A program made the position numbers and the translations under genes. 64,000 nt of DNA from positions 62,001 through 126,000 of the IMG/VR virus record IMGVR_UViG_3300030294_000005; one strand, written 5' to 3'. This document shows, one piece after another, positions 1-64,000 of the stretch (its first letter is position 1; each line of letters begins with the position of its first letter). The notes beneath the pieces are model-generated. The model did not search any database and was not told where the DNA came from. It saw only the letters and a list, made by a program, of their open reading frames with translations. This DNA is from a virus.

Positions 1-462
1 TTAACTGATTGGTTGGATATTGTACCTTCAAAACAATTTGATACTGTTCTTGTAAATATTTTTGGAAACATAGCTAATGCTAATTTACAAGGATATTCTA
101 AAACTTTAAAAGAGTTATTAGAAGTTAATTGCTTTATGTATGATTTTCATAAAGGATTTAATATAGATCAAGTTCCATTTAATATAAAATATAACGAAGA
201 TACATTTGAATTAGACTTTAAACAAACTAAATACTTAGAAGACTTATATAAAGTTGAAATAAGTAGAACGTATGTTGCTAAGTTTACTAAAGAAATAAGT
301 TTATCAAAAATAAAAAGATATTATGTTTTAATAAATGATATGAATGATAATTTATTTGTAATAGCTTATGATATGGGTAAGTATATAAATAGAACGTTCA
401 AAGAAAATTTAGTTAATAAAAAAGATTTGGTTGAACTCTTAAAATATAAAATGAGAAAATAG
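1..462 (+). CDS. hypothetical protein, 5'-truncated by window edge
   Basis: The frame is open from the first base (reading LTDWLDIVPS...), so the true start lies upstream of the window; an internal TTG at base 13 has no convincing ribosome binding site. About 153 residues are visible, rich in Lys, Asn and Tyr, with a basic C-terminus ending KYKMRK. I recognise no domain. It is the last gene before the homing endonuclease at 501, 38 bases downstream. Confidence 0.6.
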   Translation, partial: LTDWLDIVPSKQFDTVLVNIFGNIANANLQGYSKTLKELLEVNCFMYDFHKGFNIDQVPFNIKYNEDTFELDFKQTKYLEDLYKVEISRTYVAKFTKEISLSKIKRYYVLINDMNDNLFVIAYDMGKYINRTFKENLVNKKDLVELLKYKMRK

Positions 463-500
463 ATTAATGAGTATATTATTATATTAGGAGGTGATTATTA

Positions 501-1406
501 ATGAGTAGACAAGTGGTTATTGACTACGATGATGATAAAAAATGCAGAAGAGGTATATATGGAGAATGGGAATTAATAAAAGAATATTGTAATGATAGAG
601 CTAATGATGGTTCTATATTATCTAAATACAAATGTAAAATATGTAATAATATTATATTTGTAACTAAGCATAGAATGGATAAATCAAGACATGTATGCAA
701 AATATGTACTGAAAATTATTATAAATATAACTTTATAGGAAAAACATATAATAGATTAACTATTATAAAGTATGCATATACTGATAAAGATAGTAATCAT
801 TATTATTATTGTAAATGCTCATGTAATAATCTAATGCTAGAAACTCCAATTAGATTATCTCATTTAAAAGATGAAGATATACAATCATGTGGATGTATAA
901 GATTAGAAAAGATTAAAGAAAAATTAACAACACATGGATTATCTAATACTAGATTATATAGTATATATGATGCAATGATACGAAGATGCTATGATATTAA
1001 TAATCCAAATTATTATAGATATGGGAAAAGAGGAATTTATGTATGTAATGAATGGTTAGAAGATGATGGATTAAATAATTTTTATAATTGGGCTATTGAA
1101 AATGGCTATAGAGATGACTTGACTATAGATAGAATGGATAATGATGAAATATATGCTCCTTGGAATTGTAGATGGGCAACAAAGATTGAACAAGCAAATA
1201 ATAGAAGTAGTTGCACTTCTATAAATATAATGGGAACCAATTATACTAAAACCGAAATTTCTAGAAAATATAGTATAAATAAATATATATTAAATAAGCA
1301 TATTAATAATGGTGAGCGAATAGAAGATTTAGTAAATGCTATATGTAAATTAAAAATACCTATATCAATTAATACTAAACAAAAAGTTATCAGTTTTTAC
1401 AAGTAA
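501..1406 (+). CDS. free-standing HNH-like homing endonuclease
   Basis: 301 residues. The N-terminal third holds Cys pairs (CKICNN, CKICTE, then CKCSC and SCGC) that look like zinc-binding knuckles. The central part carries the signature seen in many phage HNH/AP2-type endonucleases: THGLSNTRLY, then a MIRRCYD-to-YGKRGIYVCNEW block, then TIDRMDND followed by NCRWAT and EQANNR. The C-terminus (about 235-300) looks like a small helix-turn-helix with TKTEISRKYSI. The family makes site-specific DNA breaks that spread the gene between phages. It has an excellent AGGAGGTG ribosome site and its own reading frame, so it appears free-standing and not inside an intron. Family assignment is firm; activity is inferred. 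Confidence 0.8.
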   Translation: MSRQVVIDYDDDKKCRRGIYGEWELIKEYCNDRANDGSILSKYKCKICNNIIFVTKHRMDKSRHVCKICTENYYKYNFIGKTYNRLTIIKYAYTDKDSNHYYYCKCSCNNLMLETPIRLSHLKDEDIQSCGCIRLEKIKEKLTTHGLSNTRLYSIYDAMIRRCYDINNPNYYRYGKRGIYVCNEWLEDDGLNNFYNWAIENGYRDDLTIDRMDNDEIYAPWNCRWATKIEQANNRSSCTSINIMGTNYTKTEISRKYSINKYILNKHINNGERIEDLVNAICKLKIPISINTKQKVISFYK

Positions 1407-1464
1407 TATTAAATGTCATTAATGTGTATAATTATAAAATATTTTATAAAGTAAATAAAATTAT

Positions 1465-1490
1465 AATTATATATTATTATAATGAAAACA
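1465..1490 (+). promoter_or_regulatory. promoter-like motif, plus strand
   Basis: AATTATATATTATTATAATGAAA matches the window-wide consensus (AATTATATATTATAA, spacer, TGAATAAA) with small changes. It lies about 90 bases before the 1580 gene, further upstream than other copies, leaving room for a long 5' leader with a hairpin. Confidence 0.5.
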
Positions 1491-1520
1491 ATAATATATT
1501 ACCAATAATAATATATTATT
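1490..1520 (+). promoter_or_regulatory. 5' leader hairpin upstream of the 1580 gene
   Basis: A perfect 12-base inverted repeat (AATAATATATTA at 1490-1501 and its complement at 1509-1520) with a 7-base loop lies between the promoter motif and the ribosome site. No U-run follows, so it is not a terminator. A 5' hairpin of this kind commonly protects an mRNA from decay; that role is inferred. Confidence 0.4.
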
Positions 1521-1579
1521 AGAAAAGTACTAAGACAGAAACATTAGTATAATAATAAAAAAAGGGAGAGATTAAAATT

Positions 1580-2311
1580 ATGCAAAATCAAAACCAAGCT
1601 CAAGCACAGAAAACAACAACAACACCAGCCCAGGAGGAACCATTAAGTTTAGATGTAGAACCAATCAAATTTGATGGGCTAATTAAATCAAAATTAATCA
1701 CAACTATAGGTATTGGAAAATTAGTTTGGGAATTATTTAAACCAGTATTCCCAGAGTATGAAGGATGCATTATTCAGCCAGATCAATATGGCCAGTTACA
1801 AATAACTTTATACTTTAAAGATAAAGGAAAATTAACTGATACTAATGCACTTAAGGCTGTCACTCCTATTGGATTGAATCAGCATAGTAGTAGTGCTTAT
1901 GAAAAAATTGCAGCAATTAATCAGAGATTTTCTGCTAGTAAATTTGAACTTACTAAAGATGCCAAGGAAATTCTTGGAGAGTTTTATTGGGTAAGAAACA
2001 ATGGAAAAGTTCAATGGAGTCAAGTTGTAAATGAAGTTACATCTCAAGATTACAATGGTTATTCAGTTCATTTAAAAGTAACTGGATTAGACCTTACTAG
2101 AGTATTAAGAAAAATCTATGGCTTTAAAATCGATGGAGCAAGAGTTGATTATTCAGTATCTATTATAAAACCAATTGGAATGGATAATACTGGACTACTT
2201 CAGAACTACCTAATTAGCATTCAGCAGTTAGATACTAGAGAAGTTGAAAACTTGGCCAAAGAAGTTGGAGTTATCCCTATTCAGGGTTCAATCCCAATGC
2301 TTAAAAACTAG
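1580..2311 (+). CDS. conserved phage protein of unknown function, probably abundant
   Basis: 243 residues after a strong GGGAGAG ribosome site. The first 25 residues are a low-complexity Gln/Ala/Thr tail (QNQAQAQKTTTT), followed by a compact mixed alpha/beta-looking domain with LQITLYFKDKG and VHLKVTGLDLTRVLRKIYG, and LLQNYLISIQQLD near the C-terminus. It uses more CAG, CCA and GGA codons than its neighbours and sits alone between its own promoter/leader and a terminator at 2346, which suggests high expression. I recognise no named family. A structural or DNA-binding role is possible but unsupported. Confidence 0.7.
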   Translation: MQNQNQAQAQKTTTTPAQEEPLSLDVEPIKFDGLIKSKLITTIGIGKLVWELFKPVFPEYEGCIIQPDQYGQLQITLYFKDKGKLTDTNALKAVTPIGLNQHSSSAYEKIAAINQRFSASKFELTKDAKEILGEFYWVRNNGKVQWSQVVNEVTSQDYNGYSVHLKVTGLDLTRVLRKIYGFKIDGARVDYSVSIIKPIGMDNTGLLQNYLISIQQLDTREVENLAKEVGVIPIQGSIPMLKN

Positions 2312-2345
2312 CTTACTAAGAACAATTTGAACTAAAATAGTTTAA

Positions 2346-2387
2346 TATGAGAGTGTGTAATAACACTCTCATAAATTTTATTTTTTT
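2346..2387 (+). terminator. Rho-independent terminator
   Basis: Nine-base stem TGAGAGTGT/ACACTCTCA (2348-2356 with 2363-2371) followed by an AT-rich stretch and a run of seven T. It ends the single-gene 1580 unit. Confidence 0.85.
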
Positions 2388-2414
2388 AAATTATAGCTTA
2401 GGGGATGTTTTAAT

Positions 2415-2810
2415 ATGGATATAAAATATAGTATTCAAGATGGAATAGATAAATTGTTTGACGAAAAAGGAAATACTTTTTTAGCATTGAGAAAGATATC
2501 ATGGGGTGAAAGTACAAATGCTAAATATGATTTAAGAAAATGGTATATTAGCAAAGATGGAAATGGAGAAACTGTTGGAAAGGGCTTCTCATTTTTAACT
2601 GACGATGGACCATCAGAACTTACTCATGTCTTATTAGAATCTGGATTTGGAGAAACTAAAAAGATCATAGATACTATTAAAACAAGAGATGATTTTAATT
2701 CATCATTAGTTAATAGTTTAAGTAAAAAGGAACTATCCGATACTGGATTAGATATAGGGCCAGAAGAAGATGATGAAGATTTATATGATCCTTCAGCAAT
2801 ATTTGAATAA
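2415..2810 (+). CDS. PC4/YdbC-like nucleic-acid-binding protein
   Basis: 131 residues. Residues about 20-75 follow the PC4-like (YdbC) pattern found in Firmicutes and their phages: LRKISWGEST, then AKYDLRKWYI, then VGKGFSFLTDDGPSEL. PC4-type proteins bind single-stranded DNA or RNA and often assist transcription, replication or repair. The C-terminus is very acidic (GPEEDDEDLYD), as in many ssDNA-binding proteins with an acidic tail. Followed 14 bases later by the 2825 gene, so probably co-transcribed. The fold assignment rests on motif resemblance only. Confidence 0.5.
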   Translation: MDIKYSIQDGIDKLFDEKGNTFLALRKISWGESTNAKYDLRKWYISKDGNGETVGKGFSFLTDDGPSELTHVLLESGFGETKKIIDTIKTRDDFNSSLVNSLSKKELSDTGLDIGPEEDDEDLYDPSAIFE

Positions 2811-2824
2811 GAGGTGATATTAAA

Positions 2825-3877
2825 ATGAAGATATCATTAGAGCAGTTAGTTAATACGAATTATGTAAAATATGATAAGATGATAGAAATAGTCAATGCTG
2901 TATATGCCAAATCTAATGCTTCTACAATAAATATTTATATAGATATGTACTCTATGATAAAATCACTGTACTCTAACAGAGAGTATGAAATAAATGATTA
3001 TGCAGCACTTACTGCGTGTATAATAAACATGTGTGCACACTATAGAGAATTCTTTAAAACAAGATATAAAACAAAATCAAGATTCTTTATAGTGTATTCT
3101 AAAAATTGTAGTTATATGAATAATCAATTTTATTCAGAGTATAATTATAAAAATCTAGGAATGTTCAATGCTAATAAAAAGATTGATGATATGGTAAAAA
3201 ATAATATAGAATTGTTAAAAACTTTATGTCCATACTTAGATGATATACATTTTATACCTGGAACATTTGAAACAGGAGTTATTATATATGATCTAATGTG
3301 TAGAAATGAATTGATTGATGATTCTCCACATATGATTATAACAAAAGATAAATATAATTATCAATTAGCAACGGCTAGAAACGATGTAACTATATTAAGA
3401 CCTAAAAAATCTAATGGTGAAGATATGAGTTATTCTATATCCTATAATAATCTAATATTTACTTATTATAATGAAAGAAATTTTAAAATGAAAGAACCAA
3501 ATATGTTATCTTCAGCATTAGTAAGTTTGATTATGACACTATCTTCAGTACCAGAAAGAAATATAAAATCTTTATTTAATATCTCAAGAACAATAAAGAT
3601 ATTAAATAAGGCAGTAAAAGGATTTAAGATAATAGATGGGTACAATTCTGATACAGAAGTAATATGGAATGGAATATATAATGATGATTTTAAAATAGGA
3701 TATCCTACATTTGAAAATAGATTCAAAGCAATAGATATTAGGCTTCAACACTCTATATTTATAAATACTCCAGAAGCAAAAAGTATACAGTTTAAAAATC
3801 TAGTTGATCCAGAAACAGTTAGATCAATAAATAATATGTATTTTAAAAGTACACCATTAGATTTGAATAGATTATAA
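2825..3877 (+). CDS. PIN-like domain protein (putative nuclease)
   Basis: 350 residues. The layout recalls PIN/FEN-type phage proteins: INIYIDMYSMIKSLYS near residue 40 with an acidic residue on a beta strand, then acidic/hydrophobic blocks around 140-160 (YLDDIHFIPGTFETGVIIYD), then an IITKDKYNYQL motif near 185 followed by VTILRPKK. Those are the positions where PIN-fold enzymes place metal-binding acids. I cannot confirm all catalytic residues. Ribosome site is AGAGGTG. A terminator follows at 3887, so it closes a two-gene unit with the PC4-like gene. Confidence 0.45.
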   Translation: MKISLEQLVNTNYVKYDKMIEIVNAVYAKSNASTINIYIDMYSMIKSLYSNREYEINDYAALTACIINMCAHYREFFKTRYKTKSRFFIVYSKNCSYMNNQFYSEYNYKNLGMFNANKKIDDMVKNNIELLKTLCPYLDDIHFIPGTFETGVIIYDLMCRNELIDDSPHMIITKDKYNYQLATARNDVTILRPKKSNGEDMSYSISYNNLIFTYYNERNFKMKEPNMLSSALVSLIMTLSSVPERNIKSLFNISRTIKILNKAVKGFKIIDGYNSDTEVIWNGIYNDDFKIGYPTFENRFKAIDIRLQHSIFINTPEAKSIQFKNLVDPETVRSINNMYFKSTPLDLNRL

Positions 3878-3886
3878 GACAAACAT

Positions 3887-3919
3887 AATAATAGAGGATA
3901 CTCCTCTATTATTTTTTAT
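3887..3919 (+). terminator. Rho-independent terminator
   Basis: Perfect 12-base stem AATAATAGAGGA/TCCTCTATTATT (3887-3898 with 3902-3913) running into six T. Lies between the PIN-like gene and the 3937 gene, whose AAGAAGGTG ribosome site follows immediately. Confidence 0.85.
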
Positions 3920-3936
3920 AAAGAAGGTGTAATATT

Positions 3937-5121
3937 ATGGATGCATTCAGATATAATATAAATATGAGCTATATGTATAATAATAAAGAATATGTTATAG
4001 ACTCAACTAATATAACAAATTTTGTAATTGACTATTCATATGATACTAGAAATATGCCTATATTATTTGTAACAACATCTATAGATAAAAAAGTAGTAGA
4101 TGATATGATTAAGAATAGTAGAACAAAAACAATAATATTAACTATATCCAAGTATACAAAAGATTCATCTATAACTATTCAAAAGAATTATATACATGAT
4201 GAATTTATGTATTTCTTATCAGATGATTTAAATAATGTAGATGATTTGGATTATAGTGATAGTACTGCTAATTCAAAAGATATATATAGAAAGATAACTA
4301 TAGGAATGATAGATTTGAAATTGATGAATAATAATAAGAAATTAATAAATGAAGTATTCATTAATACAAATTTATTAGATATCGTTTTAAAAAATACATC
4401 TCATATGAATTTACTTATAGAACCTATTCCAGACTTATTAGTACCAAGATTAATTATTCCTCCATTAACTTCAATAAGTAAATATATAAAGTTCATAGAT
4501 AGTTATAATAGTTTATATCCTACAGCATATAGATTATTCTATGATTTTAATAGAACTTATTTATTAAGTTCAGCTGGTAATAATATTCCAGCAAAAGGAG
4601 AAAATATAAATTCAATAATAATAAATGTAAGCAAGAGTACTACAGCAGATTCTAAAGTACAAGGTATGCATATAGATAAACCTGGTAAAGCATATATAAT
4701 AGAATTATCTGACACTGATATAAAATGTCTAGAAGATAAAGCTACTGATATATCATATAATAAAATAATTGGAATTGCAAGTGATGGAACATATAGATCT
4801 GTAGACTTAACTCTTCAGACTCCTGTAAAAAACTCATCAGAAAAGGTTAGAATAGAAATGATGACTAATGATAATATAAAACAAGTAGATAATATAAAAG
4901 CAGATATATTAAATTCTTCAATGAGTTTATACTTTGCTAAAACAGAGTTAGACACTTCTATACTAACATTGAATAGAAAATTTATAGTAAAAAATTATGC
5001 TAGACTTTATAACAAGGATGGTGTATTTATTTTATCTTCTAAAAAAGAAATATATACTCCAGACAATGGTTCTTTTATATTAACAACTATGATAACTTTA
5101 AAAAAAGCAATAGTATCCTAG
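3937..5121 (+). CDS. putative baseplate-hub-like structural protein
   Basis: 394 residues. The N-terminus is strand-rich (NNKEYVIDSTNITNFVIDYSYDTRNMPILF), and the middle holds YNSLYPTAYRLFYDFNRTYLLSS, a block I associate with hub-like tail proteins of large phages that start with a strand-rich 'late control D/gp27-like' domain. The C-terminal part alternates short beta-like segments (VRIEMMTNDNIKQV, KFIVKNYARLYN). No catalytic motif. Ends at a strong terminator that separates it from the convergent virion-protein cluster. Function is an inference from fold-like impressions and context. Confidence 0.4.
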   Translation: MDAFRYNINMSYMYNNKEYVIDSTNITNFVIDYSYDTRNMPILFVTTSIDKKVVDDMIKNSRTKTIILTISKYTKDSSITIQKNYIHDEFMYFLSDDLNNVDDLDYSDSTANSKDIYRKITIGMIDLKLMNNNKKLINEVFINTNLLDIVLKNTSHMNLLIEPIPDLLVPRLIIPPLTSISKYIKFIDSYNSLYPTAYRLFYDFNRTYLLSSAGNNIPAKGENINSIIINVSKSTTADSKVQGMHIDKPGKAYIIELSDTDIKCLEDKATDISYNKIIGIASDGTYRSVDLTLQTPVKNSSEKVRIEMMTNDNIKQVDNIKADILNSSMSLYFAKTELDTSILTLNRKFIVKNYARLYNKDGVFILSSKKEIYTPDNGSFILTTMITLKKAIVS

Positions 5122-5148
5122 TGCAATTAAGCACTAGGATATTTTTTG
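5115..5148 (+). terminator. terminator between convergent genes
   Basis: Perfect 10-base stem ATCCTAGTGC/GCACTAGGAT with a 6-base loop, then six T. It overlaps the stop codon of the 3937 gene. The opposite strand also has a T-run a few bases beyond the stem, so it may serve both convergent units. Confidence 0.85.
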
Positions 5149-5151
5149 TTA

Positions 5152-6426
5152 TTATTTTTTATTTTTCTCTTCTGGTGCAGGATTGCTGAAAGCTTTATCT
5201 ACTACATTTTTATAATTTGTTCCAGCATCTGCTACTTTATCATTAGTAGTATCACTCTTTGGAGTTCCTACATTATCTCTTACATGATTTTTAACTATTT
5301 GCATATATTCTTTAAACATCTCTTCAGCAATAGTTTGTTTAGCTCCTAATAATCCACCACAAACATTTAGATATGTTTGTACTTTCTTTATCTGATCATC
5401 ATATGATGAAGAGTCATTCTTTACTGCTGCAGTTTGTGATTCTTTATCTTGAGGAGTTCCTTGTACATTTTTCATATTTGCCGCAGGATTATTTTCTTGC
5501 CCTCCATTATTAGAACCGCCAGCATATGATATCTGAAGCTCTTCTATATATGCTTCATATACAAATGAATAATATGATTTATTACCATATATATTAAATG
5601 ATTCATTATGCTCTCTATTTTTATTTCCAGAAGGGGTAGACTGGTTATTATTGTTATTGTTGTTATTAGACTGGTTATTATTATTTGATTGATTATTACC
5701 ACCATTATTATTTGATTGATTGTCATTACCAGTATTATCATTTGTATTAGGTGCTGGTTGAGAATTTCTTTCTCTATCAGCCTTATCAATTATATCTGCT
5801 GCATTATTAGCAGCTTTCTTAATTTCATTTAAATCTTTTTCCAATAAAGGTTTCATCTTACTTTCATAATTATAACAATAATTGAAAATATCTGTCATCT
5901 TTATCTGTGCTGATGGGAATGGTTTAGGATCTTGTCCACCTCTAAAATATAATTTACATCTATCAGCAAATGCTGCATCTGATTTAGGTATTTGGTTAAA
6001 TTTTGCTTTTTCAAATTCCTCTGGATTATCTAAAGGTAGATCATAATTAAAGATTGGAACTGCAGATGTTAGCATATTTCTTAAGCCTGTATCATAATCA
6101 TACATTGTATATGTCACATCACTACGTAGCTTTTTCTTTAATATGATATCTTTATATTTCTCAAGATAAGATCTATTACTATTAACTAAATTAGTCATAG
6201 CTTCTAAGAACTTACCCCACATTCTTCCTATAGCTTCCATAATCTTTTTAAAAGCTTCTTTTATTTTATCAGTAACTGACTCATTCAATACATCCATATT
6301 CTTTATTGTATTTTTAGATTCTCCTATTAGAACTGCTTCTTTAATAAATCTATCCATTTTAGCTTGTTCTAACATTTGATCTGCAACAAAGGATGTATAT
6401 TCAAACATATTTGAACTATATTCCAT
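5152..6426 (-). CDS. virion-type paralog 1 of 4 (with Asn-rich linker)
   Basis: 424 residues, the longest of four tandem paralogs. A 48-residue leader ends at VLNES (46-50), matching a T4-like prohead-protease site, then comes the family core: an amphipathic helix (TDKIKEAFKKIMEAIGRMWG) and SNRSYLEKYKDIIL. Residues about 220-272 are a low-complexity Asn/Gln/Ser linker, absent from the other copies, which probably explains the extra length. The C-terminal helix (LLGAKQTIAEEMFKEYMQIV) aligns by position with the paralogs. Start follows AGGAGG with a 7-base gap. Likely an internal or minor head protein; exact role unknown. Confidence 0.6.
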   Translation of the reverse strand: MEYSSNMFEYTSFVADQMLEQAKMDRFIKEAVLIGESKNTIKNMDVLNESVTDKIKEAFKKIMEAIGRMWGKFLEAMTNLVNSNRSYLEKYKDIILKKKLRSDVTYTMYDYDTGLRNMLTSAVPIFNYDLPLDNPEEFEKAKFNQIPKSDAAFADRCKLYFRGGQDPKPFPSAQIKMTDIFNYCYNYESKMKPLLEKDLNEIKKAANNAADIIDKADRERNSQPAPNTNDNTGNDNQSNNNGGNNQSNNNNQSNNNNNNNNQSTPSGNKNREHNESFNIYGNKSYYSFVYEAYIEELQISYAGGSNNGGQENNPAANMKNVQGTPQDKESQTAAVKNDSSSYDDQIKKVQTYLNVCGGLLGAKQTIAEEMFKEYMQIVKNHVRDNVGTPKSDTTNDKVADAGTNYKNVVDKAFSNPAPEEKNKK

Positions 6427-6441
6427 AACGTTAACCTCCTT

Positions 6442-7521
6442 TTATTTAGTAGTATTAACAGATGCTAATTTAGATAAAGCTTTATATAATACATCCTTAT
6501 CTTGTTTATAACAATCCTTAATAGCATCAAGTTTATATGAAAATGCTAATGAATGTATATTACACATTTCGATTATTTGTTCAGCTTTCTTCTTTACAAA
6601 TAAATCTATTTGATTCATAACTTCTGTCGAAACAGTTATATTTCCAGTTCCAACCTTATCATAATCTGAGTTTATAGCCAAGCCAACAAGCTTATTTATA
6701 TCCCTAGTAGCATTTTGTTTAACAATACCTTGAACTTGCTTTTTAATTGATTCATAGTCTTTCTCTATACTCTCTTTAGTATCTTTAATAGACTTCTCAT
6801 CTTTTTTATAATTTTGAAATCTTAATAGAGCAGAACCTACATAAGTACTTATAATTTCTATAGTTTCTTTAGATGATGATCCATTTCTATATACATTCCA
6901 TAAATCTTGAGCAAAGTCTTCTTGAGCTATTGCTTTCTGAGATATAACTTCTCCTCTGAAGGAATCATACCAATCTCCATTTACATCATTAATTAATTCA
7001 GTATATTTTTCCTTAACCTTTTCCATAATCTTCTTTTGATCAGTTTCACCTTGAAGATCTTGAAAATCTAATTTAACAAAACTCTCTTCAAATTTAGCTT
7101 GTGCATTTATTAATGGAATAGCTGGAGAAAATGTATAATTATATCCATCTATAGAGAATTTATCCTTATCTGAAAAGGATGCAAACTTATCTTTATTTTT
7201 TTCAATAAACTTATCAGATGAAATAAACTTATTAAAAGCAATAATAAATTTATCAAATAAAGATTTTATAAACTTAAGAAATTTATCTATTATCTTCTTA
7301 ACTGATTCAAAGAAGTCAGAGAATGATTCATTTATAATTTCTTCATTACCTGCACTCTCTAATATACTTTTATATAGAGTCTTGTTAATATTTCTATAAT
7401 CATTCATAGATTCTTTTATAAATTGTAATGTATCCATGAAGAAAGATTCATCAATATTATTATACTCTAATATATTAGAAGTGTTGAATTCTTTTTGAGC
7501 CAATATATTTGTATTAAACAT
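6442..7521 (-). CDS. virion-type paralog 2 of 4
   Basis: 359 residues. Same plan as its neighbours: an acidic leader with candidate cleavage sites ILESA (53-57) and IINES (62-66), then an amphipathic helix (ESVKKIIDKFLKFIKSLFDK) and the family signature KFISSDKFIEKNKDKF. The C-terminal helix (AFSYKLDAIKDCYKQDKDVL) corresponds to that of the other copies. It lies 15 bases upstream of paralog 1 in the same orientation, and a terminator separates it from paralog 3, so this pair may form its own transcript. Role unknown; virion protein inferred. Confidence 0.6.
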   Translation of the reverse strand: MFNTNILAQKEFNTSNILEYNNIDESFFMDTLQFIKESMNDYRNINKTLYKSILESAGNEEIINESFSDFFESVKKIIDKFLKFIKSLFDKFIIAFNKFISSDKFIEKNKDKFASFSDKDKFSIDGYNYTFSPAIPLINAQAKFEESFVKLDFQDLQGETDQKKIMEKVKEKYTELINDVNGDWYDSFRGEVISQKAIAQEDFAQDLWNVYRNGSSSKETIEIISTYVGSALLRFQNYKKDEKSIKDTKESIEKDYESIKKQVQGIVKQNATRDINKLVGLAINSDYDKVGTGNITVSTEVMNQIDLFVKKKAEQIIEMCNIHSLAFSYKLDAIKDCYKQDKDVLYKALSKLASVNTTK

Positions 7522-7548
7522 ATTATATTTACACCTCCATAAATTTTA

Positions 7549-7588
7549 AATAATAAATAGAGATTACCCTAAAAGGTAATCTCTATTT
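7549..7588 (-). terminator. terminator or attenuator within paralog cluster
   Basis: Perfect 14-base stem AAATAGAGATTACC/GGTAATCTCTATTT (7555-7568 with 7575-7588), then ATTATTT on the minus strand. The weak U-run suggests partial termination, which would lower expression of paralogs 1 and 2 relative to 3 and 4. Confidence 0.65.
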
Positions 7589-7599
7589 AAAGCTTTTAA

Positions 7600-8619
7600 T
7601 TATTTAAGCACTACGCCACTTAAAAATGACTCATTTGTTGAATCTGTAAAGCTATAGCTTTCATGCTTTGCTTTAAAGCCAACTAGAGCAACGCATATAG
7701 ATTTTGCTTGTCTATTTTGATCTCTAATAGCTGATAAATGTGCTCCATTAGCTATTTGAAGAACTCCAATAGAATCTTTTGCATATTGAATATGTGCATT
7801 AAGCTTTCTAACATTACCTGAAGCTGCAGTTGAATCTGCATCAGTTGTATCTTTAGCAACAGCAGTAGTAGTTGAAGCCTTTGCTTGTTTCTCTAAATCT
7901 TTGATTATATCATTAATAGCATCTGTTAATTTCTTATAGTTCTTTTCAGCTTTTGTCTTAAGTTCTTTAGTAGCTTGAACTAATTTCAATTGCTCTCTTG
8001 GAACTATGGTTTCTATTTCAATCTTAGAATCTTCATCAGATCTAAAGTATTTGAATAGTTCCTTAGATAGTTCTCCAGATTCAATCTTTTCTGATTTTCC
8101 AAGAACTTTTCCTCTTAATGAATCTTGAATATCTTCAGAATTAGAAGTGTCTACTTCTGAATCATATACAGCACCCATTGTTGATTGGGATGGAAGCTCA
8201 TAACTATCAACATTGCTAAATTTAAAGCCTTTGACTTTTAATCCTTTAGTATCTGCGTTGATAATCTTTGGAGCATATTGTTTAACAAAGTCAGCATCTG
8301 ATTTAATATAAGAATCAATCATTGCGAAAAATCTTTTGAATAAACCCTTAATTTTTTCAAGAATATTCATAAAGAATTCCTTAGCTTTGTTTAGTAATGC
8401 TGCTAAATCCACTGCTTCATATACCATTTCAACACCAGTTGATTCGTATATTGATAGCTCATGAACACCTATTGCCTGCATAATTTTATTATAGTTCTCT
8501 TCTGATTCTGCAACTATATTAATTGCAGCTTCAATTCCTGGTTCTAACTTACATTCAATAACATTTACTGCACTTTCATCAAATGTATCTAATTTTTTAG
8601 TACTTGTATAAACACCCAT
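7600..8619 (-). CDS. virion-type paralog 3 of 4
   Basis: 339 residues. Leader with IYES (57-60) and MVYEA (65-69) as candidate processing sites, followed by the amphipathic core NKAKEFFMNILEKIKGLFKR and the signature SYIKSDADFVKQYAPKI. The C-terminal helix (LQIANGAHLSAIRDQNRQAK) matches the paralogs in position. Codon use is richer in G and C than the flanking small genes, as expected for an abundant structural protein. Starts after AGGAGGTAC. Probable head-associated virion protein by family pattern and context. Confidence 0.6.
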   Translation of the reverse strand: MGVYTSTKKLDTFDESAVNVIECKLEPGIEAAINIVAESEENYNKIMQAIGVHELSIYESTGVEMVYEAVDLAALLNKAKEFFMNILEKIKGLFKRFFAMIDSYIKSDADFVKQYAPKIINADTKGLKVKGFKFSNVDSYELPSQSTMGAVYDSEVDTSNSEDIQDSLRGKVLGKSEKIESGELSKELFKYFRSDEDSKIEIETIVPREQLKLVQATKELKTKAEKNYKKLTDAINDIIKDLEKQAKASTTTAVAKDTTDADSTAASGNVRKLNAHIQYAKDSIGVLQIANGAHLSAIRDQNRQAKSICVALVGFKAKHESYSFTDSTNESFLSGVVLK

Positions 8620-8640
8620 TACTATTGTACCTCCTCAAAT

Positions 8641-9714
8641 TTATTTTGAATAGTCTTCGTATGAACTAATAAAGTCGTATTCAGCTACTTCACCAAAAGC
8701 TTCTGCTAATACTGCACTTTCTTTAACTGACTTAGGATTGAAAGCTGCACATTGACCATAAACACGTCTACTCTGCCCAACCATTTTCTTAGTAAGATCC
8801 ATATCTGCTTTTATAATCATATTAGCAGCTGTTTGCATAACTTCTACAACTCTTCTTGCAACATTTGCTTTCTTACTCATACCTGATGCAGTTGCTGCTT
8901 TATTATCATCTTTATCAAGGGATGCAGTAGTTTGTTCTTTACTGAATGCATCTATTGCTTTAAGAGCAGCTTTAAACATAGTATCTGTTTCAGTCTGCAA
9001 TTTATTAATTCCTTTAGTTACTTCACCTTCATTAGTTAAATATGAAGTTATTGTACGAAGAACACCATCAGAAAGACCAGTAACTTCTTCTTCATCTTCA
9101 AATACAACTTTTTCATAATCTTTATAGAAGTCTTCTTTAGTTGTACTAGGAGCTGCTTTTTGTAAATATTCATTTAACTCGTCACCATTATCTAATTTTG
9201 TTATAATAGCATCAAGATTATCTACTTTCTTGATATCACCTAATTTACTTGATGCTGCAGTAGTTATACCACCAATAGCATCTGCTCCAGCTAGTTTGTC
9301 AGAATGGAAAGTTCTCCATTTAAATTTCATTTTTGAATAGTCTTTTCCGACTACATCTTTTTGATATTTCTTAACAAACTCTTTGCTATCTCTCATAACA
9401 ACATTGCTAAATTTAACAAGAAAAGATTTAAAAATACCTTTAATCTTCTCCCAGCATTTCATAATAAATTCTTTAATGCTGTCAATAATGTTTCCAGCTT
9501 CTTGAACTAATTGAGCAGATTCCTCTACTGCAGCTCCAGGGGTAGCTTGTGAAAAATCATTTGCAATGATTGCTTCGAATATAGCTTGGTCATTCTTAGT
9601 ATTGTCAATCATCATTTCTAGTAAACCTGTTTGATGAGTATAGCTTTCATTAGCAACGACTTCTTCGCCACTATAGTTTCCTAACTGTGTCCTATTGTTT
9701 GAATAAACACTCAT
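8641..9714 (-). CDS. virion-type paralog 4 of 4
   Basis: 357 residues, first gene of the paralog series. N-terminus MSVYSNNRTQLG resembles MGVYTSTKKLD of paralog 3, showing homology from the first residue. Candidate cleavage site LVQEA (69-73) precedes the amphipathic core IDSIKEFIMKCWEKIKGIFK and the signature VVMRDSKEFVKKYQKDV. Acidic middle (FEDEEEV); C-terminal helix with AANMIIKADMDLTKKMVGQ. Codon use suggests strong expression. The ribosome site is AAAGGAATG. Most likely a processed internal virion protein. Confidence 0.6.
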   Translation of the reverse strand: MSVYSNNRTQLGNYSGEEVVANESYTHQTGLLEMMIDNTKNDQAIFEAIIANDFSQATPGAAVEESAQLVQEAGNIIDSIKEFIMKCWEKIKGIFKSFLVKFSNVVMRDSKEFVKKYQKDVVGKDYSKMKFKWRTFHSDKLAGADAIGGITTAASSKLGDIKKVDNLDAIITKLDNGDELNEYLQKAAPSTTKEDFYKDYEKVVFEDEEEVTGLSDGVLRTITSYLTNEGEVTKGINKLQTETDTMFKAALKAIDAFSKEQTTASLDKDDNKAATASGMSKKANVARRVVEVMQTAANMIIKADMDLTKKMVGQSRRVYGQCAAFNPKSVKESAVLAEAFGEVAEYDFISSYEDYSK

Positions 9715-9781
9715 TTTTTATCATTCCTTTCTGAAAAAATTTTATTTAAATTAAACTTTTTTATTAATATGTTTATAGTAG

Positions 9782-9799
9782 TATGGTATTATTACCATA
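9782..9799 (-). promoter_or_regulatory. small palindrome upstream of the paralog cluster
   Basis: TATGGTA/TACCATA around a 4-base loop, with no U-run, in the 103-base gap between the 9818 gene and paralog 4. On the minus strand it is followed by ACTATAAACATATTAATAAAA, which loosely resembles the promoter consensus. Could be an operator or leader hairpin; weak evidence. Confidence 0.3.
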
Positions 9800-9817
9800 A
9801 ATATTGATAATTATATA

Positions 9818-10846
9818 TTAGAATAATGCAGACGAAGCAGAATCTGGTATAGAGTCAGACAATTCATTTGTCTTATATTTCTTATTATCGTCAGATAAAT
9901 CTTTTGTAGCTTTAACTTCGCACTCTTTATTAGAAATTGCTATAGCATTAGATGCTTTTCTAAATAAGTCCACAATTTTAAATTGTTTCTTAGAGATTCT
10001 ATCTCTGTCTTCCTTATTTAACTCTTCGTTACTCTGAAGATTATAAGCATTCATTTGTAACAAATTAGCTTGAATATCAAAATAATCAGATACTCTTACC
10101 TTGCTATAATAAAAGAAGAATATTAGTTCTCTTATAATAGGAATTATATTTAATAATATTCCTATAATAGCTAATCCTCCAGCTACAAGGCCAATATCAA
10201 CTCCAGTAAAGTTCTTTATATTATTCTTTAACAAGAATTCCAATCCATTATCTATCTGATTTTTATCACATGCTTTATTAAATTTAGCAAGGTTATCAAA
10301 TAGTAAATTCTGCTTAGTTCTTGTTAATGATAACTTATCAACTATAACGTCGAAAGTCTCATCGGTTGGAGTTTTTATAAAGTCTATACAAGATGCAATC
10401 ATAAATGATATACTACTTACTATTGCCAATGTTATAGATGAATAGGTAACCATTATAAATTCAATATTATATCTGAATCCTTTTTCAAATAGTTCCTTCC
10501 TATCCTTTACATTTTCAAATGCTTCTTCTATATTTTTAATAGGGGTTAAGTCCTGTTTATATTCAAGAAGAAGATCATGCATTACTTGTAAACAATTAGA
10601 TAATTTATCGTAACTGTCTAGTTTAGTTATATCACCTTTTGTTTCTGGAATATTACCAAAATCAATATCATCAACCTTATCTACTATATGATCATATAGT
10701 TTAGAAGTTAAGTTAGTTAGTACTTGATTTTGATCAGCTTCATCTATTGCCAATAATACTTTTCTTGTTTCATCATGGGTAATATCAAAGTATTCATCTA
10801 TTACTTTATCAAATCCAGGAATTTTATACTGTTGCATATTTTTCAC
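9818..10846 (-). CDS. two-TM membrane-associated phage protein
   Basis: 342 residues. Two hydrophobic segments are visible, one near 130-160 (IMVTYSSITLAIVSSISFMI) and one near 215-245 (IGLVAGGLAIIGILLNIIPI), followed at once by IRELIFFFYYSKVRVSDYF. The rest is charged and helical. It lies 7 bases after the stop of the 465-residue protein and precedes the paralogs, so it belongs to the same late-looking unit. No named domain. It could be a virion protein that meets the host membrane during DNA entry; this is only inference from the hydrophobic segments and neighbours. Confidence 0.55.
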   Translation of the reverse strand: MKNMQQYKIPGFDKVIDEYFDITHDETRKVLLAIDEADQNQVLTNLTSKLYDHIVDKVDDIDFGNIPETKGDITKLDSYDKLSNCLQVMHDLLLEYKQDLTPIKNIEEAFENVKDRKELFEKGFRYNIEFIMVTYSSITLAIVSSISFMIASCIDFIKTPTDETFDVIVDKLSLTRTKQNLLFDNLAKFNKACDKNQIDNGLEFLLKNNIKNFTGVDIGLVAGGLAIIGILLNIIPIIRELIFFFYYSKVRVSDYFDIQANLLQMNAYNLQSNEELNKEDRDRISKKQFKIVDLFRKASNAIAISNKECEVKATKDLSDDNKKYKTNELSDSIPDSASSALF

Positions 10847-10853
10847 CTCCTAT

Positions 10854-12251
10854 TTATCTAGCAATCTTAGTCATAAGATTTATTACCTTTTTATACCCAC
10901 CATCAGAAGTTTCTCTTTCTAGCAATGTGAATGACATTGTTTCATAGATATCGTCTCCTGTATCAAATATAAATTTAGCAACCTCCATAGTTTCATCTAC
11001 TATACAAAATCCCATTAGATTATAGGATTCCATAATTGGTCTAATGATCTTAGGATCTTCTATATTTATATTTTCATTCTTCTTTAAGTATTCCACTTCT
11101 TCTTGTGAAACAACTAAAGTAGATATGGCACTAGCATCATTTGATTTCCCCATTGATCTTCTTATTTTACTTTTTATAGAACGTCGTTCTAATATCTTCC
11201 ATAACTTAGAAGATGAACCTCTTTTAGATTGGGATAGTGCATCAATCTTAGCTCTATCAATTGCAAATATAAAATCTTTAAAGAAACTAATTTCTCTAGT
11301 AGTTGCTTTAATGAATTTTAATAATCCATTATGATCTTCATTCTTTAATGATAATCTGTTTATGATATCAGTAGAATCTAATGTATACATTTTAGCTTTA
11401 ACACCAATTACCATATTCTGATAAATTGGATCTCCTGTAGAATTATCAATGTAGTTTATAACCATCATTGTTGGAATTAATTCATTAGCTTTTTTAACAT
11501 CAGAATCTAGTATTTGAGATTGTTTCATTTCTTGAGAAGTTTTCATTATTGTTACTTTATCTTTAGCTTGAGAATAATAATCTCTATCAGATTTAGCAGG
11601 TGGGTCTGGAACATCAACAAAGTCATCAGTACTCTTAGTTCTAGTAACTACTTCACCACTAGTATTCATAAATTCTGATCTATCAGATGTAGATCCAACT
11701 TTTAATTTAGCTTCTCTCATAATAGTAGGTTCGCCAAAATATGATTGTGGATAAACTTTAAAATCAGATATTGATTGTTCTGATATACTATCAGGTAATA
11801 CAAAGTTTATATTTTTCATATCTTCTTTTACTTGTTCATAAAGCAATCTATTATCATATGAAATTACTGATTCATTTTTTATTACATAATGATCCATAGC
11901 ATCCATAAAATTATCTACTGTAATAGTATCGTCTATCTTTAAATTTGTATGAAAGTTCTTAAGATATTCAATACCATTTTTAGTATCGGTAATATTTATT
12001 GCACTAAATAGCATTTGTAACATACTTGTAGCTTTTCTTTCCATTGATTTTGTAATCATACTAGCATTTTCAATATTCATATTTTTACTACATAATACTG
12101 GGAATACTAATGTAAGATTAGAAGATGCTTTAGCTATAGAACTAAAACTTTTATCTCTATTTTTTAACCATTCGACTTCATCAGATTTTTTGATGTCTGA
12201 TAATACATCTATTATATCTCTTATAACAGTTTCATGTATTTGTTCATACAT
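10854..12251 (-). CDS. hypothetical protein of the virion cluster
   Basis: 465 residues. The first 150 are helical and charged; residues about 175-250 form a polar linker (KSTDDFVDVPDPPAKSDRDY). A more ordered domain follows (ELIPTMMVINYIDNSTGD, VIGVKAKMYTLDSTDIINRL) with a basic patch (RRSIKSKIRRSMGKS), then a C-terminal part ending GYKKVINLMTKIAR. No catalytic motif or named family recognised. First gene of the minus-strand unit that continues through the two-TM protein (7-base gap) and the four paralogs. Start follows AAGGAGGACG. Confidence 0.6.
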   Translation of the reverse strand: MYEQIHETVIRDIIDVLSDIKKSDEVEWLKNRDKSFSSIAKASSNLTLVFPVLCSKNMNIENASMITKSMERKATSMLQMLFSAINITDTKNGIEYLKNFHTNLKIDDTITVDNFMDAMDHYVIKNESVISYDNRLLYEQVKEDMKNINFVLPDSISEQSISDFKVYPQSYFGEPTIMREAKLKVGSTSDRSEFMNTSGEVVTRTKSTDDFVDVPDPPAKSDRDYYSQAKDKVTIMKTSQEMKQSQILDSDVKKANELIPTMMVINYIDNSTGDPIYQNMVIGVKAKMYTLDSTDIINRLSLKNEDHNGLLKFIKATTREISFFKDFIFAIDRAKIDALSQSKRGSSSKLWKILERRSIKSKIRRSMGKSNDASAISTLVVSQEEVEYLKKNENINIEDPKIIRPIMESYNLMGFCIVDETMEVAKFIFDTGDDIYETMSFTLLERETSDGGYKKVINLMTKIAR

Positions 12252-12379
12252 TACTTATCGTCCTCCTTATACTTATTTTAATCTTATGTTAAAAAAATAA
12301 ATCTATATAGTCTGGATTGTAATTGGGTATTTGGGTAAAATAACAAAAAAATAAAGAACTATAAATTTAATACCTTTTA

Positions 12380-12577
12380 TTACTTAAAACTTATTATAGA
12401 TCTTTTCGCCCAATTTGGGGTAGGTATAAATTTATATACTCCTGGAGCTATATATATTTTTTTAGACTCAAACTCTTTTTCTAATTTATCATACTTCTCC
12501 TTTTCTTTTAATTTCTGAGCCTCTTCATATTGTTTTACAACTCCAAAATAATCTTGTCCTGTGTACATACCATACAT
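12380..12577 (-). CDS. small charged protein
   Basis: 65 residues, very rich in Lys and Glu between residues 15 and 42 (EEAQKLKEKEKYDKLEKEFE, probably one long helix), with a more hydrophobic C-terminus (IAPGVYKFIPTPNWAKRS). Preceded by AGGGGGAATATGAT and, about 85 bases upstream, by a good promoter motif on the same strand, which supports it as a real gene. Function unknown. Confidence 0.55.
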   Translation of the reverse strand: MYGMYTGQDYFGVVKQYEEAQKLKEKEKYDKLEKEFESKKIYIAPGVYKFIPTPNWAKRSIISFK

Positions 12578-12660
12578 ATCATATTCCCCCTAATTAAATG
12601 TTAAATACTATTATGTGGGAGGGAATTTTTCTATATAAAGTATATTCAATTTATAAGCTC

Positions 12661-12692
12661 TTTATTTCTTACACTTGTATAATATATAATTA
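12661..12692 (-). promoter_or_regulatory. promoter-like motif, minus strand
   Basis: Read on the minus strand: AATTATATATTATACAAGTG followed by TAAGAAATAAA. It keeps the ATTATATATTATA core and a recognisable but divergent TGAATAA block. It is the only good candidate for the 12577 gene and the whole minus cluster beyond it. Confidence 0.5.
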
Positions 12693-12700
12693 AAATATCA

Positions 12701-12730
12701 TTTAGTATATTAAACATTAGAATAAGATAA
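12701..12730 (+). promoter_or_regulatory. weak promoter-like motif, plus strand
   Basis: AGTATATTAAACATTAGAAT then AAGATAA, a weaker match to the same consensus, 30 bases before the 12760 start. With the opposite-strand copy at 12661-12692 it makes a divergent promoter region between two structural blocks. Confidence 0.35.
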
Positions 12731-12759
12731 GTAAAATATATAAAGGAAGTGATGACATA

Positions 12760-13707
12760 ATGAACCTTAATTTTAACGATTTTGCTAATGAAGCTAGGAA
12801 TGCTGGATTATATCCTAGACAGGAAATTAATAATTATACTAAGTTTGCAAGATTTGGTAATTTTTTAGATCCATCATCTATAGTAACATATGCAAGAGAA
12901 TATATATTTTTTACAAAACCAGATTTACATTTATTTAATAATGGAGATCCAGCTATACTAAATCCTGAAATATCAAACATTGCATTCTTTACAGAAATGC
13001 AACAAAGATATAATATAATTTTAAAACAATTACAAATAAGTGCAAAAGGGAATGTAAGTCCTTTTATTAATCTATTAACCAACTCTGCTAATAGTGGACT
13101 AGATTTACCTGCATTAGATTCATTAGAAATGGAAACAGGAGCTAATATATATGGAGAACTAATAAAATATAGATGGATGTCATTAGATACACCACATGAA
13201 TTCTCTGTAGAATTTTTAGATAGTAAGTATCTTGAGATTTATTTATTATGTAAGACTTGGGAAGAATATGCTAGAAAAAAATCTATAGGATTGGTTACCC
13301 CTCCTAATGATTCATATATAATAGATAAAGTTTTACATGATCAAGTATCTGGATATAAAATTATAGTAGGAGAAGATGGTGAAACAATAATATATTATGC
13401 TAAATTATATGGTGTATATATAAAGAATGTTCCAAGAGATGTATTTTCAAACTTTAATTATAAAGATGGATATATATCATTATCATTATCATTCAGTGCT
13501 GATTTTGTAGAAGATATGGACCCATCTATATTAGTAGATTTTAATGAATTAACAGCACCATATGCTGGTGGTCCAAATATACCTATATATGATAAAACTA
13601 ATCATATGGTAAATGGGCAACTTGTAAATATGCCATATATTCAATATATTCCAAAAGGTGATACTTCTATAAGTAGATATTCTTATTACAAATTAAAATG
13701 GCGTTAA
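12760..13707 (+). CDS. putative tail/baseplate structural protein
   Basis: 315 residues. Conserved-looking blocks include REYIFFTKPDLHLFN near 48, then LDLPALDSLEMETGANIYGE near 115, TPPNDSYIIDKVLHDQVSGYK near 185 and IIVGEDGETIIYYAKLYGVY near 205. The second half is strand-rich. I recall similar blocks in unnamed virion proteins of large Firmicutes phages, but no functional name applies. It opens the plus-strand block with the RCC1-like and baseplate-wedge-like genes, 13 bases before the RCC1 gene. Structural role is inferred from the neighbours. Confidence 0.5.
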   Translation: MNLNFNDFANEARNAGLYPRQEINNYTKFARFGNFLDPSSIVTYAREYIFFTKPDLHLFNNGDPAILNPEISNIAFFTEMQQRYNIILKQLQISAKGNVSPFINLLTNSANSGLDLPALDSLEMETGANIYGELIKYRWMSLDTPHEFSVEFLDSKYLEIYLLCKTWEEYARKKSIGLVTPPNDSYIIDKVLHDQVSGYKIIVGEDGETIIYYAKLYGVYIKNVPRDVFSNFNYKDGYISLSLSFSADFVEDMDPSILVDFNELTAPYAGGPNIPIYDKTNHMVNGQLVNMPYIQYIPKGDTSISRYSYYKLKWR

Positions 13708-13720
13708 GGAGTGAATTAAT

Positions 13721-15058
13721 ATGGGATTAAATAATCATTCAGTATTCTTATTAAATGATAGTACAGTGAAGGCAGTAGGATCTAATAGCAATGGACAATG
13801 TGGGGTTGGATCTATAACCCCTACTAATCAATTAGCTTTATATCTTATACCAAGTCTTAATAATGTAAAACAAATAGCATGTGGTACTAGTTATACTATA
13901 TTTTTATTGAGTGATGGTACAGTAAAAACTATAGGATCTAATGGTTTTGGACAATGTGGCACTGGTAATATTACTACACCACAATTAACTTTATACGCTA
14001 TACCTAGTTTAACTAATGTAAAACAAATAGCATGTGGAAGTGCATTTTCGGTATTTTTATTAAATGATGGTACAGTAAAAACAATAGGAGATAATAGCTT
14101 TGGACAATGCGGTAATAGTGCAACTACTGGTACTAATCAATTAACTTTATTTACTATACCTAGTTTAACTAATGTAAAATCAGTATCATGTGGTAGTAGT
14201 CATTTAGTATTTTTATTAAATGATGGTACAGTAAAAACAGTAGGAAGAAATTTTTTCGGGCAATGTGGTACTGGTACTACTACTACTCAAACAGTACCAT
14301 TTATTATGCCAGGATTGACTAATGTAAAACAAGTAGTAGCTGGTAATGGTCATTCTGTCTTCTTATTAAACGATGGAACAGTAAAAACTATAGGACAGAA
14401 TGATGGCGGACAATGTGGTACTGGTAATACCACTACACCACAATTATCTTTATATACTATACCAAGTTTAACTAATGTAAAATCAATATCATGTGGAGCT
14501 TATCATAATGTATTTTTATTAAATGATGGTACGATAAAAACAGTAGGTCAGAATGATAGTGGGCAATGTGGTACTGGTAATACTACTACCCCACAATTAA
14601 CTTTATATACTATACCAAGTCTTAGTAATGTAAAACAAATATCATGTGGACAAAGTAATTCAATTTTCTTATTAAATGATAACACAGTAAAAGCAATAGG
14701 ATATAATAATTATGGACAATGTGGTAATGGTAGTACTAATGCAGTGCAATTAACTTTATATACTATACCTAGTTTAATTATTAAATGTTTATGGGATAAT
14801 GTACTAATAATTATTATAAAATATTTAATAAAACAATATTCAGCATACTATTCTATTAAGTCAACTTATTATGATGGATCAAATTATAAACCATTAACTC
14901 TAACTGGTGGATCTGTACCTAATAAAGCTGATATAGAATTATATGGATTTGACAGTATTAATGATCTTAATACATCAATCACCATAGGAAGTGAAACCTT
15001 TAAACCAATAAATAAATTACTTAATATATTTAGTATAAAAGAATATATAAGTAAATAA
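13721..15058 (+). CDS. RCC1-like seven-bladed beta-propeller tail protein
   Basis: 445 residues. Seven repeats of about 50 residues fill residues 1-355, each containing a version of VFLLNDGTVKTIGQN followed by GQCGTGN, then a Thr-rich loop, LYTIPSL and NVKQIACG. This is the RCC1 repeat pattern, and seven copies give a complete propeller ring. There is no signal peptide. The C-terminal 70 residues (about 375-445) are a different small domain with YDGSNYKPLTLTGG and ADIELYGFDS. Located between a tail-like protein and a large baseplate-like protein, it is most likely a tail appendage that binds a surface ligand. The repeat call is firm; the role is inferred. Confidence 0.8.
   Translation: MGLNNHSVFLLNDSTVKAVGSNSNGQCGVGSITPTNQLALYLIPSLNNVKQIACGTSYTIFLLSDGTVKTIGSNGFGQCGTGNITTPQLTLYAIPSLTNVKQIACGSAFSVFLLNDGTVKTIGDNSFGQCGNSATTGTNQLTLFTIPSLTNVKSVSCGSSHLVFLLNDGTVKTVGRNFFGQCGTGTTTTQTVPFIMPGLTNVKQVVAGNGHSVFLLNDGTVKTIGQNDGGQCGTGNTTTPQLSLYTIPSLTNVKSISCGAYHNVFLLNDGTIKTVGQNDSGQCGTGNTTTPQLTLYTIPSLSNVKQISCGQSNSIFLLNDNTVKAIGYNNYGQCGNGSTNAVQLTLYTIPSLIIKCLWDNVLIIIIKYLIKQYSAYYSIKSTYYDGSNYKPLTLTGGSVPNKADIELYGFDSINDLNTSITIGSETFKPINKLLNIFSIKEYISK
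13736..14786 (+). repeat. tandem imperfect repeats encoding RCC1 blades
   Basis: Seven tandem units of roughly 150 bases, well conserved at the DNA level as well (recurring ATTAAATGATGGTACAGTAA and GGACAATGTGG-type segments). Such repeats can recombine to change blade number, so blade gain or loss between related phages is plausible. Confidence 0.75.
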
Positions 15059-15071
15059 TAGGAGGAATAAT

Positions 15072-17630
15072 ATGAGTACTAATATAAGTACCGATATATA
15101 TAATATTTCAGGTTTTGTCGATGAAATACAAAAAAAATATATGGATGATGTTAGTGAAGATACTTTGATGATGGGAATGTATGGATATCTAAATGAAACA
15201 CATTCAACTATTATTCAAAATTCAATACTCGCATCATCTGAATTGGCAAATGAGGCAATAACAACAAGAGCAAAATTTGAAAAAAGTATATTAGCATATG
15301 CAACTATGTATAATATAAAAGATATATATGCAATACCTGCATATATGGATGTAATGATAGGATTTATTCAAGGTGAATTGGATAATAATATGACTAATAA
15401 TAAATTCACATTAGATAAAGATATGGCTATACTTATACAGGATGTACAATTTCATATAGATTATGATATAATAATATCAAAAAATACTTTGAGTTCAAAA
15501 GAAGTTGTATATAGTGCATTATATGATATGACTAGAAATAATGAACTATCTGATTTAACTAATCCATATTTACAACCACCAGTATATTTAAATATAGATG
15601 GTGACAAGTTTATATTTATTACTTGTAGAATAAGACAAGTAGAAGATAGTATAATATATAAAAAGATAATCTCTAATAATATATTAGAGAATAAGATTGT
15701 AGATTTTCAATTTGAATCTCAATTTGCAAATTTTGATGTTTTAGTTAAGGATGGAGATGTTCAAACATACCTAACTCCAATATATGAAGGCACTCCTATT
15801 AATGGTGAATCGAACTATTGTTATTTTTCATTCTTAGATTATAAAACAATACGAATAAAGTTTGATAGAAATAATTATGTGCCAAAAATCAATACTGATA
15901 TATCCGTATTACTAAAAACAACGCAAGGTAGTAATGGGATATTTAAATATAGTGATGACATAATACAAACTTTATATTCAAATAAATATAATTATAGAAA
16001 TTTATCAATGCTTATAAAACCAATATCTGATTCAGTATATGGAGCAGATGGTAAGACTATAGATGATATACAACAGATTTTACCAAAAGAAATACTTGCT
16101 AGAGATACTATAATTACAACTAAGGATTTACAAAATTACTTTAATAACTTAGATAGTAATAGATTGATATTCTATAAGAGACAAGATAATCAACAAGTAA
16201 GATTATATTATGCATATATGCTATTAAAAGATGACTTCAATAATGTAATTCCTACTAATACTATAGATATAGACTTGGGACAATTAGATTTTGATAATAG
16301 TACACCAGATAGATATATACTAAATCCAGGTATGGTATTAGCTCTTAAAGATTCTGTATATACATTAAGAAAGGATATAACAGATATTCCATTATATGAA
16401 TTAACTGATTTTGCATATTCATCACCATTTACTTTAGTGGTAAATAAGTCTCCTTTAAGTATATCATATTATTTAAATAATATAAATGAGCAATCATTAT
16501 TTAAATTTAAATATATAAATCAAAATTCACCAATACAATTTATTACTTCCTCTTTGACATGTAATAAATTATTTATAGATGATAATAATAAATATAAATA
16601 TACTATGACTGTATCACAAAATATAAATAGTGATTACAATCTAGTTACAGAAGATAATGATGGGAATATAACTATGTGTAATATAGTTCCTGTTATTGTA
16701 TTAGATAATAATAATGTAAAGTATTACGCTAAAGGAAAAGTAGTATCCGCAGATTTGCATTTAAATCAGTATAATTTAGAGTTTGAACTTGAAACAGATA
16801 ATATTATTAGTGTAGATAATAAGATAAAGATTAATAATATTATGCAGAGTGGCCAAGATTTAGATGTTTATGCATACTTCGGAGATTCATTAAAAATATC
16901 AGTTAATATGTATGCAAAATTAGATAGTGATTATGGAAGAAGTGATGATAACGGCATGGTTCCAAATATGAATGGATATACATTAACCAATATATATGAA
17001 ACTATAGATGATGCCCATCTATTCTATAATTATTCAGATATAGTAAAATCGTATGTTAAAGTTTATAAAGATTCAAATAATACTATACGATATTTAATAA
17101 AAAGTGTACCATTATTAAGATATTCATATATAACAACAAGAGATAGATGTTTAGAATTTATAAAATATCTTCAATATAAGAAAGTCTATATAGATGAAGC
17201 ATTGAATGTATTAGAAAATGCTTTTGGTGTTGATTTGAAGTTCTTTAATACGTATGGTAAATCTAAATTATTTAAGATAGGACATGGTAATGATTATTTA
17301 GATAGAGTTAATTTAACATTAAACTTCGAAGTTAAATTATCAGAAGATACAGATACTAATACAGTAGATTATATTAAGAAAGAAGTAAAAGATTATGTTG
17401 AGAATTTAAACGAGATAAGGGATATTCATATGACAAACCTTACATCTGTCCTAACTCCTAAATTTGCTCAATATATAAAATACATTGAATTCACTGGTAT
17501 AAATAATTATAATGCATTATATCAGTATCTACAAAGACTTGATTTAGATAATGTTGATGATGTACCTGAATTTGTTAATATAAATACATTAAGCGATTTA
17601 AAACCAGATATAAATATCACTTTGGTTTAA
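15072..17630 (+). CDS. large baseplate-wedge-like protein (J-like C-terminus)
   Basis: 852 residues. The first 150 are helical with a repeated 'stay or attach' look (STIIQNSILASSELANEAIT); the middle is long and strand-rich. Residues about 755-800 read VNLTLNFEVKLSEDTDTNTV, then DYIKKEVKDYVENLNEIRDI and HMTNLTSVL, which resembles the C-terminal domain of baseplate J/T4 gp6-type wedge proteins (a beta strand, an alpha helix with xxVkxaIxxYi, and a strand). Starts after TAGGAGG. Size and neighbours agree with a wedge component. No enzyme motif seen. Confidence 0.45.
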   Translation: MSTNISTDIYNISGFVDEIQKKYMDDVSEDTLMMGMYGYLNETHSTIIQNSILASSELANEAITTRAKFEKSILAYATMYNIKDIYAIPAYMDVMIGFIQGELDNNMTNNKFTLDKDMAILIQDVQFHIDYDIIISKNTLSSKEVVYSALYDMTRNNELSDLTNPYLQPPVYLNIDGDKFIFITCRIRQVEDSIIYKKIISNNILENKIVDFQFESQFANFDVLVKDGDVQTYLTPIYEGTPINGESNYCYFSFLDYKTIRIKFDRNNYVPKINTDISVLLKTTQGSNGIFKYSDDIIQTLYSNKYNYRNLSMLIKPISDSVYGADGKTIDDIQQILPKEILARDTIITTKDLQNYFNNLDSNRLIFYKRQDNQQVRLYYAYMLLKDDFNNVIPTNTIDIDLGQLDFDNSTPDRYILNPGMVLALKDSVYTLRKDITDIPLYELTDFAYSSPFTLVVNKSPLSISYYLNNINEQSLFKFKYINQNSPIQFITSSLTCNKLFIDDNNKYKYTMTVSQNINSDYNLVTEDNDGNITMCNIVPVIVLDNNNVKYYAKGKVVSADLHLNQYNLEFELETDNIISVDNKIKINNIMQSGQDLDVYAYFGDSLKISVNMYAKLDSDYGRSDDNGMVPNMNGYTLTNIYETIDDAHLFYNYSDIVKSYVKVYKDSNNTIRYLIKSVPLLRYSYITTRDRCLEFIKYLQYKKVYIDEALNVLENAFGVDLKFFNTYGKSKLFKIGHGNDYLDRVNLTLNFEVKLSEDTDTNTVDYIKKEVKDYVENLNEIRDIHMTNLTSVLTPKFAQYIKYIEFTGINNYNALYQYLQRLDLDNVDDVPEFVNINTLSDLKPDINITLV

Positions 17631-17664
17631 CATAGTAATAAATTAATTTTGAGGAGGAATAATT

Positions 17665-18588
17665 ATGTTTACATCAAGTAAAGAATATTTAAATTTATGT
17701 TTTGAGAATCAAAACAAACTAGAAAGAGAAGCCAAATTAAATGAATCAGCTATAACTGAAGCAGTGAAAATACGAAATGATGAAGTACAAAGCATATATG
17801 AGCAGCAATCATTAAATAATACAAAGCGTGGTAAGTCAGCTAAGATAAGACAAGAAGTAAAGAAAGCATTATTATTTGAATGTGTATATACTGTTTATAA
17901 AAAGTCATTAGGACTTATAAATAGTGGTAATCATGTAAATGAGTCTATGTGTAAAAGTTTTGTAAATGAATTCATTGATGAAAATGGTGTAGAAGTTTTA
18001 TTATCAAGTTTCAAATCTAAAACATTTATGCTATCTGAGTTTGCTAGGTTGGTTAATAAGTATACAAATATTGTATGTGAAAAATCAAATGTAGAAAATC
18101 CAGATAATTTCTCTATATCTCCAGAAGAGAAAGATAATTTTTATGATGAATTAAATATAGATGATATTGATGATGCTAGTCAGATGATAAAAACAAGAGT
18201 ATCAGCTGCAGTTGATGATTTCTTAAGTGATAATCTTAATTCTAAAGAAGAAATTAAAGATATAATTGCTCAATCACAAACTAAAATATCAGATACTTCG
18301 AATTCAGAATTGAAAGAGTCTTATCAAATTCAAGCAAAAAGAAAAATAACTAGTATAAGAGAAAGAAAAACAAAATCAATATTTGAATCAATGGTATTTA
18401 ATTTAGCAAAAACTTCAATCTTAAATGAAGATATGAAAAAAATATATCTAAAAAATGATAAATTAGATATGGATAAGATTGTAGAAACTGCTAATTTAAT
18501 ATATACTTTTGTAGAGACTCTAAGTACTTGTAATATGATTAATGTAGATGAAGCATATTTAGCTTCAGTACTAGATAGTTTAAAGTAA
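17665..18588 (+). CDS. helical structural protein with candidate processing site
   Basis: 307 residues, almost entirely helical by composition. Near the start it has REAKLNESAITEAVKIRNDE, where KLNES (24-28) fits the (I/L)-x-E-(S/A) processing motif seen in the paralog cluster. A basic segment follows (KRGKSAKIRQEVKKALLFE), then acidic and Ser-rich parts. The last gene of the structural plus block, after GGAGGAATAATT and before the bidirectional terminator at 18594. No named family. Confidence 0.5.
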   Translation: MFTSSKEYLNLCFENQNKLEREAKLNESAITEAVKIRNDEVQSIYEQQSLNNTKRGKSAKIRQEVKKALLFECVYTVYKKSLGLINSGNHVNESMCKSFVNEFIDENGVEVLLSSFKSKTFMLSEFARLVNKYTNIVCEKSNVENPDNFSISPEEKDNFYDELNIDDIDDASQMIKTRVSAAVDDFLSDNLNSKEEIKDIIAQSQTKISDTSNSELKESYQIQAKRKITSIRERKTKSIFESMVFNLAKTSILNEDMKKIYLKNDKLDMDKIVETANLIYTFVETLSTCNMINVDEAYLASVLDSLK

Positions 18589-18593
18589 AATTT

Positions 18594-18632
18594 ATCCCTA
18601 TAGGATTTCTCCTATAGGGATTTTATTTGTTT
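18594..18632 (+). terminator. terminator between convergent genes
   Basis: Perfect 12-base stem ATCCCTATAGGA/TCCTATAGGGAT with a 4-base loop, then TTTATTTGTTTTTT on the plus strand. It separates the structural plus block from the minus block that begins at 18634; on the minus strand an A/T-rich tail also follows. Confidence 0.85.
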
Positions 18633-18633
18633 T

Positions 18634-19059
18634 TTAGTTATTATTTAATATATTTATACCAGTTAGTTGTAATTTTACTTCTTTTATAACTTTTTCACCA
18701 ATAACTTTTGTTACAGCAGCATTTACATCATCATGTAAATTCCATTTACGAGTTACTAATAAGTTTGCAATCTTTTCTGTTATAACCCTCTCTACACATT
18801 TACGTAAGAATTCTGGTTGATCTAATTTATTATCTATAACACTTTTTATTAATTTTTCAAGCATATCTTCAATATCTTTTTTAGTTAACTTTAATTCATT
18901 AGCAAGGTAATTTTGTAAATCCTTATAAGAATCTACTTTAACTCTTAATGATATTACTTTAGAATCATTTTCTATTTTATTATTATTAATTTCTGCTTCA
19001 ATAGTATCAAAAGCTATATCGGAACCTTTAACAATTACAACCTCTGGTTTATTATCCAT
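18634..19059 (-). CDS. hypothetical helical protein
   Basis: 141 residues. N-terminus EVVIVKGSDIAFDTIEAEIN, then two helical pairs with the heptad-like LTKKDIEDMLEKLIKSVIDN and CVERVITEKIANLLVTRKW. Ends in NNN. Preceded by AAGGAGATAAT. No family recognised. Last gene of its unit before the shared terminator. Confidence 0.55.
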   Translation of the reverse strand: MDNKPEVVIVKGSDIAFDTIEAEINNNKIENDSKVISLRVKVDSYKDLQNYLANELKLTKKDIEDMLEKLIKSVIDNKLDQPEFLRKCVERVITEKIANLLVTRKWNLHDDVNAAVTKVIGEKVIKEVKLQLTGINILNNN

Positions 19060-19089
19060 TTTATTATCTCCTTTTAATCAATTAATATT

Positions 19090-19305
19090 TCATTTTCTAT
19101 AAAAATAAAATCCTATAATACTTATAGCTACTGGCATAGATACTGTGAACCATATTAATGCAGCTGTATTACATTTAGTTATAATTAATATTGTATATGG
19201 AACTAAAACAAGTAAAAATCCTCCTAATAAAATAATTCCACCATGCATTAAATATGCCCATACATATTTTAAATAATCTTTTATAATTGTTTTACATTTT
19301 TTCAT
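19090..19305 (-). CDS. small two-TM membrane protein
   Basis: 71 residues: a basic N-terminus (KKCKTIIKDYLKY), then two hydrophobic segments (GGIILLGGFLLVLVPYTILI and LIWFTVSMPVAISIIGFYF) joined by a short TKCNTA loop, ending FYRK. The layout is holin-like, but many phage membrane peptides share it and no lysis cassette is adjacent, so holin is only one possibility. Ribosome site is GAGGAAGG. Confidence 0.5.
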   Translation of the reverse strand: MKKCKTIIKDYLKYVWAYLMHGGIILLGGFLLVLVPYTILIITKCNTAALIWFTVSMPVAISIIGFYFYRK

Positions 19306-19461
19306 ATTAATACCTTCCTCTAGTTATATATTTTGTAGTATAAGAATAAGATATTTGATATATGAATTTTATTAGACTATAATGTTTAAATTAGTATACC
19401 TTTCTGCTATTATAAGTAATTTACCTATAATGTATTATCCTCTATATATTATATTAGGTAT

Positions 19462-19872
19462 TTATAGATAGATAATTACGATATTATCACTTATAGTTGT
19501 TATATTAAATAATAATGCAGTATTATTATCATTTAATAAAAATGCTAATTCATCTCCAACTAATGAATATTTTTGTTTATTATTTTCTATAATTTGATTT
19601 AATATATCCTTATTGTTTAAAAATATATTATAAAAGATTGGATTAAATACAGTATAGTAGTATGTTGCTGTATGTGAAAAAGCACTATTTTTTCTAATAT
19701 TTGTTTTCTTAATCTTAAGCTCTATACTATTATTTGTATTATTATAATTAATTGAAAATAAATCAAAGCTTTCTAATATGCTATTTATAATATTAGTTAT
19801 ATTTTCTGAATTATTATAAAAATTATCATATAGCATAACTCTTACATTTGATATATATTTAAAACTATCCAT
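19462..19872 (-). CDS. hypothetical protein
   Basis: 136 residues, Asn- and Ile-rich (NNSENITNIINSILESFDLF). The second half alternates short strands (SAFSHTATYYYTVFNPIFYN). Its ribosome site GGAGGTAAATAA is formed by the last codons of the resolvase gene, so the two are translationally coupled. No family recognised. Confidence 0.5.
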   Translation of the reverse strand: MDSFKYISNVRVMLYDNFYNNSENITNIINSILESFDLFSINYNNTNNSIELKIKKTNIRKNSAFSHTATYYYTVFNPIFYNIFLNNKDILNQIIENNKQKYSLVGDELAFLLNDNNTALLFNITTISDNIVIIYL

Positions 19873-20574
19873 TTATTTACCTCCATTAAAATATTTTACA
19901 TCTTGGTCTATTTTTTTTGACATTGAATTATACTGATACTTATTATAAAGCATATTTAAAAATCTTAACTTTATTTCAACTCTAGGAAGAATAGAATAAT
20001 ATTTATTAACTATTCCACTAATTACAAGTGTGTCATCTAGCCATACATTATGATTAAACATATCAGAATATTTCTTTCCAATATTATCCCAGTCAGGTTT
20101 AGAAATAGGTCTTTCCAAACCTATTTCTGCTAAAAATTTATCTTCAGCACTGAATGCTGTTGGTGTTTTTTGAAATGTATTATATTCAACTATACATGGT
20201 GTATAGATTAAGTTATTAATCGATACTAAATCACTATCAATTAATCTTTTCATAAATAGATTATCCTCTTTACCAGTTATAGAATAAACATGTACAAACT
20301 GGCCGTTAGTCATTGCTTCATTAACTAGATTATATCTATTGACTAATCTAAATCTAGGTCTCGGAGACCCTTCTACATTTTCATAAAGAATTATATATAG
20401 ATCACTATAGTTTAATTCTTGAACCATACTATTTCTTTTATTAATTATATTTTCGGATTTCTTATCAGTTATATTATATTTGTCATACATATATAACAAT
20501 CTTTCATTAAAATCCTTCGGTATATCTATATAATTTGTATCATATTCAAGTTGTTTTTCTTTTCTGTTTTTCAT
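19873..20574 (-). CDS. rusA: RusA-family Holliday-junction resolvase
   Basis: 233 residues, longer than host RusA (about 120) because of extra N-terminal and central segments. The family core is visible: GSPRPRFRLVNRYN at 69-82 (the RPRFR strand), then KPDWDNIGKKYSDMFN from 159, VWLDDTLVISGIVNKYYS from 177, and PRVEIKLRF. Asp161, Asp163, Asp180/181 and Lys191 take the places of the conserved metal-binding and catalytic residues. RusA enzymes cut four-way DNA junctions; in phages they resolve branched DNA before packaging. Coupled to the next gene by overlap of its stop and ribosome site. Confidence 0.82.
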   Translation of the reverse strand: MKNRKEKQLEYDTNYIDIPKDFNERLLYMYDKYNITDKKSENIINKRNSMVQELNYSDLYIILYENVEGSPRPRFRLVNRYNLVNEAMTNGQFVHVYSITGKEDNLFMKRLIDSDLVSINNLIYTPCIVEYNTFQKTPTAFSAEDKFLAEIGLERPISKPDWDNIGKKYSDMFNHNVWLDDTLVISGIVNKYYSILPRVEIKLRFLNMLYNKYQYNSMSKKIDQDVKYFNGGK

Positions 20575-20635
20575 ATTTTCATATCACCGCCTAATATCAT
20601 AAGTTTTAATTATATGTTCAAGCTGTGGTAATTTG

Positions 20636-22273
20636 TTATTTTCTTAAAACATTATTTACTAGATTACTAAGAGATTGTTTCGTAGATAACCATCTATCGT
20701 ATACTAGTTTATCTTTTAAATTATTCAATATTAGGTCTTTGTATATATCTATAGATCTTTCTATATCTACTTTACTAATATTTATACCACACATATTTGC
20801 TAAATAATCCATTAATGCAGTATTATTTATAATTTTTTGAGCACCAGCTAATATACCATCATCTTTAGATTGTGTAACCATAAATGTATCATATAGATCT
20901 TTTATATCCATACTTATATCTACCTCTGTAGGTAGACCATTTGCTGTCCACTTAGCATTGCTACCTTTAGACATATTCATGCTAGTTATTATTCCCATAT
21001 CAACATTAAAGAAACCTTTATAATATGCTCTTATTAAGAATGGAGATTTATATGAATTTGCATCCATCTGTTGTGGAGCAGTTAAAGCAATACATACTAG
21101 CATAGGAAGGCCTATATTCATAAACCAACTAAAGTTATCAGAATCAGGTGTTCTTAATTTTAAATTTACTCCATATGATTTTGAAAATGATGAATCATTC
21201 CAAATTTCTGGAAATATTAATTTACCACCACTAGCAACTGTTAACAATCCTGATTGTAATCTATTTATCATCATATCTGGAGAGAAAGCTTTAAAATATT
21301 TATCAGTAAAACTACTAAACTCTTTTAAAGTAGCATCATGTGCATCAGCAGTTAAAGCATCAAATTGAACACCAGATACACCACCTAAAAGGAACTGTAA
21401 CTCTCTTGCTGTATCAGATATTTGATTTGTTTGTGTTGCTAACATACTTTGACCAGTAGTATTAGAGAATGACTCTGATACTTGATTCTCTGAGTCTATA
21501 TAGAATGCTAATGATTCTTGAGAACTCATAAAATTTTTAAATGTTGAATTTGTATAGTTTTGCCATTTATAAGTATCTAATGTAGTGCCGTCTAATGTTT
21601 TATCTTGAATATTTAAGAATCTACTCATGGTTTGAGCCATTGGATTTAGAATCTGATAAAATTCTACATAGTTAAAATCAAATGAATAATATCTTCCTTC
21701 TCCATTTATTATTTGATCTACATAGTTTGTATCTTTTTCTTTTATATAACTAATTATATCTTCTTTTTCTGATATTGAAAATGATTTCATAAATTTTGGT
21801 TTTCCTGGAGATATTAATAATAATGGCATATTTGTTATTATTTTCTCAGCATACTTTCTTCCAAAATTACTTCCAGGAACTCTTCTATCAGATGAAGGCA
21901 TAAATTGATATGGAAGTCCATATATCCCTCTTATATTTTTTATAAAATTATCTACATTTTGATCAGCCGAAGCTGTTATAGTTTGCTGTAATTGTTTATA
22001 ATCAACAGGTGCGAAAGCAGCAGCAGTTGCTACATTTGTTACTGGAGGTACACTTGTAGTTACTACTGGAGTCTCTATAGCTTTCATTAAAGGTTTACCA
22101 TTTTCTGATATTACACTCCAACCCATAGTACCTAATTTATTATGTCTTATCCAAATGCCTTTACTTTCTAATACATCTATTATATCTCCGCCTTTAATTA
22201 TTCCAATATTACTACCACCAGCATATTGAGATCTTACCCATATAGTATAACTTCCTATAACTTGATATTTCAT
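20636..22273 (-). CDS. SH3-containing tail hub/baseplate-associated protein
   Basis: 545 residues. Residues 1-65 form a bacterial SH3 module (YTIWVRSQYAGGSNIGIIKG, then DVLESKGIWIRHNKLGTMGW), which normally binds cell-wall peptides. A proline/valine/threonine-rich linker follows (VTTSVPPVTNVATAAAF), then a large domain to the end with VPGSNFGRKYAEKIITNMPL near 130 and FMNIGLPMLVCIALTAPQQM near 370. Located directly downstream of the tape measure gene, as tail-tip proteins often are. The SH3 call is firm; the hub/baseplate role is inferred from order and size. Confidence 0.55.
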   Translation of the reverse strand: MKYQVIGSYTIWVRSQYAGGSNIGIIKGGDIIDVLESKGIWIRHNKLGTMGWSVISENGKPLMKAIETPVVTTSVPPVTNVATAAAFAPVDYKQLQQTITASADQNVDNFIKNIRGIYGLPYQFMPSSDRRVPGSNFGRKYAEKIITNMPLLLISPGKPKFMKSFSISEKEDIISYIKEKDTNYVDQIINGEGRYYSFDFNYVEFYQILNPMAQTMSRFLNIQDKTLDGTTLDTYKWQNYTNSTFKNFMSSQESLAFYIDSENQVSESFSNTTGQSMLATQTNQISDTARELQFLLGGVSGVQFDALTADAHDATLKEFSSFTDKYFKAFSPDMMINRLQSGLLTVASGGKLIFPEIWNDSSFSKSYGVNLKLRTPDSDNFSWFMNIGLPMLVCIALTAPQQMDANSYKSPFLIRAYYKGFFNVDMGIITSMNMSKGSNAKWTANGLPTEVDISMDIKDLYDTFMVTQSKDDGILAGAQKIINNTALMDYLANMCGINISKVDIERSIDIYKDLILNNLKDKLVYDRWLSTKQSLSNLVNNVLRK

Positions 22274-22302
22274 TATGACTACCTCCTTTTTATTAATTAT
22301 AT

Positions 22303-22327
22303 GTTGGAAGGGTTGTACCCTTCCAAC
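22303..22327 (-). promoter_or_regulatory. intercistronic hairpin after the tape measure gene
   Basis: Perfect 10-base stem GTTGGAAGGG/CCCTTCCAAC with a 5-base loop in the 63-base gap between the tape measure gene and the SH3 gene. Its GC-rich arms stand out and no U-run follows on the minus strand, so it is more likely an mRNA-stability or processing hairpin than a terminator. Confidence 0.45.
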
Positions 22328-22336
22328 AATATATTA

Positions 22337-25300
22337 TTATTCTTTAGCTAATTGATCTAATATTTTCAATAATGCTGAATTATCTACAGTATTACTAGAA
22401 TCAACTGAATTAGAAAGCATATCTGATAATTGTTTAGTTCCAGCAGCTGTTGTTGCATTCTGAATAGCTTGAGCTGGTACTTTAACGTTTAACACATTAG
22501 CTAACATTTCAACTATCTTCTGTAAATTATCTGTATTGGATGATATTTTAATTAGTACGTTTATTATGCTTTTAATCAATCCAATAGTTACAGTATTATC
22601 TGATGATGATGTTGATTTAGCAGTTGGTACATCATTATTATATTCTAAGATATTACCAAATCCGCCTTTATTTTTATTATTTATTTTAGTCTGAGATCCA
22701 CCAAATCCACCAGATCTAGTATTCTCTATTTTAGATGGTGCTTTACCAAATCCGCCTTCTGTCATTTTAGTTGTTCTATATTTAAGCATTTCAGTATTAT
22801 CAAGGCCATTACCACCAGAAACATATGCTGGAGCAGTTCCTGATAAGAATATACTAGCTTCTTCTTTACGTCTTGGTAGCAATCCAGGTATAACATTATT
22901 ATTTCCATCATGAGAGAATGAATTAAATCCATCAGTTATAGCAGATTGTGATCTTTGTCCACCAACAATACTAGCATAGAAGTTGGATGATAATAATCCA
23001 TTTACTCCAATATTATATCCAAGAGAGCATAATGAATCAAATTGATTTTGCGTTAATTTTACACCTTTCTTATCTAAATCTGCTTTTAATTTAGTAGCCG
23101 TATCACCTAAATCAGCTTTCAATTGAACAGTAGCTTCATCTTTTGTTACAGATGTTTTACCCATTATAGCTCCATGAGTAGATCCGTAACCTATTGTAGC
23201 AGTACCAGTTACATCCTTGTATAATTTATCTCTAAATCCTTCTTTATCTTTTATAAAATTAACTAGATTATCAGAAGTTAATCCATCTGCTGATGTAGAA
23301 ACTGAGGTTGATGTTGTTCCTGTAGATGAGTCTGTTGTTGTATCTAATCCATAGATACGATTAAAGCCATTAGTCATTATACCTTGAAATCCTGTAAGCA
23401 TATCAAATAAAGATGATGGTGTAGTTGCTGTGCCATCTGTACTACTTGTATCTGATGCTGATGATGACACATCTGGTATAGTTCCATCTAATGCTTTATT
23501 TGCAATAAATGCAGATTCCATACCTTTAAATATTTGGGTATTTGGATATGATTTTGATCTTGCTAAACTTACTGGATCATTTATTTCAATATTATTTCCA
23601 TCAGATCCTGCTCCTACTATAAAATGTCCACCTGTTGTAAATGGAGCTGGTCCTTTACCTGTAAATATTACTGGTTGCTTATTTTGTAATGCTGATAATA
23701 TTGATTTTTGATCAATTGTTTGGTCAAATCCTATTCCATATTTATTTCCTATATTTTTAAAGTAATCCCAACTAGTTCCAGCTTCAACTCTAAATCCATT
23801 ATTAACAGCATATGCTGATGTATCAACTGGTGTAACTTTTTGTTTAGTTAATGAACTAATTACCATTGCTGCTGATGTTGGTCCACATCCAGAAGTACCT
23901 ATAGTTCCTTTTCCATTATATGGATATGATGTATTGCTCCAATCAGAATCACCTTGAGAATAATATACCATTCCATTATTAGTAGAACCACCAAATCCAC
24001 CTTTATTTTTATTATTATTAGATTGTGCTGGTCCATTTCCACCAACTGCAGCATTTCTTTGAGCTATAGATGAATTTGACGATGCTGTTAATGAAGTCGT
24101 TACTGGATTAAAGAAGTTACTAACTCCATTAGTAAAGCTATTCCATCCATTTGATATAGAAGTTCCTACATTATTTACAGTATTACCTACTGTAGTTTTT
24201 ATATTATTTATAGCATTATCCATAGCTTTTCCTAATGTATCTATTCCAGCCGTTAATGATATAGGATTACCATTTGCATCTTTAAATCCTAAAATAGATC
24301 CTAATTTAGTATCAACTGCAGCTAATCCATTACTAAATGCTTTTGAGATATTATCAAATGTGGTTTTTAATGTAGTACTTATATTATTGAACGTATCTAA
24401 TGCAGTTTTTTTCATGCCATCCCAAGCTGCTCCTATATCTTTAGTAAATATACCCCATCCTACACTTAAGCCATCAGTAAGCTTCATTGGGTTTCCTTTT
24501 TCATCTAACATCCCAAGCATTGAACCTAATTTTTTATTAGCATTATCTGCTCCTGTTACTACATCAGATTTCAAGTCTGTAAATGTTTTTGTTATATTTG
24601 TAGATGTTGTTGTCCAAAATTTAGTAGCTTTACCTTCAATATCGGTTATTGCTCCATTAATTACTTTTACTGAATCTTTTGTATTTATTTTTCCTCCTGA
24701 TAATGTATCTAATAATCCTGCGGCTGCCATAGATACTCTATCGGTTGTATTTAAACTAACTCCATCTTTTAGTCCTAAGTCACTTCTAATTTTAGTATCG
24801 TTACCAGCTGCTAGAATTGAATCATCTGCTAACCATTTCTTTGCACCATTAACTTTATTTCCTGCCCATTTAGTTGTCTGATCTGCTTTATATGCTATAA
24901 TATCATTTCCTTTATTAAGCATTTTAGCAGTATCTTTTGTATTAATTTTACCAAAGGACAGACCATTCATTAATCCTGCTGCACCTTCATTAACTCTATT
25001 CATTAATGAAATATTACTTCCATCTTTTATACCTTGATCACTTCTGATTTTAGTATCATTTAAACCAGCCCATGCAGTACTACTTCCCATAGTGTCTCCT
25101 GCATAGTCTTCAAGATTCTTTTTACCTAATACAGTTTTATTATATTGAGTAATATCATAAGATGTACCATTTTTAGTATTGTAATCAGAAACCTGTTTAA
25201 CAGATGCATCTCTCATTCCTTTTATCTTTTGATCTTTATCAAAGACTAAAGCAAATACTGGTAATAATAAATCTACTAATATACTTTCAGGAATTATACC

Positions 25301-28300
25301 GAGTAATAATAACCCATTTATTGCTTTAATTGTTCCAGCTGTTAACTTCATACCAAGTGTTGGTTCTTGTACTATACCTATAATATTTGCAGCATCCATA
25401 AATCCTGATGTAAAATCTGCTATTGCCCAAATAGCATTTATTATACCTGCTGAACCTATTAACCCTGCAACTTTACCACCTATCTTTGCTGCTGATTCTG
25501 TAACATGTTTTTCTAACCATTCTGTTAATGGTTTTGCTAAATCTTTACCAACTACTTTTACACCACCACTAAGACCTTTAAATGTTTCATTAGCGACTAA
25601 TTGTTCCATAAATTGAGTTACTTTTTTACATAATTTATCTATAATCCCTTTTCCAGCATCTTTAGCAAGTGATGAGGCTACATCTTCAGCTCCTGTTTTT
25701 GCAGCATCTGTTGTTACTGTTTTTATTGCTCCTGTTACTGTATTTTTAACAATATCTTCAGCACCTGTCTTTGCTGCATCTGTTGCTGCTGCTCTAGCTT
25801 CTTTTTTAGCTGTCATTCCTGTAACATCTAAAATTTTATTTTCAACACTACTTCCAACTTTTGTGCTTAACTTATCTAATCCTGTTTTTTTATCTATATA
25901 ATCAAATGGCTTTCTTAATAGATCTCCTGCTTTATCTAATACCCCAACTCCAGTTTTCTTAACTACTTTAGTAGCTTTTCCTAATAATGTTTTTGGAGCT
26001 GATCTATCTACTAATTTAGCAACAGTTTTTATACCATTACCACCTTGTATAACATCTCTTGCAGCAGAAGTTGCTACATGAGTTTGTACTGATTCTTCAC
26101 CATTTTGACCAGATAATCCAACTGCTGTTCCTGCTGTTGTTACTAATGCTGGGAATAAATTAAGTAATGCAAATTTTATACCATCAGCTAGAACTGGCAT
26201 TAATTCATCTCTCATCCATGGTCCTACGGTTTTAGTTAAAAATGGTTGAATTGTACCATCCCATAAATCTTTTAAAACAGGTCCTACTACTTTAACTATT
26301 TGAGGAAGGAATGCTACTGCTGCACCTATACCAGCTACCATTTTAATCTTATCTAATATATCATCTAGAAATGAATTCTTTTTATCTTTATCTTTATTAA
26401 ATGGATTTAATTTATCAACAAAGCCTTTAAACATATCTCCAAACTTTGCAAATATACTTTTATTACTATTTTCATCTTTTGCTGCATCTTCTAAAGCAAG
26501 TTTAGTACTAGTATCTCCTCTATCTGCAACTAAATCTTTTCTACCATTTCTGGTAAATTTCATTACATTTCCATGTTCATCTATCTTCTCTACAAGATTC
26601 TTACTATCAGCATTATTTTTAACAAGAGTAGTAAGTCTATCAAGCATTTTCTGAAATATAGTTCTATTATCTGAATCATTTTTATTCATATTGACTAATA
26701 ATGATGGAACTACTTTCATAACAGATTCAACAGCATTTGGAGTATTAACATATTCACCCTTACTTAAAGCTGCTATTTTAGTTTTATCAACTATACCACC
26801 AGTTGCATAAGTTTCTACTTTATTTGGATCTAAACCTTCTGCTTCTGTAGTCTTTTCTTCGTCTTCTTTTCTAACTTCAGGATTGAAATAAGGTTTAAAT
26901 CTATCTTCAGATTTTAAATCATTCTCATTTAATTTATACTCATCTCTAATACCCTTTCTAAATTTATCTAAATATTCTTTAGGAGTTTGTAATGACTTAA
27001 TTTTTCTTATAGTACTTTCTGTTGGTTTAGATGATTTTAATTTTACTAAATCATTTAAAGCTTTTTCTTTTAATTCTTTTGGTAAATTTGAATCATTAAT
27101 TTGTTCAAATCTCTTATTAATCATATCACTTACTGTTTTATTAATTGCATCTTGCTTTTTATTCTCAGGAATTGATTTACTAAAGATTGTTTTTTTTGCA
27201 ATATCTGTAGAGTTTTTAGTATATTCTTCAGTATTCAATTCATTGACATCCATTCCAGCTATTTTCTTAAGTACATCTAAAGTATCTTTAAAATAATTAA
27301 TTATTTCTTTATGATTGGTTTGTTCCATTTCTAGAACTACTGTTTGTTCTGGTGTTACATTAGGATCTTGCTCTTTTGTCCCACCAACTTCTTTCTTAAC
27401 CAGATTCATATACTTTTCTATATCATGTTTATTAGTTAAATCTAAATTCTTAAGTCCTGGAATATTCTTTAATTTCTTTTGTAATTCTGCAGTAGTTTCT
27501 TTACTATTATTAATCATATTATTAGTCGATTTTAATTTATTAGAATTTTGATCAATAAGATTTAATAAATCAAAAGCTTTTGTATTATCTTGATTTTGTA
27601 AATCATTTATCATTTTAGTTACTTCATCAAACTTACCAGCTTTTATTAACTTTTCTGCTTTTGTGGCATCAGCATTATTACTAAATAATTTATATATATC
27701 TGGTTGTTTTTTTCTAAATAATTTAGCTCTATCTGATATAGACATTGTTTTATCGTTCCAAGAACTAGATAAGTCTTTTACTAGACCATGTCTATTTTTT
27801 GTATTATCAAGATTTTTACTATTTTGGATATCTATATATTTCTTTGCTTTATCAGTTTCACCACTCTTATCTATTTGTTTCATAGCACTCATGCTTTTAT
27901 CATATGATAAATATTTAGATATTTCTGAACCCATTGAATTAGTTAAATCAACTTTTTTCTTATGCAAATTTTTATCATTACTATTTAATAAATCTAATGT
28001 ACCAACTAATTCTTTTTTATCATCATCAGACATATCATTTAACATTTCATCAAAATCAGCAAACTTATCTTTCTTTAAGAAAGTATCTACTTTATTAGTT
28101 TTTCTATAATTAACTCTCTCTTCAGCAGACATATAGTCAGCGTTACCAGTTCGTATATGTGACTTTCTTCTACTTTTACCATAGGCTCCTAGCATTGCGA
28201 AAGGTGCACCTATAATTTTCTTTGGTAGAAAAGTTAATGTCTTGAACATGCCACTAAAGAAGCCCTTTAATGGTTTCAGTAATTTATCTTCTACTAATTT

Positions 28301-31300
28301 TGTCAATGGAACTCCAAATGCATTTTCAAAACTTTTATTTATATGACCTCCTATTTTATCAAACATTCCTTTGAATAATAATTTTATATCTTTCTTAATA
28401 GGATCAAATGCTTCTTTTAAAGGAGAAAATATCTTATTTTCTATAAAGTCTTGAATCTTAGTGGTAGTTACAGTCATAAATGATTTTAATGGATCTATAA
28501 GTACATGCCTTAATGAAGGTAATAATCCATTTTCATATTCTCCTGTCTTAGGATCTTTTGTACCAAATATAACTTTATTAAATTGATCAGTAGAACTGAG
28601 CATCCCACCTGCTGCTCCAATAGCTGCATTACCTAATAATCCAAATGGTCCAGTGAACACACCTATAGCTGCTCCTGCTGCCATTCTTGGTAAAAACTTT
28701 TTAATTTGTTCTTGATGTTTAGGTTTGATTAAACCTGTTTCACCAAATAAGAAATCCATTGCATGTTCATTATTTTTAGCAAATGCTATAGAAGAACCTA
28801 TTAATAATCCACCTACAGGTCCAAATGGAACAAATGGTAATAATCCTGTTAATCCACCAGCTATGCCAAATGATTGTAAATCTGGTGCTAACTTAGATAT
28901 TTGGTCTACAAATTTCTTTGGTATTACTCCACCATCTCGTTCTTTTGTTTCAGCATTAAAATCTCCAAATAACCAGTTCTGAATTTTCTCACTATTTTTA
29001 GTTAATGATATTCCAGCTCCTACAGCTGCACCTAATAAAGGTCCACCTATGGCCCCTGTTATTAATGAAACACCTCCACCTAGAAGTCCAGCTCCCATTG
29101 CTTCTGGTGCATATTTAGATATATTCTTTGTTACATCACTTATAGCTTCACCAAATTTCTTTTTCTCTCTATTTGGATTAACTCCAAATAAAGCATCTTT
29201 AACTTTGGTTGTTCCTTTATACAATTCATCTACAACCTGTTTTGCAAAAGGTTCTGATTCATTATACATTGCTCGTTGAATTGGATCTGTTGGTATTCCT
29301 TTTTTATCAAATTGACTTATCTTAGTAGTATACTCTTCTAATGCTTTATTCAAATTGATATTAAATACATTGAATACTTTATCATATAATTTATTGGCTT
29401 TTAATTCTTGTAACTTATTAAGTAGTTCGGGGTTTTCTACAGCAGTAGACATAAAGTTAGTAAATTCATCTTTACTACCGAGTTTAGAAGATTCTACAAA
29501 CCCTTGTACTTTTTTATCAGCTTGGATACCTATAGATCTAGATGATCTACCTAAAGCTGTACCTGATTCTATATCAGTTAATATACCTAATAAACTTTTA
29601 ACTTTATCAGATGTCAAAACTACTTCACCTTTACCTAATGTAGCAACCTGAGCATTTTCAATAACTCCACCTTGTTCATGATGAGGCATATTTTTATACA
29701 TCCAGTTTGATATTACACTAGTAAGACCTTGTGCAAATCCTAATGTTGCTTTTCCTTCTGGATTAGTAGTTAATGATGGATCTAATATATCTGCTTTTAT
29801 AGAACCTCTTTTAGTAGTTTCGCTAGTACTCATTGCTGATTTTAATAAACCAAATATACCAGATACGTTCTCTTTTATTGAAGATAAATAATCTGATACT
29901 TTTGTATTAAATCCTCCACCTTGTTGATCATCCATAGTGTTAAATGCAGATGCAGTTCCTTCAAAGTCTTTTGCTGATTTTTTAATTGCATCTTGAGGAG
30001 AATATTTATTAGCTATTATATCATTTACTGAAAGTTTTGATAATGAATCTTCATTAAATAATATATTATATTTACCTAACTTACTATATAGCTTAGAATA
30101 TGAACCATCTTTCTGTGACAAATCTTTTGTAAGATTCATCAATGTATTGAATTTTAAAGAGTCTAATTCCATTGGTTTATTAGCAAAACTATTAAATATA
30201 TTTTCCAATAATCCTTGTTCAGAATCGTCTAAGTTTGCTAAGTTCTTTAAGCCTTTACCATATTCATGCTTACTATATTCGAATACTCCTTCATTTACAT
30301 TTTGTTGCTTATCTACTAATTTCGATATAGTATCTGCAACTTTATTTTCTGTTTTTGGAATAGTTCCATCTTTAGCTTTAACATCTAATTCATCTAAAGA
30401 ATTTTCCATATTAACTTTAGTCTTTGATTTCTTTGATCTAAATTTATCAACTAATGGGCCATATACTGTCTTAAGTGAATTCTTTGATACTTGAAAAGCA
30501 TTAGCAAAAACATCTTTAGTTGCTTTCATTATTGCTGAGAATAATCCAGTATCTTTAGCAAATAAATAATCATGCATATTTTTCTTAATCTCATCTGGAT
30601 CAAGTCCAAACATACCAAATACTTTTTTGCTTAAGTCTCCCATACTCTTTATATCTAGTTTTTGCTTTATTGGATTTAGTATCTTTTCATTTATAAATAG
30701 ATTAAGTTGACCAAATTGACTAGCCAATTCTAATTTCATTATTCCAAATATACCATTAACATCTTGACCTTTATATTTAGTACTTCCAAATACTAAATCA
30801 TACATTCTTTGATCTACTTTGTTTATAGTATTCATTACAAATTTCATAGGCTTTGCTGTTATTTCGTTTAGTTTATCAATAACAGTTTTAGTTTTATCTG
30901 TTATACTGTCAGCTTCTAATAATTTATCTATTAAACCCTTCTTCTCACTTGCTTGATCTTTAAATCCTTTTTTAATATTTTCTAATTCTATCTTAGAATG
31001 AAGTTTCTTTGATAATTTAGTTTCATCATCTATATCAGAAACATTTATAACAGTTTTATCTTTTGATAATTGTCTTTCTTGGTCTCTTTTAAATCTTTCT
31101 TGATCTCTTTCAGCTTTTTGCCTTTTATCCGTTTCTGGTTTAATTCTTCTATTATCAGCTAAAGTTATACCATTAGAAGATGTTGGCATCGTATATTCAC
31201 TATCACCATATAATATTTTAGATTTGGAACTTGAAGATGAACCAAGACCATTTTGTCTTATAGCAGTTAATTCTTTGTACATATTTTGTAAGTAATAAAA

Positions 31301-33085
31301 AATATTATTACCTTTTTTATCTAGAGTTTTTAATAGACTAGAACTTCCTAAACCGCCTGAAGTAGTAGTAGTGCCATCTCCTTTTTTATCTAAAAATTCA
31401 CCAGAATTAAACCCATTAAATAAAGATTGTAAAATAGAGTCTGCACTATTTTCTTTAGACTTCATATCTTTAGTCTGTCTATCTCTTTGTTCTACTACAT
31501 TAGCACCTAATCCTAATTGTGTAGGTTTGTCCATATTTTTAAACATTGTTTTAAATATAGCCATTGATTTAGCATCTACACCATAGTCTATATGATCTGT
31601 AGTATTCTTGCTATTTACATCAAAGAATCCACCTTTATCATAAATACTTGATAATATTTTGTCCATATCTTCTCTTAATTTTTTCTGTTCATCTACAGTA
31701 TTAAAAGTTAAATATTTCATATATCCATCTATCTTGGTAAGAACATCACTAGATGCATCATTTTTATATCGCTTTTTACTATCCTCAAATGATTTCTTAA
31801 CAGATTCAGAGTCTACAAATTTTCCTTCATCATAATCATAAAGTCTTTCAGACTTACCTGATAATACTGCTAATATTTTACTTAGATATCCAGGAATAAC
31901 TTCTATAAGAGATTTTCTAGATTTGCCATCCCAATCAACTTTTCCCTTTTCATAGTTCTTAGTTTCTATTGTTGATTTTGCTGCATTTGATATTCCAAAG
32001 ATTTCACCTATCTTATTTAATATCATATTATCACTAGATTTCATTCCATTGATTTTAGCTATTATAGATCCAAAGAATCCTTTTAAACTATTATCAAAAT
32101 TTTTAATAGATTTGTCTAATGACTTTGGAATCATTTTATTTACTATATATGTCGGTACAAATTGTAATGGTGATGCCATAAACATCTCAAGCATATTACT
32201 ATCGTCACCCATCATACTATTCATAGATGTAAGTGATCCCATAGAATTACCAAAGTTCTTTTTTACATTTTTCATATACATCTTTATATCAGGAATACCT
32301 TTTCCCATTACATCTTCATATGAAATTCTATTTGATTCTTTCTGCTCTGTTTTCTTAGGAACTAAATTATCAGCTATTTGTCTTAGTAAAGATGTTTGTT
32401 CGAGCATTAGTTTATTAGACTCTTCAAAATACTTTTTAGAATTCTCTGCATGAGTCTGTAAAACTGTACTTGAGAAACTTAAAACTTTTGATATATTATC
32501 ATTTATAGCAGATAAGTTATTATTAAACAAATTATATGCGTGCATATTCTGGGTATATAGCATATTTGTTCCAGTTTTTTGAGAATCTGATGTATATTTT
32601 GCAGTTCTTGCTATTGTTGATGATATCATTTGTGCACTTTGTTCACTTGCAACTGAAATAACATCTGATATCATTAGATCTCCACTAGTTGTTGATCCTT
32701 TACCACTATCAAATGAACCAAATCCATCATCTTCTGAATCAAAATCTATATCATTAAATCCATCAGAATCTCCAAATCCCAAATTCTTATTTGTGATTTT
32801 ATCTATTCTGTCTTTATTCCAAAGTCTACCAGTTTGCAGATCTTCAAATACAGATGTTATACCAGTATCTGCTGCTTCATATATTTTAGAAGTCTTAAGT
32901 AAACTAAGACCCTTCTTATATGTGGTTTTATAGTTTATTATATTATGAGTTATATCTTTAAATAATTCAGAGTTAGTCTGTACTAAATCTGCAGTTGTAG
33001 GTGCTATTTTTGCGAATTTGTCTACTGTAGCATATGCTACAGACTTTCCTAAATTAGATATATAATTTGCTACTTTTATAGCCAT
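22337..33085 (-). CDS. giant tape measure protein with C39-like peptidase and GH24 lysozyme domains
   Basis: 3,582 residues. Most of the chain is long helices, as in tape measure proteins. Two tape-measure signatures recur: LGKGEVVLTSDKVKSLLG near 1149 and LSKGEYVNTPNAVESV near 2111. Three Gly-rich hydrophobic hairpins lie around 1322-1365, 1402-1435 and 1462-1500. Two duplicated pairs lie near 2677/2762 (NDTKIRSD) and 2856/2929 (LGSxLG...GNP). At 3037-3185 is a C39-like peptidase (Cys in SGCGPTSAAM near 3066, His in GGHFIVGAG near 3155). At 3270-3415 is a GH24 muramidase with Glu-x8-Asp-x5-Thr in DKEGF...YKDVTG...TIGYG. GGFGGS-type linkers separate these. It sets tail length and probably opens the wall for DNA entry. 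Confidence 0.9.
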   Translation of the reverse strand: MAIKVANYISNLGKSVAYATVDKFAKIAPTTADLVQTNSELFKDITHNIINYKTTYKKGLSLLKTSKIYEAADTGITSVFEDLQTGRLWNKDRIDKITNKNLGFGDSDGFNDIDFDSEDDGFGSFDSGKGSTTSGDLMISDVISVASEQSAQMISSTIARTAKYTSDSQKTGTNMLYTQNMHAYNLFNNNLSAINDNISKVLSFSSTVLQTHAENSKKYFEESNKLMLEQTSLLRQIADNLVPKKTEQKESNRISYEDVMGKGIPDIKMYMKNVKKNFGNSMGSLTSMNSMMGDDSNMLEMFMASPLQFVPTYIVNKMIPKSLDKSIKNFDNSLKGFFGSIIAKINGMKSSDNMILNKIGEIFGISNAAKSTIETKNYEKGKVDWDGKSRKSLIEVIPGYLSKILAVLSGKSERLYDYDEGKFVDSESVKKSFEDSKKRYKNDASSDVLTKIDGYMKYLTFNTVDEQKKLREDMDKILSSIYDKGGFFDVNSKNTTDHIDYGVDAKSMAIFKTMFKNMDKPTQLGLGANVVEQRDRQTKDMKSKENSADSILQSLFNGFNSGEFLDKKGDGTTTTSGGLGSSSLLKTLDKKGNNIFYYLQNMYKELTAIRQNGLGSSSSSKSKILYGDSEYTMPTSSNGITLADNRRIKPETDKRQKAERDQERFKRDQERQLSKDKTVINVSDIDDETKLSKKLHSKIELENIKKGFKDQASEKKGLIDKLLEADSITDKTKTVIDKLNEITAKPMKFVMNTINKVDQRMYDLVFGSTKYKGQDVNGIFGIMKLELASQFGQLNLFINEKILNPIKQKLDIKSMGDLSKKVFGMFGLDPDEIKKNMHDYLFAKDTGLFSAIMKATKDVFANAFQVSKNSLKTVYGPLVDKFRSKKSKTKVNMENSLDELDVKAKDGTIPKTENKVADTISKLVDKQQNVNEGVFEYSKHEYGKGLKNLANLDDSEQGLLENIFNSFANKPMELDSLKFNTLMNLTKDLSQKDGSYSKLYSKLGKYNILFNEDSLSKLSVNDIIANKYSPQDAIKKSAKDFEGTASAFNTMDDQQGGGFNTKVSDYLSSIKENVSGIFGLLKSAMSTSETTKRGSIKADILDPSLTTNPEGKATLGFAQGLTSVISNWMYKNMPHHEQGGVIENAQVATLGKGEVVLTSDKVKSLLGILTDIESGTALGRSSRSIGIQADKKVQGFVESSKLGSKDEFTNFMSTAVENPELLNKLQELKANKLYDKVFNVFNINLNKALEEYTTKISQFDKKGIPTDPIQRAMYNESEPFAKQVVDELYKGTTKVKDALFGVNPNREKKKFGEAISDVTKNISKYAPEAMGAGLLGGGVSLITGAIGGPLLGAAVGAGISLTKNSEKIQNWLFGDFNAETKERDGGVIPKKFVDQISKLAPDLQSFGIAGGLTGLLPFVPFGPVGGLLIGSSIAFAKNNEHAMDFLFGETGLIKPKHQEQIKKFLPRMAAGAAIGVFTGPFGLLGNAAIGAAGGMLSSTDQFNKVIFGTKDPKTGEYENGLLPSLRHVLIDPLKSFMTVTTTKIQDFIENKIFSPLKEAFDPIKKDIKLLFKGMFDKIGGHINKSFENAFGVPLTKLVEDKLLKPLKGFFSGMFKTLTFLPKKIIGAPFAMLGAYGKSRRKSHIRTGNADYMSAEERVNYRKTNKVDTFLKKDKFADFDEMLNDMSDDDKKELVGTLDLLNSNDKNLHKKKVDLTNSMGSEISKYLSYDKSMSAMKQIDKSGETDKAKKYIDIQNSKNLDNTKNRHGLVKDLSSSWNDKTMSISDRAKLFRKKQPDIYKLFSNNADATKAEKLIKAGKFDEVTKMINDLQNQDNTKAFDLLNLIDQNSNKLKSTNNMINNSKETTAELQKKLKNIPGLKNLDLTNKHDIEKYMNLVKKEVGGTKEQDPNVTPEQTVVLEMEQTNHKEIINYFKDTLDVLKKIAGMDVNELNTEEYTKNSTDIAKKTIFSKSIPENKKQDAINKTVSDMINKRFEQINDSNLPKELKEKALNDLVKLKSSKPTESTIRKIKSLQTPKEYLDKFRKGIRDEYKLNENDLKSEDRFKPYFNPEVRKEDEEKTTEAEGLDPNKVETYATGGIVDKTKIAALSKGEYVNTPNAVESVMKVVPSLLVNMNKNDSDNRTIFQKMLDRLTTLVKNNADSKNLVEKIDEHGNVMKFTRNGRKDLVADRGDTSTKLALEDAAKDENSNKSIFAKFGDMFKGFVDKLNPFNKDKDKKNSFLDDILDKIKMVAGIGAAVAFLPQIVKVVGPVLKDLWDGTIQPFLTKTVGPWMRDELMPVLADGIKFALLNLFPALVTTAGTAVGLSGQNGEESVQTHVATSAARDVIQGGNGIKTVAKLVDRSAPKTLLGKATKVVKKTGVGVLDKAGDLLRKPFDYIDKKTGLDKLSTKVGSSVENKILDVTGMTAKKEARAAATDAAKTGAEDIVKNTVTGAIKTVTTDAAKTGAEDVASSLAKDAGKGIIDKLCKKVTQFMEQLVANETFKGLSGGVKVVGKDLAKPLTEWLEKHVTESAAKIGGKVAGLIGSAGIINAIWAIADFTSGFMDAANIIGIVQEPTLGMKLTAGTIKAINGLLLLGIIPESILVDLLLPVFALVFDKDQKIKGMRDASVKQVSDYNTKNGTSYDITQYNKTVLGKKNLEDYAGDTMGSSTAWAGLNDTKIRSDQGIKDGSNISLMNRVNEGAAGLMNGLSFGKINTKDTAKMLNKGNDIIAYKADQTTKWAGNKVNGAKKWLADDSILAAGNDTKIRSDLGLKDGVSLNTTDRVSMAAAGLLDTLSGGKINTKDSVKVINGAITDIEGKATKFWTTTSTNITKTFTDLKSDVVTGADNANKKLGSMLGMLDEKGNPMKLTDGLSVGWGIFTKDIGAAWDGMKKTALDTFNNISTTLKTTFDNISKAFSNGLAAVDTKLGSILGFKDANGNPISLTAGIDTLGKAMDNAINNIKTTVGNTVNNVGTSISNGWNSFTNGVSNFFNPVTTSLTASSNSSIAQRNAAVGGNGPAQSNNNKNKGGFGGSTNNGMVYYSQGDSDWSNTSYPYNGKGTIGTSGCGPTSAAMVISSLTKQKVTPVDTSAYAVNNGFRVEAGTSWDYFKNIGNKYGIGFDQTIDQKSILSALQNKQPVIFTGKGPAPFTTGGHFIVGAGSDGNNIEINDPVSLARSKSYPNTQIFKGMESAFIANKALDGTIPDVSSSASDTSSTDGTATTPSSLFDMLTGFQGIMTNGFNRIYGLDTTTDSSTGTTSTSVSTSADGLTSDNLVNFIKDKEGFRDKLYKDVTGTATIGYGSTHGAIMGKTSVTKDEATVQLKADLGDTATKLKADLDKKGVKLTQNQFDSLCSLGYNIGVNGLLSSNFYASIVGGQRSQSAITDGFNSFSHDGNNNVIPGLLPRRKEEASIFLSGTAPAYVSGGNGLDNTEMLKYRTTKMTEGGFGKAPSKIENTRSGGFGGSQTKINNKNKGGFGNILEYNNDVPTAKSTSSSDNTVTIGLIKSIINVLIKISSNTDNLQKIVEMLANVLNVKVPAQAIQNATTAAGTKQLSDMLSNSVDSSNTVDNSALLKILDQLAKE

Positions 33086-33131
33086 AACTTTCTACCTCCT
33101 TTCTGTTTGGATTATTATAATGTTATTGTAA

Positions 33132-33169
33132 TAAAAAAAATGAAGGTATGAGCTATTACACTCATACCT
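33132..33169 (-). terminator. Rho-independent terminator
   Basis: Stem AGGTATGAG/CTCATACCT (33144-33152 with 33161-33169) followed on the minus strand by TCA and eight T. It ends the small-gene unit before the tape measure gene's own ribosome site (AGGAGGTAG). Confidence 0.85.
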
Positions 33170-33173
33170 ATTT

Positions 33174-33452
33174 TTATAATATTTCTTTTTTAAATTTTTC
33201 TATTTTTAATATAATAAAATTAAATCCTGATAGATTATCTGGAGCACTTACTTTTAAATCACAATATAAATCTTTATGCTCTTCTTTTATTTCTGTATTA
33301 ATATCAGAAACAAATTTATCTACACTTTCATCATTTAAATCAAATATAGCTTTAGATGTTTGAGTGTTTACATAAGCTGTTATGTAATCATAATTATTTA
33401 AATTATTTAGTATTAGATTTTTACAATTTTTCTTTACTTCTATTACATCCAT
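33174..33452 (-). CDS. hypothetical protein
   Basis: 92 residues from the second ATG (MDVIEVKKNCKN). That start is chosen because AGGGG lies 9 bases before it but only 1 base before the upstream ATG. The N-terminal half is helical, the C-terminal half reads like alternating strand and helix (DLYCDLKVSAPDNLSGFNFI). It ends with KFKKEIL just before a terminator. No family recognised. Confidence 0.5.
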   Translation of the reverse strand: MDVIEVKKNCKNLILNNLNNYDYITAYVNTQTSKAIFDLNDESVDKFVSDINTEIKEEHKDLYCDLKVSAPDNLSGFNFIILKIEKFKKEIL

Positions 33453-33457
33453 ATTAA

Positions 33458-33535
33458 TCATACCCCTTTTTTATTATAGATTGGACATTTTATTTCTTTA
33501 TCTAAATTTAATAAATCTCCTTCTTTAATTCCCAT
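33458..33535 (-). CDS. candidate 25-residue peptide
   Basis: Short frame MGIKEGDLLNLDKEIKCPIY-NKKGV with a good AAAGGAGAATATT ribosome site and an ATGA-type overlap region with the next gene's start zone. Ends in a CPxYxxxG element like a half zinc ribbon. Too short to be sure; it could be a leader peptide that couples translation to the 33174 gene. Confidence 0.35.
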   Translation of the reverse strand: MGIKEGDLLNLDKEIKCPIYNKKGV

Positions 33536-33572
33536 AATATTCTCCTTTATTATAATGTTAATTTTTCATAAT

Positions 33573-34121
33573 TTATTTTAATAAATAGAGATTAGTTTCT
33601 AAATGTAATATAGTTGTTTTATGAAGTTTCATTTTCTTATAATTCTTCAAGTAAAATTCCATTGCTGTATCATTAAACTTTTTACCCATAGCATTCCAAT
33701 CACATATCATTTCTAATATTGATAAATTATCCATTGCTCTACAAGATATAATATTTTCATCTTTATAATCGTAGTTACACCAATAATTCCAATGATGCTT
33801 ATTACACATAAAATGATGTCTCCAAGCATAATCAAAATTAGATTTGCATTCTAAATAACTACGACTTATACAACTTAAACCATTAGTTATTTGTTCTGTG
33901 TTATACATCTTTTCTAGTTTAATTCCATCTACTCCATAAAACCATTTAGCATATGGTATAAATTCTTTAGGATTGAGCTTACTTAAATCATGAGTAAAAG
34001 CATGAATAATTAATCTAATCTTAGTTTTATTACTATATTTCTTTGAGACTTTAATACATTCTTTAAAAACATTTTTCTTATGCTCACATACATATTTAAA
34101 ATATTTTATATATATATTCAT
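33573..34121 (-). CDS. DUF5662-like metal-binding-type protein
   Basis: 182 residues from MNIYIKYFKYVCEHKKNV; this start has GGGAGGATTATATT ahead of it, and an in-frame upstream ATG would run through a terminator. Key blocks are HAFTHDLSKLNPKEFIPYAK, FDYAWRHHFMCNKHHWNYW and EMICDWNAMGKKF, with ELTIK-like basic C-terminal helices. The HD-like HDLSK and HH...HHW clusters are typical of the DUF5662 family, common in phages and Clostridia, whose biochemical role is not established. The His/Asp pattern suggests metal binding, possibly HD-type phosphohydrolase activity. Confidence 0.65.
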   Translation of the reverse strand: MNIYIKYFKYVCEHKKNVFKECIKVSKKYSNKTKIRLIIHAFTHDLSKLNPKEFIPYAKWFYGVDGIKLEKMYNTEQITNGLSCISRSYLECKSNFDYAWRHHFMCNKHHWNYWCNYDYKDENIISCRAMDNLSILEMICDWNAMGKKFNDTAMEFYLKNYKKMKLHKTTILHLETNLYLLK

Positions 34122-34145
34122 AATATAATCCTCCCTATAAAATGA

Positions 34146-34181
34146 CAAAAAAAATAGATAAGGAATCATCCTTATCTATTT
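34146..34181 (-). terminator. Rho-independent terminator
   Basis: Perfect 13-base stem AAATAGATAAGGA/TCCTTATCTATTT (34152-34164 with 34169-34181) with the second arm running into eight T on the minus strand. Separates the 34194 gene from the DUF5662-like gene. Confidence 0.85.
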
Positions 34182-34193
34182 AAATAATTTATA

Positions 34194-34715
34194 TTAAACC
34201 CAATCTGGGCAAGGTGCAATAACTCTAATGCTAGTATGATCTTTTACTTTTACTGGTATATGATCATATCTTGCAGTTCCATCTTCATTAACCCCAACTT
34301 TACTAGGGTATGTTCTGATAGATTCTTTTACTACTTTCTTTATAAGAGAAACATCAGATGTCTTTCTTCCACCCAATGGCAATTTTCTATCTGTTCCAAG
34401 ATATGTGTTGACAAATTCTTTAGAAATGTTTATTAGATTTGCTGCTTCTGATTTCTTAAATTCATGAGCTTCTGCTAATTTTTCAGCTTCTGCTACTGGT
34501 ATCTTTGCTGCTGATGTGATAATAGATGTTACAAAATCTCTAGCTTCTTTAGCTGGACTAACTGTTCCCTCTTTACCCTCTTTACCATAAATACCTACTT
34601 CATAAGTTCTGTCATTAAGCATAGCTTTCATTACTCTCAATTCATCCTTCTGTGATGAACTCTTTTGTGATAAATTTGTTTTGATTTCCTTTACTAAATC
34701 TTTTACATTTTCCAT
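34194..34715 (-). CDS. conserved phage protein, probably highly expressed
   Basis: 173 residues. Clear conserved-looking blocks: SSSQKDELRVMKAMLNDRTY, then EVGIYGKEGKEGTVSPAKEA, then AAKIPVAEAEKLAEAHEFKK, FVNTYLGTDRKLPLGGRKTS and SIRVIAPCPDWV at the C-terminus. Codon use is richer in GC-ending codons than its neighbours, its ribosome site is AGGAGGATAACG and it has its own terminator, all suggesting an abundant product. I recall the pattern from other large Firmicutes phages, unnamed. Possibly a virion or DNA-binding protein. Confidence 0.6.
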   Translation of the reverse strand: MENVKDLVKEIKTNLSQKSSSQKDELRVMKAMLNDRTYEVGIYGKEGKEGTVSPAKEARDFVTSIITSAAKIPVAEAEKLAEAHEFKKSEAANLINISKEFVNTYLGTDRKLPLGGRKTSDVSLIKKVVKESIRTYPSKVGVNEDGTARYDHIPVKVKDHTSIRVIAPCPDWV

Positions 34716-34792
34716 AATTCGTTATCCTCCTAAATTTTATTAATTAGATTTTTGTTAGATGTATAATATTTTATTACTATACATTTGAATAA

Positions 34793-34933
34793 TTATTTTA
34801 TTATCTTTCCTTCCTCATCATAAAAGATAATTGGTCTAATTTTTTTCCCTTTCTTGCCTTTCTCTTCTATAATTTTATTAATTTGTTCATGCGTTATATT
34901 TTTAAGTCTTTCAATAAAACTATATTTGTCCAA
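34793..34933 (-). CDS. small basic protein (TTG start)
   Basis: 46 residues (MDKYSFIERLKNITHEQINK, then a KGKKGKK patch and PIIFYDEEGKII). The TTG is chosen because TAGGAGATG lies 7 bases before it; a longer GTG version has no spacing from its AGGAG. It fills an otherwise empty 300-base gap and its residue pattern looks coding. The end resembles the F-x-x-DEEGK endings of many small phage proteins. Function unknown. Confidence 0.5.
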   Translation of the reverse strand: MDKYSFIERLKNITHEQINKIIEEKGKKGKKIRPIIFYDEEGKIIK

Positions 34934-35015
34934 ATTTATATCATCTCCTAATAAAGTTCTATTCACTCCTTTAGATATATGTTTAGAACGTTATAAAAAA
35001 CTAAATTTTTAAGTG

Positions 35016-35675
35016 CTATAAATTAGTTAGTAGCAGTCTTTTTTTATAATATTCTAATTTATTACAGATAGCGGTTGTTTTTATTCTCTTATGTCCTCTG
35101 ACTTTAAAGTCTACTCCTGGATATATATTTTTTATATATCTTTTATCTATATAAGCTATATGAGATTGTAATAACTTATGTTTATCATTTTTTTCATTTA
35201 ATTCAAAATCAAATAAACATTCTTTTATTAAATCCAAATCTAAATCAATAGTATTGATTCTCTTAATATCTTTATTATTATAATAATATATTAAATCTGC
35301 AAACTTATAAAAATCTACAGATAATAGTGGTGTATCATCTGGCAATTCTAATTCTAATACATATATATCATCACAACAACTAGATACTCCAGGTATCTCA
35401 AAATTTAATATATCATTACTATACTCTATATAATTATTTATAGGATTTCCATCATATTCAGTAATACCAAAAACTAAACCTTTAAATCTTTTTCCTCTAA
35501 ATATATTATTATTGAAATCAGTATAACTATTTACATTATATATATCTAGAATATAGTCATATGAACTCCTTCTACTTTCATATTGGCATGTCTTATCAAA
35601 ATCAGGATAGTATCTCCCCGTTTTACATAATTCTTCCATAGTATGTTTACTTTGAAATGTCCAAAATTTTATCAT
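35016..35675 (-). CDS. DUF3841-like hypothetical protein
   Basis: 219 residues from MIKFWTFQSKHTMEELCKTG. The start is set by AGGAGATGAAATT just before this ATG; an upstream in-frame ATG would place the promoter motif at 35693 inside the gene. The opening WTFQS...MEEL..TGRY resembles DUF3841 proteins, which begin with the same WTIQ..W..L..xG pattern. The rest has acidic strands (DDIYVLELELPDDTPLLSVD) and a basic C-terminus. Function unknown; related families occur beside toxin or ADP-ribosylation systems, which I cannot confirm here. Confidence 0.5.
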   Translation of the reverse strand: MIKFWTFQSKHTMEELCKTGRYYPDFDKTCQYESRRSSYDYILDIYNVNSYTDFNNNIFRGKRFKGLVFGITEYDGNPINNYIEYSNDILNFEIPGVSSCCDDIYVLELELPDDTPLLSVDFYKFADLIYYYNNKDIKRINTIDLDLDLIKECLFDFELNEKNDKHKLLQSHIAYIDKRYIKNIYPGVDFKVRGHKRIKTTAICNKLEYYKKRLLLTNL

Positions 35676-35692
35676 AATTTCATCTCCTAAAA

Positions 35693-35723
35693 TATTATAA
35701 TCATAGTTATAATATATAATCAT
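35693..35723 (-). promoter_or_regulatory. promoter-like motif, minus strand
   Basis: Minus-strand ATTATATATTATAACTATGA then TTATAATA, a near-consensus copy. It lies 18 bases before the start of the DUF3841-like gene and directly after the previous gene's terminator, a tidy terminator-promoter joint. Confidence 0.6.
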
Positions 35724-35751
35724 AAAAAATATAGAAGAGCCGAAGCTCTTC
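35721..35751 (-). terminator. Rho-independent terminator with TTCG tetraloop
   Basis: Minus-strand stem GAAGAGC/GCTCTTC closed by a stable TTCG tetraloop, then TATATTTTTT. Ends the 35762 gene's transcript immediately before the next promoter motif. Confidence 0.85.
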
Positions 35752-35761
35752 AATACTATAT

Positions 35762-36124
35762 TTAAATAAATAATCCATATTGTTTATTACTATGCTTTGC
35801 CATACAATATGCATTACGAATATCATTAGTAACACATACTTTTCCAGTTTTATTATACTTTGTTGTATCTATAGAAGCGATAGTTTCAAGAGAATATTCT
35901 AATTCCTCTGGCATCGAACTAAAAAATAAATGTAATATATATTTACAATTGTTTATATTATCTAGATCTTTTAAAACATCAGTTCTAGAATAGTCTAAGA
36001 TTGTTTTTAATTGTATAACAAATTTATTCATTTGTTGCATAGCTTTTGATATACATCTCTTATCTGTTAATAATACAACAGTTTCTTCAGTATCTAAATA
36101 GATAGTATATAAGTCTTCGTACAT
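35762..36124 (-). CDS. hypothetical protein
   Basis: 120 residues. Begins MYEDLYTIYLDTEETVVLLT; the middle is a helix pair (AMQQMNKFVIQLKTILDYSR), and the end has a CVTNDIRNAYCMAKHSNKQ block. Start follows GGGAGGTCTATATCAA. Preceded by the 36142 gene, 17 bases upstream on the same strand, so probably one transcript. No family recognised. Confidence 0.5.
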   Translation of the reverse strand: MYEDLYTIYLDTEETVVLLTDKRCISKAMQQMNKFVIQLKTILDYSRTDVLKDLDNINNCKYILHLFFSSMPEELEYSLETIASIDTTKYNKTGKVCVTNDIRNAYCMAKHSNKQYGLFI

Positions 36125-36141
36125 TTGATATAGACCTCCCG

Positions 36142-36417
36142 TTATTTATGTAATAAATCGTATTGAATGCAATCAAAAGATTCTGAATGTGTAAAATCAG
36201 TTATTTTAATACCATTAAATGCTTTAAGAGTTAGATCTTCATTATATGCTTTCTTATAATATTCCAATTTCTTAGGAAAATTAGCATTTGGATTAATTAT
36301 AATTTCTGCATCAGTAGATGCTTCTGTTTGAATTTTAACAGCTATAAATTTTGCTTTAGTTTCTATAGCTATTTTAAATTCCTCCTCTAAAGATTTTAAT
36401 GTTTTTACATTTGACAT
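36142..36417 (-). CDS. hypothetical protein
   Basis: 91 residues: a Lys/Glu-rich helix (SLEEEFKIAIETKAKF) followed by strand-like AVKIQTEASTDAEIIINPNA and KLEYYKKAYNEDLTLKAFNG. Ends in IQYDLLHK. Start follows AAGGGGGATTTAAA. First gene of its unit. No family recognised. Confidence 0.5.
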   Translation of the reverse strand: MSNVKTLKSLEEEFKIAIETKAKFIAVKIQTEASTDAEIIINPNANFPKKLEYYKKAYNEDLTLKAFNGIKITDFTHSESFDCIQYDLLHK

Positions 36418-36459
36418 TTTAAATCCCCCTTATAAGTATAATTTAACCATTTATATTAT

Positions 36460-36492
36460 AGTTATTTCTATTCTAAATATATAATATTAACA
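36460..36492 (-). promoter_or_regulatory. promoter-like motif variant, minus strand
   Basis: Minus-strand AATATTATATATTTAGAATA then GAAATAA, a shifted version of the consensus, about 43 bases before the 36417 start. The overlapping plus-strand sequence upstream of the polymerase gene shows no equally good copy. Confidence 0.35.
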
Positions 36493-36536
36493 ATCTATTA
36501 AACGACAATATTATGTAATAGAAGGAGTGATTAATT

Positions 36537-39500
36537 ATGATATTTTTAGACGAATTGGATAATCTAAAATTATATAAAAAACAATTGTTTTTACCAATAA
36601 ACGAAAAAAATAAAAGAAAAGGTTCTGCCGTTTTTTTATTAACTCCAAATTATGAATCATCTAAAAAATTAATGAATAATGATAGTTTAGTTACCAGATG
36701 GTTTGAAAGTTATTATATAGAGAAGGATATATCATATTTTATAAATCAAGAAGGATATATTGTTCTTAATGATAATATTCCATATAATGTATTAAATGAA
36801 GAATTAAGAAATAGAATTGTTGTTACTAATACAAATAATATTATAAATGAAGCAGCAACAGATACTAAATTGGTTAAAGTTAAAGATCATCCATTATATG
36901 ATTATCTAAACTTTGATGAATATGATCCAGATGATATAATAGAGATTCCAATTTCTGATATAAAAGGAACTAATTTAGCTGAAGCTGATATACCTAATAC
37001 TTTAAAAGATCCAAAGAGTCTTCAAAGAGCATTGAAAATAAGGATGAGAAAACCTATAAATAGATTAAAGAGAATAGATCCTACTGACCCATCTAATACT
37101 GCAGCCCAAGTAGAAAAGATACAAGCATTAATGAATGAAAGTGCTTTAACTACAGAAGAGAAGAAAAAATTAAAAGATTCAGATTATGGATTATTAAAAA
37201 AGAAAAAATATCCTATGCCAGATAAGGAGCATGTACTATCAGCTATAAGATTTTTTAATTATGTAGATTCTGAGGATGAAAAAGAATTAGCTGATAATAT
37301 AAATAAAAAAATAAAAGAATATAAGATTGAAGATCAAGTTAATGTAGGAAAGAATAATAGATTTTCTAAATATTGCAATGAAGAATCTATAAAAGAATAT
37401 TTTAATTCTGAATCAACTCCTATTATATATGATTTACATTGTGCATTTTTAAAGTTCTTAGATGGACATTCTACAGAAGATGAAATGCTTTCAGATGTAG
37501 ATGTGAGATTTAAAGATAATAGTGAATTAATGAATGATGGATTAATAAATGACATTGATATATTTAATGACATTTCTGATTGTATATCATTTTATCTACC
37601 AAGATTAATTGATAAATGCAAATGCGATATAACTAAAATATTGAATAAATATTTATTCAATGATGATCTACAAGAATCATATATGGTAGGACATGTAGTC
37701 AAAGACTATTCAATTGACAAAATGGGACTAATGACAAAAGATTCTTTAATTATGTTTAATGAGAATATGGATGAAACAATAATGAATGAAGCAAATAAAG
37801 ATTACAATCCTGTTCTTTATAAGTTATTATATAATGAAAGATATAGAACTCCTAAAGAAGTAATAGCAATATATGATAATGTAAAGATAGATGCTCCTTA
37901 TATAACTAAAACATATTTAGATTATACTAAATATAGTAAACTCAATCTATTTGTAGATCTATCTTTCTATAACCAAACCTTCTTTAAAAATAATATATAT
38001 AAATTAGATAAGGGTATAGATTTATATTTTGAGTTTATAACAAGATTCTTAAAAGATTCTAGATTGGGAGCTGCGGGATATAATAAGAAAACTGTATTCA
38101 TTCCTGTTGATGACTGGACTAAACCTGATATGAAAAAAGTATATAACTATACTGAAGATATAAATCCGTTATCAATGATTTGTAGACTTATGGGGACTAC
38201 CAAATTATTAAATATACAACAAGAGTGGAAAGATATTGTATTAGTATTATTCTCTGCTCAAGGATATTTTAAAATAGATATCAATAGTTTAGTTGATAAA
38301 GATATAAGTCAAATACAAGTATTATTAAATAAACTAAAAAATAAAGATGTATCAATAGCAACTGATAATATAGATTCTCCTAAGGCTATAGTAGCTACTA
38401 TTGTAGATAAGATTGAAATTAGTCAAAATATAGAAATTAATAATTTGACTGGTAAAGCAGCAAAAGGAACTATATCTAATGGTGAGTTAGATGATAAGTT
38501 AAGTAATTCTGTTACATCTAAAACTGTTATTGATATTAATAAAAATGCACCTTCTGAAGATGTAGCACAGAATGATGATTTAAAAAATGAATTAGTTACT
38601 AAATTAAAAGATGCTTCTAAAGATGCTGCTTCAACTAATAATGTATTAGATGACATAAATAATGATGATGATATTAAAAAAATAATAGATACATTGTCAA
38701 CACAAGAAGATAATTCAGTAAAAATTAATGCAGCAAGATCAGCTAGAGTAACTAAATTGAACAATGATTTTTTAGACAGTAAGTTAAAAGAAACTACAGT
38801 AAAACAAATGATTGAACATGCTACCAATAATGAGCCTATCCCAAAAACTGAATTAAAAATAGATAGTGTGAATGAAGAGTGGAAAGACTTACGTTATATG
38901 AATTTTGAAAAAATATATAATCCAGCTGATGATATAGTAACTATGATAAATAGTTTTTCAGATAAAACAGCTCCAGTTATGGTACGAAATTTAAATATAG
39001 AAGACTCTTCTACTACAGAAGATTATAAAGATACCTGGACTGCTGAAATGGAAGATGTAAATGGAACTAGGTTTACATTAAAATTCGATATACCTAAATT
39101 TAAAGAAAATAAATTTATGTTATTAGGTGGTAATGAAAAAACAATAAATGGACAACTTGTATTATTACCTATAATAAAAACTGATGAAGATACTGTTCAG
39201 ATAGTTTCAAATTATAATAAAATATTTATAAGAAGATTTGGAACATCTAAAGGAAAATCTAATATAGTTGCTAATAGATTAATAAAAGCATTATCTAAAG
39301 AAAATCCCTTTAAAGTAGTTCCTGGAGATAATACAAAGATATGTTCTAAATATGAATTACCAATAGACTATATAGATTTAGCCTCACAATATTCTAAAAT
39401 AGAAACTAAGAAGCATATATTTTATTTTAATCAAGATGAAATAAGGGAGAAATATAAAGATACTATAGATCTTAAAAAAGGAATTCCAATATGTGTTGAA

Positions 39501-41780
39501 AAAGTTTCTAATAATATTATATATTTTAATGGTGATAATAATCAACAATTAGCAAATCTAATAAGATCTCAATTAATAATAGATGATTCATCATTTGAAG
39601 AAATATTTGAAAATACATCAATTGCTTCAAGATATACCTACTCAAAGGCTAGTATACTGAACACTGAGATTCCTCTAATACTCGTTATGGCATATAGTGA
39701 AGGTTTGCCTAAAGTGTTAAAGAAAGCCCATATAAATTACGAAATAATAGAAAAGAGACCAGCTTATGATAAGAATACCCAAGATATTATAAAATTTAAA
39801 GATGCATATATTTTATATACTTTAGATTATAATTCATCTTTATTGATGAATGGATTTAAAGAATGTGGAACTGAATTATATTCAATTTCAGAGATAACTA
39901 ATAAAACTATGTATTTAGATTTTCTTGATTTATTTGGCGGTAGATTAAGAGCAGATGGTCTTGATAACTTTCATGATTTAATGATAGATGTACCTATCAC
40001 AAAAGAAATATTAGAGTATTATAAACTACCAACTGATTATATAGAAGTTTTAGCTTATGCTAATTCACTGCTAGGAGATAATAAATATATAAGACATACT
40101 GATCAACGTGGTAGAAGGTATAGATCTAATGAAATAGTTGCTGGATATGCTTATCAAGCATTGGCTGATTCATATGGAGAATATAAAAGAAAGTTGAATC
40201 AATCAAGAAAAGCTACAATGGTTATAAAACAAAATGAAGTAATAAATAGAATCTTATTAGATCCAACAGCTTCTGATTTATCTACATTAAATCCAATACT
40301 AGAGCAAGAAGCTATGAATACTGTTAGTACAAAAGGACTAGTAGGAATGAACTCTGATAGAGGTTATAGTTTAGATAAAAGAACATTTGATAAATCAATG
40401 ATAAATGTATTAGGATTATCTACAGGGTTTGCTGGTAATGTTGGTATCTCAAGACAAGCAACAATAGATATGAATATAGAAGGTAAACGTGGATATATAA
40501 AAGTAACTGATGATCCAGCTGATTTAAATGTAACTAAATCTTTAACTATAACTGAAGCATTAACTCCATTCGGTACTAATATGGATGATCCATTTAGATC
40601 TGCAATGACATTTATACAAACATCTAAACATGGAATGAGAATAGCAAAAGGAATGCCTTCATTAATAACTAATGGAGCAGATGAAGCTTTGCCATTTATG
40701 GTTACTGATAAATTTGCATTTAAAGCTAAAGAAGATGGAAAAGTTATAGAGAGGTCAGATGATTATATGATAGTGCAATATAAATCTGGTGCTAAAGATT
40801 TTGTTGATTTAAGAAATAATATTAAAAAGAATTCTGATGGAGGTTTCTATATAACTTTAAAGCTAGACTCTGATTATAAAAAAGATAAAACATTTAAAAA
40901 AGATAATATACTTGCATATGATAAATTATCATTTTCAGATATGGTAGGTCATACAGATGATATTGGTTATAATTTAGGAGTATTGGTAAAAATAGCAATA
41001 TTAAATACTGATGAAGGTTATGAAGATAGTGCAATAATTTCAGAATATTTATCTGAAGCAATGGCATCTGAAGTTGTTGTAATGAAAGATATATCATTAC
41101 CAAAAAATACTAATATTTATAATATTGTAAAGAAAGGCGAACCAATTCAAGAAGGAGATCCATTAATAATATTTCAGAACTCTTTTGATGAAGAAGATGC
41201 CAATTTACTATTAAAGAATCTAGCTGGAGATGAAGAAGATATATCTGATCTTGGAAGAATTAGAGTTAAGTCTAAAATAACTGGAAATGTAGAGAATGTC
41301 AAAATCTATAGAACAGTTGAAAAAGAAGAGTTATCTGATTCTCTTAAGAAAACAGTAAATCAAATAGAAAAACCAACAAAGCAATTAAAAGATGTAATGA
41401 AAAAATATGATATAGATGAGTATAATAAACTGGACCCAGATTATAAACTTGATTCAACTGGAAAACTTAAAAATACAGATGATGGAATCCTGATAGAGTT
41501 CTATTTAAAATATAAAGATAAAATGTCTGTAGGAGATAAGTTAATATATTATTCAGCATTAAAAGGTGTTATAAAAGATATATTCCCACTTGGTAAAGAA
41601 CCATCATCTGAGTTTAGAAAAGATGAAAAAATTCATACACTCCTTGCATGTTCCTCAGTTAATGGTAGAATGGTGGGAAGTATATTATTATCTGCCCCTA
41701 TAAATAAAATAGTAATAGAATTAGATAGAGCAGTTAAAACTGAATTAGAAATACCATTTAAATATTTAGATGAGGAATAA
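36537..41780 (+). CDS. phage-encoded RNA polymerase beta subunit with N-terminal virion-type extension
   Basis: 1,747 residues against about 1,200-1,340 for bacterial beta. The beta-like part runs from about 860 to the end: FMLLGGNEKTINGQLVLLPI near 860 (the 'GTFIINGTERV' position), HTDQRGRRYRSNEI near 1190 (the 'NRR' position), DPFRSAMTFIQTSKHGMR near 1353 (the 'RALMGSNMQRQ' position), LNTDEGYEDSAIISE near 1490 (the 'GYNYEDAI' position) and VGDKLIYYSALKGVI near 1666, with both active-site lysines kept. The first 850 residues are phage-specific, with IINEA (102-106), LMNES (198-202), IMNEA (415-419) and a YPMPDKEHV...AIRFFNYV module at 225-245. No beta' is in this window. Transcribed alone, after AGAAGGAG. 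Confidence 0.88.
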   Translation: MIFLDELDNLKLYKKQLFLPINEKNKRKGSAVFLLTPNYESSKKLMNNDSLVTRWFESYYIEKDISYFINQEGYIVLNDNIPYNVLNEELRNRIVVTNTNNIINEAATDTKLVKVKDHPLYDYLNFDEYDPDDIIEIPISDIKGTNLAEADIPNTLKDPKSLQRALKIRMRKPINRLKRIDPTDPSNTAAQVEKIQALMNESALTTEEKKKLKDSDYGLLKKKKYPMPDKEHVLSAIRFFNYVDSEDEKELADNINKKIKEYKIEDQVNVGKNNRFSKYCNEESIKEYFNSESTPIIYDLHCAFLKFLDGHSTEDEMLSDVDVRFKDNSELMNDGLINDIDIFNDISDCISFYLPRLIDKCKCDITKILNKYLFNDDLQESYMVGHVVKDYSIDKMGLMTKDSLIMFNENMDETIMNEANKDYNPVLYKLLYNERYRTPKEVIAIYDNVKIDAPYITKTYLDYTKYSKLNLFVDLSFYNQTFFKNNIYKLDKGIDLYFEFITRFLKDSRLGAAGYNKKTVFIPVDDWTKPDMKKVYNYTEDINPLSMICRLMGTTKLLNIQQEWKDIVLVLFSAQGYFKIDINSLVDKDISQIQVLLNKLKNKDVSIATDNIDSPKAIVATIVDKIEISQNIEINNLTGKAAKGTISNGELDDKLSNSVTSKTVIDINKNAPSEDVAQNDDLKNELVTKLKDASKDAASTNNVLDDINNDDDIKKIIDTLSTQEDNSVKINAARSARVTKLNNDFLDSKLKETTVKQMIEHATNNEPIPKTELKIDSVNEEWKDLRYMNFEKIYNPADDIVTMINSFSDKTAPVMVRNLNIEDSSTTEDYKDTWTAEMEDVNGTRFTLKFDIPKFKENKFMLLGGNEKTINGQLVLLPIIKTDEDTVQIVSNYNKIFIRRFGTSKGKSNIVANRLIKALSKENPFKVVPGDNTKICSKYELPIDYIDLASQYSKIETKKHIFYFNQDEIREKYKDTIDLKKGIPICVEKVSNNIIYFNGDNNQQLANLIRSQLIIDDSSFEEIFENTSIASRYTYSKASILNTEIPLILVMAYSEGLPKVLKKAHINYEIIEKRPAYDKNTQDIIKFKDAYILYTLDYNSSLLMNGFKECGTELYSISEITNKTMYLDFLDLFGGRLRADGLDNFHDLMIDVPITKEILEYYKLPTDYIEVLAYANSLLGDNKYIRHTDQRGRRYRSNEIVAGYAYQALADSYGEYKRKLNQSRKATMVIKQNEVINRILLDPTASDLSTLNPILEQEAMNTVSTKGLVGMNSDRGYSLDKRTFDKSMINVLGLSTGFAGNVGISRQATIDMNIEGKRGYIKVTDDPADLNVTKSLTITEALTPFGTNMDDPFRSAMTFIQTSKHGMRIAKGMPSLITNGADEALPFMVTDKFAFKAKEDGKVIERSDDYMIVQYKSGAKDFVDLRNNIKKNSDGGFYITLKLDSDYKKDKTFKKDNILAYDKLSFSDMVGHTDDIGYNLGVLVKIAILNTDEGYEDSAIISEYLSEAMASEVVVMKDISLPKNTNIYNIVKKGEPIQEGDPLIIFQNSFDEEDANLLLKNLAGDEEDISDLGRIRVKSKITGNVENVKIYRTVEKEELSDSLKKTVNQIEKPTKQLKDVMKKYDIDEYNKLDPDYKLDSTGKLKNTDDGILIEFYLKYKDKMSVGDKLIYYSALKGVIKDIFPLGKEPSSEFRKDEKIHTLLACSSVNGRMVGSILLSAPINKIVIELDRAVKTELEIPFKYLDEE

Positions 41781-41826
41781 AAAATAAAAATAGAGTAGGC
41801 ATATGCCTACTCTACAATTTTGTTAT
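41781..41826 (+). terminator. bidirectional terminator
   Basis: A 24-base perfect palindrome TAGAGTAGGCAT/ATGCCTACTCTA at 41792-41815 between convergent genes. The minus strand continues into TTTTTATTTTTT, the plus strand into CAATTTTG, so it works best for the minus-strand fibre gene. Confidence 0.85.
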
Positions 41827-43484
41827 AAATCAATTAATTTAGCTTTTACCTCATTAATATATTTACTATTAATAAATATATCCATTACTGACCAATCTAT
41901 AGTTTTATCAAAAGTTGTTGTAGATAGGTCGTGATTATTTAATATATTAATTAAAGTAGTTAATGCTGTTCTTATTTCAGTCATTTCAGTTAATCCAATA
42001 AAATTAGGATTAGCAATACCTATATTAAATTGGTATACTGATTGTCCATATGATTGTAATATCGTATTTACTGCAGTTCTAATTTCAGTAATATATAATG
42101 GTGTTATTATTGTTTCACCAGCAATTATAGTTGATGATGTTATTACATTAGCGGTTATAATAATAGAATTGAAAGTACTAAACCAATATGGATTATTTGT
42201 TCTTATAGATACGGTATTGGCTATATTTAAATCAGCTGCAATCTGAGGTTTAAATATTATTGTTTTGGCATTTAGAAAACTACTTCCAGTACTAGAAAAC
42301 CAAGTAGGATTGTCTACACTATTATATTCTATTCCTTTCCAAGTTACATATAATTTTTGATTATTACTATTAGGATCTAGATTAATTAGTATAGCTATTC
42401 TGGGTTTAGTATCATATACTATTTTATTTGTTAGTGGAAATAATATAGTAGGAGCTGTAGGTGGTAATTTCTTTGTACAAGAACCACCTCTAACTTCTGC
42501 ACTTACATATCCAAACGTATCTACTGATATTACACCAAAAGTAAATACTGCATTACATAGTGTATCACCTGGGAACGTATATAAATATGATGTTGAACCA
42601 GAAGTTGCTACAGCTAAATAAGTTCCATTCTTATATATATTTATTTTATAAGTAACTGTTTGACCTTCTGGATCAGATGCTGCATTCCAATTAACGGTTG
42701 TAGCAGTTTGTGCAAATGCTTCAGATGTAGAGACTCCACTTGTTGGATTAGGGCTTCTATTTTTATGAGATGTTCCAGATGTTGCCCATCCAGATGTTGC
42801 TCCAGAAGTATCTATTGATTTTACACTAAATGAATAACTAGTTCCTTCACCATCTCCAGATATATCTAAATTACAAGAGTTACCAGTGTAATTTGATGCA
42901 GCAGCTACTATATCAGAAAGACCACCACCATTTTTAGATACTGCTACTTCATAATGTATTGTATCACCTTCTGCATCACCAGCACCAGACCATGATACTG
43001 GTATTGAACCACTAAATATTCCAGAGCCAGGTGATATTGAATTAGGTGCTGATGGTGCGGTATTTGTAGCACTGTATCCTATATTTGCACTTGAAGTTGG
43101 GCCTCCTCCACATCCATTATTATCAGTATTACTATAAAAATAACCAGATATGCCTAGACTACCAGCTCCAGTTCCAACAGTAAATGTAAAATCTCTACTA
43201 CCTGAACCTAATTCTGGACCAGTACCATATAATGTTGAATCGGCATAAGTAGATCCTGGTTTTATAGCTATCCCATCTGCATGTGATCCATTTGCAACTA
43301 ATGATACATTAACATCATAACCATATCTACTATCAGTTCCTGCATCTGGTATAATAGCACCAGCAGATACTCTAACAGTAACAGAATTTCCACTTCTAGA
43401 TATTACATCACAATATAATTTACATAAAATCTTTGCCTGCATATCATTATGAGACCATAAATTTGAGGCTATAAGTGTAGCCAT
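41823..43484 (-). CDS. fibronectin-III tail fibre/adhesin-like protein
   Basis: 553 residues. The N-terminal 140 are Gly/Ser-rich strands (FTVGTGAGSLGISGYF), possibly attachment to the virion. Two fibronectin-III-like modules follow at about 143-240 (TAPSAPNSI start, DTIHYEVAVS strand, TSYSFSVKSIDTSG) and 245-335 (ATTVNWNAASDPEG, YKINIYKNG). The C-terminal third has repeated EIRTAVNTIL, EIRTALTTLI and NEVKAKLI units like the 'HLTELR' modules found in secreted bacterial proteins. A single-gene cassette flanked by terminators at 41781 and 43528. Compositionally Ser/Thr/Gly-rich and less AT-rich than neighbours. Probable receptor-binding or accessory fibre. Confidence 0.6.
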   Translation of the reverse strand: MATLIASNLWSHNDMQAKILCKLYCDVISRSGNSVTVRVSAGAIIPDAGTDSRYGYDVNVSLVANGSHADGIAIKPGSTYADSTLYGTGPELGSGSRDFTFTVGTGAGSLGISGYFYSNTDNNGCGGGPTSSANIGYSATNTAPSAPNSISPGSGIFSGSIPVSWSGAGDAEGDTIHYEVAVSKNGGGLSDIVAAASNYTGNSCNLDISGDGEGTSYSFSVKSIDTSGATSGWATSGTSHKNRSPNPTSGVSTSEAFAQTATTVNWNAASDPEGQTVTYKINIYKNGTYLAVATSGSTSYLYTFPGDTLCNAVFTFGVISVDTFGYVSAEVRGGSCTKKLPPTAPTILFPLTNKIVYDTKPRIAILINLDPNSNNQKLYVTWKGIEYNSVDNPTWFSSTGSSFLNAKTIIFKPQIAADLNIANTVSIRTNNPYWFSTFNSIIITANVITSSTIIAGETIITPLYITEIRTAVNTILQSYGQSVYQFNIGIANPNFIGLTEMTEIRTALTTLINILNNHDLSTTTFDKTIDWSVMDIFINSKYINEVKAKLIDL

Positions 43485-43527
43485 TTAAACCACCTCCATT
43501 ATTTAATTTTATTAATATGTTAAAATA

Positions 43528-43563
43528 AATAAAAAACAAGATATAGGGGTTGCCCCCTATATC
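43528..43563 (-). terminator. terminator upstream of the fibre gene
   Basis: Minus-strand stem GATATAGGGG/CCCCTATATC (43540-43549 with 43554-43563), GCAA loop, then TTGTTTTTTATTTA. It lies between a 16-codon frame with a good ribosome site and the fibre gene, so it ends a very short transcript or acts as an attenuator. Confidence 0.8.
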
Positions 43564-43584
43564 GTAAATACATAACGATATTTT

Positions 43585-43635
43585 TATTTGTTTTGCTGGG
43601 AATGCATTGTATTGAATAACATATGCATATCCATT
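43585..43635 (-). CDS. candidate 16-residue leader peptide
   Basis: Minus-strand frame MDMHMLFNTMHSQQNK beginning at 43635 after AGAGGTGAAGGTAA, the only well-placed ribosome site here, followed by a terminator and then the fibre gene. Several Met and His codons in a row are odd for random sequence. It could be a regulatory leader for the fibre gene. A longer overlapping GTG frame from 43644 runs through the terminator and the fibre's own start and is less likely. Confidence 0.3.
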
Positions 43636-43654
43636 TACCTTCACCTCTTTAAAT

Positions 43655-43685
43655 TCTCATTAGTTACATATATATAATATATGTT
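43655..43685 (-). promoter_or_regulatory. promoter-like motif, minus strand
   Basis: Minus-strand ACATATATTATATATATGTA then ACTAATGAGAA. It belongs to a 44-base exact direct repeat shared with 44008-44051, so the promoter appears to have been copied as a unit. Located 20 bases before the candidate leader peptide. Confidence 0.45.
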
Positions 43686-43710
43686 TATATAATATAAAAA
43701 TTACAAAAAA
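43667..43710. repeat. 44-bp exact direct repeat, copy 1
   Basis: Identical to 44008-44051. It contains the promoter-like motif and the T-run side of the terminator of the upstream gene, so each copy joins one gene's terminator to the next gene's promoter. Confidence 0.9.
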
Positions 43711-43737
43711 ATAAAACTAGAGAAGGACTCTAGTTTT
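43704..43737 (-). terminator. Rho-independent terminator
   Basis: Minus-strand stem AACTAGAG/CTCTAGTT (43728-43735 with 43715-43722), then TTATTTTTTTG. The stop codon of the 43730 gene lies inside the stem. Confidence 0.8.
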
Positions 43738-43978
43738 TTACTTTATACCAATACATATTATTATATTTAAAACCACATGTAATCCACCACCATAAAGATT
43801 TAATTACATATTTTTTATATAATGCCTTTATAACAATATCTATCATTTCTTTAGATACTAGTTCATCTATCATAGGTTTGTGATATTCATGACATAATAA
43901 ATTAGCTGCTAACCAAAACTTACCACTTTCTTCTGTTTCATCTTGACTATTCCATTTTATTAATAATTTTTTAATCAT
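43730..43978 (-). CDS. small hypothetical protein
   Basis: 82 residues from MIKKLLIKWNSQDETEE, with AGAGGTGTTTAGA before the ATG. A Trp-rich C-terminal half (KSLWWWITCGFKYNNMYWYK) and a central HEYHKPMIDELVSKEM helix. Single-gene cassette with its own promoter copy (44001-44025) and terminator. No family recognised. Confidence 0.55.
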   Translation of the reverse strand: MIKKLLIKWNSQDETEESGKFWLAANLLCHEYHKPMIDELVSKEMIDIVIKALYKKYVIKSLWWWITCGFKYNNMYWYKVKN

Positions 43979-44000
43979 TCTAAACACCTCTTTAATTTTA

Positions 44001-44025
44001 TTATATTCATATATATAATATATGT
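44001..44025 (-). promoter_or_regulatory. promoter-like motif, minus strand
   Basis: Minus-strand ACATATATTATATATATGAA then TATAA, 23 bases before the 43978 start and directly after the previous terminator. Part of the 44-bp direct repeat. Confidence 0.55.
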
Positions 44026-44051
44026 TTATATAATATAAAAATTACAAAAAA
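44008..44051. repeat. 44-bp exact direct repeat, copy 2
   Basis: Identical to 43667-43710 (see there). Two copies flank the 43730 gene, making it a small cassette bounded by direct repeats. Confidence 0.9.
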
Positions 44052-44077
44052 GAACTAGGAGGGCATATGCCCTCCTA
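44045..44077 (-). terminator. Rho-independent terminator
   Basis: Palindromic stem TAGGAGGGCAT/ATGCCCTCCTA (44056-44066 with 44067-44077), then GTTCTTTTTTG on the minus strand. Overlaps the end of the 44075 gene. Confidence 0.85.
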
Positions 44078-44350
44078 TACTTCTTGAAAATCTTTTAATA
44101 TTTTACCTACAGTATACCATCCTAAAAGATTTAATAGACTCTTTAAATCTTTATTAATCTTTTTTATTCTTCTATTATGAGAAGAAGTTATAATTATTCC
44201 TAATAGTTTAAAAGATTTTATATCATTATATTTTGAATTAACTGTTTCTAAAGAGCGATCTATAAATAATGATGTTTCAACGTCATCCTTACTCTTTTTT
44301 ATAGCCATTATTTCAGATATAAGATATTTGTTTAATTGATATTGATCCAT
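44075..44350 (-). CDS. small hypothetical helical protein
   Basis: 91 residues from MDQYQLNKYLISEIMAIKKS; the ATG follows GGGGTGGATGGG. Residues 45-80 are basic (SSHNRRIKKINKDLKSLLNL), suggesting nucleic-acid binding or a helical bundle, but no family is recognised. Followed by a terminator. Confidence 0.5.
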   Translation of the reverse strand: MDQYQLNKYLISEIMAIKKSKDDVETSLFIDRSLETVNSKYNDIKSFKLLGIIITSSHNRRIKKINKDLKSLLNLLGWYTVGKILKDFQEV

Positions 44351-44384
44351 CCCATCCACCCCATATATTATAATTTACTCATAT

Positions 44385-44696
44385 TTAATTACAAGTTGGT
44401 AATAATTCACCTTTATAATCTATTAGACCAAATTGATTATTTAATTTTCCTACTGCTATTCCATCTTTAAAATTATCAATATGATCATATTCACATGGTA
44501 TTATTTCTTTTCCAGTTCTATCAATAGCCCCATTTTTACCATTAAGAGTTACTATTGCTATACTCTCACTAAAATCATCTATATAATCATATTTTAATGG
44601 AACTATTTCATTACCCTCTTTATCAATTAATCCATACTTATTATCTGTTTGTACTATTGCTACCTTTCCTGAAAACTTTCTAATTTGATCATACAT
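44385..44696 (-). CDS. WG-repeat protein
   Basis: 103 residues with three WG repeats (the form in which Trp is replaced): KVAIVQTDNKYGLIDKEGNE with IVPLKYDYIDDF, then SIAIVTLNGKNGAIDRTGKE with IIPCEYDHIDNF, then GIAVGKLNNQFGLIDYKGE. WG repeats form beta-propeller-like or solenoid binding surfaces of unknown ligand; they are common in bacterial surface and signalling proteins. Three repeats are too few for a closed propeller, so it may assemble or be a binding fragment. Its own promoter copy lies at 44721-44745. Confidence 0.85.
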   Translation of the reverse strand: MYDQIRKFSGKVAIVQTDNKYGLIDKEGNEIVPLKYDYIDDFSESIAIVTLNGKNGAIDRTGKEIIPCEYDHIDNFKDGIAVGKLNNQFGLIDYKGELLPTCN

Positions 44697-44720
44697 TATA
44701 TAACCCCCTATAATAATTTT

Positions 44721-44745
44721 ATATTCATTATTATAATATATAATT
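44721..44745 (-). promoter_or_regulatory. promoter-like motif, minus strand
   Basis: Minus-strand AATTATATATTATAATAATG then AATATAA, almost the exact consensus, 25 bases before the WG-repeat gene. Confidence 0.65.
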
Positions 44746-44759
44746 GTAAATATTTATAC

Positions 44760-45986
44760 TTACTTATCTTTATTTTCTATTACTTCATCTACAGGTTCTC
44801 CTATAACTTCATCTATATTATATTCTTCTTTCTCATAAGTACGTTTATATTCAGGAGTTAATGTGTCATACATAGACTTACCTAAAACTAAATTTATAAT
44901 AGGTTCTACTGTTTCTTGTATTTCCATAGCTAATATTCTTATTTCAGCTTGAGCATGAATATCTGTTCTCAATGCTAGGAATGCTATTAATGATTTAAAT
45001 GTAAATGTCATATATAATGACGTTTGGGCATTGTTTGGTAAGTATGCTCTAGCATCTTCTGGTATTAATCTATTTTCACCTAATGATTTATCATTTAATT
45101 GATTATAGATTTTCATAAGTTCATCGCCTAATTCTTGTAATGTTAACTCACTTGTTGAACCATTAAATCCTATATTATATTTATAATTTACATCATATTT
45201 ATCTTTATATTTATCAGGGGAATTGAATCCAAACTTTTCCGCACAATAATCTACATATCTTTGTGATAGTTGGGTTATTCCATTTCTATGTCTATCTACT
45301 TGTTGAGATATAATTCTTGATATATCTTTAAATAATATAGTGATAGAGCAGAAGTCTAATAAATCTTCTAATGAAAATATCTTATTAGTTTCATTATAGA
45401 TATACATGATATCATCCATGTTTACAATAGAGACGTTGGCACTTAATACTTTATTATTAAAAACAGCTGGATAAGTACAATCTAAATCTATAAATTTAGA
45501 TTCTGACATTATTTCATCTTCTATAAAATCATTTAAATATTCCTTATTAATATTATAGAGATTATTTAATATGATTTTTGCAATAGAATTATCTTGATTA
45601 TCTATATTTCTAAAGATATGTTTATATCCTCTTATAGAACCTCCAATAAGAAAATGTATTTCTTTTCCTATATATTTTATTTTTATATTTAAATATTTAC
45701 ATAGAGTTTCTATTTCTGCTAACTCTATTAGATTTTCTATGTCTAATTGTAATATAAGATATATTACTATATTAGAATGCTCTAGAATTGATTCATGCCC
45801 AGTTGCTACTCTTCTTTTTATATAATCTAATTTAGCTTGTATTCCTACCTCTCCATCTTTGTCATAGCATATTTTACATGCATCATGTATGATATCAATA
45901 TGATTATTAGAATATATGAATTTATCATATACTCCTTTGGTAAATAGTTTATGTTTTTTAATTAGTGATGATAATAATTTCTTCAT
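44760..45986 (-). CDS. thyX: flavin-dependent thymidylate synthase ThyX
   Basis: 408 residues, longer than usual ThyX (about 220-250). Visible landmarks: GHESILEHSNIVIYL at 63-77 (FAD-binding His region), then an insertion of about 140 residues (80-220), then SQQVDRHRNGITQLSQRYVD from 227 containing the ThyX motif, then EDARAYLPNNAQTSLYMTFT from 310 and ALRTDIHAQAEIRILAMEI. The signature is RHR-x6-S, one residue shorter than the textbook RHR-x7-S. ThyX makes dTMP from dUMP with methylene-folate and NADPH. Located near the phage thymidylate kinase, giving a short dTTP supply route. Confidence 0.88.
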   Translation of the reverse strand: MKKLLSSLIKKHKLFTKGVYDKFIYSNNHIDIIHDACKICYDKDGEVGIQAKLDYIKRRVATGHESILEHSNIVIYLILQLDIENLIELAEIETLCKYLNIKIKYIGKEIHFLIGGSIRGYKHIFRNIDNQDNSIAKIILNNLYNINKEYLNDFIEDEIMSESKFIDLDCTYPAVFNNKVLSANVSIVNMDDIMYIYNETNKIFSLEDLLDFCSITILFKDISRIISQQVDRHRNGITQLSQRYVDYCAEKFGFNSPDKYKDKYDVNYKYNIGFNGSTSELTLQELGDELMKIYNQLNDKSLGENRLIPEDARAYLPNNAQTSLYMTFTFKSLIAFLALRTDIHAQAEIRILAMEIQETVEPIINLVLGKSMYDTLTPEYKRTYEKEEYNIDEVIGEPVDEVIENKDK

Positions 45987-46289
45987 ATTAATTAATCCCC
46001 TTCCCTTTATATATTTATTAATCTGTTATAATTTATATATATTAATAATATACTCTAAGGATTTTGAATTTTATCAGAATTTAAATACCCTACTATGTCT
46101 TGTTTATAATATCAATATCTTATAATTAATATTTATAATTTTATTATTATAATATTTAATCATAATTTAAATTTTATAGTTATAGTTGATTAATTTTTTA
46201 TTTAAAAAAAATATAATTAAAATAATTATTTTGATGTTATGTATGAAATTTTTTTTAATTTAGAAAAAATAATATAGTAGGAAACCCTA
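45987..46289. other. 303-base gap: promoter region of thyX and AT-rich spacer
   Basis: On the minus strand ATTATAACAGATTAATAAAT (about 46013-46032) is a partial match to the promoter consensus, close before the thyX start, with AGAGTATATTATTAATATAT further up. The rest is nearly pure A/T with poly-A/T runs and no supported gene on either strand. The left end of the next gene's terminator occupies 46264-46289. Confidence 0.4.
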
Positions 46290-46296
46290 CTATATT
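46264..46296 (-). terminator. Rho-independent terminator
   Basis: Minus-strand stem AATATAGTAGG/CCTACTATATT with a GTTT loop, then ATTTTTTC. The stop codon of the 46290 gene is within the stem. Confidence 0.8.
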
Positions 46297-46748
46297 GTAC
46301 TATATTCTTCATGAAATATTTTATAACTATAATGCTTAATAATATTTAACTTATTATTTAGTGATAAATCTTCAAAATTATTTAATTTGCAACAATTTAC
46401 ACATTTAATAATATTATCTTTTTTATCAAGTGTATGATGACCACCAGATTCACATTCACAATATTTATATAATAACATCTTAACCATATCATTTACATTC
46501 TTCTGTTGTGCAAATTCATTTGTCTTTGTATTCAGAAATCTATATGTATTACTATTACATCTATCACCATAATATTTTTCACTCTCATGTACTATAATAT
46601 ATGCTATTCCTTTATCATTATAGTATAATTTAACATTTCCTATATCCTTAGATGTGGGAGTGATTAGATTTAATCTCTTTTTCATTATATCAAAATTTTC
46701 TATCTCGTCTCCATCAATCTCTTGGAATATTCCTATTATCTTATTCAT
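46290..46748 (-). CDS. hypothetical protein with zinc-ribbon-like C-terminus
   Basis: 152 residues. The N-terminal half is strand-rich (IGIFQEIDGDEIENF, DIGNVKLYYNDKGIAYIIVH). Residues about 105-135 contain CECESGGHHTLDKKDNIIKC-VNCC, a plausible Cys/His zinc site. Own promoter copy 30 bases upstream and own terminator: another single-gene cassette. Function unknown. Confidence 0.55.
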   Translation of the reverse strand: MNKIIGIFQEIDGDEIENFDIMKKRLNLITPTSKDIGNVKLYYNDKGIAYIIVHESEKYYGDRCNSNTYRFLNTKTNEFAQQKNVNDMVKMLLYKYCECESGGHHTLDKKDNIIKCVNCCKLNNFEDLSLNNKLNIIKHYSYKIFHEEYSTI

Positions 46749-46777
46749 CTTAATATCTCCTTTTTAATTATATTAAT

Positions 46778-46804
46778 TTTATTCATTGTTATAATATATA
46801 ATTA
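46778..46804 (-). promoter_or_regulatory. promoter-like motif, minus strand
   Basis: Minus-strand AATTATATATTATAACAATG then AATAAAA, essentially the consensus, 30 bases before the 46748 start. Confidence 0.7.
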
Positions 46805-46822
46805 AAATTAATAAGATATGCA

Positions 46823-46920
46823 AATGACAAAATCCCGCCAGTGGAAATCAATCCACTGGCGAGTATGCAATAAAGGAAAACATAAAGAGTAGAAGAACAA
46901 AGCGTTTAAATTATAGTTAT
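46823..46920 (-). ncRNA. candidate small RNA ending in a GC-rich hairpin
   Basis: In a 286-base gene-free gap. On the minus strand ATTATATATTTTTATAACTA then TAATTTAAACGC (46900-46935) resembles the promoter motif. About 80 bases later comes a perfect 10-base stem CGCCAGTGGA/TCCACTGGCG (46836-46861) with a 6-base loop, followed by GGGATTTTG. This hairpin is by far the most GC-rich short stretch in the area. A transcript of about 90-100 bases would result. No reading frame fits. The plus strand cannot be excluded. Confidence 0.4.
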
Positions 46921-46956
46921 AAAAATATATAATGATTCCTTTCAGAATCATTATAT
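46920..46956 (-). terminator. terminator after tmk
   Basis: Perfect 12-base stem ATATAATGATTC/GAATCATTATAT with a TGAAAG loop, then ATTTTTA on the minus strand, about 80 bases downstream of the thymidylate kinase stop. Confidence 0.7.
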
Positions 46957-47034
46957 ATATGATAAAATTTTAGGAGAGCTTTAAAAAAATGAAATATTAA
47001 TTACTATGGATAATTAAAAAGATTTACTATATAG

Positions 47035-47745
47035 TTAATTAAAATAATTATTTAATATGGTTAATATATTAGAAAATATAGTATCTTTATCAAATATATT
47101 TGATACTATAGTACCAGCCATATCATGGGATTCATAACATTTAACTATGTTCCATGATAATTTATTACATACATACTCATGATTAGCATCTAACTCTAAT
47201 TGATATTTTTTATTAGATTCATGTAAATCATTAATTATACCATCCTTAGAATCTCTATTATATAAATTTTTAAAATTCAATTCTACTGGGATATACATAA
47301 ATAATACAATATCTTCTTTATGAAGTTGATTCTTTCCATATTCTAAATCTATACACCAATCTATAAACTTATCTTTTTCTTCACTGATATTATATCTTGT
47401 AGATTGATACATTATATTAGATCCTACATAACGATCCATTATAATAGTATATCCATCTTTTAATAATTTATCAATATTTATCTTATCATTATATCTATTC
47501 AGAGCATAGAATAATGATATAGTATGTGGATCAATATCATATAATTTACCATAATCTCCTTTTAAATATTTTTTTACAAATATTGAAGAATTATTGTTAT
47601 AAGTTGGATATGATATTAATATAGTTTTACTATTCCAATGATTTCTAATATATTCAGTTAGTAGTTTAGCATTGGTTTCTTTAAAGCATCCATCTAATCC
47701 TTCAAGAGTTATCATTTTTCCTTTAATATTTTCTCTAGTTATCAT
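47035..47745 (-). CDS. tmk: thymidylate kinase
   Basis: 236 residues. N-terminal TLEGLDGCFKETNAKLL (13-29) is the P-loop region, ISLFYALNRYNDK near 85 is the substrate-binding 'LLFAADR' region, and YTIIMDRYVGSNIMYQSTRY near 108 contains the DR motif. The enzyme phosphorylates dTMP to dTDP. The P-loop is unusual: GLDGCFKET has Phe in place of the Gly before Lys and Glu-Thr after it. With ThyX nearby it gives the phage its own dTTP route, so its DNA probably contains thymine or a thymine-derived base and not uracil. Start follows GAGGAGTTTATAAA. Confidence 0.85.
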   Translation of the reverse strand: MITRENIKGKMITLEGLDGCFKETNAKLLTEYIRNHWNSKTILISYPTYNNNSSIFVKKYLKGDYGKLYDIDPHTISLFYALNRYNDKINIDKLLKDGYTIIMDRYVGSNIMYQSTRYNISEEKDKFIDWCIDLEYGKNQLHKEDIVLFMYIPVELNFKNLYNRDSKDGIINDLHESNKKYQLELDANHEYVCNKLSWNIVKCYESHDMAGTIVSNIFDKDTIFSNILTILNNYFN

Positions 47746-47786
47746 TTTATAAACTCCTCTACATTAATATATTAATATATATTTTA

Positions 47787-47815
47787 AGTATATATTATAT
47801 GTATGTAAGAATAAT
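47787..47815 (+). promoter_or_regulatory. promoter-like motif, plus strand
   Basis: AAGTATATATTATATGTATG then TAAGAATAA, a reasonable copy of the consensus, 32 bases before the first HTH/alpha-CTD-like gene. Confidence 0.5.
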
Positions 47816-47846
47816 AATAAATTTATAAAATGAAAGGATGATTAAA

Positions 47847-48263
47847 ATGCTACAACTAAGTGATAGGGATACAAAAATTTCAAAAAGACTTCTTAATGGA
47901 GAAAACAAAAATGAATTAGCAAAGGAGTATCATATATCAATATCTACAATTAATCATATATATAGAATGTATAATTATAGAGTAGAAATATGCAGTGGAG
48001 TTATTGGAAAAGATAAGAATCAAACCTCTATACTTATATATATATTAAAATATGATAAAGCATCTTTTAAAACTTTAGATAGAGAAAGATATTCTACTAT
48101 AGAACTTGTAGTAAAATTATTTAATACGGATAAGATTGAGAAGATTATTAATATAAGAAACATGGGTGTAAAAACTATGAAATATATTGCCGATTGTTTG
48201 AAAGAGGATAATTACACTATAAGTAAAGTAGTACAGGATTATATAGACGAAAGGATGATTTAA
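47847..48263 (+). CDS. HTH plus RNAP alpha-CTD-like regulator, copy 1
   Basis: 138 residues. The start MLQLSDRDTKIS is chosen by match to copy 2 and by AAAGGATGATTAAA before it. Residues 10-45 form a resolvase-type helix-turn-helix (ISKRLLNGENKNELAKEYHI with STINHIYRMYNYRV). Residues about 70-125 resemble the C-terminal domain of RNA polymerase alpha (a helix-hairpin-helix): KTLDRERYSTIELVVKLFNT, then IRNMGVKTMKYIADCLKEDN. A DNA-binding transcription factor, or alpha-CTD mimic, is the natural reading. Directly followed by its paralog. Confidence 0.6.
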   Translation: MLQLSDRDTKISKRLLNGENKNELAKEYHISISTINHIYRMYNYRVEICSGVIGKDKNQTSILIYILKYDKASFKTLDRERYSTIELVVKLFNTDKIEKIINIRNMGVKTMKYIADCLKEDNYTISKVVQDYIDERMI

Positions 48264-48267
48264 TATG
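48218..48267 (+). repeat. 50-bp exact repeat at the end of copy 1
   Basis: Identical to 48630-48679. Codes the last residues (SKVVQDYIDERMI), the ribosome site GAAAGGATG and the next gene's ATG. Identity exceeds that of the rest of the genes, so it marks a recent duplication or gene conversion, or selection on the translation-coupling site. Confidence 0.9.
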
Positions 48268-48675
48268 TTATATTTAAGTGATAGAGATATTGAGATATCA
48301 AAAAGGATTATAGATGGAGAATCTATAAGTAAATTAACAAAAGAATATAATATACCAAAAAGCACTATTAGAAGATTATATAATATGTATAATTATAGAG
48401 TATATATATATGATAAAGCTATTAAAAAAGAAGATATGCCATTGATTATATATACTTTAAAATTTGACATGAGATGTTTTAGTGTATTAAATAGAAATAA
48501 ATATTATACTATAGATTCTGTAGTAGAATTATTTAATACAGATAGGATTGAGGAGATTACTAATATGAGAAATATGGGTATAAGAAATATAAAATTCATA
48601 GTTGATTGCTTAAAAAATAATAATTATGGTATAAGTAAAGTAGTACAGGATTATATAGACGAAAGGATGATTTAA
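48265..48675 (+). CDS. HTH plus RNAP alpha-CTD-like regulator, copy 2
   Basis: 136 residues, paralog of the preceding gene along its whole length. The helix-turn-helix is ISKRIIDGESISKLTKEYNI with KSTIRRLYNMYNYRV. The alpha-CTD-like part reads FSVLNRNKYYTIDSVVELFN, then MRNMGIRNIKFIVDCLKNNN, close to the pattern LxxxxIxTxxxLvxx...NlGxksxxEIxxxL. It begins one base after the stop of copy 1, with its ribosome site inside that gene's last codons, so the pair is coupled. Confidence 0.6.
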   Translation: MLYLSDRDIEISKRIIDGESISKLTKEYNIPKSTIRRLYNMYNYRVYIYDKAIKKEDMPLIIYTLKFDMRCFSVLNRNKYYTIDSVVELFNTDRIEEITNMRNMGIRNIKFIVDCLKNNNYGISKVVQDYIDERMI

Positions 48676-48679
48676 TATG
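48630..48679 (+). repeat. 50-bp exact repeat at the end of copy 2
   Basis: Second copy of the repeat at 48218-48267; here it provides the ribosome site and ATG for the P-loop-like gene at 48677. Confidence 0.9.
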
Positions 48680-49021
48680 AAAATATTAAGAACTGATAGA
48701 CAAATGGGTAAGACTGGACTATTAATTAAAAAATCTCATGATGAATGGAGATATATAATATGTAAAGATAGACAAAGAGTAGAAGTTATACAATCTATGG
48801 CAGTTGAAATGAAATTATATATACCATTTCCAATAATGGTAGATGAATTACCTCTTCTTAGTCATAATATAAAAGAGGTATTAGTAGATGACATAGAAGA
48901 TGTTTTAGAATATATGATAGGTAAGAAGATAGAATTAGCTACTACATCATGTAAGATAATAACTAAGGAGGATTGTATTAATGAGATTAAGAACAAAAAA
49001 GAGTTACCTGGAGATATCTAA
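48677..49021 (+). CDS. P-loop-like mini-protein
   Basis: 114 residues. Opens with LRTDRQMGKTGLLIKKSHDE, whose RQMGKTxxLI resembles the Walker A start of terminase/helicase-type ATPases, followed by YIICKDRQRVEVIQSMAVEM and KEVLVDDIEDVLEYMIGK, where VLVDD looks like a Walker B strand. It stops after about one third of a usual ATPase domain, so either it is a stand-alone nucleotide-binding fragment or a domesticated remnant. Its end overlaps the next gene by 41 bases. Confidence 0.5.
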   Translation: MKILRTDRQMGKTGLLIKKSHDEWRYIICKDRQRVEVIQSMAVEMKLYIPFPIMVDELPLLSHNIKEVLVDDIEDVLEYMIGKKIELATTSCKIITKEDCINEIKNKKELPGDI

Positions 49022-49529
49022 ATATATAATAGATCAATTCTGGTATCTAAAGAATGATAAGTCATTACATATAGAAATTAATAATATAAAAAGTATTTCA
49101 CTTGCTAGATTTACTATTAAAGGTGAACAGAAGAAAATAACCATACGACAGAATATAATAAAATTAGTTAGTGTTTATCCAGAAATATATAATAATATTA
49201 TCAATACTGCGAATGTTTATTTAAATTATATTATAGGTGAAAATAGCTTAGATAATAATGATGCATTGTTTGTATTTATATTATTACATGAGTTAGGACA
49301 TCTAGCATTTAGATTTGTTTATAATAATAAATTTGGAATAGATTTAAATAAATTAAAACGTATGTTATTAATTGATAGACTCACATTTGCTACAACTACA
49401 AATGATGATAAAAATATAAGTATATATAAAGATCATTTTAGTTCTGATGAAATATATGCAAATATGTTTGCATATAAAAACTTTCCAAGAATTTGGTACA
49501 TATTAAAGAATAAAAAATACGTTAAATAA
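48981..49529 (+). CDS. putative HExxH zinc metalloprotein, no. 1
   Basis: 182 residues, start after AAGGAGGATTGTATTA, overlapping the previous gene. Residues near 95 read ALFVFILLHELGHLAFRFVY, with the HELGH zinc-binding motif of gluzincin/metallopeptidases, and SSDEIYANMFAYKNFPR about 60 residues later gives a plausible third ligand (DEIYANMFA). Secreted or ImmA-like peptidases have this architecture, but no signal peptide is visible. Peptidase activity is inferred, not shown. Confidence 0.55.
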   Translation: MRLRTKKSYLEISKYIIDQFWYLKNDKSLHIEINNIKSISLARFTIKGEQKKITIRQNIIKLVSVYPEIYNNIINTANVYLNYIIGENSLDNNDALFVFILLHELGHLAFRFVYNNKFGIDLNKLKRMLLIDRLTFATTTNDDKNISIYKDHFSSDEIYANMFAYKNFPRIWYILKNKKYVK

Positions 49530-49543
49530 AGGAGACTAATTTA

Positions 49544-49906
49544 ATGAAAATAATAGATTTGGATGAAATAAAAAATAAAAAAAATGAAGAATTAGAAGAG
49601 GTATATAAAGAAGCTATTAAAGATGCATATGATGATTATCTTAGATCTAAAATATTTTTATATATTAAAACATATGAAATAGAGATGTCAGATTCTGATA
49701 TAGAATTTATATCAAATGTAGATTTTGATATATTATTTAATTTCATATATCTTGACTGTCTACATGCTTTAAGTATTCATAAAAAAGATAAAATATTATT
49801 TAATGAACCATCGACTATTGTACAAGACATTGATTTAATTTTAAATTCTTTAATACCTGATATATTAGATCATTTAAAAGAACGATATGAAAATAAATTA
49901 GAATAG
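49544..49906 (+). CDS. hypothetical acidic protein
   Basis: 120 residues, helical and acidic (LDEIKNKKNEELEEVYKEAI, then LRSKIFLYIKTYEIEMSDSD). Starts after AAAGGAGACTAATTTA; the next gene begins 9 bases after its stop. No family recognised; co-transcribed with the HExxH genes on both sides. Confidence 0.5.
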   Translation: MKIIDLDEIKNKKNEELEEVYKEAIKDAYDDYLRSKIFLYIKTYEIEMSDSDIEFISNVDFDILFNFIYLDCLHALSIHKKDKILFNEPSTIVQDIDLILNSLIPDILDHLKERYENKLE

Positions 49907-49915
49907 GAGGATGCT

Positions 49916-50671
49916 ATGAGATTTGAGTTAGAACGACAATTGATAGATTATACACATATGGTATTTGATTATTTTAATGGAAAAGTTAATAATATTCCAG
50001 CAAAAATAAATATAAGAAATAATAAAGATAAGAATATATTAGGAAATAATATGTTCAATATAGTCAATCTATATCTGTGGAATATAATAGATAATTACTG
50101 GGATGAGGATAGTATTAAAGAGCATATTATATATAATATTGTTCATGAATTATCTCATATAGGACAAGATATAGATTATTATATATACAGTATAGATAAT
50201 GATTACAATAAATTAAAAGAAAATGAAAATAATTATAACACGTACAAATATTTAAATGACAATATAAACTCTATATCCTTAGATTTAGGAATAGTTTTTA
50301 ATAATACTAATATACATAATAACTATATATATTTTAGTAAATATAGTAATTATAAAAGATTCGCATTAGAAGAGTATTACAAACACTGTATAAAAACTAT
50401 GTTATACAATGATACTAATAAAGATATATCACAAGAGGTAGATTTAGCATTTAAAATTGATAGTTTATCATTTGTAATAAATCATGTAGAATTTCCAATA
50501 AAAAAATATAATGTTATAAATCAAGATGTAAATGGATTTAATAATATAATAGAAGCATACAACAATACTAATACATCAATATCCTCTACTATTATAACAC
50601 AAAACTATGCAACTATTTGCATAAATTCAATTGTATACTTACATTATAATTTTAATATAGTGCAAGTATGA
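49916..50671 (+). CDS. putative HExxH zinc metalloprotein, no. 2
   Basis: 251 residues. Residues near 75 read IIYNIVHELSHIGQDIDYYI, with HELSH; a later FALEEYYKHCIKTMLYNDTN may supply the third ligand (EEYYKH). The N-terminus (RQLIDYTHMVFDYFNGKVNN) resembles the start of the first HExxH protein in style. Starts after AGGAGGATGCT. It ends the unit before a strong terminator. Metallopeptidase is likely; substrate unknown. Confidence 0.5.
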   Translation: MRFELERQLIDYTHMVFDYFNGKVNNIPAKINIRNNKDKNILGNNMFNIVNLYLWNIIDNYWDEDSIKEHIIYNIVHELSHIGQDIDYYIYSIDNDYNKLKENENNYNTYKYLNDNINSISLDLGIVFNNTNIHNNYIYFSKYSNYKRFALEEYYKHCIKTMLYNDTNKDISQEVDLAFKIDSLSFVINHVEFPIKKYNVINQDVNGFNNIIEAYNNTNTSISSTIITQNYATICINSIVYLHYNFNIVQV

Positions 50672-50680
50672 TAGCTATAG

Positions 50681-50724
50681 TATAAAGTAGTACCAAAATT
50701 TGGTATTACTTTATATTTTTTTTT
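50681..50724 (+). terminator. Rho-independent terminator
   Basis: 17-base stem TATAAAGTAGTACCAAA/TTTGGTATTACTTTATA with one G-T pair and almost no loop, then nine T. Ends the 47847-50671 operon. Confidence 0.85.
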
Positions 50725-50773
50725 AAATAAATCCCTACATATAGGTAAAAACTAAAAGGGAGACGATTTTAAT

Positions 50774-51361
50774 ATGATAACTAAAAAATTTGACAAGTTA
50801 GTATTATCAATATCTAATAAAGGAATACCATGTTTGTGGGAGAATGGTGGTAAAATAACTGATGATTTCGGACAATCATTTATTATAGCAGATAAACAAT
50901 CCAAACCTAAAAAACCTTTATATATAAGAACAGATCCAAAACCTAACAGTGGACATGCTCTAATACCTGTAAGATTACATGATATCATTATTGTTTGTAA
51001 GGTTAGGGATGAAGTGTCAACTATTCAAATTTATTCCATATCTAAAATAGATTTAGAAGAGAAATTAGCTTATGTTGATATGATAAATTCATTTGAAAAT
51101 GGAGAATGGGCAGCAGTTTCAAATCCTATATATGATACTGCTATAGCAGCAGCTACATTAAAAGCAAAAACTGTAAATTGTATTGATGTAGTATATGTTC
51201 TTGATAAAGATTTCAGAAAAGATTATGTTAAAAGTAATGATTCACAATATAAAAAAGAAGAAGTTAAGATTGATATCTTAGAATCTAATGAGGAAGTTAA
51301 AATAAAAAGTGAAGAGGCCGTAGGAAAGATTGGTGATCATGAACCTCAAATAGCAGTATAA
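50774..51361 (+). CDS. conserved-looking hypothetical protein
   Basis: 195 residues. Strand-rich with LVLSISNKGIPCLWENGGKI near 10, KPLYIRTDPKPNSGHALIPV near 50, RLHDIIIVCKVRDEVSTIQI and AAVSNPIYDTAIAAATLKAK. The last 40 residues are an acidic tail (KKEEVKIDILESNEEVKIKS). Starts after AAGGGAGACGATTTTAAT and sits alone between two terminators. No family recognised; the Gly/Pro strands resemble a virion protein. Confidence 0.5.
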   Translation: MITKKFDKLVLSISNKGIPCLWENGGKITDDFGQSFIIADKQSKPKKPLYIRTDPKPNSGHALIPVRLHDIIIVCKVRDEVSTIQIYSISKIDLEEKLAYVDMINSFENGEWAAVSNPIYDTAIAAATLKAKTVNCIDVVYVLDKDFRKDYVKSNDSQYKKEEVKIDILESNEEVKIKSEEAVGKIGDHEPQIAV

Positions 51362-51381
51362 TTAGTAATAATTTTTTAATT

Positions 51382-51418
51382 ATATCAGATGCGTAATTGC
51401 ATCTGATATTTATTTTTT
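51382..51418 (+). terminator. Rho-independent terminator
   Basis: Perfect 11-base stem ATATCAGATGC/GCATCTGATAT with a GTAATT loop, then TTATTTTTT. Follows the 50774 gene. Confidence 0.85.
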
Positions 51419-51447
51419 AACATTATTATAATAGGAGGTGATTAAGT

Positions 51448-52224
51448 ATGCGTGATCCATTAGGACTAATGGAAGCTGAAACAAAAGATCAACCATTTTC
51501 TGTAATAAAATTAGATAGTATACCAGATTTTGATATTGAAGATTATGATTTAATGGATTCAAAAGAATTTCAAAAATTTTTATATTCAATAGAAAATATT
51601 GCTAGAGTATCGTTTGAATATAGAGCTATAATAGCATATCTAAGAGAAAATATGGATATGAATAAATGTAGTGTTTTCGAAAATATAAATAATATAGATA
51701 CTACAAAAGTTAAAATAGAAATTCATCATCATCCATTTTCATTATATGATATAACTATTATTGTATATAATAAGAGGTTATATAATAGAGAATCTATAGA
51801 TGAAGAATTAGTTGCAAAAGAAGTTATGTATTTACATTATGCACTACTAATTGGATTAATACCATTATCAGAAACTGTTCATGAATTAGTTCATAATCAA
51901 TATCTATTTATACCAAATAGTAATGTTATGGGAAAATATGAAGAATTCTATAATATGTATAAAGATTTTATGACTCCAGAGAATATAGATATATATGAAA
52001 GAACTGTTGCTTTTAGTAATTCATATGATGAATCTAAACAAAATCATATATTAGATAAAAGCTATATTTATGTAGATTTAACTGGTTCTTATGACATTCC
52101 TACTTATCAAAGTGTAATAGATTCAATGAGTCATAAAATAAAAGAATTAAAATCTAGTAATAATGTAGATATGACGTTTGAATTACCAAAAAAGAAGAGA
52201 GTTATAAGTTTCTTAGATAAATAA
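51448..52224 (+). CDS. conserved phage protein with HELVH motif
   Basis: 258 residues. Blocks near 90-165 read KIEIHHHPFSLYDITIIVYN, then VAKEVMYLHYALLIGLIPLS, then ETVHELVHNQYLFIPNSNVM. The HELVH fits HExxH, but the surrounding conserved His (HHHPF, LHY) suggest a different metal or structural site, so it may not be a peptidase. I recall the same blocks in unnamed late proteins of large Firmicutes phages. Starts after AGGAGGTGATTAAGT. Confidence 0.5.
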   Translation: MRDPLGLMEAETKDQPFSVIKLDSIPDFDIEDYDLMDSKEFQKFLYSIENIARVSFEYRAIIAYLRENMDMNKCSVFENINNIDTTKVKIEIHHHPFSLYDITIIVYNKRLYNRESIDEELVAKEVMYLHYALLIGLIPLSETVHELVHNQYLFIPNSNVMGKYEEFYNMYKDFMTPENIDIYERTVAFSNSYDESKQNHILDKSYIYVDLTGSYDIPTYQSVIDSMSHKIKELKSSNNVDMTFELPKKKRVISFLDK

Positions 52225-52275
52225 ATATATTTTACTGAAACATACTATTAAAAAATAATTAGGAGGTATTATAAA

Positions 52276-52908
52276 ATGATTAAAAAACACATGCTTTCAA
52301 TTTTAAGCGAAGCAGCTAATGCTGAAAAAAGAGATGCTACTCATGATTTTGAATATGATGACTACGAAAGTAATATTACTTTAAATAATGATGGTGAAGC
52401 TTCTGGAGATACTAGTAGTAATAATGCTAACGATGATGAAGATGAAGACTGTTCTGTTGATGATGATGATTTAGAAGATATCAGCGATGAAGATATGGAA
52501 CAACTTAAAAATGACATTATAGCTAGTTATAATGACATGGATAGTGTTGATAATACAGATCTTAACTATACTGCTGAAATGGTTACAGTTATTGCATCTA
52601 AAGATGGAGAATATCTTGTTGAGTGTGATAACTTAGCAAAATTAATGAATTCTGAAAAATGTGATGGTTATACCGCAATGCAAAAAATAAGTGAAGCTAA
52701 TAATATTCCATTAGCTGAAATGAAACTAGTTGTAGAATCTAATGATGCTATAATTTCATTACTTAATGAAAAAGCAGTATCTAGAAAAACTAGAAAGAAG
52801 AAAACTTTAGATATGAAATCTTCTGCAATCTTCTTACAAGATATTAAGAATAAAGGTATAACTGTTCTTAAGAAAAAGAGTAGAAAGAAGAAAAGTAAGA
52901 AAAAGTAA
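52276..52908 (+). CDS. acidic/basic structural protein with candidate processing site
   Basis: 210 residues. The start reads MIKKHMLSILSEAANAEKRD, with ILSEA (9-13) fitting the processing motif, then a highly acidic stretch (NDDEDEDCSVDDDDLEDISD). The middle is an ordered domain (TVIASKDGEYLVECDNLAKL), and the C-terminus is strongly basic (KKKSRKKKSKKK), a DNA-binding tail. It uses relatively GC-rich codons and starts after TTAGGAGGTATTATAAA. Could be an internal head or DNA-packing protein. Confidence 0.5.
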   Translation: MIKKHMLSILSEAANAEKRDATHDFEYDDYESNITLNNDGEASGDTSSNNANDDEDEDCSVDDDDLEDISDEDMEQLKNDIIASYNDMDSVDNTDLNYTAEMVTVIASKDGEYLVECDNLAKLMNSEKCDGYTAMQKISEANNIPLAEMKLVVESNDAIISLLNEKAVSRKTRKKKTLDMKSSAIFLQDIKNKGITVLKKKSRKKKSKKK

Positions 52909-52972
52909 AATATTAAAGAAATAATAACATATAAGTAAATAATCAATCCATCTTTCATATTATTATTTTTTA

Positions 52973-53012
52973 TAAAGTATAGATAGTTAATTCTATCTAT
53001 ACTTTAATATTT
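52973..53012 (+). terminator. weak terminator-like hairpin
   Basis: 14-base stem TAAAGTATAGATAG/CTATCTATACTTTA (52973-52986 with 52993-53006) with a TTAATT loop, followed only by ATATTTTAAATT. Likely a weak terminator or attenuator before the 53031 gene. Confidence 0.6.
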
Positions 53013-53030
53013 TAAATTAGGGGGATAAGA

Positions 53031-53483
53031 ATGGGTAACAAATTAAAAGTATTTCTAGGGGGTACTTGTAACAACTCACTATGGAGAGATAAACTAATAA
53101 AATTACTAAAGATAGACTATTTTAATCCAGTTGTAGATGATTGGACAGAAGATTGTCAAAAAGAAGAAATAAAACAGCGTGAGCTTTGTGACTATTGTTT
53201 ATACACTATAACTCCATTTATGCTTGGAGTATATTCTATTGCTGAAGTTATTGATGATAGTAATAAAAGGCCAGATAAAACGTTATTTTGCATATTAGAA
53301 AATGAATCATCATTACCTAATGGATTAGCTAATCCTACAAATCCTACAACATCATTTACTATAGGTGCACTTAAATCATTAGATTCAGTTGGTAAAATGG
53401 TTCTTAGAAATGGAGGTAAATATTTTAAAAATTTAGAAGAGGTTGCGGCCTTTTTAAATTCTCAAAATATGGACAAGCTATGA
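53031..53483 (+). CDS. nucleoside 2-deoxyribosyltransferase-like protein
   Basis: 150 residues. The signature FLGGTCNNSLWRDKLIKLL (9-27), then NPVVDDWTEDCQKEEIKQ, LCDYCLYTITPFMLGVYSIA and EVIDDSNKRPDKTLFCIL is the pattern of the bacterial/phage 'nucleoside 2-deoxyribosyltransferase-like' family. Such enzymes swap or cut the base from deoxyribonucleosides (salvage), but close relatives may act on other N-glycosides. Coupled to the next gene by an ATGA overlap. Confidence 0.82.
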   Translation: MGNKLKVFLGGTCNNSLWRDKLIKLLKIDYFNPVVDDWTEDCQKEEIKQRELCDYCLYTITPFMLGVYSIAEVIDDSNKRPDKTLFCILENESSLPNGLANPTNPTTSFTIGALKSLDSVGKMVLRNGGKYFKNLEEVAAFLNSQNMDKL

Positions 53484-53770
53484 AATTAAAAAAAGCTATA
53501 AAAATTATTAGTGAGATTAGAGATTTAAAAGATAATTGGAATGGATATGGAGCCAAACCTATATCTAAAGGTGTAATTAATAGAGCATTACAGTTAGTAG
53601 TATTAATGAAACCTCTTCCAGATATGATATGTCCTACCGCTAACAATTCTATTCAATTTGAATGGGAAAATAAATTATTATATCTTGAAATAGAAATATT
53701 TAGTGATAAGATAGAATTGTTTAATACATGTACAAAAAATGAATCACTGTGTATAGGAGGAGATTTATAA
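53480..53770 (+). CDS. hypothetical protein coupled to the transferase
   Basis: 96 residues, ATGA overlap with the deoxyribosyltransferase gene. Blocks EIRDLKDNWNGYGAKPISKG and MICPTANNSIQFEWENKLLY-LEIEIF resemble a small family present in bacteria and phages whose role I do not know. The last residues (CIGGDL) end right at the start of the exonuclease gene. Confidence 0.55.
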   Translation: MKLKKAIKIISEIRDLKDNWNGYGAKPISKGVINRALQLVVLMKPLPDMICPTANNSIQFEWENKLLYLEIEIFSDKIELFNTCTKNESLCIGGDL

Positions 53771-54327
53771 TGCATATTTTTTTCGATACTGAATTTACAG
53801 GACTTCATCAAAATACTACACTAATAAGCATAGGATTGATATCAGAAGATGGTAAAAGTTTCTATGCTGAATTTAGTGATTATGATAGAAGTCAATGTGA
53901 TGAATGGATAAATGAAAATATTTTAGCAAATTTATCTAAGAATGTTAATGAACTCTCATCTATAGCTGATATAAATGTAGATGGGGATAAAGAAGAGATT
54001 AAGAATGAATTATTAAAATGGATGTCTCAATTTGATATAATTGAATGGGTTGCAGATGTTTGTCATTATGATTTTATGTTATTAATAAATTTATTATATG
54101 GAGAAGCACTTAATATGCCAAGCGATAGATTCTGTGCAGCATGTCATGATATAAATCAAGATATTGCTTCATATTATAAAATATCAGAAATTGAGGCTTT
54201 TAATATGTCAAGAGAAGCTATTGTAATAGATTTTAATGATAATATTGGAGGTACTAAACATAATGCATTATATGATGCATTTGTAGCCAAATCTATATAT
54301 GATGGTATAGTTGCTAGAATAGGATAA
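53770..54327 (+). CDS. DEDDh-type 3'-5' exonuclease (DnaQ/RNase T-like)
   Basis: 185 residues from MHIFFDTEFTGLHQ; the ATG follows AGGAGGAGATTTATA and shares its first base with the previous stop. FFDTEFTG (4-11) gives the first Asp/Glu pair, ADVCHYDFMLLINLL the second Asp, and GTKHNALYDAFVAKSIYDG near 166 the HxxxxD end, matching the DEDDh arrangement. It degrades single-stranded 3' ends of DNA or RNA. In this operon it may serve proofreading, repair or nucleotide recycling. Confidence 0.82.
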   Translation: MHIFFDTEFTGLHQNTTLISIGLISEDGKSFYAEFSDYDRSQCDEWINENILANLSKNVNELSSIADINVDGDKEEIKNELLKWMSQFDIIEWVADVCHYDFMLLINLLYGEALNMPSDRFCAACHDINQDIASYYKISEIEAFNMSREAIVIDFNDNIGGTKHNALYDAFVAKSIYDGIVARIG

Positions 54328-54330
54328 TAT

Positions 54331-54356
54331 AATTATATATTATAACTATGAATAAA
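54331..54356 (+). promoter_or_regulatory. promoter-like motif, plus strand
   Basis: AATTATATATTATAACTATG then AATAAA, the full consensus, 26 bases before the 54382 start. Confidence 0.7.
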
Positions 54357-54381
54357 AAAAGATTGGAGATTGATTAAAAAA

Positions 54382-54654
54382 ATGAAGAAAAATATTATTA
54401 TTCCTATCGCTATAGCTATCATCATTCTATGTTCTATGCCATTAGTAATTATGAATTTTATGTCAAATGATCAAACACCAATTAGTTATGTAAACTATAC
54501 TATGAGTGACTATGATACTTTAGAATCAGTATCAAGTAGATACAAACCTGATAATATGAGTTTACAAGAATATCTAGGTAAAGTGGAAATAAAGAGTAAT
54601 CTAGCTCAAAGACCACAACAAGGAACACTTATATCATTACCAGTTTATAAATGA
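54382..54654 (+). CDS. single-TM protein with LysM-like domain
   Basis: 90 residues from MKKNIIIPIAIAIIILCSMP; this ATG is preferred over an upstream TTG that lies too close to GGAG. A transmembrane anchor is followed by a short extracellular domain with YTMSDYDTLESVSSRYKPDN and QGTLISLPVY, the pattern of a LysM (peptidoglycan-binding) domain. The anchor-plus-LysM plan resembles small division-inhibitor proteins of the YneA type, so an effect on host wall or division is possible but unproven. Has its own promoter and terminator. Confidence 0.55.
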   Translation: MKKNIIIPIAIAIIILCSMPLVIMNFMSNDQTPISYVNYTMSDYDTLESVSSRYKPDNMSLQEYLGKVEIKSNLAQRPQQGTLISLPVYK

Positions 54655-54660
54655 AAAAAA

Positions 54661-54692
54661 GAGTAGAGAGAAATCTCTACTTTATTTTTTTT
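54661..54692 (+). terminator. Rho-independent terminator
   Basis: Stem AGTAGAGA/TCTCTACT with a GAAA loop, then TTATTTTTTTT. Follows the LysM-like gene and immediately precedes the next promoter motif. Confidence 0.85.
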
Positions 54693-54704
54693 AATATTTC
54701 TTTA

Positions 54705-54730
54705 AATTATATATTATAATATTGAATAAA
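54705..54730 (+). promoter_or_regulatory. promoter-like motif, plus strand
   Basis: AATTATATATTATAATATTG then AATAAA, a near-perfect copy, 20 bases before the 54750 start. Good reference example of the consensus. Confidence 0.75.
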
Positions 54731-54749
54731 TAATAAAGGAGATGATAAA

Positions 54750-55007
54750 ATGATAAATAATAAATTACCCAATCCTAATTATAAAGAACGTATTAGGAGA
54801 ATTGCAGGAGCTAATGTAAAAACCTCAGAGAATATGGACAAATGGCCTGATGATGTAGTTTATACCATATATTCTAATGAGGTTTTAGAAACGTTACCAG
54901 TTATTATTTTGGAACAAATGAGAAATCATATACAAAGTGTTATAGATAAAGCTATAATTATGAAGGTGGAAGATACAAATATAGAGAAGAAGGATAGATT
55001 AAAATGA
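54750..55007 (+). CDS. hypothetical protein
   Basis: 85 residues, N-terminal IINNKLPNPNYKERIRRIAG then NMDKWPDDVVYTIYSNEVLE and a charged C-terminal helix. Starts after AAAGGAGATGATAAA and overlaps the RNase H gene by the ATGA sequence. No family recognised; first gene of the RNase H operon. Confidence 0.5.
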   Translation: MINNKLPNPNYKERIRRIAGANVKTSENMDKWPDDVVYTIYSNEVLETLPVIILEQMRNHIQSVIDKAIIMKVEDTNIEKKDRLK

Positions 55008-55684
55008 ATAAATTGACAATAGATAATATCTTAAAAAATAGTATATGTATCTTTGTAGATGCATCTATATTAAATACTGAAAAAAGTTTTATAGGATGCC
55101 CAGGGTGCTTAATAGTTAATGGTGAGCAAATATCTTATAGTGATTATATAAGATTAGATTCAACAAATAGTAGATCAGAATTAGCTGCTGTGCAATTAGG
55201 AGTGACTCAAGCATTAAATTATATTAATTCAGGAGTGCCAATTAATTTATTTTCAGATTCTAAAGTATGCATATATTCAATTAGAGAATGGATTTTTAAT
55301 TGGTGTAATAATATTGTAGATGGTGTTCTATATGGATCATCATATAAACCAATAAGTAATCAGGATATGATAATAAATATAATAAATACTATACGATTTA
55401 ATAATCTACATATAAATTTATATCATCAAAAAGGGCATGTAGATATTTTCAATAAACATTCATTAGAACATGCTAGAGAGGTCTTTATAGAATCTAATAA
55501 GGTTGATATAGAATATGATCTATTAAAATATATATCAGATTATAATAATAATGTAGATATACAAACAAAAATGAAATTAGAACATTGTAATGGACAAAAT
55601 AGAAAGTTAGTTAATCCAATAAGATTTTCGCTAGATGGATTCGATAAATACAAATATAGAGAATTGGTAAGGAGGGATTTATAA
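55004..55684 (+). CDS. RNase H-like protein
   Basis: 226 residues. ICIFVDASI near 16 carries the first catalytic Asp, DSTNSRSELAAVQLGVTQAL near 63 the Glu, INLFSDSKVCIYSIREW near 85 the second Asp, and LYHQKGHVDIFNKHS near 145 the His/Asp end. That is the RNase HI active-site order D-E-D-(H/D). It removes RNA from RNA-DNA hybrids such as primers. The C-terminal 50 residues are an extra helical part. Shares overlaps with the genes on both sides, so it is part of one operon. Confidence 0.8.
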   Translation: MNKLTIDNILKNSICIFVDASILNTEKSFIGCPGCLIVNGEQISYSDYIRLDSTNSRSELAAVQLGVTQALNYINSGVPINLFSDSKVCIYSIREWIFNWCNNIVDGVLYGSSYKPISNQDMIINIINTIRFNNLHINLYHQKGHVDIFNKHSLEHAREVFIESNKVDIEYDLLKYISDYNNNVDIQTKMKLEHCNGQNRKLVNPIRFSLDGFDKYKYRELVRRDL

Positions 55685-56085
55685 TGGAAAATTTAAATGT
55701 AAGAATATCAAGAGGTACAACAATCAAACAATCATCAGATTGGAATAGCGAAGATTTAAAATGTTCAGATCCAACAATCAAATTATTAGCTGTTAAATCA
55801 GCTGTAAAGGTAGACTTGACTAAATTATTACAGCCAGTACTAACTAATACTGGGTTTGATACCTATAGTATTTGTGATAGGATTGTTAACAATCTATGTT
55901 TAGATGAAGCAGTAACTACACGAATAAAACAGTCTATATTAAGATCAATGATATTTAATGAAGTATATAGAATATGTTTACAAGCTTCAGCGATTACTGG
56001 TAAAGATTATGCTGACTATCTTAATAGCCAATATATAGTTGATGATATTGCTGAAAAAATAATAATACTATTTAAAAATAAATAA
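55684..56085 (+). CDS. hypothetical protein
   Basis: 133 residues. Starts with a single-base overlap with the RNase H stop, after AGGAGGGATTTATA. Helical with LLAVKSAVKVDLTKLLQPVL, CLDEAVTTRIKQSILRSMIF and a final AEKIIILFKNK. No family recognised. Confidence 0.5.
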   Translation: MENLNVRISRGTTIKQSSDWNSEDLKCSDPTIKLLAVKSAVKVDLTKLLQPVLTNTGFDTYSICDRIVNNLCLDEAVTTRIKQSILRSMIFNEVYRICLQASAITGKDYADYLNSQYIVDDIAEKIIILFKNK

Positions 56086-56101
56086 TTAGGAGTTGCTATA
56101 A

Positions 56102-56251
56102 ATGGATGGTAATGAATTAGTAGTAAAATTAATAGAATTTTCTAGACAGTATAGTAATGGTTTAAGTGATTTTTATGTAGCTGATAAAGATGGTAATTTA
56201 ATATCAGATTTTAAAATTGATTATGAGAAAAAATTAATAATATTAAAATAG
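56102..56251 (+). CDS. small hypothetical protein
   Basis: 49 residues (MDGNELVVKLIEFSRQYSNG, then SDFYVADKDGNLI). Good TTAGGAGTTGCTATAA ribosome site, 16 bases after the previous stop, and the codon pattern looks coding. Short strand-helix-like protein of unknown function. Confidence 0.55.
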   Translation: MDGNELVVKLIEFSRQYSNGLSDFYVADKDGNLISDFKIDYEKKLIILK

Positions 56252-56314
56252 CATTATTTTAAATATATAAATAGATGCTAACCTATTAATAAATAAAATT
56301 TAGGAGATGTTAAT

Positions 56315-56908
56315 ATGCTTGAAAATTTAAAAAGAAGAGAAAAACAATCAGTTATTTCATTCGATACACTGTATAATGGATATGGTGAAAAACAAGAAGT
56401 TGAGACATTATATAATAAGTATAATGCATTATATTCAAATGATGATATAATAAAATTACCAAAAACATCACTTGATATAGTAAATAGAAGAATGATGCTA
56501 GAAGGATTATTTCGTAATAGAGTAGGATTTCTATTACTGAATACTATTAGTCATCATGATGAATTTAGATATACTAGTATAGATACACTAGAAAAGAAGT
56601 TCCCATTTGTATTTAATATTCATAATTTTATGACTGATATATCCAATAGTACATTATTAGACTATTCTACTTTAATATGTAGTACACTTTATAATAATAT
56701 GCTAAAAGATTATGATGATCATAATCTAAACATAACTAGTCAAAAAGAAGATCTTTCAAAAATATTAATAAATGATATTTTTAATATGTTAAATATTGTA
56801 TATAAAGAAGCTAATACAATATATTTAGATGCTGGTATCCCAGGATATAATTTAAATGAAGGAATTAATTTAAATGAGGAGATTAATAATGGACTCTTCG
56901 ACATCTGA
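56315..56908 (+). CDS. hypothetical protein
   Basis: 197 residues. Helical, with SFDTLYNGYGEKQEVETLYN at the start and MLEGLFRNRVGFLLLNTISH near 70. The end (GINLNEEINNGLFDI) overlaps the methylase gene by 20 bases. Starts after TTAGGAGATGTTAAT. No family recognised. Confidence 0.5.
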   Translation: MLENLKRREKQSVISFDTLYNGYGEKQEVETLYNKYNALYSNDDIIKLPKTSLDIVNRRMMLEGLFRNRVGFLLLNTISHHDEFRYTSIDTLEKKFPFVFNIHNFMTDISNSTLLDYSTLICSTLYNNMLKDYDDHNLNITSQKEDLSKILINDIFNMLNIVYKEANTIYLDAGIPGYNLNEGINLNEEINNGLFDI

Positions 56909-57410
56909 GTTAATGTTTTCTAGTGAATCGAATACTTGGGAAACCCCGATCCAATTTTTCAATAGATTAAATCTAGAATTTAATTTTAATTTGGATGTAT
57001 GCTCATTTCCAGAGACTGCTAAATGTAAAAATTATTTTACACCATCAGACGATGGATTAAGTAAAGACTGGGGATTAAATACTTGTTGGATGAATCCACC
57101 ATACGATCAATGTGCATTATGGATGGAGAAAGCATATCATGAAGCAATTAAGGGAGCTACGGTTGTAGCTCTCATTCCAAGTCGTACAGATACAAGATAT
57201 TTTGATGATTATTGTATGAAAGCTTCTGAAATTAGATTTGTTAAAGGAAGATTAAAATTTGGTAATTCAAAAAATTGTGCTCCATTTCCAAGTATGATAG
57301 TTATATTTAATTATTATAATTGGGATAGGTATATACACATTAGTACTTATAATAAAAATAGATTAAAGTTATTAAGGATGGAAAAATTTAATGTTATAAA
57401 ATTTGTATAG
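56889..57410 (+). CDS. phage-type DNA N6-adenine methyltransferase (Dam family)
   Basis: 173 residues from MDSSTSELMFSSESNTW; the ATG follows AATGAGGAGATTAATA and overlaps the previous gene. NTWETPIQFFNRLNLEFNFN (the WeTP motif), then LDVCSFPETAKCKNYF (motif I-like) and CWMNPPYDQCALWMEKAYHE, whose NPPY is the catalytic motif, then ALIPSRTDTRYFDDY, match the phage Dam-like family. It adds a methyl group to adenine, which can protect phage DNA from restriction. A compact form of the family. Confidence 0.85.
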   Translation: MDSSTSELMFSSESNTWETPIQFFNRLNLEFNFNLDVCSFPETAKCKNYFTPSDDGLSKDWGLNTCWMNPPYDQCALWMEKAYHEAIKGATVVALIPSRTDTRYFDDYCMKASEIRFVKGRLKFGNSKNCAPFPSMIVIFNYYNWDRYIHISTYNKNRLKLLRMEKFNVIKFV

Positions 57411-57436
57411 ATAATATTAAAAGGTGGATGATTATT

Positions 57437-57850
57437 ATGGAAAAATGTTTAAGTTGTACTGCTATGACAGGTGATCTATATTGTTTATTAGATGGGGAAC
57501 TAAAAGATGAAATACAATTAAATATGCCTCAATCAGAATGTGAAGTTAATAATGCATATAAAAAAGATAGAATGGCTGACTTTAGAAAAATTAAAATAAT
57601 ACCAAGATCTGAATCATCTTGTACAAAAGAAAAGGTTATATCATTTAATTCAGAAGTATCTATGGAAGATAGTGATATAATATATAAAGCACATTTATCT
57701 AGAGATAAGAATATATTATCATTAGAGTTTGAAGGAGATGTAGTCCCCTATCCTGTATTATCTAAAAAATCTTTTACTATAAGATTAGAAATACCAGAAG
57801 AGGAAGTAGGATGTGGAGAATGTGATACTTGTATAACCCCTATATGCTAA
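57437..57850 (+). CDS. Cys-rich hypothetical protein
   Basis: 137 residues from MEKCLSCTAMTGDLYCLLDG (start set by AAGGTGGATGATTATT). Cys cluster at the N-terminus (CLSC...C) and at the C-terminus (VGCGECDTCITPIC), with a strand-rich middle (KAHLSRDKNILSLEFEGDVV). The two Cys clusters may bind zinc together. No family recognised. Confidence 0.5.
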   Translation: MEKCLSCTAMTGDLYCLLDGELKDEIQLNMPQSECEVNNAYKKDRMADFRKIKIIPRSESSCTKEKVISFNSEVSMEDSDIIYKAHLSRDKNILSLEFEGDVVPYPVLSKKSFTIRLEIPEEEVGCGECDTCITPIC

Positions 57851-57867
57851 ATATTAAAAATATATTT

Positions 57868-57897
57868 AATCATATATTATAAATGTGAATAAATATA
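57868..57897 (+). promoter_or_regulatory. promoter-like motif, plus strand
   Basis: AATCATATATTATAAATGTG then AATAAATATA, one C change from the consensus, 36 bases before the TTG start at 57933. Confidence 0.7.
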
Positions 57898-57932
57898 ATA
57901 ATTTTAGATGATTTATTTAAGGAGGGGTTAAT

Positions 57933-58694
57933 TTGCTTAATGACTACTATTCTCCTATTAATAATATGCCTAATAATGGATATGGAATTCAACCAAATCC
58001 GATAGGAAATATTTTGAATATAGGGCAGCAAGGTTATAATGGTGGATATTATAATAATACTTATAATAATTATTATAATCCTTATCTTGCCATAAAAAAT
58101 CATGAATTAATGCAAACACAATTAAGAGAAGAACAAAGAGTTCAATCTTCAATGATGATGATGATAAGTAAAGCTGTAAATAAAGCAGCTGGACAAGAAA
58201 TGCCAAATGAAAGATTAGAAGAGTTGTATGGATATAAAGATCCAGAACGCTATGTTCCTAAGCCAGATAGTATGGAATATGAACAGAATTTAATAGTTGG
58301 AATGTATTTAAATGAAAGTAATTATTTACCACAAGATATTCAATATATAAATTATTTTAATTCAATGTATGATACTGCTAAACAAGAATGTCCAGACAAT
58401 ATTTCAATGTATGATTATAATCAAAAGATGTCAGAGAAGTATGTAAAAATGCTTGTTGATATTGATAAAGAGAAACAAAAAGATGTAAGTAAATTATACA
58501 ATAACAAAGATTATAATAAACTATTAGATATGAATTCTAATGGAAGCAGTTATTTTAATAGTATATTCAATGGAGCAAATGGTAATAGCAATGTATCTAT
58601 AGATGATATGGAAGTTACATTACCAGCTCATTTATCAAATGAATATCAATCAAGAAGAAAACAATTCTTAGATGCAATACTAAATAAGAAATAG
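57933..58694 (+). CDS. hypothetical protein with Tyr/Asn-rich N-terminus (TTG start)
   Basis: 253 residues. TTG start is set by AAGGAGGGGTTAAT. Residues 1-50 are low-complexity Asn/Tyr/Gly/Pro (QQGYNGGYYNNTYNNYYNPY), as in self-associating or virion-exposed tails; the rest is helical with NHELMQTQLREEQRVQSSMM and ends in SNEYQSRRKQFLDAILNKK. First gene of the last operon. Possible structural or scaffold-like protein; uncertain. Confidence 0.5.
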   Translation: MLNDYYSPINNMPNNGYGIQPNPIGNILNIGQQGYNGGYYNNTYNNYYNPYLAIKNHELMQTQLREEQRVQSSMMMMISKAVNKAAGQEMPNERLEELYGYKDPERYVPKPDSMEYEQNLIVGMYLNESNYLPQDIQYINYFNSMYDTAKQECPDNISMYDYNQKMSEKYVKMLVDIDKEKQKDVSKLYNNKDYNKLLDMNSNGSSYFNSIFNGANGNSNVSIDDMEVTLPAHLSNEYQSRRKQFLDAILNKK

Positions 58695-58709
58695 AAAGGG
58701 TGAATAATC

Positions 58710-59579
58710 TTGGCTAAAGCAGATATACTTAACATATTATATTCTAAAGATCGTTCACCTTTAGAATTTCATTTTGATTCTTTAGTAATGCCAACTATGC
58801 TATGTTATTTATCACCTCAAGATATACAAGCATTATATAATATAGCATCATCTATCAAGTACAGTTCTAAGATAAATTTAAAATATAAAGAGATAGATAA
58901 CATTATGGTTAATAGAGGATTCAAGAAGTTTCATTCAGGAACTAATAGAATTGTTTATAGTTATTTAGAAGATAGATCATTTTTAGTAAAGATTGCTATA
59001 GATAGAGTTGGATTACGAGATAATCCAGATGAATTTAGCAATCAATTTTTATTAAAACCTTTTGTTACAAGAACATTCGAAGTTAGTCCATGTGGCACTA
59101 TAGCCACAGTTGAAAGAGTAGAACCTATAACAAGCAGACAAGAGTTTATAAGTATAGCTGGAGATGTATTTGATTTATTAAATAAACAAATACTAGGTGA
59201 ATATATCTTAGAAGATATAGGAACTAATTATTTTATGAATTATGGATTAAGAAGTGGATTTGGTCCAGTACTATTGGATTATCCATACTTATTTAAACTT
59301 GATGGAAATAAATTATATTGTAATCAAGTATTAGAAACAGGCCATTTATGTGAAGGATTAATAGACTATGATGCAGGATTTAACAATTTGATATGTTCAA
59401 AATGTGGAAAAAGATATCTTGCAACAGAATTACAAAAGGCTAAGGATAATAAATTAATATTCATGAAGGGTAGTAATGAAATTAATTTAAATATAAAACT
59501 AAAACGAGGTGACAAAATAGTAAAGGATCTTACTAACGATAAAGAAACTGAAACTATTATGTTCAAAAAGAAAGGATGA
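58710..59579 (+). CDS. kinase-fold-like protein with zinc ribbon (TTG start)
   Basis: 289 residues, TTG start after AAAGGGTGAATAATC. FHSGTNRIVYSYLEDRSFLV with VKIAIDRVGLRDN near 70-100 resembles a kinase N-lobe (Gly loop and Lys strand), and GEYILEDIGTNYFMNYGLR near 170 sits where a catalytic loop would be, but no HRD or DFG is visible, so it may be a pseudokinase. Residues about 205-240 carry a four-Cys ribbon (CNQ...C...CSKCGK). I recall the same blocks in unnamed proteins of large Firmicutes phages. Function unknown. Confidence 0.5.
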   Translation: MAKADILNILYSKDRSPLEFHFDSLVMPTMLCYLSPQDIQALYNIASSIKYSSKINLKYKEIDNIMVNRGFKKFHSGTNRIVYSYLEDRSFLVKIAIDRVGLRDNPDEFSNQFLLKPFVTRTFEVSPCGTIATVERVEPITSRQEFISIAGDVFDLLNKQILGEYILEDIGTNYFMNYGLRSGFGPVLLDYPYLFKLDGNKLYCNQVLETGHLCEGLIDYDAGFNNLICSKCGKRYLATELQKAKDNKLIFMKGSNEINLNIKLKRGDKIVKDLTNDKETETIMFKKKG

Positions 59580-59585
59580 TTAAAA

Positions 59586-60131
59586 ATGATAATGGTATTA
59601 AAAAGAGGAAATAATGTAGTTAATAATGTACCACAGGTTGCTATTGATGAAGAAATTAATGAAGAGAAAAGTTATTCAAATGTATTAAATGTAAAAGTCA
59701 ATAAAAAACCAGGAATACCTAATCGTATTCCTAGCGAGTCAGATGATAGAATAAATCAAGGTATACTAGAGGAAGAGCATAAAGACTTTAAATTTAATAC
59801 AGCATCTAATTTTATACCAACTCCAACTACTAAAAATAGTGCAGAAAATGCACTTGGAGCTTATGGATTAAGTGATAAAGATTTTGAAGAAGAAGAAACA
59901 TCTGCTCCAAAAATAGTAGATAAATATTCTAATATAAATAAAAAAGATGCAGGTATATTATATAAAAATTCAGTGCCTGTAGATAATGTAAAAGCTGGTG
60001 ATGTTAAATCAGAAGATGTAGAAACTAAAGATGAAATATCAATAGAAGAAAAATATGCTGATCTTGCAAACCCAGAAGATTATGATAGTGTTCAGAAAAT
60101 ACAAAGACGAAAAAATATAGAACAATATTAA
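59586..60131 (+). CDS. hypothetical low-complexity protein
   Basis: 181 residues, acidic and Asn/Lys-rich, largely disordered-looking (VVNNVPQVAIDEEINEEKSY; AGDVKSEDVETKDEISIEEK). Starts after AAAGGATGATTAAA, 6 bases after the previous stop. The C-terminus RRKNIEQY is basic. Its order next to the kinase-fold-like gene suggests a partner or linker role, but nothing more can be said. Confidence 0.45.
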   Translation: MIMVLKRGNNVVNNVPQVAIDEEINEEKSYSNVLNVKVNKKPGIPNRIPSESDDRINQGILEEEHKDFKFNTASNFIPTPTTKNSAENALGAYGLSDKDFEEEETSAPKIVDKYSNINKKDAGILYKNSVPVDNVKAGDVKSEDVETKDEISIEEKYADLANPEDYDSVQKIQRRKNIEQY

Positions 60132-60148
60132 AATAAAAAGGATGCGTG

Positions 60149-60799
60149 ATGAAAATGTTTAAAGGAACATTATTTATAACAACAGATGTAAATATATTAC
60201 AGCAATTAGTATATAATAATAAAGTAATTATTATTGGAGAACCAGATCCAGCAATGATTAATGCATTAAATGCTGTAGTTGGGAGTATATTACTTCCTCC
60301 ATATTTAGCTATGATGGCACAGATGGATGGAAATATTAATGAATTTTATAATCAATACTATCTACATCTATATACAAAAGAGCCACAAGAGTTTATAGCT
60401 ACAATATTAAAAGCTTTAACCCTTGGAAAAAATATAGTTATGTATTGTACTGAAGATGAATTTAAATTATGCGGTCAATTCTTATTACAATTCTTACAGA
60501 AAGATTTTGGGATAGTAGTAGGAACGCAAAACAATCAATTCTATTTTGATCCAGCATATACACCTACAGTAACTACATTACTATATATAAATGATCTAGT
60601 TACTGCAGATGAATTATTTATGTTGTATCCAGATACTATTCCAATCAATGATATAATATTACCAAAACTAGTTCAAGAACTTCATCCAGTTGTAGATGAA
60701 CAAACTAAAGATTCATATTTGAAATATTTTGGCGATTTAAATCATAGGGTTAAATTAAATCATAAATTTAGAAAGTCCCCAATATCAATGGGGATGTAA
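60149..60799 (+). CDS. hypothetical protein, paralog A
   Basis: 216 residues taking ATG at 60149 after AAAAGGATGCG (a GTG three bases before and an ATG six bases after are also possible). Blocks include INEFYNQYYLHLYTKEPQEF, then LTLGKNIVMYCTEDE and FLLQFLQKDFGIVVGTQNN. The next gene repeats this order, so the two are diverged duplicates. No family recognised. Confidence 0.5.
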   Translation: MKMFKGTLFITTDVNILQQLVYNNKVIIIGEPDPAMINALNAVVGSILLPPYLAMMAQMDGNINEFYNQYYLHLYTKEPQEFIATILKALTLGKNIVMYCTEDEFKLCGQFLLQFLQKDFGIVVGTQNNQFYFDPAYTPTVTTLLYINDLVTADELFMLYPDTIPINDIILPKLVQELHPVVDEQTKDSYLKYFGDLNHRVKLNHKFRKSPISMGM

Positions 60800-60801
60800 T
60801 A

Positions 60802-61278
60802 ATGCTTGTATTTGGAGATTATAATAGTTTACCTAGAGATGATAGATTTGTAACATTCAATTTATCATCTTTAATAGAGGGATTTGAAATGATAAATATA
60901 GTCCCTCCGTTTATAAAACAATTTAATGATGAAAAGCAATTTGATATAACATATGCAAATTATCTTATATCAGATGATAATGCTTTTTATGAAATGATGA
61001 AAGTTATTATGAGTATATATATGGCTAAGAATGTATATATACTTGTGACAAAGGACGAAACTAGTATCTTTGAGATATTAACGGAATCGTTTCAAAAGTT
61101 TATTCAACAAAGGTACGGAGTAATATCTAGTAATATAAATTGTATTGAAGATTTAGAATATATAGATGATAATCAACAATTTTCTATACAAGGTCTATTT
61201 AATTTAGATATTGATAAAACTAGATTTTGCTATATGTACTATACAAAGTATCCAGAAGAGTTAAAAGTGGAAGAATAG
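60802..61278 (+). CDS. hypothetical protein, paralog B
   Basis: 158 residues, beginning 2 bases after paralog A. FDITYANYLISDDNAFYEMM, then MAKNVYILVTKDETSIFEIL and FQKFIQQRYGVISS line up with the corresponding blocks of paralog A. Ends at a terminator that overlaps its stop codon. No family recognised. Confidence 0.5.
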   Translation: MLVFGDYNSLPRDDRFVTFNLSSLIEGFEMINIVPPFIKQFNDEKQFDITYANYLISDDNAFYEMMKVIMSIYMAKNVYILVTKDETSIFEILTESFQKFIQQRYGVISSNINCIEDLEYIDDNQQFSIQGLFNLDIDKTRFCYMYYTKYPEELKVEE

Positions 61279-61303
61279 AGATATTCTTCTGCTTATATTT
61301 TTT
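61270..61303 (+). terminator. Rho-independent terminator
   Basis: Stem GAAGAATA/TATTCTTC with a GAGA loop, then TGCTTATATTTTTTTA. Ends the 57933-61278 operon; overlaps the last codons of paralog B. Confidence 0.75.
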
Positions 61304-61328
61304 TATTTACATAGAGGAGAATAGATAA

Positions 61329-61700
61329 ATGCTATATTATGATAAAGTACCAAATAATATATTGGTTCTTAGAGAGAAAGAAATATCTGTAATTGAATTT
61401 ATAGATTTATTTAAAGAATATGAAAATAATGATGTATTAGTAAATACATTTACTCAAGGATTTTGTTATTGGTTTGCTTTTATATTAAAAACTAGATTTA
61501 AAGATAGTGAAATATATTATAATACTGAAGATCATTTCATGATTAAATTAAATGATAAACTTTATGATATTACTGGAGATTGTACTGATAATTGGAATAA
61601 TAATTGTTTATATTTATGGAATGATTTTATTATTAAATATCCAAACGAATCTAAATGTATAATCAGAGATGTCATAGAAAAGAAAAATACTAAATTTTAA
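61329..61700 (+). CDS. small protein with Cys/His/Asp arrangement (papain-like?)
   Basis: 123 residues. VNTFTQGFCYWFAFILKTRF near 45 and EIYYNTEDHFMIKLNDKLYDITGDCTD (about 70-96, given in parts: EDHFMIKLN then YDITGDC) place Cys, His and Asp as in NlpC/P60-like or transglutaminase-like hydrolases. A related unnamed family exists in Clostridia and their phages. Starts after AGAGGAGAATAGATAA. Catalysis is inferred from the order of residues only. Confidence 0.45.
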   Translation: MLYYDKVPNNILVLREKEISVIEFIDLFKEYENNDVLVNTFTQGFCYWFAFILKTRFKDSEIYYNTEDHFMIKLNDKLYDITGDCTDNWNNNCLYLWNDFIIKYPNESKCIIRDVIEKKNTKF

Positions 61701-61737
61701 ATCTAAGATTAACATTTTATTAAAAGAGGTGATTATA

Positions 61738-62007
61738 ATGATAAGTATAACTGAATTAGGATTTAAAAGTTTTGAGGATATTGCAAATATAGATTTTTCT
61801 TTATTATATCCACAACAACTTATAGTAGGTGGAGTAGAACCGCTGCTTAATAAATATTATGAAAGAAGAGTACAAAATACACAAAATTCGTTTAATAAAG
61901 ATGTACATGATATGATTAAAGAATTTAAATGTATATGTAAATATAGAAAAAGAATAATAAATAGACAAAGATTATATGATAAGAGAAAGAAACGTGGATT
62001 AATATGA
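61738..62007 (+). CDS. hypothetical basic protein
   Basis: 89 residues from MISITELGFKSFEDIANIDF; the ATG follows AAGAGGTGATTATA. C-terminus very basic (CKYRKRIINRQRLYDKRKKR). Overlaps the next gene by ATGA. No family recognised; a nucleic-acid-binding tail is likely. Confidence 0.5.
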   Translation: MISITELGFKSFEDIANIDFSLLYPQQLIVGGVEPLLNKYYERRVQNTQNSFNKDVHDMIKEFKCICKYRKRIINRQRLYDKRKKRGLI

Positions 62008-62816
62008 TTAGTCAATTATATAAAAGAATAAATTATTCTTCAGAATTTTCATATATTATATCAAGATATATAAGAGAATATGATATATCAAAAGCAAATA
62101 TAAATATATTATATTCTTTAAATTTAATAACTAAATCTCAATATGAATATTTAGATAAAGCAGATAGAATGGAAAGACAGGTTATAATAGGATTGATGCA
62201 ACAGAAAGATAATAACATTTCTATTGCATTGAAAAAAGGAATAATAGAAGCAAAGGAACAATTCTTTGTTTCAAATAATATACAAGATAATGAAGTATTA
62301 TGTATAAAGAATGATGCTATATTTCTTATAGATAAGATAGCAGTAAATACTAAGTTTGGTATCGTTGAATTTAAAAATAAAAATACATATACTTCATATT
62401 ATAAATTACCATATAATAATATTGAATTATATTATTATATTGATATAGTAAATAATTTAGAAGTCTTAACCGTTAAAGGAATAAAAGAAGATGCTGCAGT
62501 ATTACATAATAATTACTTTATAGAATTTCTAAAGGTTCTATTCTGTTCAACAGAGACAGAATCAATAGAAGATACTATAGCATTATTAGTTACTTTTTAT
62601 AATAATTATATACAGTTAAATTTAGAAACAGAATATTATAGAGAGTTCAATTCTGAATCTTTAATAAGATTAAAAAGAATGTCTAGATTGTATTCTTTTA
62701 AAGCTGACTTCTTAGAAGAGAAGAATAAGGAGTATATAGATATATCTTTTAATCTTAATATATTAAGATTCCTGCATCAAATCTATTCTGGATTATTATT
62801 TTCTAGAAAAAGATAA
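62004..62816 (+). CDS. conserved-looking hypothetical protein
   Basis: 270 residues. Blocks FSYIISRYIREYDISKANIN near 17, LKKGIIEAKEQFFVSNNIQD near 78, ALKNDAIF-like AIFLIDKIAVNTKFGIVEFK and YKLPYNNIELYYYIDIVNN. I recall the same order in unnamed proteins of large Firmicutes phages. The C-terminal 100 residues are helical. Translationally coupled to the upstream basic protein. Confidence 0.5.
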   Translation: MISQLYKRINYSSEFSYIISRYIREYDISKANINILYSLNLITKSQYEYLDKADRMERQVIIGLMQQKDNNISIALKKGIIEAKEQFFVSNNIQDNEVLCIKNDAIFLIDKIAVNTKFGIVEFKNKNTYTSYYKLPYNNIELYYYIDIVNNLEVLTVKGIKEDAAVLHNNYFIEFLKVLFCSTETESIEDTIALLVTFYNNYIQLNLETEYYREFNSESLIRLKRMSRLYSFKADFLEEKNKEYIDISFNLNILRFLHQIYSGLLFSRKR

Positions 62817-62837
62817 ATAAATATAGGGGGTATTATA

Positions 62838-63422
62838 ATGAAAATTATTAATTTAAGAAAAGGTGATAAATTAAAATATGTTAAAAGTGCTGTAATGGCT
62901 GGTGCTTGCGAAGGTCAAATTAGTATTATACATTCTGCCAAAAATGAAGACATATCTATAAGTGGTGGAGTTTATGGTATACCTATAAATGGATTATGTG
63001 AGAATTATAAATTTATTAAAGAAGATGGTACTTTAGAAGATATAACTAAAGGATTAGGATATACCGATTTTATAGTAAGAGCAAAAAATTTAGCATTAGC
63101 ATGTTATAAAATAGGAATTGGACAACCATATAGTATAGATTTACCAAAAGAATATTTAAATGAATTAATGCAAGATACATTATTTCAGATATGTAGTTTA
63201 GACGATTCTGCTGCTATTACTCCAGAAAAAAGTCATAAAAATTGGATGGATAGAAAAATTAGATATGGATGGATATATGGTGAAACTGAAAATTTAGAAA
63301 AGAAAACTCATCCAAATCTAATCCCATTTAATAGTCTTTCTGAAATAGAAAAAAATAAATATGTAATAAATAATTTAATGTATAAAGAATTTGAAAAGTT
63401 ATGGAATGAGATATTTAAATAA
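62838..63422 (+). CDS. RyR-domain protein
   Basis: 194 residues. Residues about 140-190 read HKNWMDRKIRYGWIYGETEN, then THPNLIPFNSLSEIEKNKY, matching the RyR domain (WaxxRxxxGWxYG...HPxLvPYxxLxxxEK), first known from ryanodine receptors and widespread in bacteria and phages. The N-terminal part (LRKGDKLKYVKSAVMAGACE) is unassigned. RyR domains bind ligands, probably nucleotides, in other contexts; the phage role is unknown. Starts after AGGGGGTATTATA. Confidence 0.8.
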   Translation: MKIINLRKGDKLKYVKSAVMAGACEGQISIIHSAKNEDISISGGVYGIPINGLCENYKFIKEDGTLEDITKGLGYTDFIVRAKNLALACYKIGIGQPYSIDLPKEYLNELMQDTLFQICSLDDSAAITPEKSHKNWMDRKIRYGWIYGETENLEKKTHPNLIPFNSLSEIEKNKYVINNLMYKEFEKLWNEIFK

Positions 63423-63446
63423 TATAATTAGGGGATGGGATATCAT

Positions 63447-63722
63447 ATGTTTAAAAAATTAAGAAAATGGTATGTATTAAATTTATATAAAAAATTTGAT
63501 ACAACTGCTAACTTAGCTTATCATCTATATAAAAGATGGTTGATAATAAATATTATAGGATTTATCATATCATTTATTTTATATATGAGTTTTAGATTTA
63601 ATTTTATTAAATGCAATGATGGATCTATTTTAATAAGTACTTTTATGATAATGATTTGTTTTATAGGATGGAGTGTAACATCTATCGCTGGAATGAAAGA
63701 TAATTCGAGGAAAATAAAATGA
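63447..63722 (+). CDS. small two-TM membrane protein
   Basis: 91 residues from MFKKLRKWYVLNLYKKFDTT (ATG chosen by AGGGGATGGGATATC spacing). Basic N-terminus, then two hydrophobic segments (WLIINIIGFIISFILYMSFR and LISTFMIMICFIGWSVTSIA). Membrane protein of unknown function, overlapping the next gene by ATGA. A role in host membrane change or superinfection is possible but unsupported. Confidence 0.5.
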   Translation: MFKKLRKWYVLNLYKKFDTTANLAYHLYKRWLIINIIGFIISFILYMSFRFNFIKCNDGSILISTFMIMICFIGWSVTSIAGMKDNSRKIK

Positions 63723-63949
63723 AAAAATGTTTTGGTAATTATTTTGTAGAAAATATGTGTGAAGATCATAGCTGTACAGAAAAAGGGTGTTTTGCTAGAA
63801 CAATGATCAGTAGAGGTGCATGTGCATGTCCTTATAAAGAAAATTGTACTTTATTAACACAAAGAAGACAAACAAATTATAGAAAAGAGAATAATCGTAA
63901 AATATCAGATTGTGGATATTATGAAGAGTATTCTAATAAAAGATGTTGA
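63719..63949 (+). CDS. small Cys-rich protein
   Basis: 76 residues with 10 or more Cys (MCEDHSCTEKGCFARTMISR, then ACACPYKENC, then CGYYEEYSNKRC) and many Arg/Lys in the second half. The Cys spacing suggests zinc knuckles. Coupled to the two-TM gene by an ATGA overlap. After its stop the remaining 51 bases of the window show nothing supportable. Confidence 0.5.
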   Translation: MKKCFGNYFVENMCEDHSCTEKGCFARTMISRGACACPYKENCTLLTQRRQTNYRKENNRKISDCGYYEEYSNKRC

Positions 63950-64000
63950 TAATTACAATTCATTGATAAACTAGATATTATTGTTAAACTTATCTGAACA

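Follow-up and report, generated by a model that had tools for sequence, protein, structure and literature searches.

The multisubunit virion RNA polymerase (vRNAP) of phiKZ- and AR9-type phages has been described in reviews as an assembly of five polypeptides in which beta is split (PMC7598289), and a comparative survey reported that the beta protein bearing the DPBB carries a unique N-terminal region (PMC7824862). The subunit is known as g189 in AR9 and PBS1, g099 in phiR1-37 and beta-N in SPN3US, phiKZ and 201phi2-1; in these phages a beta core is combined with a phage-specific N-terminal region, and C-beta is a separate protein. In 201phi2-1 the vRNAP beta-N loses an N-terminal propeptide at TFE-275, and SPN3US leaves its own N-beta uncut (PMC5694885). 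An enzyme carried on a vRNAP subunit is known from AR9 g078, where an HD phosphohydrolase fused N-terminally to C-beta is cut off, the protein being annotated as 'proteolysed protein, contained only RNAP domain is found in virions'. A precedent for packaged, protease-trimmed and injected proteins is given by the T4 IPs and Alt (PMC9958956); IPI-III and Alt are non-essential effectors with a capsid-targeting sequence that are trimmed by gp21. Polyvalent proteins, which deliver several effector domains per polypeptide at infection, include a class centred on a virion polymerase, in which ART, lysozyme and PBECR domains are joined to N4-type vRNAPs (Iyer et al. 2017, PMC5512222); these RNAPs are of the single-subunit type, and a zincin peptidase on the same chain is the presumed agent of their cleavage. 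A fused metallopeptidase for self-processing is frequent among polyvalent proteins without being universal.

The gene considered here occupies positions 36537-41780 (plus strand) of a 64,000-nucleotide window, the whole stretch of DNA analysed, which corresponds to positions 62001-126000 of the 236,184-base IMG/VR record IMGVR_UViG_3300030294_000005; coordinates refer to the window unless the record is named, and all features of the gene given below lie on the plus strand. It is an ATG-initiated ORF of 1,747 codons with a strong ribosome-binding site, AAGGAGTG, about 10 nt 5' of the start, and it encodes the N-beta of a phiKZ/AR9-type multisubunit vRNAP. The protein matches the PHROG beta families phrog_3148 (1.2e-140) and phrog_14872 (1e-131), and gave no match in NCBIfam. 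As a single sequence the ORF found no match in the PDB either, where a profile was required: one built from the homologous core of 39 sequences matched the beta chains at 3e-18 and aligned with E. coli beta from about residue 126 to 1130. The beta core (residues 851-1735; 39087-41741) includes the DPBB active-site lysines K1668 and K1676, which are invariant in the alignments, and an AlphaFold model of residues 785-1747 (pLDDT 87) adopts a beta fold that matched a solved bacterial beta in Foldseek (5e-29). The ordered beta landmarks noticed in a first-pass annotation are thus present and homologous to beta. The best tblastn loci in the phage collection, at 30-34% identity, belong to AR9/PBS1/Goe21 and other Gram-positive jumbo phages, the coverage of N-beta starting there at residue ~403 or ~780. 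AR9 g189 and phiR1-37 g099, its orthologs, are annotated 'virion RNAP subunit' and 'phage structural protein', respectively; the subunit is of the virion type, as had been supposed at first pass, and through this orthology its presence in the virion is predicted. A fibronectin type III protein is encoded on the opposite strand at 41823-43484, convergent with the N-beta gene, and a 408-aa ORF at 44760-45986 matches thymidylate synthase families in its C-terminal half.

The first-pass annotation had taken the single long ORF and its ordered beta landmarks for an unsplit beta with an 850-residue virion-type extension. The chain nevertheless stops short, at about residue 1130 of E. coli beta; its C-terminal counterpart is supplied by a separate 243-aa C-beta gene (record 176683-177414), the ortholog of AR9 g078 without the HD domain; a 22-sequence C-beta profile aligns with E. 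coli beta 1189-1309 (E 0.003-0.016). C-beta is a separate gene in 22 of 24 relatives, and in this clade no enzyme is fused to it. Nor is a long chain an oddity, N-beta reaching 1418 aa in SA1, 1436 in LPJP1 and 1393 in phiR1-37. With C-beta encoded elsewhere and most of the supposed extension belonging to the standard vRNAP N-terminal region, as described below, the reading as an unsplit beta is refuted, which corrects that notion of the polymerase biology of this phage. The beta' partner that was to be sought in the rest of the genome was found, likewise split, as N-beta' (record 32559-34106) and Mid-beta' (record 133408-134625) orthologs by comparison with AR9, and the same genome encodes a second set of orthologs, the N-beta, C-beta, N-beta' and C-beta' of a non-virion polymerase (nvRNAP).

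The vRNAP N-beta' gene is apparently interrupted in its catalytic DxDxD motif (record 31300-34106, minus strand); one exon ends in ...GGDY, DGDQ follows in the downstream frame, and an ORF for an HNH-type endonuclease lies between. The interruption is likely an intron; Rfam gave no match to it, and none over 124 kb including the window. The AR9 large terminase has two matches among the record ORFs, 50567-51613 (348 aa) and 213489-215621 (710 aa). Within the window, a virion protein cluster at 5152-12251 may represent ejection proteins: two members weakly match phiKZ internal head proteins, and in several the phi-x-E(S/A) sites are in excess. A 3582-aa ORF at 22337-33085 has domains of the C39-like peptidase and phage lysozyme types close to its C-terminal end.

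The N-terminal region of N-beta consists of three parts. A conserved head segment (residues 1-70; 36537-36746), common to relatives that lack an insert, is modelled at a pLDDT of ~90, and a second part (residues 425-640; 37809-38456), which folds with it, at ~80-95. Between them lies a variable insert of about 346-357 residues (residues 73-418; 36753-37790), the predicted cargo region. In the AlphaFold model of residues 1-800 the confident parts are 1-70 and ~425-640, and residues 73-420 are of low confidence except for a module at 225-285 (pLDDT 85-92), a pattern that fits an insertion into a folded domain. When this model was searched against viral folds, the single match below E 0.001 was a PBS1 protein (2.5e-6), and tblastn of residues 1-450 against the cultured phages in the collection gave no match. 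To describe the first 850 residues as a phage-specific extension exaggerates their peculiarity, and the reading of the whole N-terminus as an extension was rejected: residues 1-70 and 425-850, judged from sequence comparison and the PBS1 match, correspond to the ordinary phage-specific region common to AR9, PBS1 and relatives, and only 73-418 varies among the relatives compared. The N-beta proteins of AR9, SA1, LPJP1 and phiR1-37 are without the 346-residue insert.

Comparison of 52 non-redundant N-beta sequences from IMG/VR showed that the spot between the head segment and the polymerase body is an insertion hotspot accommodating 0-700 residues, a feature absent from the first-pass account. 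In relatives with a recognisable N-terminus the head segment (1-70 in the numbering of this protein) is followed by the body (~425 onward); the two are contiguous in L092, L059 and L067, and elsewhere are separated by an insert of 50-700 residues, which in many relatives is of only ~75 aa, with several protease-type sites and no domain. A Pfam scan of the inserts of this N-beta and 15 relatives revealed a variety of domains: GNAT in L024 (1.5e-12) and L040 (2.4e-8), NUDIX (7.5e-7) with DUF6582 in L055, and a calcineurin-like phosphoesterase (5.1e-9) with a P-loop in L079, the GNAT, NUDIX and phosphoesterase matches all being above the Pfam cut-off. DUF6582 was found in a further six inserts (L027, L028, L031, L033, L041 and L053; best 1.4e-11). 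The inserts of L055 and L079 thus hold two unrelated domains each, that of this N-beta one recognised module, and no peptidase domain was detected in any of these 16 inserts. By eye, a transglutaminase-like C...H...D pattern can be discerned at about N-beta residues 230-350 of L037, with no Pfam match above cut-off. In a tree of the body the nearest neighbours of this protein are L080 and L024 (support 0.996 and 0.983), and the three carry different inserts, DUF6582-like in this protein, a 150-aa stretch without a module discernible by eye in L080, and GNAT in L024, an instance of swapping at one site. Natural gene splits occur in or next to the insert: in L159 and L164 the head segment, insert and the equivalent of residues 417-643 form a protein separate from the polymerase body, and in L162 the head segment and DUF6582 are encoded by one gene and the body by another, which shows that these parts need not be joined in a single chain. 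An intein or intron origin of the inserts is disfavoured because they are in frame, carry domains, vary in content and showed no intein or endonuclease domain in the scans.

The stretch around YPMPDKEHV, singled out at first pass as a module of a type associated with phage head proteins, is indeed DUF6582-like (Pfam PF20223; residues 207-262; 37155-37322), although here its score of 22.1 bits (E ~2e-4 to 8e-4) stays below the family cut-off of 27.3, which is exceeded in the N-beta of L027, L028, L031 and L033. Among 24 relatives, 19 genomes encode DUF6582 exactly once, but the carrier differs: the domain sits in N-beta, in stand-alone ORFs of ~100-120 aa or in unrelated proteins. This genome holds no second copy, phmmer found none in AR9, and a hand-written consensus used in tblastn against cultured phages returned no match; no mention of the domain was found in the literature searched. 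A phi-x-E lies 14-21 residues, usually exactly 16, before the FG motif of DUF6582 in 20 of 25 copies against a background of 20% (p = 2e-10, an optimistic value, the copies being homologous and a few N-beta genes counted twice), and the conserved glutamate could be part of the domain itself. Movement between carriers is not confined to DUF6582, as the P-loop carried by the N-beta insert of L079 has a homologue (6e-27) within a 1195-aa protein of this phage. That protein (record 53510-57097) has GNAT and P-loop domains and ten protease-like sites, and its orthologs in L150 and L160 carry DUF6582.

The phage encodes a prohead protease of the T4 gp21 family (Peptidase_S77, 1.2e-11; record 2960-3781), and the major capsid protein orthologs retain hydrophobic-x-E at the propeptide border. 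The three (I/L)xE(S/A) sites reported at first pass in residues 1-850 are exactly E105 (INE|A; 36849-36851), E149 (LAE|A; 36981-36983) and E380 (LQE|S; 37674-37676), all predicted cleavage sites by motif; in this protein alone their number is not beyond chance (3 against 1.0 expected, p = 0.08). A further predicted site, E201 (MNE|S; 37137-37139), lies at the conserved spacing just 5' of the DUF6582-like module. The insert is bracketed on the left by a predicted cut after E72 (INQE|G; 36750-36752), where relatives have INNE|S, INHE|S or LNE|A and the P1' glycine found here is weaker, and on the right by one after E418 (MNE|A; 37788-37790), where phi-x-E is present in nearly all of 28 insert-bearing relatives; this glutamate could instead be a structural residue. 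Across the relatives the motif is strongly enriched: the 28 inserts contain 38 [IL]xE[SA] motifs against 9.7±3.1 in shuffles, an estimate that is approximate and overstates independence, as the compared sequences are related. The polymerase bodies show no enrichment (40 against 42.8 expected), and the reversed motif and the xD and xK controls are flat in the inserts. With 16 representative inserts 30 sites were counted against 6.9, a number reached in 0 of 1000 shuffles, and leaving out this phage gave 27 against 6.5. When the proteins of this phage were ranked by their excess of sites, those near the top included N-beta, the protease itself, the likely internal head protein cluster and two proteins whose orthologs elsewhere carry DUF6582; capsid-targeting N-termini of the form M-x(2-16)-phi-x-E-(A/S), counted over the whole proteome, were not convincingly in excess (20 against 13.3±3.6). 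The enrichment in relatives' inserts and the gp21-family protease bear out the earlier reading of the motif, N-beta is a predicted substrate of the prohead protease, and it is plausible, by analogy with 201phi2-1, that its N-terminus is processed while the head is assembled.

Insertions are generally common in RNAP subunits, and the inserts might accordingly be permanent accessory domains that tune the polymerase without being cleaved, like the lineage-specific insertions of bacterial beta. The long N-terminal region that SPN3US N-beta retains in the virion would agree with this (PMC5694885). The strong excess of protease-type sites, seen in the inserts and not in the body, the placement of these sites between domains, the occurrence of DUF6582 and P-loop modules in unrelated carriers, and the natural division of the gene within or beside the insert all argue against such a role, which is considered improbable.

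The reading preferred here, with a probability of roughly 0.55, is that vRNAP N-beta also works as a polyprotein carrier, its cargo being released by cleavage as the head matures. The loop at about residues 72-418 would take up interchangeable modules, DUF6582 in this phage and GNAT, NUDIX, phosphoesterase or P-loop in relatives, with phi-x-E|(S/A) sites that would both bracket the modules and separate them from one another. During prohead maturation the gp21-type (S77) protease would most likely cut at these sites and free the module inside the head, the segment 1-70 and the body staying in the polymerase, and the freed cargo, like the polymerase, would afterwards pass into the host along with the DNA. 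The arrangement of the sites is consistent with this: of the 35 phi-x-E(S/A) sites in domain-bearing inserts, just one lies within a recognised domain and 34 do not (p = 0.007), and L055 shows the order VTE83, DUF6582, LTE188, NUDIX, MEE363 and then the body. Cleavage would also be expected if the insert were a long disposable propeptide that served the targeting or assembly of N-beta, was cut up and left the head, its enzymes being incidental or active only before packaging. SPN3US commonly has long propeptides that are cut at several places (PMC10052503), the 275-aa propeptide of N-beta is removed in 201phi2-1 (PMC5694885), of AR9 g078 the RNAP domain alone is found in virions, and the ~75-aa inserts of many relatives have several sites and no domain. 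This second kind of processing nevertheless appears unlikely, though less so than uncleaved accessory domains, since other inserts contain folded enzymes with recognisable motifs (the NUDIX box, GNAT, phosphoesterase) that the sites avoid, since the modules are common to several carriers, and since folded enzymes of 15-30 kDa would probably not exit easily through capsid pores. The uncut N-beta of SPN3US (PMC5694885) speaks against the carrier reading. Should N-beta carry cargo as proposed, the freed pieces may still be discarded from the head, given that the HD part of AR9 g078 is absent from virions and that T4 and SPN3US propeptides are usually lost.

N-beta itself is an ordinary subunit, and the unusual feature is the hotspot with its protease brackets; no description of a cargo-like insertion hotspot so bracketed was found in the literature searched. 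It resembles AR9 g078 in placing an enzyme on a vRNAP subunit, but the subunit and the enzyme are others, and the predicted cargo sits inside N-beta. The likeness to the T4 internal proteins and Alt lies in the predicted trimming and injection, whereas T4 cargo is encoded by separate genes with a tag of 10-20 aa and here would be part of a polymerase subunit. Unlike the N4-type polyvalent proteins, the RNAP is multisubunit, the predicted sites are those of a prohead protease and the scanned inserts have no peptidase domain. A wider proposal, held more tentatively and at somewhat less than an even chance, is that swappable effectors are carried in this one loop of N-beta and in other head polyproteins, freed by the protease in the capsid and injected with the polymerase for early host takeover or counter-defence, with DUF6582 as a recurrent cargo on varied carriers; it offers a concrete hypothesis on what this domain of unknown function, which is associated with phages, may do. 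Because the cut sites are predicted, virion proteomics can test the carrier idea directly. If true, it would join in a new way two known ideas, that giant phages carry a multisubunit polymerase in the virion and that T4-like heads hold ejection proteins processed by a protease; and should N-beta indeed release cargo, its insertion site could be searched, from sequence alone, for unknown injected effectors of uncultured phages.
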